IMG/VR virus record: IMGVR_UViG_3300024300_000007
Span: 1 to 38,069 of that record
Reading direction: 5' to 3' (one strand)
Source of the DNA: a virus
DNA: 38,069 nucleotides
The notes under the pieces were generated by a model. It made no database searches. It was given only the letters and a program-made list of their open reading frames with translations, and was not told the origin of the DNA. A program made the translations under genes and the position numbers. Positions 1 through 38,069 of the stretch are shown here, piece after piece (position 1 is the stretch's first letter; the number at the start of each line of letters is the position of its first letter).

Positions 1-168
1 TCCTGCGGGCTTTCCGCCCTTTATAAAGGTGCTACCACTGCTCGGCCTCAACTCCCAAACTGCGCGCGAGCTATGCGCTCTTTGAGCTTGCGCAGCGTCC
101 AGCTTGCCTCGCGTGCTGATTGCGTTTCGTAGTATGTGAAGCTCTGCTTTGGGTCAAGCTGCGCGCTG
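1..168. repeat. Left copy of 168-bp terminal repeat
   Basis: Bases 1-168 match 37902-38069 at every position but one (T at 42, G at 37943). This is what a circular or circularly permuted genome looks like when it is assembled past its own start. The mismatch lies just beyond the stop of the zinc-ribbon gene, so it changes no protein and may reflect population variation or a read error. The unit genome would then be 37,901 bp. A real fixed terminal repeat is less likely, because the repeat begins and ends at no visible signal and cuts through a gene. Confidence 0.9.
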
Positions 169-254
169 CAACTGCGGCACTTTGTTGCCATTTTGGGCGC
201 GTGGATTGCAGGCTCCCCACACTTGCGGCACTTAATTATTGTGTAGGTAGTCAT
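48..254 (-). CDS. Small zinc-ribbon protein
   Basis: A 68-residue protein of unknown role. Residues 9-29 hold two CxxC knuckles (CRKCG and CRSCS) spaced as in a single zinc ribbon, followed by a basic helical tail (LRKLKERIARAQ). Its ATG overlaps the stop of the upstream winged-helix gene (ATGA), so the two are probably translated together. Small zinc ribbons of this kind are common in archaeal viruses and often bind nucleic acid or a partner protein, but nothing here fixes the function. It is the last gene of the small regulatory operon, and its 3' part is repeated at the right end of the window. Confidence 0.75.
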   Translation of the reverse strand: MTTYTIIKCRKCGEPAIHAPKMATKCRSCSAQLDPKQSFTYYETQSAREASWTLRKLKERIARAQFGS

Positions 255-646
255 GGCGCCACCCTTTTGACCTTGCCGCGCTTCTGCAAGCGGTTAAGCT
301 CTTTGAAGTCTTTGTCGCTTTCAAGCAGCTTCATAAGCTCAAATGCGGCATCAAAAAGCCTTGCGTATTGCTCCTCAAGCCCGGGCGCAAGCTCATAAAA
401 AACGCTCTTGTAGGTGCGCACCGCGCGAAGCCCGTTTTTTGAAAGGTGCTTGCGTGCAATGCTCATGCGGGGCGGTGAAAGCTGCCAATTGTGCGCGTCT
501 TTCATCATTGCATAAACTTGCTGATTGCCCACGCTGCCGTGGTGCTTGACGCTTGCAAGCAGTATAAGCCACTCCGGCGAACCGTTGCGGAAAAAGTCGC
601 GCAGCTTATCAACTTGCTCCTTGGAGAATTTTTCTTCCGTTTCCAT
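251..646 (-). CDS. Winged-helix DNA-binding protein
   Basis: A 131-residue protein whose middle (about residues 22-95) reads as a winged helix: a helix (EWLILLASVKHHG), a turn, a second and a recognition-like helix (SPPRMSIARKHLSKNGL), then a strand pair (RAVRTYKSVFYELAP). A long C-terminal helix and a very basic tail (KRGKVKRVAP) follow. This fits the MarR/ArsR-like transcription factors of archaea and their viruses. It lies in a three-gene operon just downstream of an AT-rich stretch with three copies of a 17-bp motif and two palindromes, which makes it the obvious candidate to bind them. That link is inference; the fold assignment is from sequence pattern only. Confidence 0.6.
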   Translation of the reverse strand: METEEKFSKEQVDKLRDFFRNGSPEWLILLASVKHHGSVGNQQVYAMMKDAHNWQLSPPRMSIARKHLSKNGLRAVRTYKSVFYELAPGLEEQYARLFDAAFELMKLLESDKDFKELNRLQKRGKVKRVAP

Positions 647-658
647 GTCAAGCCACCC

Positions 659-841
659 TTAGAGCTTCTTGCCCGTGTAGAGCGATTTCGGCAGGATTAC
701 CTCGTCGCCCAACTTGTCGCGGATTTTTACGTTGATGTCGTCTTCGGCCAAGACCGTGCCCGTATAAAACGACTTGTCGCTTCCACTTCCCCTATTGTGG
801 AAAGTGTAGGTGCTGCCCACCTTGTACATTCTGTTTTCCAT
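659..841 (-). CDS. Small beta-rich hypothetical protein
   Basis: A 60-residue protein, not recognised. It alternates short hydrophobic strands with turns (YKVGSTYTFHN, SFYTGTVLAEDD, INVKIRDKLG, DEVILPKS), a pattern typical of small SH3- or Sm-like barrels. It starts with a good ribosome site (GGAGG, 8 bases before the ATG) and is the first gene after the promoter at 891-900. A nucleic-acid-binding or regulatory role would fit its place beside the winged-helix gene, but this is a guess. Confidence 0.6.
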   Translation of the reverse strand: MENRMYKVGSTYTFHNRGSGSDKSFYTGTVLAEDDINVKIRDKLGDEVILPKSLYTGKKL

Positions 842-1259
842 ATCGTTTTCCTCCGGCGTTCTGCACGCCCGGCAGCTTTATCGCCGTGTCTATTTAAAAG
901 GAGGCTCGGCTGCGGGGTTAATAGAAAGTGTTAAACCCCTTCATAGATTATCATAATTTAGCAAAGGGGGGATGGGGGCAGGTCGCGCGGTTGTTTGTTT
1001 GTATGTTGTAATTTGTATTTTTTACTTTAATAGATTATTACAATCTATTAACATTGTTAATAGAAAGTATTAAGTGAGATTTTGATTTCTGCGTCTGTGC
1101 TTCGGCGATGAACTCACAAAGCATCCCAATTTGCCAAATTATATTAATCTATTAAGGGGTTTAATAGAAAGTATTAAATGATAAGCAGGAGAAAGGAAGA
1201 TTGCGTCAGCCTCCAAGCCAAATACCCGCACCTGCCCGCCGGGGGGCGCGAAGCGGGCT
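842..1259 (-). promoter_or_regulatory. AT-rich intergenic control region
   Basis: This is the longest gene-free stretch of the genome and is clearly more AT-rich than its surroundings. I see no convincing gene in it. For the minus strand it holds a TATA-like CTTTTAAATA (891-900), about 50 bases before the ATG at 841. It has three copies of TTAATAGAAAGTRTTAA (918-934, 1057-1073, 1161-1177), a 10-bp stem palindrome TTAATAGATT-N5-AATCTATTAA (1027-1051), and a 7-bp one CTATTAA-N5-TTAATAG (1149-1167). The first copy sits between GGGGTT and AACCCC (914-939). It may be an operator array for the nearby winged-helix protein, a replication origin, or both. Confidence 0.7.
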
Positions 1260-1277
1260 TTATTCTTCCTTTCTCCT
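1187..1277 (-). terminator. Hairpin and 14-bp inverted repeat after tail operon
   Basis: A perfect 14-bp inverted repeat (AGGAGAAAGGAAGA at 1187-1200, its complement at 1264-1277) encloses a smaller GC hairpin (GCCCGC at 1234-1239 pairing with GCGGGC at 1253-1258). The outer right arm lies in the last codons of the gene ending at 1260. The structure sits where transcripts of the long tail operon would end. There is no strong T-run directly after the hairpin on the minus strand, so its use as a terminator is uncertain. Confidence 0.45.
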
Positions 1278-1505
1278 AATCAAGCGGTTCGCGCTCTCAA
1301 TCAATTCCTCGGCGAACATTTGCGCTTCCTGTTTCAGTGCTCTTTTGAGCCGTTCGTCATTTTTTTCCAGAAGGCGCGCGTAAAAGCCCTTTAAAGCGCG
1401 TTTTGCGGCACGCTGGCGCATTATCAAGCCATTTGCTGTGGTTATATAGCGATGCACCAATTCCCCCCTTCTTTGGCAGTTTTTGGGGGTTTTATGCATG
1501 CTCAT
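1260..1505 (-). CDS. Basic helical hypothetical protein
   Basis: An 81-residue, strongly basic, almost wholly helical protein (RQRAAKRALKGFYARLLEKNDERLKRALKQEAQMFAEELIESANRLIRRKEE). No family is recognised. The ATG at 1505 overlaps the stop of the upstream coiled-coil gene (TGATG); a GTG one codon upstream (1508) is possible but less likely. As the last gene of the tail and membrane-protein series it could be virion-associated or lysis-related, but the sequence gives no catalytic motif or membrane segment. Confidence 0.6.
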   Translation of the reverse strand: MSMHKTPKNCQRRGELVHRYITTANGLIMRQRAAKRALKGFYARLLEKNDERLKRALKQEAQMFAEELIESANRLIRRKEE

Positions 1506-1822
1506 CACTTTACCGGGAAGATGTGTTCCCAGATGCCGCTGGCCACTGTTCCGGCAACCGCCAAAAGTCCCCCAAGGAAGCCAAGTTCAATTCTGGTTAT
1601 CCTATTGCTATGGTTTCTCATCCTTGTATCATTCCCCTTCTGGATTTCGCAAAGCGTGTCAAACCTGCCTTGGTGGGCTTGTATCAGAGGTTTAAGCTCA
1701 TTGATGTTATTATCTATGCTTATGAGTTTTTGGTTGATGCTGTTGTTTGCCTCAAGCTGTCGCTCCTTAAAGTCGCGGAACTCCTGCTTAAGCTCAACGA
1801 ACTCCCGATTGTCGCCGTTCAT
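1505..1822 (-). CDS. Coiled-coil protein with C-terminal membrane segment
   Basis: 105 residues. Residues 8-75 are a heptad-rich coiled coil (EFVELKQEFRDFKERQLEANN and INQKLISIDNNINELKPLI), and the C-terminus has one hydrophobic span (about residues 80-98, GFLGGLLAVAGTVASGIW). This plan, a cytoplasmic coiled coil plus a C-terminal tail anchor, matches the XhlA/BhlA-type accessory lysis proteins of bacteriophages. The position at the end of the tail genes also fits a lysis or holin-like role. No enzyme motif is present. The assignment rests on architecture only. Confidence 0.6.
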   Translation of the reverse strand: MNGDNREFVELKQEFRDFKERQLEANNSINQKLISIDNNINELKPLIQAHQGRFDTLCEIQKGNDTRMRNHSNRITRIELGFLGGLLAVAGTVASGIWEHIFPVK

Positions 1823-1834
1823 TTGACTACCTTA

Positions 1835-2389
1835 TCAGGCGCGAGGGGATTTTTTCTTGTCTGCTCCAACTCCTTGCCAATATGCATTAGGGTTGAGAGC
1901 GGAAACTTTCATTTGCAGCCAATTGAGCGCCATAAGGACTATTGCCGCGAACTGCCACTCCATTGCATAAGTGGTAATCGCCCAAATGAAAAAGGCGGTT
2001 GCCGCAGGCACAAGCAGCACCATCCCATGTTTGAATAGGGATAGCTGCGTTTTGTGCTGGCTGAAATACTCCTCTACTGGGTTCATAGCCTCATCTCCCC
2101 GCGTGCCCGTTGCTTCTGTTTGGGCTACGCAGAAAATATATCCTCCTGACAGTGTATTTGCGTAGTACTTGTAAATCCCCGCACCGGCTTTCTGCCGTTC
2201 TATTGGGTGCAGGAGATTGACCTTGTTGTTGAGCTTCTTCACAAAATTGATTGGCGTATATTCGTTTGAGAAAAGCAAAGCGTTCAGCTGCATGCTTGTT
2301 TTTGTCGGGACTATGCGCTCGTGTCCAATTCGCTTTTCAAGCTCGTTTGCAGAGATTACTTCTGGATTTTCTTCCACAATATCGGTCAT
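1835..2389 (-). CDS. Membrane protein with two C-terminal spans
   Basis: 184 residues, not recognised. The N-terminal two thirds is soluble and mixed helix/strand; residues about 122-162 form two adjacent hydrophobic spans (HGMVLLVPAATAFFIWAITT, then WQFAAIVLMALNWLQM) with a very short turn, followed by a basic tail. The ATG overlaps the stop of the transglutaminase-like gene (ATGA). With the next gene it makes a small membrane-protein pair at the end of the tail operon, a place where phages often keep holins. A holin or virus-exit function is possible; a role in host membrane remodelling is another. Confidence 0.6.
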   Translation of the reverse strand: MTDIVEENPEVISANELEKRIGHERIVPTKTSMQLNALLFSNEYTPINFVKKLNNKVNLLHPIERQKAGAGIYKYYANTLSGGYIFCVAQTEATGTRGDEAMNPVEEYFSQHKTQLSLFKHGMVLLVPAATAFFIWAITTYAMEWQFAAIVLMALNWLQMKVSALNPNAYWQGVGADKKKSPRA

Positions 2390-3471
2390 AATAGCCTCAC
2401 CTTCACATTCCTAAGCATCTTTGGGAGCTTTTGTACGTCCTCCCCGTACCACGCACGGAAGCTCTGCGCCCTTGTACCTGCATCGCCTGACCATGATTTT
2501 TTTTCATCATAGCTGAACCATGTAAATTCAGGCCCCATTGCATCTTGCTTGTCATTCAGCAGGGGGAGCGCGAGCGCGTCAATTTCGGTTCCGTAGGGCG
2601 TTGTTGAGTTGCAGTGCCGCCATTTGCAGTCAGAGGAAAAGTAGCCATTTGTCGCGTGCCCTTCCTTGCTGCCCCTTGTCGTGCAGCCGATTATCCGCAA
2701 TAGCTCCCTTGGGATGCCTGCGGTTCTCCAAAGCACGTGCATGAAGACCGCCCACCCGTCGCAGTCGTCGCCTATGCCGTATTTTTTCATGGAGTAGTAA
2801 AGCTCAATGAAGAACTTCCAAAACTCATTCATTCCGGTTGTGGAGTTGTCAAACTGGTATTTGTAGGGGATGCTTCTCGTCACCCATATTTTCAGGCGCA
2901 TGAGCGAAATGTCGCAGGCGCGGTGGAACGTGCAGCCCTTTTCCTTCATAATGTCAAGAACCCATGCGTTTGCTTTATCCACGCATTCCACGGCTTCGGG
3001 TAAGCCTATCCCTGCCTGCGCCCATGCCTGCACCCGCATTGAGAACAGCTTGTCGGGCTTGTTGGGGATGCACCTGCCAATGTAGATTACTTCCGCTTCC
3101 GGGTATTTTGATTGATAGACGTTCAGGATTGCCTGCGTTTCCTTTGACAGCATGCTCAAGTCTGTTTGCATTTTGCTTTGGATGGTCATGGCGTCTATCA
3201 CGCGCTGCAGGCTAAGGATGGAGCTTTCCTGCCCTGCGATTGCGATTTGAAGCTCAGCAATGGTAGCCTTGTTTTTCTTATCCGTATCTACTAATGCCTG
3301 TTGCGCCTGGACAAGCTGTTTTTTGAGCGACGTTAGGGAAGTCTGCTGCGCCTGCAGTTCGCGCTCCTTCGCTTCAATTGTGGCATCTGCAATGGCGAGG
3401 TTTGATGAGATTGCTTGCTTCTCTGTAATTATTCGCCCGCATGCCAGCTTTTCCAAAAAGTTATCCGCCAT
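2386..3471 (-). CDS. Coiled-coil protein with transglutaminase-like domain
   Basis: 361 residues. Residues about 20-100 form a long coiled coil, and the C-terminal half holds a transglutaminase/cysteine-peptidase-like core: GDDCDGWAVFMHVLWRTAGI with the nucleophile Cys at 237, EGHATNGYF with His at 272, and KWRHCNSTTPYG at 281-292. In the family the last block usually carries Asp (as in the pattern W..-D-x-T); here Asn stands at 288, so the third member of the triad is altered. Such domains cleave or cross-link peptides; in a tail operon it may act on the host surface layer or on virion proteins. The start is the ATG at 3471 behind AAGGTGAG; an in-frame TTG at 3495 is less likely. Confidence 0.65.
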   Translation of the reverse strand: MADNFLEKLACGRIITEKQAISSNLAIADATIEAKERELQAQQTSLTSLKKQLVQAQQALVDTDKKNKATIAELQIAIAGQESSILSLQRVIDAMTIQSKMQTDLSMLSKETQAILNVYQSKYPEAEVIYIGRCIPNKPDKLFSMRVQAWAQAGIGLPEAVECVDKANAWVLDIMKEKGCTFHRACDISLMRLKIWVTRSIPYKYQFDNSTTGMNEFWKFFIELYYSMKKYGIGDDCDGWAVFMHVLWRTAGIPRELLRIIGCTTRGSKEGHATNGYFSSDCKWRHCNSTTPYGTEIDALALPLLNDKQDAMGPEFTWFSYDEKKSWSGDAGTRAQSFRAWYGEDVQKLPKMLRNVKVRLL

Positions 3472-3505
3472 GTTTCTCACCTTTGCACTTTTCAATTTTT
3501 AACCC

Positions 3506-4654
3506 TTACGCAAACGCCTTAATCTCCACCGCATTGACGCGCGACATCAACTGCCCAAGGCTCATTGTCAGGTCGGACACTTTTATGCCGAGCGTCGTTT
3601 CGGTGAAGATTCCGTTTGCGTTGTAGGTGTGCTTTATCTCCCTGATTTGAAGCTGCCCGCTCAAGTCAAAGATTGGCACGTCTGCGGTGATATACTGCAG
3701 GGGTTCGGAGTGTGCGAGGAAATAGCTCTTTACCTTGTACATCTTCACGGGATTTTTGTAGGCTGCTATCCAAGCGTTTGCAAAATTGTTGCAGTCAGCA
3801 TTCGTGGAAAGGGAGGAAATCGTTATGCGCTTGCCCGCGCGCCCGTAGGTTGCAATGCTCGTTGCGTCCTCTGTTGCGCTGCCGCTGTTGCTCACTACGC
3901 CGCTTGTCTTGCCGAAAACTATTACCGAATTGCAGAGGAGTTCTTTGCTTTTCTCCTCGCTCACTGTGATGATGTTTTCCGCGAAGGTCAGGTAGTCGGT
4001 TGCAGGTGTCGCTTCCACAGTTTCTATTTTCTTCACAACAAGCGCCTTGTCAAGATTGACGTACCACACATATTGGAACATGTCGCAGATTTCAGTAAGG
4101 CAGGTGAAAAGGTTTTTGTTGAGGAAGTCCATTGTGAGCAGCGAGCTTGTGCCAGTCAAGACCGTGCTGCTGTCTGCTGTAAAATCTATCTGGTAATTTG
4201 CCATGAGGGCTATTATTGCAGTGCCCGGCTCAACATTCACGAAGCTGTTTTGGTTGGAAACCGCGCTGTTGGGCGTGTAGCTTTCAAGAAGCCTCTGCGA
4301 GTATTCCTTGGCGTTGAGCTTCATATTGAGGTTGCCGGAGAGGTCATAGCTGGGATTTTCCACAAAGCCCCCCCAAATTTTATTGGCGCTTGTCATTGGC
4401 ACGTCTTCCGAGAGGTAGATTTCCACCTCGTCGCCCTCATTGACCGCTCCGTAGATTGCTTTATCCACGTCCTCAAAGGTGATTGTTGCCTTACCAGAGC
4501 CGAGGTTTGCGGAGCGTATGCTTGACATTTCCACGACGTTTTGATAAACCGCCTTGTTGATGAGTACCCTTACGCGCTCCCAAGGATAGACCGTAATCTG
4601 TCCGGGCACTATTGCCGAGCCGGGCACAATGAATTCTCCTTCAAAGTCTGGCAT
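3506..4654 (-). CDS. Tail hub / baseplate-like protein
   Basis: 382 residues, beta-rich. The order of elements (WERVRVLINK, an early 'SIRSANLGSGKATITFEDVDKAI' strand region, then a motif like GDEVEIYLSED...IWGGFVENP, then a domain with MANYQIDF and LTEICDMFQYVWYV) follows the gp27-like tail hub proteins of siphophages (Gp37/gpD type), where a local surface normal domain is followed by a second barrel. It lies directly after the two giant adhesins and before the transglutaminase-like protein, a usual place for a hub. The ATG at 4654 follows the upstream stop by a few bases; an upstream ATG at 4678 would add 8 residues and overlap by 20 bases. Confidence 0.55.
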   Translation of the reverse strand: MPDFEGEFIVPGSAIVPGQITVYPWERVRVLINKAVYQNVVEMSSIRSANLGSGKATITFEDVDKAIYGAVNEGDEVEIYLSEDVPMTSANKIWGGFVENPSYDLSGNLNMKLNAKEYSQRLLESYTPNSAVSNQNSFVNVEPGTAIIALMANYQIDFTADSSTVLTGTSSLLTMDFLNKNLFTCLTEICDMFQYVWYVNLDKALVVKKIETVEATPATDYLTFAENIITVSEEKSKELLCNSVIVFGKTSGVVSNSGSATEDATSIATYGRAGKRITISSLSTNADCNNFANAWIAAYKNPVKMYKVKSYFLAHSEPLQYITADVPIFDLSGQLQIREIKHTYNANGIFTETTLGIKVSDLTMSLGQLMSRVNAVEIKAFA

Positions 4655-4658
4655 AATA

Positions 4659-7544
4659 TCACGAGTAAATCGTTCCATTCAGCGTCAGGTTGAAAGTTTG
4701 CCCCCTTGGGTTTGGGTTGTTGAAATCTGCCCAGCACCAAAGATTGCCTTGTCCGCTTTGCGCGGCAAGCGTCCAGAAGACTCCTTCTTCGTAAAGGTCT
4801 CCCATTTTCTGCTCTTGCGGAATTTGCATCAGAGAGTTCCACGTTGAATTGTAATAGCATTGTACAAAAGAACCGAGGAGAGAAGTATCTAAAGTGCCAT
4901 TTGTTCCAGTTGTACCCGCCGAGCCGCCTGTGCAATCGTAGCCGGAAGCTCCACCCGACCCGCCTGCTCCGCCGCTTCCACCTGTGCGCGAGATGTTGCC
5001 TGTTGCAATTAAAGTATTGCCGCGAAGAAAAACATCACCAGCGTTGCCGCCCCCGCCTCCGTTTCCGCCCCAACCGCATTGGGCGCCACTGTAGCCTGTG
5101 GTGACTGCGCTTGCGCCATTTCCACCATTACCTCCATTGCCTGCGCTCGTGTTGATATTGCCCGTGAAGTAGAGCTTTAAGGCGGTTGCGAAGAAGTGCG
5201 GGCTTGAATTTCCAGCTACGCCTCCTCCTCCACCCGAACCTGCCGCGCCTGCGCCTCCGCTGCTTGAGGAAGCTGCAGCATTCCCTCCAAAAGCGGAGCC
5301 TGCGTTTCCGCTTGAGGCACTTCCACCTCCGCAGGTATATACGCCTCCGCTTCCTCCGCCTGAAAGGGCGACGTATGGATTGCCGCTTGTTGAGCCGTCA
5401 GGTGCGCCTGAACGTGATACGCCCGAACCGCCTGGGCCCTCGCCAGGACCGCCAGGACCGCCCGCACCGTAGAACGAACCGCCGCCTCCGCTGCAGCCAT
5501 TAACCACGCCCCCTCCCCTGCCACCAGCGCCATATGTGCCAGAGGTAGTTGTGAATGCCACGCCATCAACTATTTTTGTGCCTGCTGATGCGTTGAGGAT
5601 ATTTGCTATTGAAACATTGCCGGAGATATTCAAGGTATCGGTTGCATGTATCATCAAGACCGTGCCGTTTGTCGTCTGCGTAGAGAGGACTGTGCCAGCG
5701 CCGAGCGTGAAGTTGGTGAAGTTATAGCTGCGGTCAAGCGCCAAATAGAGGGTGTTGCCTGAAACGTTGTAGTCTGCAGGCGTGGTCATTGAGCCATAGG
5801 TCTTTGTTGTGGTTGTGAAATTCACTGCGCCAAGTGCTCCGTTTCCGAGCGATTGATTGGAATACTTCAGCTTTATTTGCATTGTTGAAGAATTGTTTTG
5901 GCAGTTGAAAGCACTTACGTTGCTTGTATTCGTGGCTGTCGTGTTGCCGAATTTGACTTGGAGCGTTGCGTTGCTTGCGAAGGCTGATTTTGAATAATTG
6001 ACATATACTTCTGTATTGCTGAGCGTGGAGGCGGTTGCCCAATTACCGTCCATCCATGCGCCGCTTGAGCCATAAGTTCCAGATGGAAGTGCACCACATG
6101 TCCCCCGCACTGTAGCTGTTTCTTGATAGCAGATTGACGGCGAGGGATTGTAAGGCGCGATTACCGAGATATTCTTAAAGGTCGAATTGAAGCTCACCGC
6201 CGCGCTCGATGAATAGTTATCAGCGCATTTGAACGTAAAGCCAGCGATGTCATTAAGCACCTTTCCGATTACCTGCGCCGCGAATGGCTGTGTGTTGTTG
6301 ATGATGTAGAGGGGATATGTGTAGCTCTGATTGACGGGTTCTACATCTTTTGCCCATGCGTGAATGGGACGCAGTGAAAGTCCGGTTATGGCTGCGCTGT
6401 ATGCTGCGGTTATCATTGGCATTTGCGTTGGAGTGAGAGGCGCAAAATCTGCGCACCCTACAAAATTGCATGTGAATTTTCCATCCGCCGTGCTGTTATT
6501 GTACGGATAGTGAGTGCCAGTTGTCCCGATAAAAAGCCCTGCGATTGAAGAAGGAACTGCTCCGGAAATATTCCGCGAACCATTCAAGACGTTTGCATAC
6601 CGATTACCCTGATTTAAACCATTGTAGGAGCAGTTGTAAAAATTCGTGCCGTTGGTGTCATAGACATAGGCTTGAGCCGTAGCCAAGAAATCATTTAAGC
6701 AAAAGATATTCCGCCCCGAGCCTGGCACTTCAACGCTCAAACTTCTGGATGATGAACCAACAATAGAGTTGTTTATGAGCGTATTGTTGTTGCAATTCGT
6801 TTGCAGTGCTATGCCGTATGTAGAACCATTGAAGGATGAATTTGCAATGATGTTGTTTGAACTATTCAAGCTCAATGTCATTGCATTATATGAGCCATAG
6901 CCGACGACAGTCAAGTTTGAAAGAACGTTGTTGTTTCCACGAGTGTAAATATATATTGGAATATTTACCGCATACAGCCTTGAATTACTAATTGAATTGA
7001 ATGTACTGTCTGTGAGCATTCCGAGCGCGCGCGAGTTGGTCACTGTGCTATTGGCGAAGACGTTTTGTATTGTGATGTTGCTTGCTCTTGTTAAGCAGAT
7101 TGAATAGCCAGAATTGCACTCAGACACGACCGCAGAAGCCGTAGTCACGTTTATGTTGAGAATTGCTCCTTTGGAGATTGTGGTGTTTCCAATTTGAATG
7201 CCTGTTGCAAAACTTGATATATTGCAGTTCTGTATAGTGGCATTGTTGGCAAGCACATAAACTCCGCGTGAATTTGCTGTGTTTGCCCCTGTGATAGAGT
7301 AGCCTTTGCAATCCAATGTGACATTTGCAGCAGTGATATTGAAACAGCTTACATTCGTTGAAGAAGAAGCATTCATCGTATATAATGCACCTGCCACGTC
7401 AAGGCTCACATTGCACGACACGTTGCCGGCGCCTGTGCCTGTTTCCAAGCCATCCCAAGGATTGCGCGGAGCGGGCTGCAGCACAAAGCCAAGCAGGGCG
7501 AGCGCGAGAAGCCCGATTGCTAAGACTACATGCTTGAATTCCAT
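4659..7544 (-). CDS. Giant beta-helix and glycine-rich surface adhesin
   Basis: 961 residues. An N-terminal hydrophobic span (residues 5-24) is followed by QPAPRNPW, then repeated short strands rich in Asn, Ser and Thr (about 60-330) typical of a right-handed beta-helix (NosD-like). A Cys-containing middle follows, then a run of more than 150 residues dominated by Gly, Ser and Ala (about 680-880), and a C-terminal beta domain with paired Cys. Dozens of N-x-S/T sequons are spread along it, as in glycosylated archaeal surface proteins. It probably forms a tail fibre or tip that binds the host. The glycine-rich run could pack as a polyglycine-II bundle, as in some phage adhesin tips; this is inference. 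The ATG at 7544 lies one base after the upstream stop. Confidence 0.7.
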   Translation of the reverse strand: MEFKHVVLAIGLLALALLGFVLQPAPRNPWDGLETGTGAGNVSCNVSLDVAGALYTMNASSSTNVSCFNITAANVTLDCKGYSITGANTANSRGVYVLANNATIQNCNISSFATGIQIGNTTISKGAILNINVTTASAVVSECNSGYSICLTRASNITIQNVFANSTVTNSRALGMLTDSTFNSISNSRLYAVNIPIYIYTRGNNNVLSNLTVVGYGSYNAMTLSLNSSNNIIANSSFNGSTYGIALQTNCNNNTLINNSIVGSSSRSLSVEVPGSGRNIFCLNDFLATAQAYVYDTNGTNFYNCSYNGLNQGNRYANVLNGSRNISGAVPSSIAGLFIGTTGTHYPYNNSTADGKFTCNFVGCADFAPLTPTQMPMITAAYSAAITGLSLRPIHAWAKDVEPVNQSYTYPLYIINNTQPFAAQVIGKVLNDIAGFTFKCADNYSSSAAVSFNSTFKNISVIAPYNPSPSICYQETATVRGTCGALPSGTYGSSGAWMDGNWATASTLSNTEVYVNYSKSAFASNATLQVKFGNTTATNTSNVSAFNCQNNSSTMQIKLKYSNQSLGNGALGAVNFTTTTKTYGSMTTPADYNVSGNTLYLALDRSYNFTNFTLGAGTVLSTQTTNGTVLMIHATDTLNISGNVSIANILNASAGTKIVDGVAFTTTSGTYGAGGRGGGVVNGCSGGGGSFYGAGGPGGPGEGPGGSGVSRSGAPDGSTSGNPYVALSGGGSGGVYTCGGGSASSGNAGSAFGGNAAASSSSGGAGAAGSGGGGGVAGNSSPHFFATALKLYFTGNINTSAGNGGNGGNGASAVTTGYSGAQCGWGGNGGGGGNAGDVFLRGNTLIATGNISRTGGSGGAGGSGGASGYDCTGGSAGTTGTNGTLDTSLLGSFVQCYYNSTWNSLMQIPQEQKMGDLYEEGVFWTLAAQSGQGNLWCWADFNNPNPRGQTFNLTLNGTIYS

Positions 7545-7545
7545 G

Positions 7546-9945
7546 CTATTCCTCCGTGAAGATGAAATCAAAGGGAACGTAGCTTCCCTCAATCACGTTG
7601 TTGCAGTCCATCCTGAGCCAGCAGTAGGCATTTGCGTTGGTGCTATTGACGTTCAGCAATCCTTTATATCCCGTTGTTTGCGAAAGCAAGTTCCAGCCCA
7701 CAAGCCCAAGCCCAGGCGGTTTGTATTGGTCGCAGCGTGCATAGACCGAAACGCCAGCAGGCACAGTGTTGTTGAGGAAAAGCGTGTAGTTGCGAAGCAC
7801 TGTTGTGTTGTAGTTTTGGATGCGGAAAATGCCTATGCCTGCCTTTTGCCCTGTTGGGGTCATGCCCTCAATCGTTGGGAAAGCGCATGCGAGCTTGACC
7901 GAGGTTTGCCCTGTTGGGAGGAATATCCCAAAGCCGGAAACGTTCAGGGAGTAGTTCGTGCCGAGAGCATATTTGTAATTCGCCTTGTCTGCGGAGCATT
8001 GCCAGTAGTGCGGGCCTGCGAGAAGGATTGCGGTGTTCTGGTAGTAGTAGGTCTTGCTCGTGCTGTTGAAGGACATTGCATAAGGCACGCCGTCAAGGTA
8101 GAGATAGGGGGTTGCTGCTTCAATTGGCGTTCCGCTTGAGTTGGAGTAGTTGCAGGAGAAGAAGATTGTGCTTGTGCTTACTGTGCCGTTGGGGGTTGCC
8201 TGCCCAGATACATTCGCCTGCATATCCGTGAGGTTGAAATTCACGATTGCGGGCGAGGAGAAAATGCCGGAGGAGTTGTTGAAGGCTATCACGCGCATTT
8301 TTGCGTTGTAGGGGTAATCCGTGCCCTGCCTGTGCGTGTCAAGAACGGGCGTGCCATTGTTGCTGCTATTGAATGGAAAGCTGTAGTAGTCGGGCGAGAG
8401 CCAAGTCCAAGTGCTGCCATTGTCCTTTGAGAAGGAAATTAGGAGCGTTGTATTTGCAGGTTGTGTGGCATTTACGGAAATGTTCTGCAGGTAGGCGGTG
8501 AAGTTTGAGGTTGCATTTGGCACGACGAATGAGGCATTTGTCGGGGAAAGGCAAGTGGCTGCAGAGGTTGTCGCTGCGGGAGAGAACCTTGACCAATCCA
8601 TACCAGTCCAATTGCCACAGTAAGCTACATTCCAAACGCCATTAGAACCGCTTGAGCAGCCGCTTCCCCCCGCCCCGCCTGTAGCGGTCAGCATTGCCAA
8701 GCTGCAGGTAATGTTGTTGCTCACTACGATATTTGAAGTGCCGCCTTTCCCGCCGTTTGCGCATGCGCCATAAGTGCAAGCAGAGCCACCTGTGCCGCCA
8801 AGAGCATTCACAGTTGCGGTGTTGTTGAAGTAGGTAAAGTTGCCCGTAATGTTGCCTGCATCACCTCCGAGCTTGGCGGGCGAGCCAGTGGAGCGCACGC
8901 ATACCGCATTCGCGCCGGAAGTCGCAGAGAGGGTGATTGCACCAGTTGAGGCAAAGTTGGTTTTCACAAGGGGATTGAAAATGAGTTTTCCGCCATTGCC
9001 TCCAAGTCCTCCCGAAGCCGAGCAGTAGTTGTAGCTTGATGCGCAGTGCGCGCCGCCATTGTCAGCAGTAATGCCAGCGCCGGATGTTCCCGCCGAAAGC
9101 GTGATTGCGCCCGAGCCGCTCATGTGCGCTGCGGTGATATTGAGCGTTGCGCCTGTTCCGCCGTCGCCCCCTCCATAGCAGCAGGGCACATAATAGGAGC
9201 AGTCTCCGTAGTGCCAGCAGTTGCTAATTACCCAAGGAGCAGGCCCCGCAAGACCGTTTCCTGTAATCGCGCCATCGTGCGTGAAATTCATTGTTGTGAT
9301 TGAGAGCGTATAGGGCGGGTTTGCGGGCGTGATTGTGATGCTGCCTGTTGCGCCAAGGTTTATGCTTTCAACCGCAATGATGCTCACGTTTGAATTGACG
9401 GTGATTGCCGCATCTATCTGCAGGTTGCGTATGTAGTACGTTCCAGCGGAAAGGGATTGCGGGTTTGAAACTATGCAGTCGGCAGAGCCGCAGCCGGGGA
9501 AGATTATGCCGCGCGTGCTTGCGAGGGAGAAGGTCAGGTTTTGGTTGAAGAATGTTTCGCTTGTGCCGGGATTTTCATTCTGCACGACGCGCAGGGGTTG
9601 GCAGGCTACATTGCCTTCCACAGCACTCACGCTATCGCACGTCCAAAGAAGCCAGTCGGTTGAGTTTTGGGCGCATGAGGTGTAAGAGCCTGGCGTGCCA
9701 TAAGAAACCGAGTTTATCGTCTTGGTCGTGTTGGGATGCACCTCCCAAATGCAAGGCACGCTGCTGCCAGCATAAAGCCATTGGGGAGCGGGAAGAAGCT
9801 GCGCATAAACGCCGCCTATTTGGGGCGTTCCCCATGCTTCCGTTGAAAGCTGCGGGGGTTGATTGAAGCCTGCAAGCGCAAGGAAAACTGCTGCGCCAAA
9901 GGCGAGGATTGCAAACCCGAATTTCAAAAGGTCTTTTGCCTCCAT
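7546..9945 (-). CDS. Large glycine-rich sequon-rich surface protein
   Basis: 799 residues. It begins with a membrane-spanning segment (residues 8-27, FGFAILAFGAAVFLALAGF) and the sequence NQPPQ. Then come a Cys-bearing N-domain, a glycine-rich beta region (about 215-440, with blocks such as GGDGGTGATLN, GGLGGNGGKL and GGTGGSACTYG) and two or more Ig-like beta domains (about 460-680). The C-terminal domain also contains Cys pairs. Many N-x-S/T sequons suggest it is glycosylated by the host. It is a likely partner or paralogue of the next gene in architecture and a candidate host-binding protein. The ATG directly abuts the upstream stop (TAGATG), so translation is coupled. Confidence 0.65.
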   Translation of the reverse strand: MEAKDLLKFGFAILAFGAAVFLALAGFNQPPQLSTEAWGTPQIGGVYAQLLPAPQWLYAGSSVPCIWEVHPNTTKTINSVSYGTPGSYTSCAQNSTDWLLWTCDSVSAVEGNVACQPLRVVQNENPGTSETFFNQNLTFSLASTRGIIFPGCGSADCIVSNPQSLSAGTYYIRNLQIDAAITVNSNVSIIAVESINLGATGSITITPANPPYTLSITTMNFTHDGAITGNGLAGPAPWVISNCWHYGDCSYYVPCCYGGGDGGTGATLNITAAHMSGSGAITLSAGTSGAGITADNGGAHCASSYNYCSASGGLGGNGGKLIFNPLVKTNFASTGAITLSATSGANAVCVRSTGSPAKLGGDAGNITGNFTYFNNTATVNALGGTGGSACTYGACANGGKGGTSNIVVSNNITCSLAMLTATGGAGGSGCSSGSNGVWNVAYCGNWTGMDWSRFSPAATTSAATCLSPTNASFVVPNATSNFTAYLQNISVNATQPANTTLLISFSKDNGSTWTWLSPDYYSFPFNSSNNGTPVLDTHRQGTDYPYNAKMRVIAFNNSSGIFSSPAIVNFNLTDMQANVSGQATPNGTVSTSTIFFSCNYSNSSGTPIEAATPYLYLDGVPYAMSFNSTSKTYYYQNTAILLAGPHYWQCSADKANYKYALGTNYSLNVSGFGIFLPTGQTSVKLACAFPTIEGMTPTGQKAGIGIFRIQNYNTTVLRNYTLFLNNTVPAGVSVYARCDQYKPPGLGLVGWNLLSQTTGYKGLLNVNSTNANAYCWLRMDCNNVIEGSYVPFDFIFTEE

Positions 9946-10494
9946 CTAAACCCTCCCCAAATTCACCGCATCGGAAACCTCAACGAGTGGTATGCTCCAT
10001 TTCACTATTCGCGCGGGCGAGCCGTCCATGTCAAACTTCACCTTGCCGAGCATGTAGTAGCATTTGGCGGTTGTGCCGAATATTCCGGGCGCGAGCAGGC
10101 GCAGCGTTCCGTTGAATTCCTGCTTGAGCAGAATGTGGAAGCAGTTGTAGTTGCTGCTTGCCTGCGTGTTGCCTGTTGTCGGGTCAAGCCCCATTGAAAG
10201 GCATTTCAGATAGTGGATAAAGTCAAGTGGTCGCCCCTCAAACGTGCTTGCGTTCCAAGTGTCGTCAGTTGGCACGAACTCGCCGCTTACGGTTATCAGC
10301 CCCGCTATTGTCTGCGGGTCGTTGCCCTTTGAGTAGGACTTGCCGGGAACCTTTTGGTCGGTCTTTATTGAGCGCGAGAGGTCGTAGGAGAAGGGGGTTA
10401 TTTTGAGCTTGAACACAGGCGTGCCTGCGCCTGTTGCCACTTCGGAAGGATTTGCGTCCTTCGTGTAAATCCAAAGCTCGTCTTGATTTGTCAT
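9946..10494 (-). CDS. Distal tail-like virion protein
   Basis: 182 residues, beta-rich, with no recognisable enzyme motif. It lies between the tape measure gene and the adhesins, the usual site of the distal tail (Dit) protein, and its content (FKLKITPFSYDLSRS early, ITVSGEFVPTDDTWNAS, a final strand series VKWSIPLVEVSD) is compatible with a tail-tube-like or Dit fold. The start chosen is ATG 10494, behind AAGGTGAG, with the upstream stop at 10499. The assignment is by position; the fold would need a structural comparison. Confidence 0.5.
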   Translation of the reverse strand: MTNQDELWIYTKDANPSEVATGAGTPVFKLKITPFSYDLSRSIKTDQKVPGKSYSKGNDPQTIAGLITVSGEFVPTDDTWNASTFEGRPLDFIHYLKCLSMGLDPTTGNTQASSNYNCFHILLKQEFNGTLRLLAPGIFGTTAKCYYMLGKVKFDMDGSPARIVKWSIPLVEVSDAVNLGRV

Positions 10495-10498
10495 ATTC

Positions 10499-12370
10499 TC
10501 ACCTTGACTGCGACCTCCAAAGTGTTGCGAATTCCTGCTGCACGGTTTCAACTACAAACTCGCGGTTTTTCTCGTCTATGTTTCCCGCCACGTTGAGGTT
10601 CAATACGAATGTTGGAGCGCCCCCTCTAAGGCCTGCGAGCTTGTGTTCGGGGATAACGTACTCGTTCTCGCCCCCTTCGCCTAAGAGAGCGAGGGTTGGC
10701 TGCGTGATTATGCCGCCTGCAGCCAATGGAACGACTCCGCTTGCCGCCAGACCTTCCGCCCCTTGTGTCAGTTCAACGGAAACTTTAGAGCCGCCCTGGA
10801 TAATGTTTTTCACCCATCCCGAAACGCTGTTGATTGCGTCCTCAATTCCTTTGGCAAAGTTGTTTATGAGGTCTATGCCCCATTGGATGCCTTTTGCGAC
10901 AAAATCCGTGAATGCTTTTGTCACGTCGGTGATAAACTGTTCAATGTTTTTCTTGACTGTTGCTCCGATTTCATTCACGGACTTTGAAAAATCATCCCAC
11001 AGCTTGTCCCACTTGTCTTTTATTGACGTGAAAAACTCGCTCATTGCCGTGGCTACTGGTTCAATTACGAACGTCTGAATTGAAACTACGAGGAGATTTC
11101 CGCTTGCCCCAGCTACCGCTCCTATTCTATTTATTAAATCGCCAATGGGGTCTTTTCCTGCCAACCAATCAAATGCTACAACTATCTGGTCAAGCAAACT
11201 GTCGGTGAGCGGTCTAAGTGCGCGCCCAACCGCCTCCATTGCGTTTTCAACCTTATTTGCCGCTTGCTTTTGTTTTTCCATTCCTGTGACTGATAATTCG
11301 CGAGCCTCGTTTGCATTTTTTATCGTTTCAATTTCCTTATCCTGTGAAGTTTTCAAGCTGTCAATTTGGGTTGTCAAGTCCGAGGCTGCCTTTTGAGCTT
11401 CTTCCATTTTTGCCTTGTATTCGGTGAGCTTGTCATTGACTTCTTTTTGCCGGTCTGCGATGTCCTCCTTCTTATCCGCTATGTCCTGGTCAATGTCGCC
11501 AACACGTTGGGTTAAATCCGCAATCTCCTTCTCCCCGTCCTTTTGAAGCCGATTGCGCCTATCTGTGGCGTCCTGCAGCCGTTCCTGCGCGCGTATAAGC
11601 TTTTCCTGCTTGCGTGCCTCTTCGTCTTGGTCAGCCGCGTGTTCTTGATTTATCCTATTGACATCAAGCTGCGCCCGCATCACTTCCTTATCGGCCTCCT
11701 TCATCCTGTCTGTTTGTTCATCCTGGGCTTCGGTTATGTCCTGCACCGCCCTTTCGCGCGAGGTGTTCAGGTCGCGCAACGCCCTTTCCTCTGATTTTGT
11801 CATGCCAAGCTGCTCATTGAGTTTTGCGATTGTGTCGGAGTATTCTGATATTTTATCATTTACGCCGTCAAGTTCCCTGTTTTTTTCTTTCAGGGCATCT
11901 GCATATTCGCCTTCCTCTCTAAGAAGTATTTTGACAGCTTTTTGAACAGAGATGTGTCTGTCTGCGGCGGTTGCCAGAATATCCACGGTGTCGTCCATTG
12001 CCTGCTCAACGGAGCGCCCAGAATTTACAAGAAGCTGGAAAGCTTGTGCCGTGTCGTCGGTTTCAAACCCAATTGCTTCCATTTCATCGTTCAGCTGAGT
12101 TATAGCCTGCTTTGCCACGTCAAAACTGCCAACCGCGTTTGCCGCAGCCCTCGCTCCGTCGGTTATTGCCTGCTCCTCCTTATTTGCAGCATCAACGCAG
12201 GCCATCAGGGTTGCCGCCACAACCCCGCCAGTTGCGATTAGGGGGGCAAAATCAGAAACGAAGTTGCCTGCACTTTTGCCGCTTGCCTTGACATTATCGC
12301 TTAGCTGCGCAAACTTTTGGGAAGCAAAGTCCTGCGCCTGCAAGATGAACTTTATTTCGTGGTCGGCCAT
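10499..12370 (-). CDS. Tape measure protein
   Basis: 623 residues. A helical N-terminal domain (with TDDTAQAFQLLVNSGRS, typical of TMP-like proteins) leads into a long charged coiled coil (about 165-375) and a C-terminal part that carries the well-known TMP ending, GGIITQPTLALLGEGGENEYVIP near residue 565. It runs along the tail lumen and sets tail length; at about 0.15 nm per residue the tail would be near 90 nm. The ATG at 12370 has GAGGG upstream; an ATG at 12388 is also in frame. Its first codons overlap the end of the frameshifted tail chaperone, as in many siphophages. Confidence 0.85.
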   Translation of the reverse strand: MADHEIKFILQAQDFASQKFAQLSDNVKASGKSAGNFVSDFAPLIATGGVVAATLMACVDAANKEEQAITDGARAAANAVGSFDVAKQAITQLNDEMEAIGFETDDTAQAFQLLVNSGRSVEQAMDDTVDILATAADRHISVQKAVKILLREEGEYADALKEKNRELDGVNDKISEYSDTIAKLNEQLGMTKSEERALRDLNTSRERAVQDITEAQDEQTDRMKEADKEVMRAQLDVNRINQEHAADQDEEARKQEKLIRAQERLQDATDRRNRLQKDGEKEIADLTQRVGDIDQDIADKKEDIADRQKEVNDKLTEYKAKMEEAQKAASDLTTQIDSLKTSQDKEIETIKNANEARELSVTGMEKQKQAANKVENAMEAVGRALRPLTDSLLDQIVVAFDWLAGKDPIGDLINRIGAVAGASGNLLVVSIQTFVIEPVATAMSEFFTSIKDKWDKLWDDFSKSVNEIGATVKKNIEQFITDVTKAFTDFVAKGIQWGIDLINNFAKGIEDAINSVSGWVKNIIQGGSKVSVELTQGAEGLAASGVVPLAAGGIITQPTLALLGEGGENEYVIPEHKLAGLRGGAPTFVLNLNVAGNIDEKNREFVVETVQQEFATLWRSQSR

Positions 12371-12953
12371 GTTTTTCCCTCGCGCCATGCCTTTCTGAAT
12401 TCATGGAACCTCTTTCTAAATGCCTCCTTCTGCTTCGCTTCCGAGCGGGCGCTTCTTTTCCTGCTCCCTTTCAATACCGCAACCGCATCTAATAAATTTA
12501 TCGCGTCGCCGAGCTTTATCCTTGAGGAGTATTCAAGGGTGTAGCCTGTTGCTGCGGAGATGAGGTATCTTGCGGGTGGGTTTCCGTCGTCGGTTTGCCC
12601 TTCGTCGGGCTCTCTGATAAAAAATCACTATTCGCTTTCCTGTAAAGCTCCATTATTTCGGAGGTTTTGTCTGCCTTGAAACGCGGGGCTTTTTCGGCTA
12701 TTTGATTGACGTACTCCCTGAATTTTGGAAGGTCAAGCCCTGTTTTTTTTAGAAGGTCGTCGGATGAAAGGAGGATGGCGCGCACGGTTTCCACAAAAAG
12801 GAGCGTTGTTTTTGGCGCGTCTGGATTTGTCGCCGCCAGGTCTTTGTATTTTTCCCTTGCGTTTGCCATTATTTCCGAGCCTTCAGTGTTCAATTGCTCC
12901 ACTATGAACGGCTTGCCGTCCATGATTTCCGGTATGCTTATCTCGTTTTGCAT
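12352..12953 (-). CDS. Tail assembly chaperone G-T fusion (by -1 frameshift)
   Basis: Reading from ATG 12953 to the UUUUUUA heptamer at 12618-12624 and then slipping back one base gives a 200-residue product: 112 residues in frame 0 and 88 in the -1 frame. The -1 part has protein-like composition (about residues 126-200: PPARYLISAATGYTLEYSS, then a helix LGDAINLLDAVAVLKG and a basic helix rich in Arg and Lys) and ends at a TAA at 12352-12354, 19 bases inside the tape measure gene. In tailed phages the G and GT chaperones, made by such a shift, coat the tape measure while the tail forms. The frame and the site are seen directly; use of the shift is inference. Confidence 0.8.
12516..12953 (-). 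CDS. Tail assembly chaperone G (unshifted product)
   Basis: 145 residues, helical, acidic in its first half, with a disordered Pro/Thr/Gln-rich end (about 116-145) that is simply the non-shifted tail of the reading frame. The conserved-looking body (about 35-110) ends at NSDFL, exactly where the slippery heptamer lies. Position (between tail tube and tape measure genes) and frameshift layout identify it as the phage lambda G-type chaperone analogue, even though the sequence itself is not similar. The ATG at 12953 is preceded by GGTG; a GTG at 12962 is less likely. Its start overlaps the end of the zinc-ribbon gene by about 70 bases. Confidence 0.75.
   Translation of the reverse strand: MQNEISIPEIMDGKPFIVEQLNTEGSEIMANAREKYKDLAATNPDAPKTTLLFVETVRAILLSSDDLLKKTGLDLPKFREYVNQIAEKAPRFKADKTSEIMELYRKANSDFLSESPTKGKPTTETHPQDTSSPQQQATPLNTPQG
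12618..12624 (-). promoter_or_regulatory. UUUUUUA slippery site (-1 frameshift)
   Basis: On the minus strand the heptamer T TTT TTA is in the phase X XXY YYZ relative to the chaperone frame (gaT TTT TTA). The -1 frame downstream stays open for 88 codons, while upstream the same frame has stops within a few codons (TAG and TGA over AAT-AGT-GAT). This is the same heptamer used in HIV-1 gag-pol and in some phages. I did not identify a clear downstream pseudoknot. Confidence 0.8.
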
Positions 12954-13167
12954 TTGCACCACTCTCCAATTTCAATTTCTCATGATATGCCGTAAGTTTG
13001 TTTCGCAAGAAAATCCGCGCTTGCGATGGCGCGTGCATTAATGTCCTTTCAACGTCGTAGATTTGAGAAGCTTGGCAATTGCCGCACCGCAGCACCATGA
13101 ACTTGCCCTCTGAGAAAAATTCTTCTAATCTCATCGGGCACATGCAACGCGGGCAATCCCAACTCAT
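12883..13167 (-). CDS. Zinc-ribbon protein, leaderless transcript
   Basis: 94 residues beginning MSWDCPRCMCPMRL. A CxxC knuckle at residues 5-8 and a second at CGNC near residue 28 form a short zinc ribbon; the rest is basic and helical with several His at the end. Its function is not known. The start at 13167 lies about 25 bases after the centre of a good TATA box (13187-13197), so its mRNA should be nearly leaderless. The gene begins a new transcription unit after the tail tube terminator and overlaps the start of the tail chaperone gene by about 70 bases, which is more than elsewhere in this genome. An in-frame extension upstream (to 13329) runs through the terminator and is not supported. 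Confidence 0.6.
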   Translation of the reverse strand: MSWDCPRCMCPMRLEEFFSEGKFMVLRCGNCQASQIYDVERTLMHAPSQARIFLRNKLTAYHEKLKLESGANAKRDKHTGNHGRQAVHSGAIEH

Positions 13168-13186
13168 GTAGAGTGTGGCTCGCTTG

Positions 13187-13197
13187 AAATTTAAAAA
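13187..13197 (-). promoter_or_regulatory. Archaeal TATA-box promoter for zinc ribbon and tail genes
   Basis: On the minus strand TTTTTAAATTT, centred about 25 bases before the ATG at 13167, has the spacing of an archaeal TATA box driving a leaderless message. It follows directly after a hairpin terminator, so it would restart transcription for the chaperone, tape measure and tail genes. Confidence 0.6.
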
Positions 13198-13204
13198 GCA
13201 GTAG

Positions 13205-13259
13205 GTTGGTTTAAAAAATAATAGGAAAGGGGGAGGGGAAATTGGAAAAGCCCTCCCCC
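13205..13259 (-). terminator. Strong hairpin plus T-rich tract after tail tube gene
   Basis: A 9-bp perfect stem (GGGGGAGGG at 13229-13237 pairing with 13251-13259, 13-base loop) is followed on the minus strand by a T-rich stretch that ends in TTTTTT (about 13205-13227). It begins 24 bases after the tail tube stop codon. This looks like a transcription terminator; it would limit read-through from the highly expressed structural genes into the tail assembly genes. Confidence 0.75.
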
Positions 13260-13282
13260 CAATTGACGGGCGGCAGGTCTGC

Positions 13283-14065
13283 TTACAGGTTTGCCTGGAT
13301 TGTGATGTCCGTGTCGGGGTCGCGCACATTCACGTCCTGCTCCGGCAAAACTCCTTCGGAGGCGCTTCCCATTTCAAGCGGCATGCTTCCAAGCCAGCAG
13401 TTGGTCATTGTCACCAAGAGGTATTGGCTTGCACTTTTCATCACTTTTGCGGTGATGGTCACAAACTTTGGCTTGCCGAGCGAAACGAGCTTCTGGCCCG
13501 CGCCATAGACCGTTACGTTGTCGTTGGCGTTCAGCACTGCGGGAATTATCGCGCTTGTCACCGTCTTGAACTTGGTGTTGCCATAGTAATAGACGGTAGT
13601 GGAGCCTGTTGCCTGCAGCGTGAATGAGATGTTTTCGGAAATGGGCGCGTCGTTTGCATCTGTGCCGTTGATGGTCACTGCTCCCGCCGAGTACCCGTCG
13701 GTTGAAATGATTTTCAGCTTTATGGTCATCGGGGCGCTTGGAGGTGTCCATGAGGCGGTTATGAACTGCGCTGAGCCTGTGCCTGATATTGCCGCGTGGA
13801 GCGTTTCGTCGGAGGTTGTGGTCACGTTTGTGCCGTCGTTGAACGCATCAATCATCAGGTCGCCGTCAATCAGCCCGTACTTGAGCTTTATCTTCGGGTC
13901 TATTTTGCCCGGAAGGTTGAGGTCTGACCATTTGCCGCCGCGAGGGATTTTCACCACATCACGCGGAAGGTCAAGGGTCATCTTGCAGTAAGCGAAGGCG
14001 ACGCCACCATAAGTGACCACGCCATCAACTCCTGTGTAAGTATTCACGCCTGTTTCGGTTGCCAT
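13283..14065 (-). CDS. Major tail tube protein
   Basis: 260 residues, almost wholly beta. The opening (VVTYGGVAFAYCKMTLDLPRD) and a mid-protein insertion that looks like an Ig-like domain (about 105-190, with VTINGTDANDAP and FTLQATGSTTVYYYG) fit a siphovirus tail tube subunit with an added surface domain. It lies between the tail terminator and the tail chaperone genes, where the tail tube gene is expected, and is followed by a strong terminator, as befits a highly expressed gene. I did not see a recognisable family signature beyond this; position carries much of the weight. Confidence 0.65.
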   Translation of the reverse strand: MATETGVNTYTGVDGVVTYGGVAFAYCKMTLDLPRDVVKIPRGGKWSDLNLPGKIDPKIKLKYGLIDGDLMIDAFNDGTNVTTTSDETLHAAISGTGSAQFITASWTPPSAPMTIKLKIISTDGYSAGAVTINGTDANDAPISENISFTLQATGSTTVYYYGNTKFKTVTSAIIPAVLNANDNVTVYGAGQKLVSLGKPKFVTITAKVMKSASQYLLVTMTNCWLGSMPLEMGSASEGVLPEQDVNVRDPDTDITIQANL

Positions 14066-14109
14066 ACCACCACTCTCCGGCTTTGAAAGCCTACGATGTT
14101 CTTTAAAAC

Positions 14110-14562
14110 CTATCGGAACCCATGCGCTGCGACGAGGATTTGCGTCCTGCGCACCGGAGGGGTTATTGTCCCATCCGTTAGGTCTTGACCATCATTCACG
14201 ACTTCAAAGTACCGCGTGTTTGCATCTGCGGATTTGCGGCTTGCCTTTATCGCGGTGAGCAGTTCATTGACCATTTTCCAATTGAGCTTGGCTGCATTTT
14301 CGTAGCTCCCGCAGGTTTGGCACCACACATTGACCACATAGACTTGGCGGTACTTGCTTGTTGCGCCGTTTGCATCCAGCCCTTCCGTGCCGCTTCCAAG
14401 GGCTTTTATCGTGTATTGGGGCTTGAGTTCGCCTGCAGTTGTTCTTTCCTTGTCGTCAAGCCAGCCTATTCTTACCAAGTAGCTTATCGCAGGCCCGCCC
14501 GCTTCCGGCGGAATGGTTATCCCCGAAATAATGGTTTTGAGCAAAATCAAAGGGTCGTTCAT
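14110..14562 (-). CDS. Tail terminator-like protein
   Basis: 150 residues. The pattern is that of small neck/tail-completion proteins: an N-terminal helix (NDPLILLKTIISGITIP), alternating strands including YRQVYVVNVWCQT, a helix (AAKLNWKMVNELLTAIKASR) and a final strand pair (RRTQILVAAHGFR). In HK97-like viruses the tail terminator caps the tail tube and joins it to the head. Its ATG overlaps the stop of the head-closure gene by one base, and the tail tube gene follows, which is the standard order. Assigned from position and secondary-structure pattern. Confidence 0.55.
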   Translation of the reverse strand: MNDPLILLKTIISGITIPPEAGGPAISYLVRIGWLDDKERTTAGELKPQYTIKALGSGTEGLDANGATSKYRQVYVVNVWCQTCGSYENAAKLNWKMVNELLTAIKASRKSADANTRYFEVVNDGQDLTDGTITPPVRRTQILVAAHGFR

Positions 14563-14906
14563 TATGGCAACCTCTTGAGCGCAACTTCCAAGTGCGTTTT
14601 CTTTTGGACTATCCCCCTCACTTCATACGTTATTGAATTGTAGCCTACCCTGTCGTCTTGCGCGATTGTGGCGGTGAGCTTGAGGAGAGCTATTGCATCA
14701 CCAGGCTGCAGGTAGCCGAATTCCGCATTTACCTCGTTTGCCTCAATGATGTGCAGCCTGCCAACCGCATTTATGCCGCCCGAATATGTGCGCGTCTTTT
14801 CCCCATAGGTATCTACCGCAGAATTTGAAGCGGTGTAGATGATGAGCGTTTCCCCTATCACGTTATCCCAAAGGGCTTCAAGGGCTGTTTTGTCTGGTGT
14901 TGCCAT
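14562..14906 (-). CDS. Head closure-like protein
   Basis: 114 residues, beta-rich, with the short N-terminal helix (DKTALEALWDNVIGETLIIYTA) and barrel-like strands (GRLHIIEANEVNAEFGYLQPGDAIALLKL, YNSITYEVRGIVQKKTHLEVALKRL) expected of SPP1 gp16-type head-closure or stopper proteins. It lies between the connector and tail terminator genes and overlaps the connector stop by one base. No catalytic residues are expected. Confidence comes mainly from its place in the conserved neck order. Confidence 0.55.
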   Translation of the reverse strand: MATPDKTALEALWDNVIGETLIIYTASNSAVDTYGEKTRTYSGGINAVGRLHIIEANEVNAEFGYLQPGDAIALLKLTATIAQDDRVGYNSITYEVRGIVQKKTHLEVALKRLP

Positions 14907-15760
14907 CAGTTTTCACCGCCTACTGCCACGCTGATTTTTTGCGGCACAAGGGCTTTAAGGCGCTCGTAGTTTGCAATGAGCGCGGAGGCTATTGTGTCGC
15001 CGTCGTTGTAGGTGAGCGAAACGTCGCCGTCTGTGTAGGACTTGACCGCGCCACCAGATGTGCTTGTCATGCTTGCGGCTGAAAGGGCTTTCATTGCTAC
15101 GATGCAGGCTGCAAAGTCGCGTATCTGCCCTGGCACGCTATTTGTTCCCCAAGTGTATGTCACTGAGATATTCTCATGCCCTGCAGCTTCCCCTTCAATT
15201 TTTTGGATTGGGGCATTCAGGCATTCTATAACGCCTGCATTGGCATCCGCAATCCAAAAGTCCGTTCCGAGCGTAAGCGTCGCGCTATCAACAATAAGCT
15301 CCGAAATTGCCTGTATCGGGTAGTTGGTGAGCATGATGTAGGGTGTGCCGTCGCCGGAGTGCTTTTCTTCTGTTGAGGAATTTGATGAGAATTTGCGCCC
15401 AGAGTATTCGTTAATGAATTCTGTTGCCGTAGCAATCCACATCATCACGTCAAGTGTTGATGGTGTTGTGGCATCTGTATATATTGCGCCAGTGCATGCC
15501 TCCACGTCGCCAATTGAACAGTAGAAAATCGTAGCCTGAAATGGGTCGGATTTTTCGCTTTCAACATCAGTACCTTCATCGTAATAGGAGTACATGTACC
15601 AATCTGTTGATATGCCTTCCTCGTCTGTATAGACGGTATCCGTAATGTCAAGTGTGACAAGGAGTTGATAAGCGCCTGTTTCAGTTGCACATCTGTAAAG
15701 ATTGCTATGCGTCCAGCCAGAGCCAGTCAGTGGTTTTTCCCAGAAAACGTCATTTCCCAT
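14906..15760 (-). CDS. Head-tail connector with N-terminal FN3-like domain
   Basis: 284 residues. The C-terminal part (about 80-284) resembles gp6/gp15-type connector proteins: CSIGDVEACTGAIYTDATTP, a helix with EFINEYSGRKF, strands TPYIMLTNYPIQAISELIVD, and a late helix PGQIRDFAACIVAMKAL. The first 75 residues (YRCATETGAYQLLVTLDITD, VYTDEEG, YMYSYYDEGTDVESEKSDP) read like a fibronectin type III fold, an unusual addition for a protein that sits under the portal. The ATG at 15760 follows GGTGAT; a GTG at 15769 is less likely. The N-terminal domain could face outward at the neck. Confidence 0.6.
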   Translation of the reverse strand: MGNDVFWEKPLTGSGWTHSNLYRCATETGAYQLLVTLDITDTVYTDEEGISTDWYMYSYYDEGTDVESEKSDPFQATIFYCSIGDVEACTGAIYTDATTPSTLDVMMWIATATEFINEYSGRKFSSNSSTEEKHSGDGTPYIMLTNYPIQAISELIVDSATLTLGTDFWIADANAGVIECLNAPIQKIEGEAAGHENISVTYTWGTNSVPGQIRDFAACIVAMKALSAASMTSTSGGAVKSYTDGDVSLTYNDGDTIASALIANYERLKALVPQKISVAVGGEN

Positions 15761-15769
15761 AAAAATCAC

Positions 15770-15982
15770 CTATGGATTTATCGCAACTCCGGGCGTTGGC
15801 CTTGCATTGCTCACCTTTATTGCTTGGCTATGACCTGCCTTGCCTGCCTCTTTGTCCGCGGATGCTTTTAATCCTTTCACTATTGAACCGGCAAATATGC
15901 TGCGAGTGGTGCGCGCTGCATGACCTATTTTTGGCTTCCCGCGAAGCTCAATAACTACAATCGGTTCATCTTCAAACGGCAT
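15770..15982 (-). CDS. Small hypothetical protein
   Basis: 70 residues, basic, not recognised. The first strand (EPIVVIELRGKPKIG) is followed by a low-complexity, Ala/Gly/Lys-rich helix. It lies 4 bases after the surface-protein gene and 9 bases before the connector gene, so it is in the neck operon. It may be a neck or minor head protein, but I see no motif. Confidence 0.5.
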   Translation of the reverse strand: MPFEDEPIVVIELRGKPKIGHAARTTRSIFAGSIVKGLKASADKEAGKAGHSQAIKVSNARPTPGVAINP

Positions 15983-15986
15983 TTTC

Positions 15987-16946
15987 TCACTCTATGTAAA
16001 GCTTGTATCTTGGGGATGTCCTTGTGCAGTTGTTTCCAGCATAGTCCATCCACGCCCAGATAAATTCTTCTTCTGTTGAAATCTCCCCCAGCGATTGGTT
16101 TGTCGTGTTGATTTTTATGCCATCCATGCATTTGTCGTGTCCGAGGGCAAGCGTCAGGTTGTAGCATGGCGCGATTGAAGCGTTTATGCGTGCTGACACT
16201 GGAAGAGGGGGGCTTCCTGCGTTGGAGTGCCTCACCCTATAGACCCCTGTTCCGCTTTCTGTTTGGTTTGTGGCTGGAAAACAAGTTGTCCCGTTCCAAG
16301 GAAGCGTTGCGAATGTGGCGTTTGTGTCAAAGGTGTGGGTGACTGTGATGTATGCGTCTGGGGCTTCGCCATACCAATCAACCCCTTCCTCGTATGCGGT
16401 TGCCGTGGTAATATTTTCCCTGAGAATATTGCCACTGCAAGACCATCTGGCATATCTTAGGACTGGGGGGGTGTTCATAAGGCTTACTGTGAGAGTTAGC
16501 GTGGGAGGCTCCACTTCTTCATCTACAGGGCAATCTTCAAGTGAAAGGTTTGCATAGCCACCTCCATCCCTTATTCTCCACAATGAGCCAGCCCCCATTA
16601 CCCCCCCTTCGTGCGTCACGTTGTCGGGAATAGCATAGACTATTATAAGCTGTGCGCCAACCACATTTCCGCTTTCAGCCATGCCCCAAGTCCCCCAGTT
16701 ATCATCATAGACGTTTGCGCATGTTCTTGCCCTGTCCCAGTTTCCTGTGCAAGTGTATGAGCCTACCCCTTCAGCCGTGCATACGGGAGTTCTTGCATTT
16801 TCGTCGTAGCAGAATGAGCCGCCTGCGCCTGTAAGAAGCTGATTTGGCGTTTGAGGCTGAAAAAAAAGCCAGGCTAATATGGCAATGGAGATAAAAGAAA
16901 GCGCCGCTAATGCCAATTTCAAGGTATCTGCAGCTATTTTTGACAT
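15987..16946 (-). CDS. Membrane-anchored Cys-rich surface protein
   Basis: 319 residues. A hydrophobic span (residues 9-30, TLKLALAALSFISIAILAWLFF) precedes QPQTPNQL. The rest is an extracytoplasmic-type chain with at least ten Cys and several N-x-S/T sequons, including an N-terminal CYDENARTPVCTAEG motif and an Ig-like centre. The same plan, a span followed by a Gln-Pro motif, begins the two giant tail adhesins, so all three may be sorted the same way. Its gene lies among head and neck genes, suggesting a head or collar spike; a host-surface protein is the alternative. Confidence 0.55.
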   Translation of the reverse strand: MSKIAADTLKLALAALSFISIAILAWLFFQPQTPNQLLTGAGGSFCYDENARTPVCTAEGVGSYTCTGNWDRARTCANVYDDNWGTWGMAESGNVVGAQLIIVYAIPDNVTHEGGVMGAGSLWRIRDGGGYANLSLEDCPVDEEVEPPTLTLTVSLMNTPPVLRYARWSCSGNILRENITTATAYEEGVDWYGEAPDAYITVTHTFDTNATFATLPWNGTTCFPATNQTESGTGVYRVRHSNAGSPPLPVSARINASIAPCYNLTLALGHDKCMDGIKINTTNQSLGEISTEEEFIWAWMDYAGNNCTRTSPRYKLYIE

Positions 16947-17041
16947 CTATCCGCACCATTTTGCGGATTGCGCCGCGCTCGCGTTCCGCTTTTGTCATTC
17001 CCACATGCCGCGCGGTTCGGGCTTTTTTGCGTTAGGTGTTA

Positions 17042-18163
17042 TCAGCGCAAGAGCACGACTTTTGCTTCTGCCTTGAGCTTGTTGCTCTGGTTGTAAAGAT
17101 AGCTCGCCTGTGCGGCGGTTATGCTCGTGTTGAAGAAGCTCAACTCGTCATAATACGCCCAAAGGCTGTACTTGTAGCTCGTATTGTGGGTGAAATAGCC
17201 ATCCCCAAGGAACCAGTGCTGATTGCTGAAGTTCATATTTTGCACTGTGGTTGGCGTGTCGTTTGCAACAAGCGCGCCATTGTAGTACATTTTGGCATCT
17301 GTCCCGTTGAAGGTAAGGGCAAAGTGCGCCCATCCCGTCACGTTGAAAATGCCTTGAGTGCGCGTGTAATTGACTGTGCGGTAAGTCACATTGGTGAAAA
17401 TCTGCCACTGCACTGTGGTATTGTTGAGCGCCACAAGAGCGGTTGTGTTCGTGCCGTTGCCTGTTGCATTGAGGATGCCCCAATTCGCCCCCTTGTGGAG
17501 CAGCGCTGCGGTTGCGTTTTCCGGCAGGCCCACGCGCGGGTTGAACCAGAATGCCCAGGTGGAGTTCGTGCGCGTCACGTTTATGAGGTTGGTGTCGTTG
17601 ATGCGCATGCTTTCGTTGGAATAGGTATTGACAAGCTCTATTGCATAGCTTCCAATTGCACCCGTTTGCCAGCTTGTCCCTGTTGGGTCTTGCCCAAGCT
17701 CCGCGGCGGTGTAGAGCCTTGCGGTTCCTATTGAGGCGTTTGTCACGTTGCCCCTTCCTTCCTCAAAGCGCCAATTCGCCGCGAGGGTTGAGTTGGCGTT
17801 CAGGGTCGCGCCGTTTGCAAAATTGCTGATGCATGAGAGGTTAATGTTCCCAAAATTGGTGTAGTTCGCAACTGTGCGGTTGAGGAACGTCGTGCCGACT
17901 GTTACGTTTGTCTGAAAAATCTGCGTGTTGTTGTCGTCGCGCAGAGTGCAGGAAATATCCTCGCCGCCCGTGTTGGTCAGCCGCCAGTATTGGATGCGCC
18001 CAAAGGCATTTCCAAAAAGGGTATCTTCGCTGCCCCAGTTTGGCTTGTCAATTTTAGCCTGCCTGTAATCGTAGCCTGTTCCGAAGAAATCAGCTTTTGT
18101 CTGTTCCGCGAAGGCGGAGGCTGCCAAGAGCAGCAACGCAAACATGAATACCTGCTTGAACAT
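17042..18163 (-). CDS. LamG-like (concanavalin fold) secreted protein
   Basis: 373 residues. A clean signal peptide (MFKQVFMFALLLLAASAFA, cut before EQT) leads to a beta domain of about 110 residues, then a LamG/laminin-G-like domain (about 135-350) with the typical landmarks WRFEEGRGN, STWAFWFNPR, GWAHFALTFNGTDAKMYYNG, and YDELSFFNTSITAAQASYLYN. Such domains bind sugars. Many sequons are present. It lies within the head genes, so it may decorate the capsid and bind host glycans. The start is the second of two ATGs in GGAGGGATGCCCATG, because that gives normal spacing from the ribosome site; the major capsid gene has the same arrangement. Confidence 0.75.
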   Translation of the reverse strand: MFKQVFMFALLLLAASAFAEQTKADFFGTGYDYRQAKIDKPNWGSEDTLFGNAFGRIQYWRLTNTGGEDISCTLRDDNNTQIFQTNVTVGTTFLNRTVANYTNFGNINLSCISNFANGATLNANSTLAANWRFEEGRGNVTNASIGTARLYTAAELGQDPTGTSWQTGAIGSYAIELVNTYSNESMRINDTNLINVTRTNSTWAFWFNPRVGLPENATAALLHKGANWGILNATGNGTNTTALVALNNTTVQWQIFTNVTYRTVNYTRTQGIFNVTGWAHFALTFNGTDAKMYYNGALVANDTPTTVQNMNFSNQHWFLGDGYFTHNTSYKYSLWAYYDELSFFNTSITAAQASYLYNQSNKLKAEAKVVLLR

Positions 18164-18191
18164 GGGCATCCCTCCTTTTACTCTGCCTTGC

Positions 18192-18728
18192 TCAAGCAAT
18201 GTACTTGAGCTTCACGCGCACGCTTACCCCAACAAGCGCTGTTGGCGTTCCTGTGAGGACAAGCGCAAGTGCGTCGCCCGCGGCAAGCTGCCTGTTGGCG
18301 AGCGTTGCGTGGAGCGAGCCGTTCTGGTTGGTGTTCGCGATTGCCTTCATATTTATTCCAGCCGAAAGCATGTCCGTGCCGGAAGCAGGCGCGGTTCCGC
18401 TTGCAACTTTCTTGAGCATGGTAGTCACTGCGCTGCCGTCCGAGCCTGCTGTTTCGTGGCGCTCGGTGATTTCCACAAGCTCCATTGCGGTTGGAGCTAT
18501 GAAAAAGCATGTGGTGAAGTTTGCCGCTGTTTGTGGCTCGGTGTTTTTGAGCAGATGCTCAATTGTAATGTACTCCGAACCCATAGGGGCGCTGCGCCTT
18601 ATGCGCTTGCCCACAAGGTTATCTGCGATATTTGCGCTTCCCATGAACATCACTTCCCGCGCTTTGTAATTGCCTGCATCCGCGCGGCGAAGCAGGACAG
18701 GGCGGGCAGTTTTCGGGCTTGCGCCCAT
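18192..18728 (-). CDS. Capsid decoration or head fibre candidate
   Basis: 178 residues. The C-terminal 110 residues form a beta domain (MELVEITERHETAGSDGSAV, then LSAGINMKAIANTNQNGSLH, ANRQLAAGDALALVLTG, and GVSVRVKLKYIA) of a type I know from many phage head or fibre proteins whose role is not settled. It sits directly after the major capsid gene and a T-rich terminator-like tract. The N-terminus is basic (KTARPVLLRRADAGNYKARE). The start is uncertain: ATG 18728 has a G-rich site upstream, but ATGs at 18650 and 18644 are also possible. Confidence 0.55.
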   Translation of the reverse strand: MGASPKTARPVLLRRADAGNYKAREVMFMGSANIADNLVGKRIRRSAPMGSEYITIEHLLKNTEPQTAANFTTCFFIAPTAMELVEITERHETAGSDGSAVTTMLKKVASGTAPASGTDMLSAGINMKAIANTNQNGSLHATLANRQLAAGDALALVLTGTPTALVGVSVRVKLKYIA

Positions 18729-18766
18729 CGCCCCCCGCCAGGAGCGCCCGTCATCCGGAGGTGTCT

Positions 18767-18778
18767 AAAAGAAAAAAA
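18767..18778 (-). terminator. Oligo-T tract after major capsid gene
   Basis: On the minus strand TTTTTTTCTTTT follows the major capsid stop codon within a few bases. Archaeal RNA polymerase terminates at such U-rich stretches without a hairpin, so partial termination here is plausible. Confidence 0.45.
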
Positions 18779-18780
18779 CT

Positions 18781-19749
18781 CTACACAATCTTCTTGATGA
18801 TTGCGTTTGCGGGTTCGTCCTTCACTGCAAGCGCGCCCATCCAGAACATTATGCTGTCGTCGGAGAGGGTTGTCCTTCCGAGGTCAAGCTGCGAAGTCTT
18901 GTAGAACTCCGCGAGGACGGTGCTGTTCTTGTCAATGATGTACATTTCCCTTGAGCCGCTTACCTTGCTTGCAACATAGCTGCTTGCAAAGACGGGAGCG
19001 TTCCTGTAGCTTTCCACCTTGAAGCCCGCGTTGATGTTCGTCATGCCCATTGGGATGTTGTAGGTGTTGTAGAACAACTGCGCGAGCTTGGTCTTGGTGT
19101 AGCTGTCGGTCACGATTATGAGGTCTTGCTCCCTCACGCCGTAATCAACGAGCTTGTCAATGTAGAGGTCAAGCGTTTCAAGCGAAAGCGCCTCTGCCGT
19201 GGTCGGGTTATACACATTGGTTGTCACGAGCTTGCCTATTCCATGGAAGGCGTTGCTGTCTGTTGGCCCGCCGTCCGAAGCTCCGCCCGTATAGTCGCCC
19301 TGTATCACACAGCGCTCAATCGCCTTATCAACCGCTGTCATTGCGATTGCCTGCTCGTTGCGCATGAGGTCAAGGTAGTTGGCTGTCGCCTTCTGCCCGA
19401 GAATGCCTACGTTCATCACATAGGTAAGCAGCTTGGTCACGACTGTGCTTTCACCATACGTTCCCTTCTGCGCGGCGAATGCCGAGGCTGCTGTTGCCTC
19501 TGTGGTGAATTTCGCAAAGTTGTCTGCGCTCTGCTTCTCCCAGCGGTAGGTGCTTTCCGGAACTGAAACCCTCTTAAGCTCATTGACAAAGGGCACCATT
19601 GCCTTTATTGTCGTGATGAGGTCGGGGTCTTTCCACACGGGCGTGATTGCGGTCACGTCCGAAAGCGCCTGCTTCTGGTTGATGAGCATCTTTGAAAGCT
19701 TTGCATAGCTTTCAGCGCCACCAAACCCAAACTTACCTATTCCTGACAT
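18781..19749 (-). CDS. Major capsid protein (HK97 fold)
   Basis: 322 residues. After a short N-arm the chain shows typical HK97-fold features: a long-helix region (TIKAMVPFVNELKRVSVPESTYRWEKQSADNFAKF), an E-loop-like segment, the spine (YLDLMRNEQAIAMTAVDKAIERCVIQGD), then a P-domain/A-domain series that ends in MFWMGALAVKDEPANAIIKKIV. Order in the cluster (portal-MuF, gp10-like, protease-scaffold, then this) also identifies it. The ATG at 19749 is preceded by GGGGAGGAG with a second ATG in between (19755), the same layout as at the LamG gene. No lysine-isopeptide cross-link residues can be assigned with confidence. Confidence 0.85.
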   Translation of the reverse strand: MSGIGKFGFGGAESYAKLSKMLINQKQALSDVTAITPVWKDPDLITTIKAMVPFVNELKRVSVPESTYRWEKQSADNFAKFTTEATAASAFAAQKGTYGESTVVTKLLTYVMNVGILGQKATANYLDLMRNEQAIAMTAVDKAIERCVIQGDYTGGASDGGPTDSNAFHGIGKLVTTNVYNPTTAEALSLETLDLYIDKLVDYGVREQDLIIVTDSYTKTKLAQLFYNTYNIPMGMTNINAGFKVESYRNAPVFASSYVASKVSGSREMYIIDKNSTVLAEFYKTSQLDLGRTTLSDDSIMFWMGALAVKDEPANAIIKKIV

Positions 19750-19776
19750 GGGCATCTCCTCCCCGCTGTGCGGGCT

Positions 19777-20682
19777 CTATTCTTCCGCCTCAAGGCCGCG
19801 GTTTTTAGCCCAAGCCTTGGTCGCGTTGAACTTTTCATCTTTTTTATCTGCTTCCTTCGGCACGCCTGAATTTCCAAGCATTGCTGCAGGAACCTTCCCC
19901 TTCGGCGCGTTCTCAAGCTCTTTCACTTTTGCCTTGTACTCCGTGAGTTCATCGGCGATTTTCTTTTCCGCCTCCATCTTGGACTTGATTTCCGCTTCGT
20001 GCTTTGCCTGCAGGTCGGCGATCTCTTTTACTTTTGCCGCCTCAAGCTCCTTGATGCGCGCGTCATGAGTAGATTTTATCTCGTCAATGGTAGGGGCTTT
20101 TGTGCTTTCTTCCTTCACTTCTGGAGTTTTTGTTTCGCCATCTGCCATTTGACCACCATCCTTGAAAGCATCCGTTGTTTTTTTATTGCTATCGTTTCCG
20201 AGGTTGAACCTCTTTGCCATTGAAACGTAGGCATTTCGGTTTGACTGTACGGGAACGATAGAAGCTTCCACAAGCTCCGCTTCCGTGTGCATGTACCTGT
20301 CGCCGACCATTTTCCCGTTTTGGGGAATGAAGCCCACGCTCACGCCAACATCCTGCCCCATTTTTGAGGCTTCGTCAATTTGCGTTTTGATTTGCTGCGC
20401 GAGCGGGTTTGCAGCATGCGAGAAAAAGTTTGGCTCCATCGCAAGCGCGGTGTGCCCATCCACTTCCACGACTTTTGGATTTTGCCACACGCCAATGAAG
20501 CTCTGCATTGCGTTTTCGTGGTTTGCAAGCAGGGGAAGCGAGCCGCGCTGCGCCCATGCTTTTATCAGGTCGGGCGACATAAATTCATTGTCCCTGTCGC
20601 AGCTATCATCCGACAAAATGGCGCGGTAGCTCTCGCCCTCCTTCTTGACCGGAATAAAAAGATGCCTAAGTTCCCTGTCCAT
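19777..20682 (-). CDS. Prohead protease fused to scaffold
   Basis: 301 residues in two parts. Residues 1-160 are an HK97-type prohead protease: LLANHENAMQ with His 55, DVGVSVGFIP with Ser 115, and LVEASIVPVQ with Glu 139, the usual order of its catalytic residues. Residues about 195-275 are a charged coiled coil (with KAPTIDEIKSTHDARIKELEAAKVKEIADLQAK) that would act as the internal scaffold, ending in a short basic tail. The fusion means protease and scaffold are placed together inside the procapsid and are removed by self-cleavage. It directly precedes the major capsid gene. Confidence 0.85.
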   Translation of the reverse strand: MDRELRHLFIPVKKEGESYRAILSDDSCDRDNEFMSPDLIKAWAQRGSLPLLANHENAMQSFIGVWQNPKVVEVDGHTALAMEPNFFSHAANPLAQQIKTQIDEASKMGQDVGVSVGFIPQNGKMVGDRYMHTEAELVEASIVPVQSNRNAYVSMAKRFNLGNDSNKKTTDAFKDGGQMADGETKTPEVKEESTKAPTIDEIKSTHDARIKELEAAKVKEIADLQAKHEAEIKSKMEAEKKIADELTEYKAKVKELENAPKGKVPAAMLGNSGVPKEADKKDEKFNATKAWAKNRGLEAEE

Positions 20683-20699
20683 GAGTGTATTGCTGCTGA

Positions 20700-21056
20700 T
20701 TACTTTTTAAGGATTTCTTCAAGCTTGGATTTTGTCGTCGGAAGCCTTGCCTGCGCAGGCCCGGAAAGATAATACTGCCCCTCCATGCGCGAAGTTCCGT
20801 CATGCACGAATGCGGCGTAGGGTGTGTTGTAGCCGATTATGCTTCTCAAGAAAGAGTGGTCGTGCGTGCCGGAGCGTTGGAGCGTTCCCGTATCAACAGG
20901 CACGATAAGCTGCGACTGAAAGAAAATGGCTTCCGCTTCGTCCTCAATTATCTTGTCCGTTTCTTTTGGAAGTTTCATTGCGGCTTCCTTGAGGTAGGCA
21001 ACCGCTTTGTCCAGCCCCTCAACGTAGATTTTTACTTCGCCCCCTTCTTCTGCCAC
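20700..21056 (-). CDS. HK97 gp10-like neck/tail protein
   Basis: 118 residues with the family's clearest signature, LIVPVDTGTLQRSG (about residues 52-65) and IGYNTPYAAFVHDGTSRMEGQYYL (about 74-97). These small proteins act at the head-tail junction or tail completion. The start is probably the GTG at 21056, behind GGGTGAAACC; a longer form from a TTG at 21119 would add 21 residues that do not look conserved. Here it lies between the portal-MuF and protease genes, not in its more common place after the connector. Confidence 0.75.
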   Translation of the reverse strand: MAEEGGEVKIYVEGLDKAVAYLKEAAMKLPKETDKIIEDEAEAIFFQSQLIVPVDTGTLQRSGTHDHSFLRSIIGYNTPYAAFVHDGTSRMEGQYYLSGPAQARLPTTKSKLEEILKK

Positions 21057-21124
21057 GGTTTCACCCGCTTGTACTTTTTGGTTGAGCGGTACGGTTCCCG
21101 CCCGCCGGGGTCTTCGCAACTCAC
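21032..21124 (-). CDS. Possible tiny basic protein
   Basis: A GTG that overlaps the stop of the portal-MuF gene (GTGA) opens a 30-codon frame ending at 21032, 25 bases inside the gp10-like gene. The product would be very basic (RSTKKYKRVKPWQKKGAK). The GTGA overlap is like that at 34608, where the downstream gene looks real. It may also be chance, or a relic of a longer MuF end. Low confidence. Confidence 0.25.
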   Translation of the reverse strand: MSCEDPGGREPYRSTKKYKRVKPWQKKGAK

Positions 21125-23394
21125 TTGACCACCCTCACCACGTTGTGCCTGCAGTTGATGTGCGGCTCGCCCCCGTCGGTTGCCTGCATGATGCCGCGCA
21201 GGTCGTACGGGTTGCCCCTCTTGATGTCCTCGCATATTTCGGTTGTGCGCTCATCATCCGGGCCTACCCATTCGTAGTCGTAATCCTCGCCGCGCCTTTC
21301 CTCAAGCTCCTTGTAGCCTGCGAACCTGCCCCTATTGGCAAACCTGTTGCTTTCGGTTCTCGCAATCCGCTCAAGCCTGTAGGTTTCGGTGTCTGCGTAT
21401 TCCCTCATTGCTTTTGCCATGTCGCGCTCGGACAATCCCTTGTCAAACGCTTCCATGATTACGCTTTTGAAGCCTTCCCTCTGGTTGATGGAGAAGACCT
21501 TTACCGCGTCAAGCGTGCCGTCCGTGAGCAGCATTGCCTCAATCGCCTTTTCGTCCGAGCGGTTGAATGTGGCGCCAAGAATTACTTTGGCATCCGCGTA
21601 GCTCTTTATTGAGTTGGATTTTGTGCTGCTGTCAAGCTGCCTGTGCAGGTGATTGACAAGCGCGAGCATTGCAGTTTCAAAGGAGGAAATGGATTTCTGC
21701 TTTTGCGCGGCTTCCTTTGGGTAGTGTTCTTTTGCCAGCTTCACGCTCTCGCGCACAAAGCGGTAATAGATGGTCGTGGTGTCCTTCTCAAATTTCGCGC
21801 GGTTCTCTGTTCGGGATGCTTTGTGCATGCGCAGGGCTTTTGTTTCGGTTTGCGCGGAGTTTCCCTCTACCGCATGCATGATTGCCGCGCAGTAGGCATT
21901 CGGGTCTTCCTTATCGCTATTCTGCTCAACGCAGTCTGCAAAATCATTGTACCCTGTGAATGGTTTTGTCTGCTGGCGCTTCGCGCGAAGCTTGCGCTCC
22001 TCTATTCCTTCTATATCAACTGCGCTTTCATCCTCATTGTCCTGCTCATCTTCGCCTGTGGAATTGGGAGGAAATCCGCCCGAGAAGAAGGGTGTGGGAG
22101 GTGAATTACTGTAGGTTTCATCCCCCCCAAGTTCCAAAGGCTCAAAACCTGCGACCTCGCGCAGTTCATCCTTCGTGAATGTGCCCCGTATGCCCGAAAG
22201 GATTTGCGCGGTTTCCGCTTTTGTCTTTGCGATTGTCGCATCCTTCTGCAGCGCGTCCTGCTTGGGCGTGACCTCGCAGAATTTGAATTGCAGGTTTGCG
22301 CTGTTCTTGAAGAATGGCGTGAGCTTGAGGTTGTAGAAGTTTTGTATCTGCTCAAGCTCCTGCTTGATGTACTCCTCGCCGATTTCAAGCTGCTGTTCGG
22401 GATTTGCGAGCCTGCCCGTTTCCACGACTGCAACCTGCATTGGCAAGACGGAATAGACCATCATCACTTTTTCCTTCACGCTGCGGTGAAGCTCCTGCCA
22501 GTCTATGTCTTTGAAATTCACGCCTGTTGGTATCCATTGCTTAAGGCGGTTGAGGAAGATTGGCTTGCCGGGCTTTTGCGTGAGTTGGGTAATCACCATC
22601 CAGCGCAGCCTGTTCAATTCGGTTTGGTCTGCGCCGTCGTCAAACACGCCAATGCCGCCATGCGAAGCGTCGTTTTTCAGGCGCTCGGTTGAATACTCAT
22701 CCGCCATGATGTCAAGCAGCAGCGCGAGGAAAAGCGCATCCAAGTCCGAAAAGCCGAAGAAGGAATATTCGTCGGGGTGTTCGCGCATGTGGATTATGTT
22801 TGCGGGCGGGAAGGTGTAGGAGAGCGCGCCATCCACAACCTGCGGGTAGCCGATTATTTGCCCATGCTCGTTTGGCAGCACGCGCATTGTTTCTGCCACA
22901 AGGTAGTTGCAAAGCACGGGTTCTTTTGAAAGGCTGTCAAAGACGATTTCCGCGAAGTTGTCACCATACCACTTTTTCGTGTCGGTCATTCTGCCCCTGA
23001 ATTCCTTTTCGCCTTCCTCGCCGAAGCCTTGCCTTATGAACGCTTCCATCCTTTCCTTTGTGTCCTCATTGTAAGGCTTACTATTGTCCATGACTTCAAC
23101 GTTAAGCTCAACCTTCTTGACCTGCTTGACGATTGCGTTATGGACTGCCGCAACGTAGGGATGCCTTTTGCGGAGGATGTAGCGGTCTTTTGCCGTGACG
23201 TAGTAATCAAAGGCACTGAGCTTTCCCGTTTTGGCAACGCCTTGCTCGCCCATGCCAATTGTCATGGAAAGCGGAAGCTCAGCTTTAGGCTCTCCAGTAT
23301 TTTCCTTGGGCATCTCGTCGGGAATGAGAAATTTGCTCACTATGCTTTGCACGAATTTTACAGGGTTCAGGTCAGCCACGGCATCACCTTTCAT
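21121..23394 (-). CDS. Portal protein fused to MuF-like domain
   Basis: 757 residues. Residues 1-430 are a portal protein of the large siphovirus type (YVTAKDRYILRKRHPYVAAVHNAIV near the start; FGFSDLDALFLALLLDIMADEY; a C-terminal helix with EQQLEIGEEYIKQELEQIQ). An acidic Ser/Pro linker (about 435-480) and a small FADCVEQN...DPNAYCAAI motif (about 485-515) follow. The last 125 residues form a MuF/SPP1 gp7-like domain (RIARTESNRFANRGRFAGY, GPDDERTTEICEDIKRGN, HINCRHNVVRV). Fusion of portal and MuF guarantees one minor head protein per portal subunit. A GTG start at 23379, after AAAGGTGAT, is an alternative to the ATG at 23394. Confidence 0.85.
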   Translation of the reverse strand: MKGDAVADLNPVKFVQSIVSKFLIPDEMPKENTGEPKAELPLSMTIGMGEQGVAKTGKLSAFDYYVTAKDRYILRKRHPYVAAVHNAIVKQVKKVELNVEVMDNSKPYNEDTKERMEAFIRQGFGEEGEKEFRGRMTDTKKWYGDNFAEIVFDSLSKEPVLCNYLVAETMRVLPNEHGQIIGYPQVVDGALSYTFPPANIIHMREHPDEYSFFGFSDLDALFLALLLDIMADEYSTERLKNDASHGGIGVFDDGADQTELNRLRWMVITQLTQKPGKPIFLNRLKQWIPTGVNFKDIDWQELHRSVKEKVMMVYSVLPMQVAVVETGRLANPEQQLEIGEEYIKQELEQIQNFYNLKLTPFFKNSANLQFKFCEVTPKQDALQKDATIAKTKAETAQILSGIRGTFTKDELREVAGFEPLELGGDETYSNSPPTPFFSGGFPPNSTGEDEQDNEDESAVDIEGIEERKLRAKRQQTKPFTGYNDFADCVEQNSDKEDPNAYCAAIMHAVEGNSAQTETKALRMHKASRTENRAKFEKDTTTIYYRFVRESVKLAKEHYPKEAAQKQKSISSFETAMLALVNHLHRQLDSSTKSNSIKSYADAKVILGATFNRSDEKAIEAMLLTDGTLDAVKVFSINQREGFKSVIMEAFDKGLSERDMAKAMREYADTETYRLERIARTESNRFANRGRFAGYKELEERRGEDYDYEWVGPDDERTTEICEDIKRGNPYDLRGIMQATDGGEPHINCRHNVVRVVK

Positions 23395-23421
23395 ATTTTG
23401 TTGCTATCACTTTTTATCGTT

Positions 23422-24849
23422 TTACCCATAGAGGAAGTTTTGGAATTCTGTGTCGTGCGCGTTCATTGGCGCGCGTCGTGTGTCTTCCCATCCTGCAAAG
23501 GCTATTGGACGGGCTTTCTGCAGTTCAAAATACATCCTCATCATCATTGCATCTGAAAAGTCAGGCGAGCGCCCGAGCTTTTCCTTGATTTCATCCTTGC
23601 CGATTATACAGAGCTTGCCATCCATGTCTGCGTTCTTGCGCTTTATCTGCTCTAAATCTTCTATGAGGTAGCCTTTGTACTCCTCTTTGATTGCGCGGTA
23701 GCAGCTCACTTGCCCGCTCCTTACTATATCGGCAAGGTAGAAATAGCATTGGCTTTTGAGATTTGCATAGTTTGGCGCGGGCTTGCTCGTGTCGCCCTCA
23801 TGTGGATTTAGTTGTCTGCCGTTGTTGAGGAACCCTTTTACGCCCGGGAGAATATCTACAACGCCTCCACCTACTCCGTCTTCATCCACTATGACTTGCG
23901 AGCGGTTGATGCTATGCGCGGCTCTGATTTCCTCAATGATGCGGGCTGTTTGATTTACGCCAAGCCCATTATGAGCCTGCACGTCAATGATGTGGAAGCC
24001 CTGCCAAGTGAAGAAGACCGATTTGTCAAGACCAAAACGCGCAACATCAACCGTCAGGTATTTTTTCCCTTCCGCTCGCCCCCTGTTTGAAAAAATGTCT
24101 ATTACCGCATCGTAGTCAAAGAGCCTTGAAGGGTCATCGTCATAATCAAAGTTCCCGTAGAGAAGCCTCTCCTTTGTCGCTTTGTCAAGCTTCTTCAAAT
24201 TCTCAATGTAGTGCGGGCTGATGAATGGGTTGTCCGTCACGAGCGCGCGGATGAATTTGCGGTAAGGGGCGAGAGAGCCTTCTTTGTCGGGCTTGTAGAA
24301 TTCATAGTAGAGAAAGTTCTTGGAGGGATTGCTTGCGATGAGGAGCTTTGGTATGGAGCCAAATTCTTCCAGCTTGTAGCGAATTCTGCTCATCACGATT
24401 GCTTTTGCTTTTGCGGTGATTTGGCTTCCCTCGTCAATGAAAGCGCCTGTGTATTCGGTTGAGCCCAATTCGTCAAACTCAGGGTCAGAAGGGTAAGCGA
24501 AAAGGTCGCGCAAGTGTATCTCCGAGCCGTTTTTGAAGCGGATTACTCCTTCAATTGAGTTGTAGTTGAAGTCTTCCTCTTTTCGCACTTCCGCGCGCCT
24601 GCATACCTCAAAGAAGGTTAGAAGGGTGCTCTCCTTGAGGGTTTTCACTATGGCGCGGCCCATCAGCCAGCGCGAGCCGGGCTTTGTCATGCAATTCTGC
24701 AAAATCCAAAGGCAGCCAAGAAAAGACTTTCCGCCCCCTGCGCCTCCCCCATAAAAGAGCTCAGTCGTGCTCTTGTCCTCAAGGATTGTGAGCGCGTCAT
24801 CTTGCTTTTCCGTCACATTGAAGAGGGGCTCATTTGGCTTTGTCTGCAT
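23422..24849 (-). CDS. terL: Terminase large subunit
   Basis: 475 residues. The ATPase has Walker A at 34-42 (GGGAGGGKS), Walker B at 135-140 (GAFIDE, Asp 139 and Glu 140) and a coupling motif near IASNPSKNF (171-179). The nuclease domain shows its three acidic sites: LTVDVARFGLDKS (Asp 268), VIVDEDGVGGG (Asp 322) and SPDFSDAMMM (Asp 433). It drives DNA into the procapsid through the portal and cuts the concatemer. Its start overlaps the end of the TerS-like gene by 20 bases. Length and motif order are normal, and all key residues are present. Confidence 0.95.
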   Translation of the reverse strand: MQTKPNEPLFNVTEKQDDALTILEDKSTTELFYGGGAGGGKSFLGCLWILQNCMTKPGSRWLMGRAIVKTLKESTLLTFFEVCRRAEVRKEEDFNYNSIEGVIRFKNGSEIHLRDLFAYPSDPEFDELGSTEYTGAFIDEGSQITAKAKAIVMSRIRYKLEEFGSIPKLLIASNPSKNFLYYEFYKPDKEGSLAPYRKFIRALVTDNPFISPHYIENLKKLDKATKERLLYGNFDYDDDPSRLFDYDAVIDIFSNRGRAEGKKYLTVDVARFGLDKSVFFTWQGFHIIDVQAHNGLGVNQTARIIEEIRAAHSINRSQVIVDEDGVGGGVVDILPGVKGFLNNGRQLNPHEGDTSKPAPNYANLKSQCYFYLADIVRSGQVSCYRAIKEEYKGYLIEDLEQIKRKNADMDGKLCIIGKDEIKEKLGRSPDFSDAMMMRMYFELQKARPIAFAGWEDTRRAPMNAHDTEFQNFLYG

Positions 24850-25345
24850 TTGAAACCCTCCTTATGGTCACGTTCCATGTCTTTTCTCCGCTCACCTCTA
24901 CCTTTTCCTTGACCTTTGGCAAGAAGCCTGCGGATTGGAGGCGGTCAAAAACCCCGAACACGACCTGAGAGCCACGGTAGAGGATTTCACTCTTACCGAC
25001 CTTGTCCTTGCTCTTGGCGGCGCTCGCTGCATATTCGGCGAGATGTGCCTGTTGCGTGTATTCGGTGTAGCGCTTAAAGTCATAGAGGAGAGCTTTCTGG
25101 TCTTTGAGATACTCCTTGCCGAAAACGTCTTGGAAGTGGCTGAGGAGCTTTCTTGCGGTGCGCTCGTTCATCTCAAGCGACTTGGCAATGGTCTTGAAGG
25201 TTGCGCCCTGAAAGCGCATATCCGCGATTTGGGAGCCTAATTCTATGCGCTCTTGCTCGGTCATGTGCTCGCCAGCTTTCCGCTTGTGAGCGGCATTTGG
25301 CGGCATTTGGCGCTTCTCTGCAGGCTCAATGCTTGGCTCGTCCAT
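24830..25345 (-). CDS. Terminase small subunit-like DNA-binding protein
   Basis: 171 residues. A helix-turn-helix lies at about 30-70 (QIADMRFQGATFKTIAKSLEMNERTARKLLSHF), followed by a long helical oligomerisation region and a C-terminal strand (EKTWNVTIRRVSN) that could contact TerL. This is the standard plan of small terminase subunits, which recognise viral DNA. Its gene directly precedes terL. Two tandem copies of a 10-bp unit (CGGCATTTGG on the plus strand, 25291-25310) lie inside its 5' part; packaging sites in phages often lie in terS, so this may be the recognition site. Confidence 0.75.
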   Translation of the reverse strand: MDEPSIEPAEKRQMPPNAAHKRKAGEHMTEQERIELGSQIADMRFQGATFKTIAKSLEMNERTARKLLSHFQDVFGKEYLKDQKALLYDFKRYTEYTQQAHLAEYAASAAKSKDKVGKSEILYRGSQVVFGVFDRLQSAGFLPKVKEKVEVSGEKTWNVTIRRVSNADKAK

Positions 25346-25378
25346 GCTAATCTACCTGTACAATATCATTATGATGTT

Positions 25379-25969
25379 TCAAGTGCCTGAAATGGGTGGC
25401 GTTTGGGGGGTCGGGTTTATCGTAGCGGTGTTTTTCTTGTCTTTCTTGCGCGTGTAGGTCTTGACCGTGTCCATGTCTATCTGCTTGTTGCAATGGGGGC
25501 AGTCTATGAAGCGCTGGGCGGGGCGCATGTCCATCATGTCAAAGTCGGGGAGGTTGGAGAGGTCAATGTAGGCTTTTACTTCCTCAAGCTTCATGTTGAG
25601 ATTGACCGCGAGCTGCTCTACCTGTACATGGTGATTTTGCACGATGTCTTGCAGCAGCTTTGCCTTGAGGGAGGGGTCATCCGCGCCTTTGATTGAGTTG
25701 AGGAGGAGGGTGAGGGTCTTTGCCGTTTCGTCATCCATTTGTTGGCTGTTGCACGGTATCTTTTCCAGCCCGAGCTCGCAAGCTGCCCGCCATCGGTGCT
25801 CGCCGTCAATAATCTGCTGCTTCTTGCCATCGGGTCGGCTGACTATAGCGCCTTGAAATCCCCTTGCCTTTATTGTCCTCTTGAGGTGCTCAAATTCCTC
25901 TTGGCTCATCCTATTTGAATTCCAAGGATTGGGCGCAAAGTCCTTTACTGGTAGATAGAGCAATTCCAT
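25379..25969 (-). CDS. ParB/DpdB-like protein with C-terminal zinc motif
   Basis: 196 residues. The N-terminal 90 residues are a ParB-like domain (DFAPNPWNSNRMSQEEFEHL, IIDGEHRWRAACELG), in which the GEHR box binds a nucleotide. A helical domain follows, and a short zinc element (CPHC) at about residue 158 precedes a basic, Pro/Thr-rich tail. Its ATG directly follows the stop of the TGT-like gene. In the bacterial Dpd system, DpdB is a ParB-like ATPase needed along with DpdA to put preQ0 into DNA, so this protein is probably its counterpart. That equivalence is inference from domain and place. Confidence 0.75.
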   Translation of the reverse strand: MELLYLPVKDFAPNPWNSNRMSQEEFEHLKRTIKARGFQGAIVSRPDGKKQQIIDGEHRWRAACELGLEKIPCNSQQMDDETAKTLTLLLNSIKGADDPSLKAKLLQDIVQNHHVQVEQLAVNLNMKLEEVKAYIDLSNLPDFDMMDMRPAQRFIDCPHCNKQIDMDTVKTYTRKKDKKNTATINPTPQTPPISGT

Positions 25970-26749
25970 TCAAATTCCCCCCGTTCCCCAAGGCTTTCTG
26001 AGCTCAAGGTGGTCTGCGTATTTTTTCCATTGTATGATGTTCCACTTATCAGCAGCCATGCGCTGCCCTGTCATCGGCTGAGGCTTCTTATGGTAGCGCA
26101 GGTTGCGTATGGTCCCGCGGTCATAGATGTAGAGCCTTCCGCGCATCTCGCCCATAATCCAGTTGATGCTGTCGGCAGAGTACCAGGGGAAGATGTCAAG
26201 CAGTCGCGGCGAGGTCATGCCGAAGCCATGCACCTTCACTTTTTTTGGGATTATCTCAAAGCACTTTCTGAGAAACGCGCTTCGGAAGGTGTAAGCCCTT
26301 TTGCCGACAAGACCGCCAAGACCAATGTACTTGTAGCCGTTGTCCATGTAGTCCTTGAGGAATTGCCAATCTTCCCCCATGTGGAAGGCAGGCATGGGCT
26401 CAAGCCCTTCCTTCTCCATTGCCTTTTGATTGTCAAGCGTGGCTTCTGCATCCCCGATTACGTCAAGGTTTGCGAAAACATCTATGCTCTTTTGGTGAGC
26501 TTTGACGAACTCAGTGTACTCCTCAAGCTTGATGGATGCTCCGCTGTTGTAGGCTGAGAACGCCCCGCTGTCAAGAAATATGTGAGGGATGCGTACTTCC
26601 CGCGTGAGGAAAGAGGGGTCTTTCTTGAGGTAGAAGTAGGAGGTCAGCCCATATTGTACGCCATGCTGAATGAGAGCATCGTATATCTGAGAAGCGTACT
26701 TGCTCTTCACAAACACGCCCCTCTCAATCCCCGCGAAGTAAAGCTTCAT
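25970..26749 (-). CDS. dpdA: TGT-like DNA transglycosylase, copy 1 (DpdA-like)
   Basis: 259 residues, a compact tRNA-guanine transglycosylase-like barrel. Key landmarks: FLDSGAFSA at 58-66 (TGT: D-S-G-G-F; Asp 60 general acid/base), ANLDVIGD at 93-100, GLGGLVGK at 143-150 (TGT: I-G-G-L-x-V-G-E), then HGFGMTSPRLLDIFPWYSAD, in which Asp 193 lines up with the TGT nucleophile. There is no zinc-binding site, as expected for DpdA proteins, which swap guanine in DNA, not tRNA, for preQ0. The ATG overlaps the stop codon of an upstream queC relic (ATGA), and the ParB gene follows without a gap. Confidence 0.85.
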   Translation of the reverse strand: MKLYFAGIERGVFVKSKYASQIYDALIQHGVQYGLTSYFYLKKDPSFLTREVRIPHIFLDSGAFSAYNSGASIKLEEYTEFVKAHQKSIDVFANLDVIGDAEATLDNQKAMEKEGLEPMPAFHMGEDWQFLKDYMDNGYKYIGLGGLVGKRAYTFRSAFLRKCFEIIPKKVKVHGFGMTSPRLLDIFPWYSADSINWIMGEMRGRLYIYDRGTIRNLRYHKKPQPMTGQRMAADKWNIIQWKKYADHLELRKPWGTGGI

Positions 26750-26895
26750 CTTTCTTCCTCGTATTTGGTCGGGTCAATCAAGCCCGCGAGCTTGAAAGCC
26801 ATTTTTCTTTCTTGGCACGTTCCACATTTTCCACGGTGCAGATTTCTTCCCTCGTAGCAACTCCACGTCCGCGAGTAATCCACGCCGAGAAGATG
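26746..26895 (-). pseudogene. queC: Relic of a second queC (last 49 codons)
   Basis: Read in the frame that ends at TGA 26746-26748, this stretch matches the C-terminus of QueC from His 172 on: HLLGVDYSRTWSCYEG, GKCGTCQERK and so on to the end, in about 30 of the first 35 positions. One of the four zinc Cys (Cys 192) is replaced by Arg. It has no start codon of its own. The stop overlaps the ATG of dpdA copy 1, just as a complete queC would have done. The segment is joined, in another frame, to the broken ParB gene at a short GC-rich match (GCGCGCGG). Confidence 0.9.
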
Positions 26896-27085
26896 CCGCG
26901 CGCCAGCGGTGTTCGCCGTCTATTATTTGGCTTTTGCCGTTGAGGGGGCGGGCTACTACAGGCAGCTTGAAGCCGAATTTTTTTATTGTGGCTTTCAAGT
27001 GGTCAAACTGCTCCTCGCTCATGCGGTTGCTGTTCCAAGGATTAGGCACGAATTCCTCAACTGAAATTACCTTAAGCTCAAACAC
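26774..27085 (-). CDS. Truncated ParB-like protein, chimeric C-terminus
   Basis: 104 residues from a GTG start that directly follows the dpdA copy 2 stop. Residues 1-64 are homologous to the start of the other ParB-like protein (VPNPWNSNRMSEEQFDHL, IIDGEHRWRAA). At that point homology ends and the remaining 40 residues are a frame-shifted reading of a queC 3' end, so they are not a natural domain. The nucleotide-binding box GEHRWRAA is complete, but the helical and zinc parts found in the longer paralogue are lost. The product may be inactive, or it may act as a free ParB N-domain. Confidence 0.75.
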   Translation of the reverse strand: MFELKVISVEEFVPNPWNSNRMSEEQFDHLKATIKKFGFKLPVVARPLNGKSQIIDGEHRWRAASSRRGLLADVELLRGKKSAPWKMWNVPRKKNGFQARGLD

Positions 27086-27856
27086 TCAAATCCCCCCGCT
27101 GCCCCAAGGCTTGCGCTGCTCAAGATTGTCTGCGTACTTTTTCCACTGTATGATGTTCCATGTGTTGGCGACGACGTGCTGCTGCTTGCCTGCATGCACC
27201 GCCTTTGTGGTGAGGTGCTTCATTGTGCCGTCTTGGAAGGAGTACAGGGAGCCGCGCATTGCCCCAAGTAGCCAATTTATGCTGTCAATTGAGTACCACG
27301 GAAAGAGGTCTATCAGCCTTGGGCTTGTCATGCCGTACCCATGCACTTTCACGTTTTTTGGAATTTCGCTGAATGCCATTTTGCAGAAGGCGAGCCTGTG
27401 CTTGTGCGGCTTTCCCACAAGCCCGCCCAAGGCAATGTACTTGTACCCCGCGTCAATGTAGAGCTTGAGCCATTTCAAATCTTCGCCGAAGTGGAAGGTA
27501 GGGAGCGGGTGCAGGCCTGCCTTTTCCATGTGCAGGTGATTTTTGTATGTCTGCTCCGCGTCGCCTATCACGTCCAGCCCCGCGCACACTTCCAGCTTTT
27601 TTTCGTGCTCCTTGATGAACTCAATGTACTTGTCTATGTCAATGTTGGCGCCGCTGTTGTGCGCGGAAAATGCGCCGCTGTCAAGGAAAAGCCCCTGCAT
27701 GAAAGCGAAATCCTGCATGCGTGCGGGCGTGTCTTTCATGTAGTAGTAGGAGGTCAGCCCGTACTTTATCTTGAACGCCTTGAAGTCGCGCGTGAGCGCT
27801 ACTCCTTGGCTGTTGGAAACAAGGATATTTTCAACGCTTGCAAAGTACAGTTTCAT
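27086..27856 (-). CDS. dpdA: TGT-like DNA transglycosylase, copy 2 (DpdA-like)
   Basis: 256 residues, clearly paralogous to copy 1 (about half the residues the same) over its whole length. The TGT landmarks are kept: FLDSGAFSA with Asp 59, AGLDVIGD, ALGGLVGK, and VHGYGMTSPRLIDLFPWYSID with Asp 191 as candidate nucleophile. Both copies end in a nearly identical KPWG(S/T)GGI. The N-terminal 55 residues differ most, so the two may recognise different DNA sequences or bases. The ATG lies one base after the queC stop; an in-frame ATG further upstream would run deep into queC and is rejected. A GTG-started ParB gene follows with no gap. Confidence 0.85.
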   Translation of the reverse strand: MKLYFASVENILVSNSQGVALTRDFKAFKIKYGLTSYYYMKDTPARMQDFAFMQGLFLDSGAFSAHNSGANIDIDKYIEFIKEHEKKLEVCAGLDVIGDAEQTYKNHLHMEKAGLHPLPTFHFGEDLKWLKLYIDAGYKYIALGGLVGKPHKHRLAFCKMAFSEIPKNVKVHGYGMTSPRLIDLFPWYSIDSINWLLGAMRGSLYSFQDGTMKHLTTKAVHAGKQQHVVANTWNIIQWKKYADNLEQRKPWGSGGI

Positions 27857-27857
27857 A

Positions 27858-28514
27858 TTATTGCCTGTAGATTGTCGGGTCGGGAACGTGCGAGTTGATG
27901 AACGCCTCCTTGCGCTCTTGGCATGTGCCACATTTTCCACAGTGGAGTTTTTTGCCTTCGTAGCAGCTCCACGTCCGTGAGTAATCCACGCCGAGAAGAT
28001 GCCCGCGCGCTGCTATGTCCGACTTTCTGATATGCACATAGGGCGCGTAAATCTTCACTTGAGAGTATGTGCCAAGCTGCGCAGCCATGCTCAAAACCTC
28101 AACGAAGCGCGGTCTGCAGTCGGGATAAATTGCGTTGTCGTTTGCGTGAGGCCCGAAATAAACCTCCTTGATTTTGAGGTTCTCCGCCCAAGCTACGGCA
28201 ATTGAGAGCATCACCATGTTGCGGTTTGGCACTACTGTGAGCTTTTGGTTGGCGTGCGTGTAGTGCTGCTTTGGAATATCGCCCTTGCCTGTCAAGACGC
28301 TGCTTGAAATGATGGATTTTATTGCCCCCAAGGAAACGGTCTTGTGCATGGCGCAGAGCTTCTTGCCCCAATAGTGCGCGTAGGCGAGTTCCTTTCTATG
28401 CCTTTGCCCGTAGTCAAAGGTGAGCCCATAGCACTCTACTCCACGCGCTGCGAGGTCATGGAGAAGCGTCACGCTGTCCATTCCTCCGCTCAAGATGATT
28501 ATTGCTTTTGCCAT
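27858..28514 (-). CDS. queC: 7-cyano-7-deazaguanine (preQ0) synthase QueC
   Basis: 218 residues, full length. The PP-loop SGGMDS is at 9-14, and the C-terminal zinc site has four Cys (184, 192, 195, 198; SCYEGKKLHCGKCGTC). QueC turns CDG into preQ0 with ATP and ammonia. Other expected parts are present: FDYGQRHRKEL (34-42) and VPNRNMVMLS (95-104). It has no GAT domain of the archaeosine enzyme Gat-QueC, so it ends the pathway at preQ0. Its ATG lies two bases after the folE stop and dpdA copy 2 follows by one base, so product and user are made together. Confidence 0.95.
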   Translation of the reverse strand: MAKAIIILSGGMDSVTLLHDLAARGVECYGLTFDYGQRHRKELAYAHYWGKKLCAMHKTVSLGAIKSIISSSVLTGKGDIPKQHYTHANQKLTVVPNRNMVMLSIAVAWAENLKIKEVYFGPHANDNAIYPDCRPRFVEVLSMAAQLGTYSQVKIYAPYVHIRKSDIAARGHLLGVDYSRTWSCYEGKKLHCGKCGTCQERKEAFINSHVPDPTIYRQ

Positions 28515-28516
28515 AA

Positions 28517-29029
28517 TTACCCCATTGTCAATTTCAGGAATTCGTCTTTTGCCTTATAGTCATTGTGCCTGAACACGCCCTTGAGGGCGCTTGTGACCAT
28601 TACCGAGCTTTGCTTCTTCACTCCCCTGCAGCGCATACATTCGTGTTGTGCTTCCAGAACAACCATCACTCCGAGGGGCTCAAGCTCTTTGTCAAGGAAC
28701 TTGGTGAGCTCTTGAGTGAGGCGCTCTTGCAGTTGCGGGCGGCTTGCGAATTTGTCAAGCGCTCTTGCGAGCTTGCTTACCCCGCATATTTTTGACTTGG
28801 GGATATACCCGATGTGAGCCCTCCCAACAAAAGGCATCAGGTGGTGAGCGCAGATTGAAGCGAACTCAATGTTCTTGAGGATGATGAGTTGGTCGTAGTC
28901 GGGATTTTGGAAGGTCGTAAATTTGAAATTTTGCTTGCTCTTGAGCTCCTTGAAGTAGCGAGCTACGCGCTTGGGCGTGTTTTGCCTTTCTTCCTTATCA
29001 AATAATTTATCGCTTACTTCAATTTTCAT
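28517..29029 (-). CDS. folE: GTP cyclohydrolase I
   Basis: 170 residues. The conserved core is complete: ICAHHLMPFVGRAHIGYIP (Cys 60 zinc; His 62 and 63), VSKLARALDKFASRPQLQERLT, and QHECMRCRGVKK (His 129, Cys 131 zinc). The N-terminal region is shorter than in most cellular enzymes. It converts GTP to dihydroneopterin triphosphate, the first step of the 7-deazaguanine pathway. The true start is the ATG at 29029, which overlaps the phosphoribosyltransferase stop (ATGA); a longer frame has no support. It is type IA (FolE), not the archaeal MptA type, so it was probably acquired from a bacterium or another virus. Confidence 0.92.
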   Translation of the reverse strand: MKIEVSDKLFDKEERQNTPKRVARYFKELKSKQNFKFTTFQNPDYDQLIILKNIEFASICAHHLMPFVGRAHIGYIPKSKICGVSKLARALDKFASRPQLQERLTQELTKFLDKELEPLGVMVVLEAQHECMRCRGVKKQSSVMVTSALKGVFRHNDYKAKDEFLKLTMG

Positions 29030-29397
29030 GGTTCCAACTCCCACGGAAAAACAATCCATGCTCCCTTCTTTTCATAAAGCGAGAAGTCCGGCGACGACCT
29101 TGTGAGCTTGTGCCAGAACATAGTAGCTACTTTGTGGTCTTTGAACTTGAGCAGCGTGTCGCCCGTGTCGCTTATGTCATCCACAATGAGCGAGGTTTCG
29201 CGCGGCTCAATGTCAAGGGGCAGCTTGAGCTTGTGCGAAATCATCACCGCAAGGCAAAGCCCCCCTCTTGGGATGCCATAGACGCTTTTCACTTCGCCTT
29301 GTGCTATGCAGCGCTGAAGCTCAAGGTCGCGGGAAAGCACGGTGACGAACTTATTTACCTGCTTCCAGCTTACATATTTTTTTCCTTTTGCCATCAT
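29026..29397 (-). CDS. Purine phosphoribosyltransferase-like protein
   Basis: 123 residues. Type I PRTase signs: VYGIPRGGLCLAVMISHKL (39-57, the N-terminal loop of Gpt-like enzymes) and the PRPP-binding loop SLIVDDISDTGDTL (69-82). It is shorter than cellular xanthine-guanine enzymes (about 150). Such enzymes join a free purine base to PRPP. In this cluster the natural substrate could be the guanine freed by DpdA, sent back to GMP and GTP for FolE; a role with a 7-deazapurine base is the alternative. Two start codons are possible, ATG 29397 (ATGA overlap with queD) or ATG 29394. Confidence 0.8.
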   Translation of the reverse strand: MMAKGKKYVSWKQVNKFVTVLSRDLELQRCIAQGEVKSVYGIPRGGLCLAVMISHKLKLPLDIEPRETSLIVDDISDTGDTLLKFKDHKVATMFWHKLTRSSPDFSLYEKKGAWIVFPWELEP

Positions 29398-29756
29398 TGT
29401 ATCGCCTTTTGCGCCTCGCAGTACGAGGTTTCGGTTTCCCAGACACGCACCCTGATGTTGGCAATGTGCGAAGGTTTCGGGTGCGCTGCCTTGCCTTCCA
29501 AAGCATCAAGCAGGAGCTTTGCGAAGTTTTCAGCGGTTGGCTGCTTCATAAAGTCGTTGAGGTTTCTGTGGTCGTATGCCATGATTACTTTGCTGATGTG
29601 CGAGTAGTCTGCAATCATGCCATGCTCGTTTGTCTTGAGCGCGTCAATCCAAACCTCTATCTTGTAGTTGTGCCCGTGTAGCCTGTTGCATGGGCTGTCA
29701 TAAGGCAGCGTCAGTTGATGAGCGCAGCTAATCGTTTTTACTTTGTAGATTTGCAT
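29394..29756 (-). CDS. queD: 6-carboxy-5,6,7,8-tetrahydropterin synthase QueD
   Basis: 120 residues. All family landmarks are present: CAHQL with zinc His 13, SPCNRLHGHNYKIEVW with catalytic Cys 23 and zinc His 27 and His 29, AYDHRNLND with Asp 62 and His 63 of the relay, TAENFA, and the final acid in WETETSYCEA. It converts dihydroneopterin triphosphate to carboxytetrahydropterin. The start is ATG 29756 with GAGGGGGAT upstream; it overlaps the end of the previous gene by 29 bases. The mammalian-type PTPS product is unlikely because the Cys and Glu pattern is the QueD one. Confidence 0.92.
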   Translation of the reverse strand: MQIYKVKTISCAHQLTLPYDSPCNRLHGHNYKIEVWIDALKTNEHGMIADYSHISKVIMAYDHRNLNDFMKQPTAENFAKLLLDALEGKAAHPKPSHIANIRVRVWETETSYCEAQKAIQ

Positions 29757-30015
29757 TATCCCCCTCTTTTGGTACATAGTTCAGCACATTGACAGTTTCC
29801 GGCTTTTTTTGCTCCGGCAGTTTGTGGCCAATGAGTACGAGCGCTGAATACTCAACAAGCACGGAGCTTTGCCTGTTGGTCAGGTTTGTTGTTGAGTATT
29901 GTAGGTCTATTATTTCAAACTGCTGCAGGAGCGCGTAGATTTGGTTTTGCAGTTGCTCGCTCTGAAATGCCTTGAGTATCACAACCGCGCCGATTTCTTT
30001 TTCCCGAAAGCCCAT
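29728..30015 (-). CDS. Cse60-like small protein with NVLNYVPK tail
   Basis: 95 residues. The body (VVILKAFQSEQLQNQIYALLQQFEIIDLQYSTTN, then VEYSALVLIGHKL) resembles the Cse60-type small proteins of phages and spore-formers, of unknown function. The C-terminal segment PETVNVLNYVPKEG is also found, as PERVNVLNYVPKDC, in the otherwise different gene at 33123-33314. The gene is embedded between queE and queD with minimal spacing, so it is co-expressed with preQ0 synthesis, but no enzymatic role is suggested by its sequence. Confidence 0.6.
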   Translation of the reverse strand: MGFREKEIGAVVILKAFQSEQLQNQIYALLQQFEIIDLQYSTTNLTNRQSSVLVEYSALVLIGHKLPEQKKPETVNVLNYVPKEGDNANLQSKND

Positions 30016-30017
30016 GC

Positions 30018-30743
30018 CTACACCCCCACTGTTTTATTCCAAATTACAAGCTGCAGGCGCGGGCTGAGTTTCAAGCCCCTGCGCATGCAAGCCTCCACCA
30101 GTATTTGCACGCCCTCCTCATGCTCCTTGCGCGTGTTGCAAACAGGCATGAGGAAAACGCGGGAAGCAGCTATAGAGCCGTTCAAGGCGACCAACCATTC
30201 GTCAAGCTCCTCCAAGTCGTAATTATTCCCTATTACCACTTTCATGTCAAGGGAAAGCTTGCCCGCGTTTTCCTTCCAGAATGAGAGCATGCCTTTTTTC
30301 TCGTAATACTCTTTGCCGTAGCCCGCGCTTCGCATCTTGGGGCTCCAATTCACATTATCAAAGAGCGCGTAGAAGTCAAAATCAGGAATGCTGCCGTTTG
30401 TTTCAAGCTCGCAAAAGAAGCCTTCAAACTTGAGCTTGCGGATGAGGTCTGCCGCTTCTTTCTTTTGCAGTAGAGGCTCCCCGCCCGTAAGAACGATATG
30501 TACCGCGCGGCTTGCTTGCACCGTTCTGAGCTCATCAATTATCTTGGCTGCGAGGTCAAAGGGAGCGATTTCCTCTTTTGTCTGCTGCCATACTTTCAGG
30601 GTGTCGCATACTTCGTTTTCGCCGTTTGCCTTTTCCCAATTGCACATGAAGTTGCAGCCGGACAAGCGCACGAAGTAGGCAGGCGTGCCTGCGTAGCGCC
30701 CCTCGCCTTGGATTGAGTAGAAGCGCTCGGCAACTCTAAGCAC
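30018..30743 (-). CDS. queE: 7-carboxy-7-deazaguanine synthase QueE
   Basis: 241 residues, a small radical-SAM enzyme. The start RVAERFYSIQGEGRYAGTPAYFVRLSGCNFMC is typical of QueE. The cluster Cys are 30, 34 and 46 (C-x3-C-x11-C, followed by D-T), a spacing different from the plain C-x3-C-x2-C but in line with QueE forms that carry an insertion before the last Cys. GGEPLLQ (86-92), ELETNGS and WSPKM are also kept. It contracts the pterin ring to CDG using SAM. It begins with GTG at 30743 behind a G-rich ribosome site and overlaps the previous gene by 8 bases. Confidence 0.92.
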   Translation of the reverse strand: MLRVAERFYSIQGEGRYAGTPAYFVRLSGCNFMCNWEKANGENEVCDTLKVWQQTKEEIAPFDLAAKIIDELRTVQASRAVHIVLTGGEPLLQKKEAADLIRKLKFEGFFCELETNGSIPDFDFYALFDNVNWSPKMRSAGYGKEYYEKKGMLSFWKENAGKLSLDMKVVIGNNYDLEELDEWLVALNGSIAASRVFLMPVCNTRKEHEEGVQILVEACMRRGLKLSPRLQLVIWNKTVGV

Positions 30744-30990
30744 GCTTCCCCCCCTTTGGCTTTTCCTTATTGTCGGTAATGAGCGTTTTCATCATAGCTG
30801 CCTCAAGCTCTTTGCTCTGTTGGTCGCCAATCAAGTGAATGTAAATGCCCGCGCCGTGTTCGTTTATGGCTATCTTTGAGCCTTTGTGCCAGCCTTTGCT
30901 CTTGAGCCTTTCCTTTACTTCCTTCGCAAGCAGAATTCCAAATTGGCTTTCGTTTGGCTCCTGCAGCGAGGTTATGTCAATAATGCGCAT
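30736..30990 (-). CDS. Small hypothetical protein
   Basis: 84 residues, not recognised. It has a helix (SQFGILLAKEVKERLKSKGWH), a strand pair (GSKIAINEHG, GIYIHLIGD), a second helix (SKELEAAMMKTLIT) and a basic tail: a compact alpha/beta fold. Its stop lies 8 bases inside queE, so it is the first gene of the preQ0 operon or the last of the early block. No motif ties it to deazaguanine chemistry. Confidence 0.6.
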   Translation of the reverse strand: MRIIDITSLQEPNESQFGILLAKEVKERLKSKGWHKGSKIAINEHGAGIYIHLIGDQQSKELEAAMMKTLITDNKEKPKGGKRA

Positions 30991-31039
30991 GCCTTCACCC
31001 GTAGCTATTGTGAGCTATGGGTTTATAATGGCAGACGCT

Positions 31040-31282
31040 TTAGAGGAGAATTCTGTTGAGCGTGAGTATTTTTGCAGTCTTGGGCTTCATTTCCGCTATG
31101 CCCAGCACATCCCATTTTTCAGCGATATGCTCCTTGAGTACCTCCTCCTTTGCAGGCTGCAGGTGTTCCCAATCTTTGCCGCGCATAGGATAATCCCATG
31201 TGCTGCCGTCATGCTTGCGCAGGGTGAGCTTCTTTCCGTCATAGCCCACAATGTAGAAAAAAGGAAGGGGAGGCTCCTCCAC
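31040..31282 (-). CDS. Small hypothetical protein
   Basis: 80 residues from a GTG that directly follows the rusA stop codon, with GGAGGAGGTGG upstream inside rusA. The N-terminal half is beta (PFFYIVGYDGKKLTLRKHDG), the rest helical and mixed. No family recognised. A 49-base gap separates it from the next gene. It may be a partner of the resolvase, but only because of the coupling. Confidence 0.6.
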   Translation of the reverse strand: MEEPPLPFFYIVGYDGKKLTLRKHDGSTWDYPMRGKDWEHLQPAKEEVLKEHIAEKWDVLGIAEMKPKTAKILTLNRILL

Positions 31283-31708
31283 TTACGCCACCTCCTCCAC
31301 TGTGATTGTGTAGCCTGGGATGTCTGCTTCGCCTTTATTTGCTATCAAGCGAATTACCTGCCCGTCGTCCTTCCAAACAAGCCCATTCATCGCGTCAAAG
31401 ACGAGCTTCACATAGTTGTCAATGTCGGGGCGCTTGCAGGGGTAGTATGGTTTTTTCTTGGGCGCACTTGCTGGCCTAAGTTTGCGCACGAAAATGTCTA
31501 TATGCACCGCTCCAACCATTAGAGAGGTGTCTTCGCCTTTCCTGCGCTTTTCTTCAAGCTGTGCGGCTATTTGCGCTTTGAGGTTGATTTCAGCTTCGCG
31601 GGTTTTCTTGGGAGTGATTGCCCTCACGAACCCGCCGAATGTGCTTATTTTTGGTCTGCCTTTTGCAACAGGCGACATATTGATTTCAAAGTAAAGTCGT
31701 CTATTCAA
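31283..31708 (-). CDS. rusA: RusA-like Holliday junction resolvase
   Basis: 141 residues. The family core is KRPDIDNYVKLVFDAMNGLVWKDDGQV (92-118), with acidic residues at 95, 97, 105 and 114/115 that match the metal-binding set of RusA; the early SPVAKGRPK is also typical. RusA cuts four-way junctions as a dimer and is a common tool for processing recombining or concatemeric phage DNA before packaging. The start is a TTG at 31708 with GGTGAG upstream; the first strand (RLYFEINMSP) begins right there, so the internal ATG (residue 11) would be too late. Confidence 0.9.
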   Translation of the reverse strand: MNRRLYFEINMSPVAKGRPKISTFGGFVRAITPKKTREAEINLKAQIAAQLEEKRRKGEDTSLMVGAVHIDIFVRKLRPASAPKKKPYYPCKRPDIDNYVKLVFDAMNGLVWKDDGQVIRLIANKGEADIPGYTITVEEVA

Positions 31709-31915
31709 GCGCTCACCCTTGTTGGCTTACTTCGCCTTCGTCTGTCGTTTCTCTTACGGGAAGGTGTCTTTGCTCAATGCCTACACCTCCAAACTAACTT
31801 ACTACAGGTTAGTGTAACTTACTACAGGTTAGTGGGGCTGCGACCTCCCTTTACAGAGATTGAGCCGCAGGAGTTCCCCATCTAACCACTTTCTTAAACG
31901 GGTTGTGTGCTGACG
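31709..31915 (-). promoter_or_regulatory. Leader of rusA with tandem repeat
   Basis: About 200 bases without a convincing gene. The main feature is a perfect 20-bp tandem repeat at 31795-31834 (see separate entry). On the minus strand there is a weak TATA-like TTTAAG near 31890 and a GGAGGTG ribosome-like site near 31787 that precedes only a few codons. This region could carry an operator or the recombination scar left by the truncation of the YopX-like gene. Confidence 0.4.
31795..31834. repeat. Two tandem copies of a 20-bp repeat
   Basis: TAACTTACTACAGGTTAGTG occurs at 31795-31814 and again at 31815-31834, with no mismatch. The first copy, with two bases before it, is also a dyad (CTAAC at 31794-31798, GTTAG at 31808-31812). 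A 20-bp period puts the copies about two helical turns apart, as for cooperative binding of a dimeric protein. It could be an operator or an initiator-binding site. Confidence 0.8.
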
Positions 31916-32035
31916 TTATCTATGGCGAGCAGCTTCGGTGCTATAGCTGCCAATCTTTCCGTCAAAGTAAATCAGCAAGTCGTTCCTCATTTTTTTTGCT
32001 CCTTTGTCCCACGCCCTGAATTTATACTCTCGCAT
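31916..32035 (-). CDS. YopX-like N-terminal stub
   Basis: 39 residues starting MREYKFRAWDKGAKKM, a near-perfect match to the start of the YopX-family phage proteins, which are normally 120-150 residues. The frame stops at TAA 31916, after only the first strand pair (LLIYFDGKIGSY). The start has an excellent ribosome site (GGAGGTGGATTGAC) and lies one base after the upstream stop, so it is surely translated. The missing C-terminal part is not found downstream in any frame. It is either a decayed gene or a minimal functional form. Confidence 0.75.
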   Translation of the reverse strand: MREYKFRAWDKGAKKMRNDLLIYFDGKIGSYSTEAARHR

Positions 32036-32036
32036 G

Positions 32037-32450
32037 TCAATCCACCTCCAGCGTTATCTTCCACTTCACTTCTCCAACAGTCTCATAATTATGCATCCCC
32101 ATATATTCATGTGGTGGTTTTCCACAGATTTTACAGCAAGGGTTTATTCTCTCAATCCCCACCACTTTTCCGAGGGAGGGTTTGAACAGAGGACACTTAC
32201 ATCCCTTTACCATACACGGATGCAAAAGGTTATGGAAGTCTTTTCTATGCCCGCACTCGCACCTGCCCGTCGGGAAGGTGTCGCCAGGGGAGAGGATTTT
32301 GATTTCTCCACCACACGCCCAGCAAGCCCACTCATCATATCCTTCTTGGGGACTGAAAGGAAAGTCCTTTGTTTCACAATAGGGACAGTCGTATCCTCTA
32401 TTCTGTATCTTGCAGATTTCCGAGGCGGTTAGGGTGCGTTCAAGTTTCAT
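32037..32450 (-). CDS. Multi-zinc-finger protein
   Basis: 137 residues with 14 Cys and several His in four clusters: CPYC (22-25), CWAC (43-46), CECGHRKDFHN...HPCMVKGCKC (about 64-87), and CCKICGKPPHEYMGMH (about 105-120). This would bind three or four zinc ions. The first pair looks like a rubredoxin-type knuckle; I do not recognise the family. DNA, RNA or protein binding is likely. It lies within a tight early operon and its stop is one base from the YopX-like start. Confidence 0.65.
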   Translation of the reverse strand: MKLERTLTASEICKIQNRGYDCPYCETKDFPFSPQEGYDEWACWACGGEIKILSPGDTFPTGRCECGHRKDFHNLLHPCMVKGCKCPLFKPSLGKVVGIERINPCCKICGKPPHEYMGMHNYETVGEVKWKITLEVD

Positions 32451-32452
32451 GG

Positions 32453-32677
32453 TTATCCCTCGTTTGGAACGCTCATCACCTTCTGCGCGTCCACCCTTAT
32501 CCTGTAGCCTGGAGCGTTCTTGTTAGAGTCGCTCCATACGGTTCGGTCTATCTTCTCGTTGCCCACCACGTCCGCCATGTACGCGAGGACTATGCACATG
32601 CTCGAGAGCGCGAGGTCGTAGTCCCCAGGCAGGGCGGCGATTATCCTCTCTTGGATTTCCTTGTCTAGTTCACTCAT
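32453..32677 (-). CDS. Small hypothetical protein
   Basis: 74 residues. A helix (ELDKEIQERIIAALPGDYDLALSSMCIVLAYMADVVG) is followed by a short strand region (YRIRVDAQKVMSVP). Not recognised. Its ATG overlaps the stop of the previous gene (ATGA), and the multi-zinc-finger gene follows two bases on. Base composition is a little higher in GC than neighbours. Confidence 0.6.
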   Translation of the reverse strand: MSELDKEIQERIIAALPGDYDLALSSMCIVLAYMADVVGNEKIDRTVWSDSNKNAPGYRIRVDAQKVMSVPNEG

Positions 32678-33126
32678 GGTTTCACCTTCTTTGGCTTTTC
32701 GGGCTTGGGTTCAAGATGCTTCTGATTAGACGGTGATGTGCTAATAGAAGCCCCCAAGCTTTCCGAAGCCTTTTTGCATATCTCTGCTATCTTCAACATG
32801 CGATGCCATATATTGTTCTCCTTTGCAAGCCAAGGCTCTATCTTCTCTATCAGGTCGGCTTGCCCTCGCTCATATCCACGCTGCTTGGCTTCCTTCTTTG
32901 TTCTGTCGTTTGCGAATATCCTACAAGGCGTGCAGGTTATTTCTTCAGCACAGCAAGATGTTCCGCATTTGAAGCATGGTAATGCTTCTGTTGGGTTGGC
33001 GGCGTTTCTTATTTTCGCCCTCTCGTCGGCACGAGCCTCTTTCATCAGTTCCTTTATGCTTTTTGAAAGGTCGCTCCAAGGCACTTTTGGATGGAGTTTC
33101 TTTAGGATTTCCTCGTCGGTTGTCAT
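32674..33126 (-). CDS. Cys-rich hypothetical protein
   Basis: 150 residues. The N-terminal part is helical and acidic/basic (EEILKKLHPKVPWSDLSKSIKELMKE), then a zinc-knuckle-like region CFKCGTSCCAEEITCTPC (about 50-67) with six Cys, a basic helical region, and a disordered Pro/Lys-rich end. No known family. ATGA overlaps at both ends place it firmly in the early operon. The Cys cluster suggests zinc or, less likely, an Fe-S site. Confidence 0.6.
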   Translation of the reverse strand: MTTDEEILKKLHPKVPWSDLSKSIKELMKEARADERAKIRNAANPTEALPCFKCGTSCCAEEITCTPCRIFANDRTKKEAKQRGYERGQADLIEKIEPWLAKENNIWHRMLKIAEICKKASESLGASISTSPSNQKHLEPKPEKPKKVKP

Positions 33127-33314
33127 GGTTTAGCCTCCTCGTAGCATAAGCAGTCCTTCGGGACGTAGTTGAGCACGTTCACGCGCTCGGGCGGCTTGTG
33201 CTTGCTTTTCTTTTCAACGAAGGTGTAAAGCGTCTTGAATACGCTTACAGTGCCGCCTTTTGCGTTCTCCTTCGTGCCGTCCATGTGCATTACTGCCTTC
33301 AATTCCAATTCCAC
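33123..33314 (-). CDS. Small protein with NVLNYVPK tail
   Basis: 63 residues from a GTG at 33314 behind AAGGTGG. The body is a short beta hairpin region (VELELKAVMHMDG, GGTVSVFKTLYTFVEK). The end, PPERVNVLNYVPKDCLCYEE, shares a 10-residue block with the Cse60-like protein at 29728-30015. No function is known. It overlaps the next gene by 4 bases (ATGA). Confidence 0.6.
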   Translation of the reverse strand: MELELKAVMHMDGTKENAKGGTVSVFKTLYTFVEKKSKHKPPERVNVLNYVPKDCLCYEEAKP

Positions 33315-33424
33315 CGAACCACCTTTTTATTTTTTTATTCTACGAAACAATACTTTACATAACCATACACAACAACACTTAACATTGCCTCACAGTGCTT
33401 TACGCTACGTAAATATGCGTTGCA
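33315..33424 (-). promoter_or_regulatory. Leader with three spaced CTTWAC motifs
   Basis: A 110-base, AT-rich gap. On the plus strand ACTTTAC (33352-33358), ACTTAAC (33377-33383) and GCTTTAC (33397-33403) repeat at 20-25 base intervals. They resemble the five 10-bp units in the next leader (34025-34071). A run rich in A on the minus strand (33323-33340) lies just before the ribosome site. Probably a promoter or operator region. Confidence 0.45.
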
Positions 33425-34003
33425 TTAGTTTGATTTGATTTCCTCCATTGAAAGGAGAGCGAACCTTCCAAATTGTCCGTTATTTGTTGGGCGAAAACTG
33501 CCCATGCCGCAATAGTTTCCAGCATAGTCAAACAATTGCTCAATTGTCTGACGCGTGATTGTATCATTGTCAATTAAGAGGGTGAATTCAGCTTGCCACT
33601 TTGTCCATTTTGGGCGAATTGAAATTACCCTTGCCTTGGCAATTTTATTTACGGCGCTGCGTTTGTCAATCTCAAAGTCCTTGCTCAACCCATAAATGCG
33701 AGGCTCGTTAATGAGGAACATTGCTGCAACAATATTCTTCATGCTCTTTTTTGCATTGCCGACTTTGCTTTTCATGTAGCCGCCCGCATTGATGAGCGCC
33801 CCCATTATGTGTTCTGAGGGAATATAGAACCCATTTTTATCTTCGTAGGCATGAAAGACTGCGCGTGTGTAATCCTCCTTTGCCACATCGTCGCGCTCAA
33901 TTATGAGCTTTCGGTTCTTTTCCCATTCTTCCAGCTTTTGGTCATCCATGCGATGCTGCATGTATGGCGTTTTTCCCTCTATTTTTATTCTATATTTTTT
34001 CAT
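33425..34003 (-). CDS. Phage protein with RAMP-like glycine-rich C-terminus
   Basis: 192 residues of a phage family I recognise by its pattern but not by function: an opening strand (YRIKIEGKTPYMQHRM), YTRAVFHAYEDKNGFYIPSEHIMGALINAGGY, a middle strand series (ARVISIRPKWTKWQAEFTLLIDND) and the end NYCGMGSFRPTNNGQFGRFAL. The IP-x-x-H-I-x-G-A-L block and the G-x-G-x-F-R-P...F-G-R-F loop look like the RAMP (Cas5/Cas7-like, ferredoxin fold) proteins that bind RNA. The start is ATG 34003, behind GGAGG and GGTG; an in-frame TTG at 34012 is less likely. Its leader carries a five-unit 10-bp repeat. Confidence 0.65.
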   Translation of the reverse strand: MKKYRIKIEGKTPYMQHRMDDQKLEEWEKNRKLIIERDDVAKEDYTRAVFHAYEDKNGFYIPSEHIMGALINAGGYMKSKVGNAKKSMKNIVAAMFLINEPRIYGLSKDFEIDKRSAVNKIAKARVISIRPKWTKWQAEFTLLIDNDTITRQTIEQLFDYAGNYCGMGSFRPTNNGQFGRFALLSMEEIKSN

Positions 34004-34024
34004 TTTCACCAATCCTCCAATTTT

Positions 34025-34071
34025 GCTTTACTATGCTTTACCATGCTTTGCCATACTTGGCGACACTTGGC
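34025..34071. repeat. Five 10-bp tandem units in the leader
   Basis: On the plus strand the core units GCTTTAC (34025), GCTTTAC (34035), GCTTTGC (34045), ACTTGGC (34055) and ACTTGGC (34065) recur at exactly 10-base steps, with CAT or similar between them. The array lies 22-68 bases before the ATG at 34003, so it is in the leader or promoter. A 10-base period puts all units on the same face of the DNA helix. Confidence 0.75.
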
Positions 34072-34126
34072 GGTGTCATACTACACCTCATACCACACAA
34101 CCAAACCCCACCACATCCAACGCCTC

Positions 34127-34453
34127 TTAGACCCTCACTACCTTTATGGGGAGAGGGTACGTTTTTTTCTTTTCCTCTATGCTTTCGTTGCTTTCCGAGT
34201 GCTGAATTTCAATCACCACTCCCTCATCAAGCACGACTATATCTGCTCTTGCCTTGAAAGGGCGCTCAAATTCTGCCTCCGTCAGAAATTCCTTTCCTTC
34301 CTGTTTGAGCTTCATGCACTCAATGAATTTGCGCTCCTCATGGGGAAAGGTGTTGCCTGCATTCAGCCGCACGCAGTTGCGGTGAATTTTGCTTGAGTGC
34401 CGGAATAGGCGGGCAACGTCATTGCGCTTGATTTCAAGGTCGCGGTTGTTCAT
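34127..34453 (-). CDS. Small PD-(D/E)XK nuclease-like protein
   Basis: 108 residues. The last third reads RADIVVLDEGVVIEIQHSES, which fits the D...(E)-x-Q form of a PD-(D/E)XK core as seen in CoiA-like proteins; an upstream helix (HEERKFIECMKLKQEG) fits the core too. It could be a nuclease for DNA processing or host DNA breakdown. The protein is short, so catalytic activity is uncertain. Its ATG overlaps the previous stop (ATGA), and a repeat-bearing leader follows. Confidence 0.5.
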   Translation of the reverse strand: MNNRDLEIKRNDVARLFRHSSKIHRNCVRLNAGNTFPHEERKFIECMKLKQEGKEFLTEAEFERPFKARADIVVLDEGVVIEIQHSESNESIEEKKKTYPLPIKVVRV

Positions 34454-34608
34454 GGCTTCGCCCCTTTTGCTTTTGCGAGCAGCGCGTCAATGTGTTCAAT
34501 CTTGCTGCTCTCAACCTCAAGGAACTTGTAGGTTGTCTTCTCCATCCCCTGCTCCATTTGGCTCAGGCAGATGCGGTACTTTTCGGGAGCGGGTTTCTGC
34601 TTGCTCAC
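34450..34608 (-). CDS. Tiny hypothetical protein, GTG start
   Basis: 52 residues from a GTG that overlaps the SWIM gene stop (GTGA), ending four bases inside the next gene (ATGA). The chain is mainly helical (YRICLSQMEQGMEKTTYKFL, then EHIDALLAKAKG). A longer frame upstream runs through the SWIM gene and is not supported. Function unknown. Confidence 0.5.
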   Translation of the reverse strand: MSKQKPAPEKYRICLSQMEQGMEKTTYKFLEVESSKIEHIDALLAKAKGAKP

Positions 34609-34799
34609 GCAATCGCCTCCTTTACTTGCGTGATATGCTTGCAGTATTCGCCCGCTTCTTTCCTGCGGTGCTGGAAGTCGGGGCAGGTGCATTCCCAAGT
34701 GCCGTTGTTCATTTCAACGTTGTAGAATGAGCCGCTGTTGCCATCACTTTCCACGAGCGCGCGGATGTGCATTTTTTGCTCAAGGATTTCCACACTCAT
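34605..34799 (-). CDS. SWIM zinc-finger protein
   Basis: 64 residues, almost all one SWIM domain: a strand pair (MHIRALVESDGNSGSFYNVEM), then WECTCPDFQHRRKEAGEYCKHITQV with the metal pattern C-x-C-x(n)-C-x-H (Cys 37, Cys 39, Cys 54, His 56). SWIM domains bind DNA or proteins. The start is the ATG at 34799, which overlaps the previous stop (ATGA); upstream sequence in this frame belongs to the shadow of the previous gene. Stand-alone SWIM proteins are frequent in archaeal viruses and plasmids. Confidence 0.8.
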   Translation of the reverse strand: MSVEILEQKMHIRALVESDGNSGSFYNVEMNNGTWECTCPDFQHRRKEAGEYCKHITQVKEAIA

Positions 34800-35236
34800 G
34801 CTCCCCCTCCGAGTTCCCTGCTTGCGATTTCCCGAAGCTCCCTTGCATTCTTGATTTTGAGCTTGAAGCTTTCGGGTCGTGCAAAATCCCCATAGAGCTT
34901 GACCGCGCCCCCTTTGCTTGGAGTTCCTACCTCTATGCTGTCGGGATTGGAGGCTATTGTCCGGCAGACCGCTTCGTTTTGGGCTTCCTGCTTTTCCTCC
35001 AAGTGCCGCCAAGAGATTGTGAAGCGCCCATCCCACCAAGTTATGTCGGTGATTATGCGCTCAAAATACTCTTTGGTTTCAGCGTTGATTATGCGGATGC
35101 GCTTTGCCTGCCGCTCGTTCAAAGAAGAAAAACGAGGGTCATCCGAGGGCACAGTGCGCTCCGTGTTGGGCTTCACGCCGGACTTTTCCTTTGCGTAGTT
35201 TTCCGGCACGCTCTTGAATTCTACAAGCTCACTCAT
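34796..35236 (-). CDS. Conserved phage-type protein of unknown function
   Basis: 146 residues. The N-terminal half (FKSVPENYAKEKSGVKPNT, then ERTVPSDDPRFSSLNE, then IRIINAETKEYFERIITDI and TWWDGRFTISW) has a pattern I associate with a small protein common in phage early regions, of unknown function. The rest is helical with a short strand. The start is the ATG at 35236; an ATG six bases upstream (35242) is also possible, and both overlap the end of the previous gene, which has an acidic tail. Confidence 0.6.
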   Translation of the reverse strand: MSELVEFKSVPENYAKEKSGVKPNTERTVPSDDPRFSSLNERQAKRIRIINAETKEYFERIITDITWWDGRFTISWRHLEEKQEAQNEAVCRTIASNPDSIEVGTPSKGGAVKLYGDFARPESFKLKIKNARELREIASRELGGGA

Positions 35237-35876
35237 CTTCATCACCAAGTTTGCTCTGCTCCTTCTTTTCGGTTTGGCATGTGCTTTTGAGCCATATTTC
35301 CACATCAAGGATGTTGCCCGTGCTGCAGAAAAGCTCATAGGCTTTGGCAAGGATTATCACATCCATTGCTATCTGCTCGCGCGTCATCTTTGGCGTGTGG
35401 TGCATCTGCAGGCTTGTCGCAGCGCTTGAAACGCAGCTTTCCCGCACGATTACAGGCTCTTTGGCAGCTTCGCGGTCTTCCTTTTTGCGCCAGTATTGGT
35501 CGCGGTCTGTTTCCTGCGGCTTGGGCGCTGCGGTTGCCTGCGGGCGCTTTGGCTCGCTCATCGCGTAGCTCTCAATAGCACCTGCTTCGCTTTCAAGCTG
35601 TATTTTGTAAGGCCCGCTTGCGTTCTTTCCGTAGCTGCCATTCTGCCGCGTGAAGTTGTGGTAGAACTTGCCGCTGCCGTCCGTCATTGGCACGTTCTCC
35701 TGCTCGTAGGTGTAGATTTTGCCCACTTCAAGCTGCTCCAAATTCTCATACGGCGGAAAGGCGCTTACCTTGTCCGGCTTTTCCCTGCCGGGAACCTCAA
35801 AGAGAAAGAGCTTTCTGCCCTTGCCCAATTCCGTTCCGGCAAACTTTCCTATTTTTGTTTCCTTTTCATATCCCAT
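35229..35876 (-). CDS. Possible ssDNA-binding protein with acidic tail
   Basis: 215 residues. The first 95 residues are beta-rich and could form an OB-like barrel (FAGTELGKGRKLFLFEVPG, IYTYEQENVPMTDGSG, FYHNFTRQNGSYG). A Pro-rich linker follows, then a helical region (REQIAMDVIILAKAYELFCSTGNILDVEIWLK), and the end is LGDEDE, like the acidic tail of SSB proteins that recruits partners. The order fits a viral SSB, but no family signature is clear. It follows the DUF932-like and small genes, where phages often keep ssDNA-binding proteins. Confidence 0.45.
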   Translation of the reverse strand: MGYEKETKIGKFAGTELGKGRKLFLFEVPGREKPDKVSAFPPYENLEQLEVGKIYTYEQENVPMTDGSGKFYHNFTRQNGSYGKNASGPYKIQLESEAGAIESYAMSEPKRPQATAAPKPQETDRDQYWRKKEDREAAKEPVIVRESCVSSAATSLQMHHTPKMTREQIAMDVIILAKAYELFCSTGNILDVEIWLKSTCQTEKKEQSKLGDEDE

Positions 35877-35880
35877 GTTT

Positions 35881-36156
35881 TCACCTATTTTGAGGCACGC
35901 TTGTCCTCATTTTTTCGCTGTCGCTGCCTGTAAAAAAAGATAAAAGAGATTGAGCCTTGCCTGCTGGCTGCTCCTTTATGCGCTCCGGCTCTGCGCCTGC
36001 GAGCAGCGCGCGCATGTTGCCTATTGCGTCGCCGCCCGGCATGTCGCAGTATTGCTCGTTATGCTCATCGCAAAGCTGCGCGCGAAGCTCCGCCCATTGG
36101 TACTCAATGGTCTTGCGCTTCCTGCAGAATTTTACATCACAGTAGCCGTCGCTCAT
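35881..36156 (-). CDS. Small Cys/His-containing protein
   Basis: 91 residues. The first 38 hold CDVKFC, CDEHNEQYC and a His (pattern C-x4-C...C-x2-H-x3-C), likely one zinc site. The rest is low-complexity and helical. ATGA overlap with the DUF932-like gene suggests coupled expression. No function can be given. Confidence 0.55.
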   Translation of the reverse strand: MSDGYCDVKFCRKRKTIEYQWAELRAQLCDEHNEQYCDMPGGDAIGNMRALLAGAEPERIKEQPAGKAQSLLSFFTGSDSEKMRTSVPQNR

Positions 36157-37118
36157 GCGCTCACCTTTGCCACCATGAGCCCTTCCGCGCGCTTGAGGTT
36201 GCGCTCAGTTGCAAGAGGGCTGATGTCTTCATGCGTCGCGTAATTGGTCGCCGCGTTGTAGAGCCCCCATAGGGTCTGCTCTTCATTCGCGTAGCGCGTC
36301 ATTATCTTTTCAATGAGGCGGTCACCGAAGCCCGCTTCCTTGAGCCTGACGATTGCCTCCTTGTCATCAAGGCTGATTTTTTGCACCGCCTTGATTTGCT
36401 CCTCAAGCCTCCGCGCGACGATTGGGAGCGCCATAATCATCTCTCCGACGCGCTCCAAGTCCATCTTCGTGTTCTTGCCAAAGTGCCTGATTGTGGTTTT
36501 CACAACCGCAAGCTCCTCCGCGCTTGGATTGAAAACCGCTTCCTTGCGCACATCCACAAGGTCGCCAACCTTCGCCTGCGCGCGCGGCACAAGCTTTGCA
36601 TTGCTTATGTCGCCAAGGGAAACCTTTACTGTCATGCCGTTGTTGCATGCGAGCCTGTAGCCAAAAAACTCAAAATGCCCCTCGCGGTTCTCTTTGCTTG
36701 AGCCGCTGTATTTGAGGGAGGAGCTTTTGTCGTAGCTGTTCTTCACCTTGATGCCAAGCTCAATTCCCTGCACGCCATCATCCACCTTGATTTCCGAAAA
36801 GACGACTGTCATCCAAGCCTTCCCATCCTGCTCCATCACAGAGGCTTTGAATTTGGCTCCCTTGCTCGCGGCGGCCATTGCGTCAAGCACCGCTGCAAAG
36901 GCTTCCCTGTGCTGGATGGTCACGTAGCCTTTGGATGCCACTGTTTCAACCTTGCCCGTCTTTTCATTGACAATTGCCTTGTATTCGGGCATTGAGTAGG
37001 GGATTTTATCTCCGCCCACCCCTTCCGCTACATAGACAACCGGGCACTCCTTCGCGGTTGATAGCTCGTTGAGCTTGCCCTTAAGCTCGCTCAAGTCCAT
37101 TTCATTTAGGTTTCTCAT
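36153..37118 (-). CDS. DUF932-like phage/plasmid protein
   Basis: 321 residues. The centre shows the pattern of DUF932: EYKAIVNEKTGKVETVASKGYVTIQHREAF, then WMTVVFSEIKVDDGVQGIELGIKVKNSYDKSSSLKYSGS and FFGYRLACNNGMTVKV. The C-terminal part is helical. DUF932 proteins are found widely on phages and plasmids and are thought to take part in DNA maintenance or recombination, with no proven activity. It follows a 54-residue gene by four bases and uses GGAGG five to ten bases upstream. Confidence 0.75.
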   Translation of the reverse strand: MRNLNEMDLSELKGKLNELSTAKECPVVYVAEGVGGDKIPYSMPEYKAIVNEKTGKVETVASKGYVTIQHREAFAAVLDAMAAASKGAKFKASVMEQDGKAWMTVVFSEIKVDDGVQGIELGIKVKNSYDKSSSLKYSGSSKENREGHFEFFGYRLACNNGMTVKVSLGDISNAKLVPRAQAKVGDLVDVRKEAVFNPSAEELAVVKTTIRHFGKNTKMDLERVGEMIMALPIVARRLEEQIKAVQKISLDDKEAIVRLKEAGFGDRLIEKIMTRYANEEQTLWGLYNAATNYATHEDISPLATERNLKRAEGLMVAKVSA

Positions 37119-37122
37119 TTCC

Positions 37123-37287
37123 TCAATCCTCCATTTTTCTTGCCCTCACTTGGGGCTCATACTGCTTGACTGCTTGTTGTATGAGGCTCTGTAGGAGTGC
37201 ATCGCGCTTCTCCGATTGGCTCAGGTTGAGGAGAGCGCCAAAGACCAAGCCGAGCGCCTCAGAGCTCAGCTTCAGAGTGTATTGCAT
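37123..37287 (-). CDS. 54-residue helical protein
   Basis: A short gene starting MQYTLKLSSEALGLVFGALL and ending at TGA 37123-37125. The ATG overlaps the previous stop (TGATG) and the stop is four bases before the DUF932-like ATG, so the fit in the operon is exact. The product is one strand followed by helices (LNLSQSEKRDALLQSLIQQAV), with a basic end. No family recognised. Confidence 0.6.
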   Translation of the reverse strand: MQYTLKLSSEALGLVFGALLNLSQSEKRDALLQSLIQQAVKQYEPQVRARKMED

Positions 37288-37805
37288 CAGACCGCCCCCT
37301 TCTTGTAGCCCACGCTGTCAAGGCTCGCCATCGCCTGCTCTGCGGTCTTGCCTGTTATCTCCTCATCCGTGAGGTCGGGCTCATCTTGCCCGCCAAAGCA
37401 GGTGCAGCCAGTTAGGAAGCAACCGCAACACTCACAAAAAGGAGAGCGCCCTGCATAGAGCTTGCCGTTGCATATCTTGAGCTCATTCTCGCCAAACTTC
37501 CGCGCCATTTCAAGGTCGCGCGGCGAAGGTTGGTGCTTTCGGTTGAGCTCTGCGATATACTCCGCGTTATTGTCAAGCTCGCGCACCATGAGCCCATCAC
37601 AAGGAGAAGAAGGGGTTGCCCCCTCCTTCTTATCCACAATTGCAAAAAAGAGGTTGTGGAGCTCAAGCTTTGTGCTCTCTGCCACATCCAGCCCGTCAAG
37701 GTAGCCGCCGAGCCTTTCAATCCTGCGCTCAAGATACGCGCCCGATAGATTGTAGCCCTCTGCGAGCTTCCTTACATACTTCACTCTTTCGTTTTCCTTG
37801 TCCAT
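37287..37805 (-). CDS. First early gene, Cys-rich hypothetical protein
   Basis: 172 residues. The first 75 residues are helical (NERVKYVRKLAEGYNLSGAYLERRIERLGGYL). A Cys-rich stretch CECCGCFLTGCTC (about 124-136) may bind metal. It is the first gene after the main promoter region with its two palindromic TATA boxes, so it is probably expressed first after infection. Such first genes often act on host functions, but no homology guides a claim. Confidence 0.65.
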   Translation of the reverse strand: MDKENERVKYVRKLAEGYNLSGAYLERRIERLGGYLDGLDVAESTKLELHNLFFAIVDKKEGATPSSPCDGLMVRELDNNAEYIAELNRKHQPSPRDLEMARKFGENELKICNGKLYAGRSPFCECCGCFLTGCTCFGGQDEPDLTDEEITGKTAEQAMASLDSVGYKKGAV

Positions 37806-37860
37806 CTTTCCACTCCGGGGCGTTCACTTGCCGCCCCTTACGGATAGTTATCAATAGCTA

Positions 37861-37932
37861 CCTTTATAAAGGTGTGCGGCAGGTTGTGGGTGTTTCTTTC
37901 CTCCTGCGGGCTTTCCGCCCTTTATAAAGGTG
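37861..37932 (-). promoter_or_regulatory. Tandem palindromic TATA boxes
   Basis: The 14-mer CCTTTATAAAGGTG occurs at 37861-37874 and 37919-37932 (the same as 18-31), exactly 58 bases apart. Its core CCTTTATAAAGG is a perfect palindrome around TTTATAAA, an archaeal TATA box. The first lies about 60 bases before the ATG at 37805, leaving a leader with GGAG; the second is farther upstream. A symmetric box could also direct transcription the other way, but no plus-strand gene follows. Confidence 0.65.
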
Positions 37933-38069
37933 CTACCACTGCGCGGCCTCAACTCCCAAACTGCGCGCGAGCTATGCGCTCTTTGAGCTTGCGCAGCGTC
38001 CAGCTTGCCTCGCGTGCTGATTGCGTTTCGTAGTATGTGAAGCTCTGCTTTGGGTCAAGCTGCGCGCTG
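37902..38069. repeat. Right copy of 168-bp terminal repeat
   Basis: Same sequence as 1-168 apart from G at 37943 where the left copy has T at 42. It is the overlap of a circular or permuted assembly. Confidence 0.9.
37949..38069 (-). CDS. Partial second copy of the zinc-ribbon gene
   Basis: The C-terminal 39 codons and stop of the zinc-ribbon gene at 48-254, cut by the window end. It is not a separate gene: in the closed circle it is the same locus. Confidence 0.85.
   Translation of the reverse strand, partial: SAQLDPKQSFTYYETQSAREASWTLRKLKERIARAQFGS

Follow-up and report, generated by a model that had tools for sequence, protein, structure and literature searches.

Gene arrangement at the junction

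The tail genes of the virus recorded as IMGVR_UViG_3300024300_000007 in IMG/VR raise the question of whether one short gene, referred to here as G, encodes two tail assembly chaperones instead of one. We analysed the whole 38,069-nt stretch of this record (hereafter the window), and the features of the junction between G and the tape measure gene are listed in Table 1. Judged from the nucleotide sequence, it is very likely that G encodes two overlapping chaperones of the lambda G/GT type by −1 slippage at UUUUUUA.

Table 1. Features at and around the G/tape measure junction of the window
Feature	Position	Strand	Remarks
Tape measure protein gene	10499..12370	-	AUG 12370 preferred; AUG 12388 in frame
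T, −1 frame after slip	12352..12618	-	88 codons, AUC to stop at 12354-12352
G, putative tail assembly chaperone ORF	12516..12953	-	AUG 12953; 145 aa; adjoins the 5′ side of the tape measure gene
Possible stimulatory hairpin (weak)	12597..12610	-	4-bp GCCC/GGGC stem, 6-nt loop, begins 7 nt after the heptamer
Slippery heptamer U_UUU_UUA	12618..12624	-	X_XXY_YYZ phase
Candidate major tail protein gene	13283..14065	-	operon position, upstream of G; weak alignment

The codons of G at the heptamer are GAU UUU UUA UCA, and the heptamer therefore starts on the third base of a codon (minus strand, 12624-12618), 99 nt upstream of the G stop codon at 12518-12516. A sequence-only reading of this DNA had proposed that UUUUUUA lies in the correct phase for −1 slippage, and this is borne out. 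In the −1 frame, two stop codons (UAG UGA) directly precede the heptamer and are followed by UUU UUU AUC AGA, so that the frame opens exactly at the heptamer. It then contains no stop for the whole length of T, and its own stop falls within the tape measure ORF, in agreement with the earlier claim that this frame ends inside that gene. The predicted G-T fusion from AUG 12953 has 112 + 88 = 200 residues; an alternative in-frame start of G is GUG 12962. There is no AUG or GUG in the T frame over all of T; a single UUG occurs, some 45 nt beyond the G stop. Without the T frame, a gap of about 145 nt would be left empty ahead of the tape measure gene. The C-terminus of T is basic, with a charge of +5 in the last 20 residues. 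The zero-frame product of G ends in a tail rich in S/P/T/Q.

The tape measure ORF matches the tail length tape measure families of PHROGs (best 9.6e-6), and its score against Pfam TMP_2 (0.0033) falls below the cut-off. Its start is likely AUG 12370 rather than AUG 12388, as the related genes start at the same place and have similar N-termini. The candidate major tail protein aligns weakly with the tail proteins of the relatives (16% identity). Between this gene and G lies a small zinc-ribbon-like ORF (MSWDCPRC...CGNC; 12883-13167), which shares about 70 nt with the beginning of G.

We then inspected how often such a site is expected within this genome. With any X and Y allowed, the window contains 56 in-phase X_XXY_YYZ heptamers per 11,941 in-phase positions. 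If Y is restricted to A or U, UUUUUUA is the only heptamer of the window with a long −1 frame behind it that extends beyond the gene end. A random frame of this length would stay open with a chance of about 1%, by our own estimate of (61/64)^90. When G is shuffled among synonymous codons, 13% of trials yield an in-phase heptamer within the overlap, and hence the observation from a single genome is suggestive only; the comparison with relatives makes the evidence for frameshifting strong.

The junction in related viruses

In IMG/VR, no direct or close relatives of the window's G or of its candidate tail protein were found. A search with the window's tape measure protein gave a sole match, the same virus from another sample, and the heptamer site lies outside that copy; compared with 22 terminase relatives, the protein likewise matched nothing except the same-virus copy. 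The relatives were reached through the terminase, a protease profile, and then a profile built from their major tail protein, which led to 37 loci, most of them directly containing the junction. The closest complete relative, G023 (loci L096 and L137), has 58, 54, and 52% identity to the window in protease, portal, and capsid, respectively. The same coding sequence appears to be present at both ends of the G023 contig (the end of L096 and the start of L137), which suggests that its genome is complete and circularly permuted or terminally repeated.

An in-phase X_XXY_YYZ heptamer is present in the G/T overlap in 25 of the 27 non-redundant genomes with T at −1, as compared with 12.8 expected from synonymous shuffles. 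The set includes the window itself; two truncated loci (L166 and L185), one locus whose gene call is uncertain (L178), and L183, which nearly duplicates L181, were left out. By phase, the overlap contains 31 heptamers in the slippery phase versus 11 and 14 in the other two, and the upstream part of G has no slippery-phase bias (11, 16, and 8). The overlap heptamers include AAAAAAG, AAAAAAA, AAAAAAC, GGGAAAA, CCCAAAA, and UUUAAAA, of which AAAAAAG/A/C and GGGAAAA are the commonest; UUUUUUA occurs in the window only. Conservation among relatives, which the sequence-only reading had named as a check, thus holds for an in-phase slippery heptamer at the junction but not for UUUUUUA itself, which the closest relatives have not kept.

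In G023, G ends with CCA AAA AAG UGA, and T is in the −1 frame. Its junction (L137:6120-6200) places A_AAA_AAG immediately ahead of UGA, with AGGAGG upstream and an 8-bp stem that begins 7 nt further on. This layout resembles the E. coli dnaX signal and is a good candidate for a reporter. A GUG also overlaps the G stop of G023 (GUGA), beside AAAAAAG. In G005, another close relative (L077:4927-5000), the −1 frame is open without a canonical heptamer, and a 13-bp stem with a z of about −4 comes after UUUUCUG. L169 also lacks a heptamer. Three loci (L167:5339-5575, L171:5347-5568, and L173:5282-5497) lack a heptamer and have T at +1, where an AUG precedes the G stop by 23-29 nt; such an arrangement would point either to coupled initiation or to a +1 frameshift like the one proposed for HSTV-2. 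Loss of the heptamer in relatives had been regarded beforehand as counting against frameshifting. This was seen in part: the closest relatives carry other heptamers, G005 carries none of canonical type, and the three more distant viruses have T at +1 with its own AUG. The junction of G030 (L139:18390-18420) has a run of ten A, at which polymerase slippage could act too.

Across the set, Shine-Dalgarno (SD)-like pairing to the 3′ end of 16S rRNA upstream of the sites averages −7.6 kcal/mol versus −4.0 kcal/mol in controls (p 6e-7), and RNA folding downstream has a z of −1.26 versus −0.23 (p 4e-4), although such z and p values overstate the significance because the remaining relatives share ancestry. 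The upstream SD-like sequence is often GGUGAU(G). At the window's own site both signals are weak. SD-like pairing amounts to −4.0 kcal/mol, and the downstream z is −1.2 in the set comparison. Folding of the RNA 3′ of the heptamer, also suggested by the sequence-only reading, did give a small possible hairpin, but its signal is weak, with z from −0.9 to −2.2 depending on the stretch length. Scored against the junction profile of the relatives, the 14 nt that follow the window heptamer rank above 99.8% of window positions, in a test run after the likeness had already been noticed by eye.

Identity and fold of G

By family searches, G of the relatives is only weakly connected to known chaperones (PHROGs tail assembly chaperone, 0.0096; Pfam Phage_TAC_7, 0.089), and NCBIfam gave nothing relevant for this family. 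The AlphaFold model of the relatives' G family has a pLDDT of 82. It aligns with YqbN (3KLU) with a Z of 8.8 over 83 residues at 2.9 Å and with the HK97 tail assembly chaperone (2OB9) with a Z of 5.3, and also matches viral tail chaperones including those of HCTV-1, HHTV-2, and ChaoS9. The modelled G of the relatives thus folds like a tail assembly chaperone.

The window's G has no family match of its own in PHROGs or Pfam, and its AlphaFold model (pLDDT 51) is too poor for a fold comparison. Neither G nor T of the window matches the relatives' profiles in hhalign. The window's G does not match G of G005 either, and the SDFLS motif common to the slip sites of these two viruses is therefore only anecdotal. 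Membership of the window's G in the chaperone family would come from its position, the gene arrangement, and the junction. On these grounds, namely position, phase, the open −1 frame devoid of a usable start, and the genomes compared, its earlier identification as a G/GT-type tail chaperone is well supported.

Proposed mechanism and alternatives

In the mechanism we propose, most ribosomes would read G through to the stop at 12516. On U UUU UUA, where tRNA-Phe would occupy the P site and tRNA-Leu the A site, a minority would slip by one base onto UUU UUU and go on through the T codons to produce the fusion. If lambda is a guide, the tape measure protein may be coated by many G and few G-T molecules, while the T part may recruit the tail tube protein, the tube then polymerising around the tape measure. 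We infer the slippage itself, the ratio of G to G-T, the roles of the proteins, and the archaeal ribosome.

One alternative is a sequencing or assembly artefact, with one U lost from seven and the real gene being a single 200-residue ORF. A one-base homopolymer deletion would yield exactly such a pattern, and the heptamer is known from one assembly, the near-identical contigs L002 and L003 stopping short of the site. Nonetheless, the two-frame arrangement with a heptamer recurs in 24 other non-redundant genomes, and the zero frame past the site has its S/P/T/Q-rich tail as in relatives, which makes an artefact very unlikely. We give an equally small chance to the −1 frame being open by accident with no fusion made. 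The probability of 0.13 for an in-phase heptamer in the single genome and the dissimilarity of the window's G and T to the relatives' proteins would fit such an accident; the filling of the gap before the tape measure gene, the fit of the junction sequence to the relatives' profile, and the conservation of the arrangement among relatives speak against it. Independent initiation of T, or coupled re-initiation where G ends, seems slightly less probable still: the three more distant relatives with T at +1 and the GUGA of G023 offer precedents, but initiation at the only start-like codon in the window's T, the UUG, would remove half of T. Least probable of all is transcriptional slippage on the U run, by which an extra U would put some mRNAs in frame for G-T. 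The site is a homopolymer, and the ten A of G030 are a comparable case; however, the GGGAAAA or CCCAAAA of several relatives suits tandem tRNA slippage and not polymerase slippage, and six U are short for the latter. Ribosomal −1 slippage at UUUUUUA is the reading that we retain.

Host of the virus

The sequence-only reading took the virus to be archaeal. This gains indirect support from N-glycosylation sequons, the host itself being inferred. Specifically, N-X-S/T is enriched in four large surface proteins of the window (z 5.1-7.9), while the reversed motif reaches at most 1.3. These sequon-rich proteins are located at 4659-9945 and 15987-18199. The same enrichment, with the reversed-motif control, is found in G023, G005, and G030, and it is absent from three bacterial phages of the same terminase lineage as the window virus, namely Flavobacterium phage 11b, Cellulophaga phage phi10:1, and Bacteroides phage Versailles. 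The haloarchaeal virus HVTV-1 is not enriched either, and the sequon test is therefore specific rather than sensitive. In style, the window's surface proteins may resemble those of DPANN archaea. No tRNA genes were found, and a genome scan with the terminase returned two bacterial matches only, giving no clue to the host.

An ordinary phage frameshift in a bacterial host would leave the slippage unchanged and concerns the host alone. The large terminase is closest to that of phage 11b (47%), and SD-like and stem stimulators occur across the family, as in bacteria. Aside from the sequons, which set the window, G023, G005, and G030 apart from the three bacterial phages, a bacterial host is opposed by the portal, which also matches haloarchaeal viruses, and by the lack of any peptidoglycan hydrolase detectable with Pfam in the proteins scanned, whereas 11b carries a GH19 enzyme. 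We consider a bacterial host improbable, and an archaeal host is the best reading of the sequence and a rather probable one. Use of U_UUU_UUA as a −1 site by ribosomes of an uncultured archaeal lineage, with little help from an upstream SD or a strong stem, and at a junction that has A_AAA_AAG or G_GGA_AAA in related viruses, is a more specific proposal that we hold as doubtful. If it is true, slippage at U_UUU_UUA could, speculatively, depend on wyosine-type modification of archaeal tRNA-Phe, and a link between tRNA modification and viral tail assembly becomes testable.

Elsewhere in the window, QueC, FolE, QueD, and QueE form a cluster with DpdA-like genes (27858-30743), which suggests that the viral DNA carries a 7-deazaguanine modification. 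At 25379-27940, a tandem duplication comprises a queuine-transferase-like (DpdA-like) gene and a ParB-like gene, and a C-terminal fragment of QueC is found at 26788-26916, beside the full QueC.

Comparison with known systems

To our knowledge, there are few examples of frameshifting on archaeal ribosomes, mostly from haloarchaea and Sulfolobus. The window virus, whose lineage is uncultured, is a further probable archaeal case. It has precedents, as −1 G-T frameshifting has already been reported for the haloarchaeal viruses HVTV-1 and HCTV-1/2/5 (PMC8211752, PMC5009743). Like the window virus, these are tailed viruses with an annotated or predicted −1 G-T, but the window lineage is not close to them, and their heptamers are G_GGA_AAG, G_GGA_AAC, and A_AAA_AAC (PMC5009743) as opposed to U_UUU_UUA. 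The HVTV-1 chaperones (HVTV1_129/130) are annotated as G and G-T, with G_GGA_AAG as the heptamer. In HVTV-1, GGGAAAG is followed by UCAGAGCAGCCAUC, while the window heptamer is followed by UCAGAGAGCC; the 14 nt after the HVTV-1 heptamer, UCAGAGCAGCCAUC, are identical in the relative L181.

The junction heptamer varies among the window and its relatives (AAAAAAG, AAAAAAC, GGGAAAA, CCCAAAA, and UUUUUUA), yet it stays slippery and in phase. Such a change of identity with slipperiness and phase kept is the pattern that selection for slippage, and not for the amino acids, would leave. The relatives' junctions are also ready-made reporter inserts for comparing archaeal with bacterial ribosomes. U_UUU_UUA is less shift-prone than A_AAA_AAG in E. 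coli (PMC5009743). At U-rich sites, slippage also responds to wyosine-type modification of tRNA-Phe (PMC5009743).

Lambda G/GT, with G_GGA_AAG, shares with the window the gene order, the overlap, the −1 direction, a heptamer near the 3′ end of G, and a T that extends to the tape measure gene (PMC5009743). The window differs in its U_UUU_UUA, in the distance of this heptamer from the G stop, and in that no protein similarity to lambda was found. The likeness in fold to HK97 gp13 (2OB9) and YqbN (3KLU) belongs to G of the relatives. Two features of the window's lineage are unusual: UUUUUUA is absent from the heptamers reported for archaeal viruses (PMC8211752, PMC5009743), and one heptamer appears to have replaced others at the same junction among relatives.
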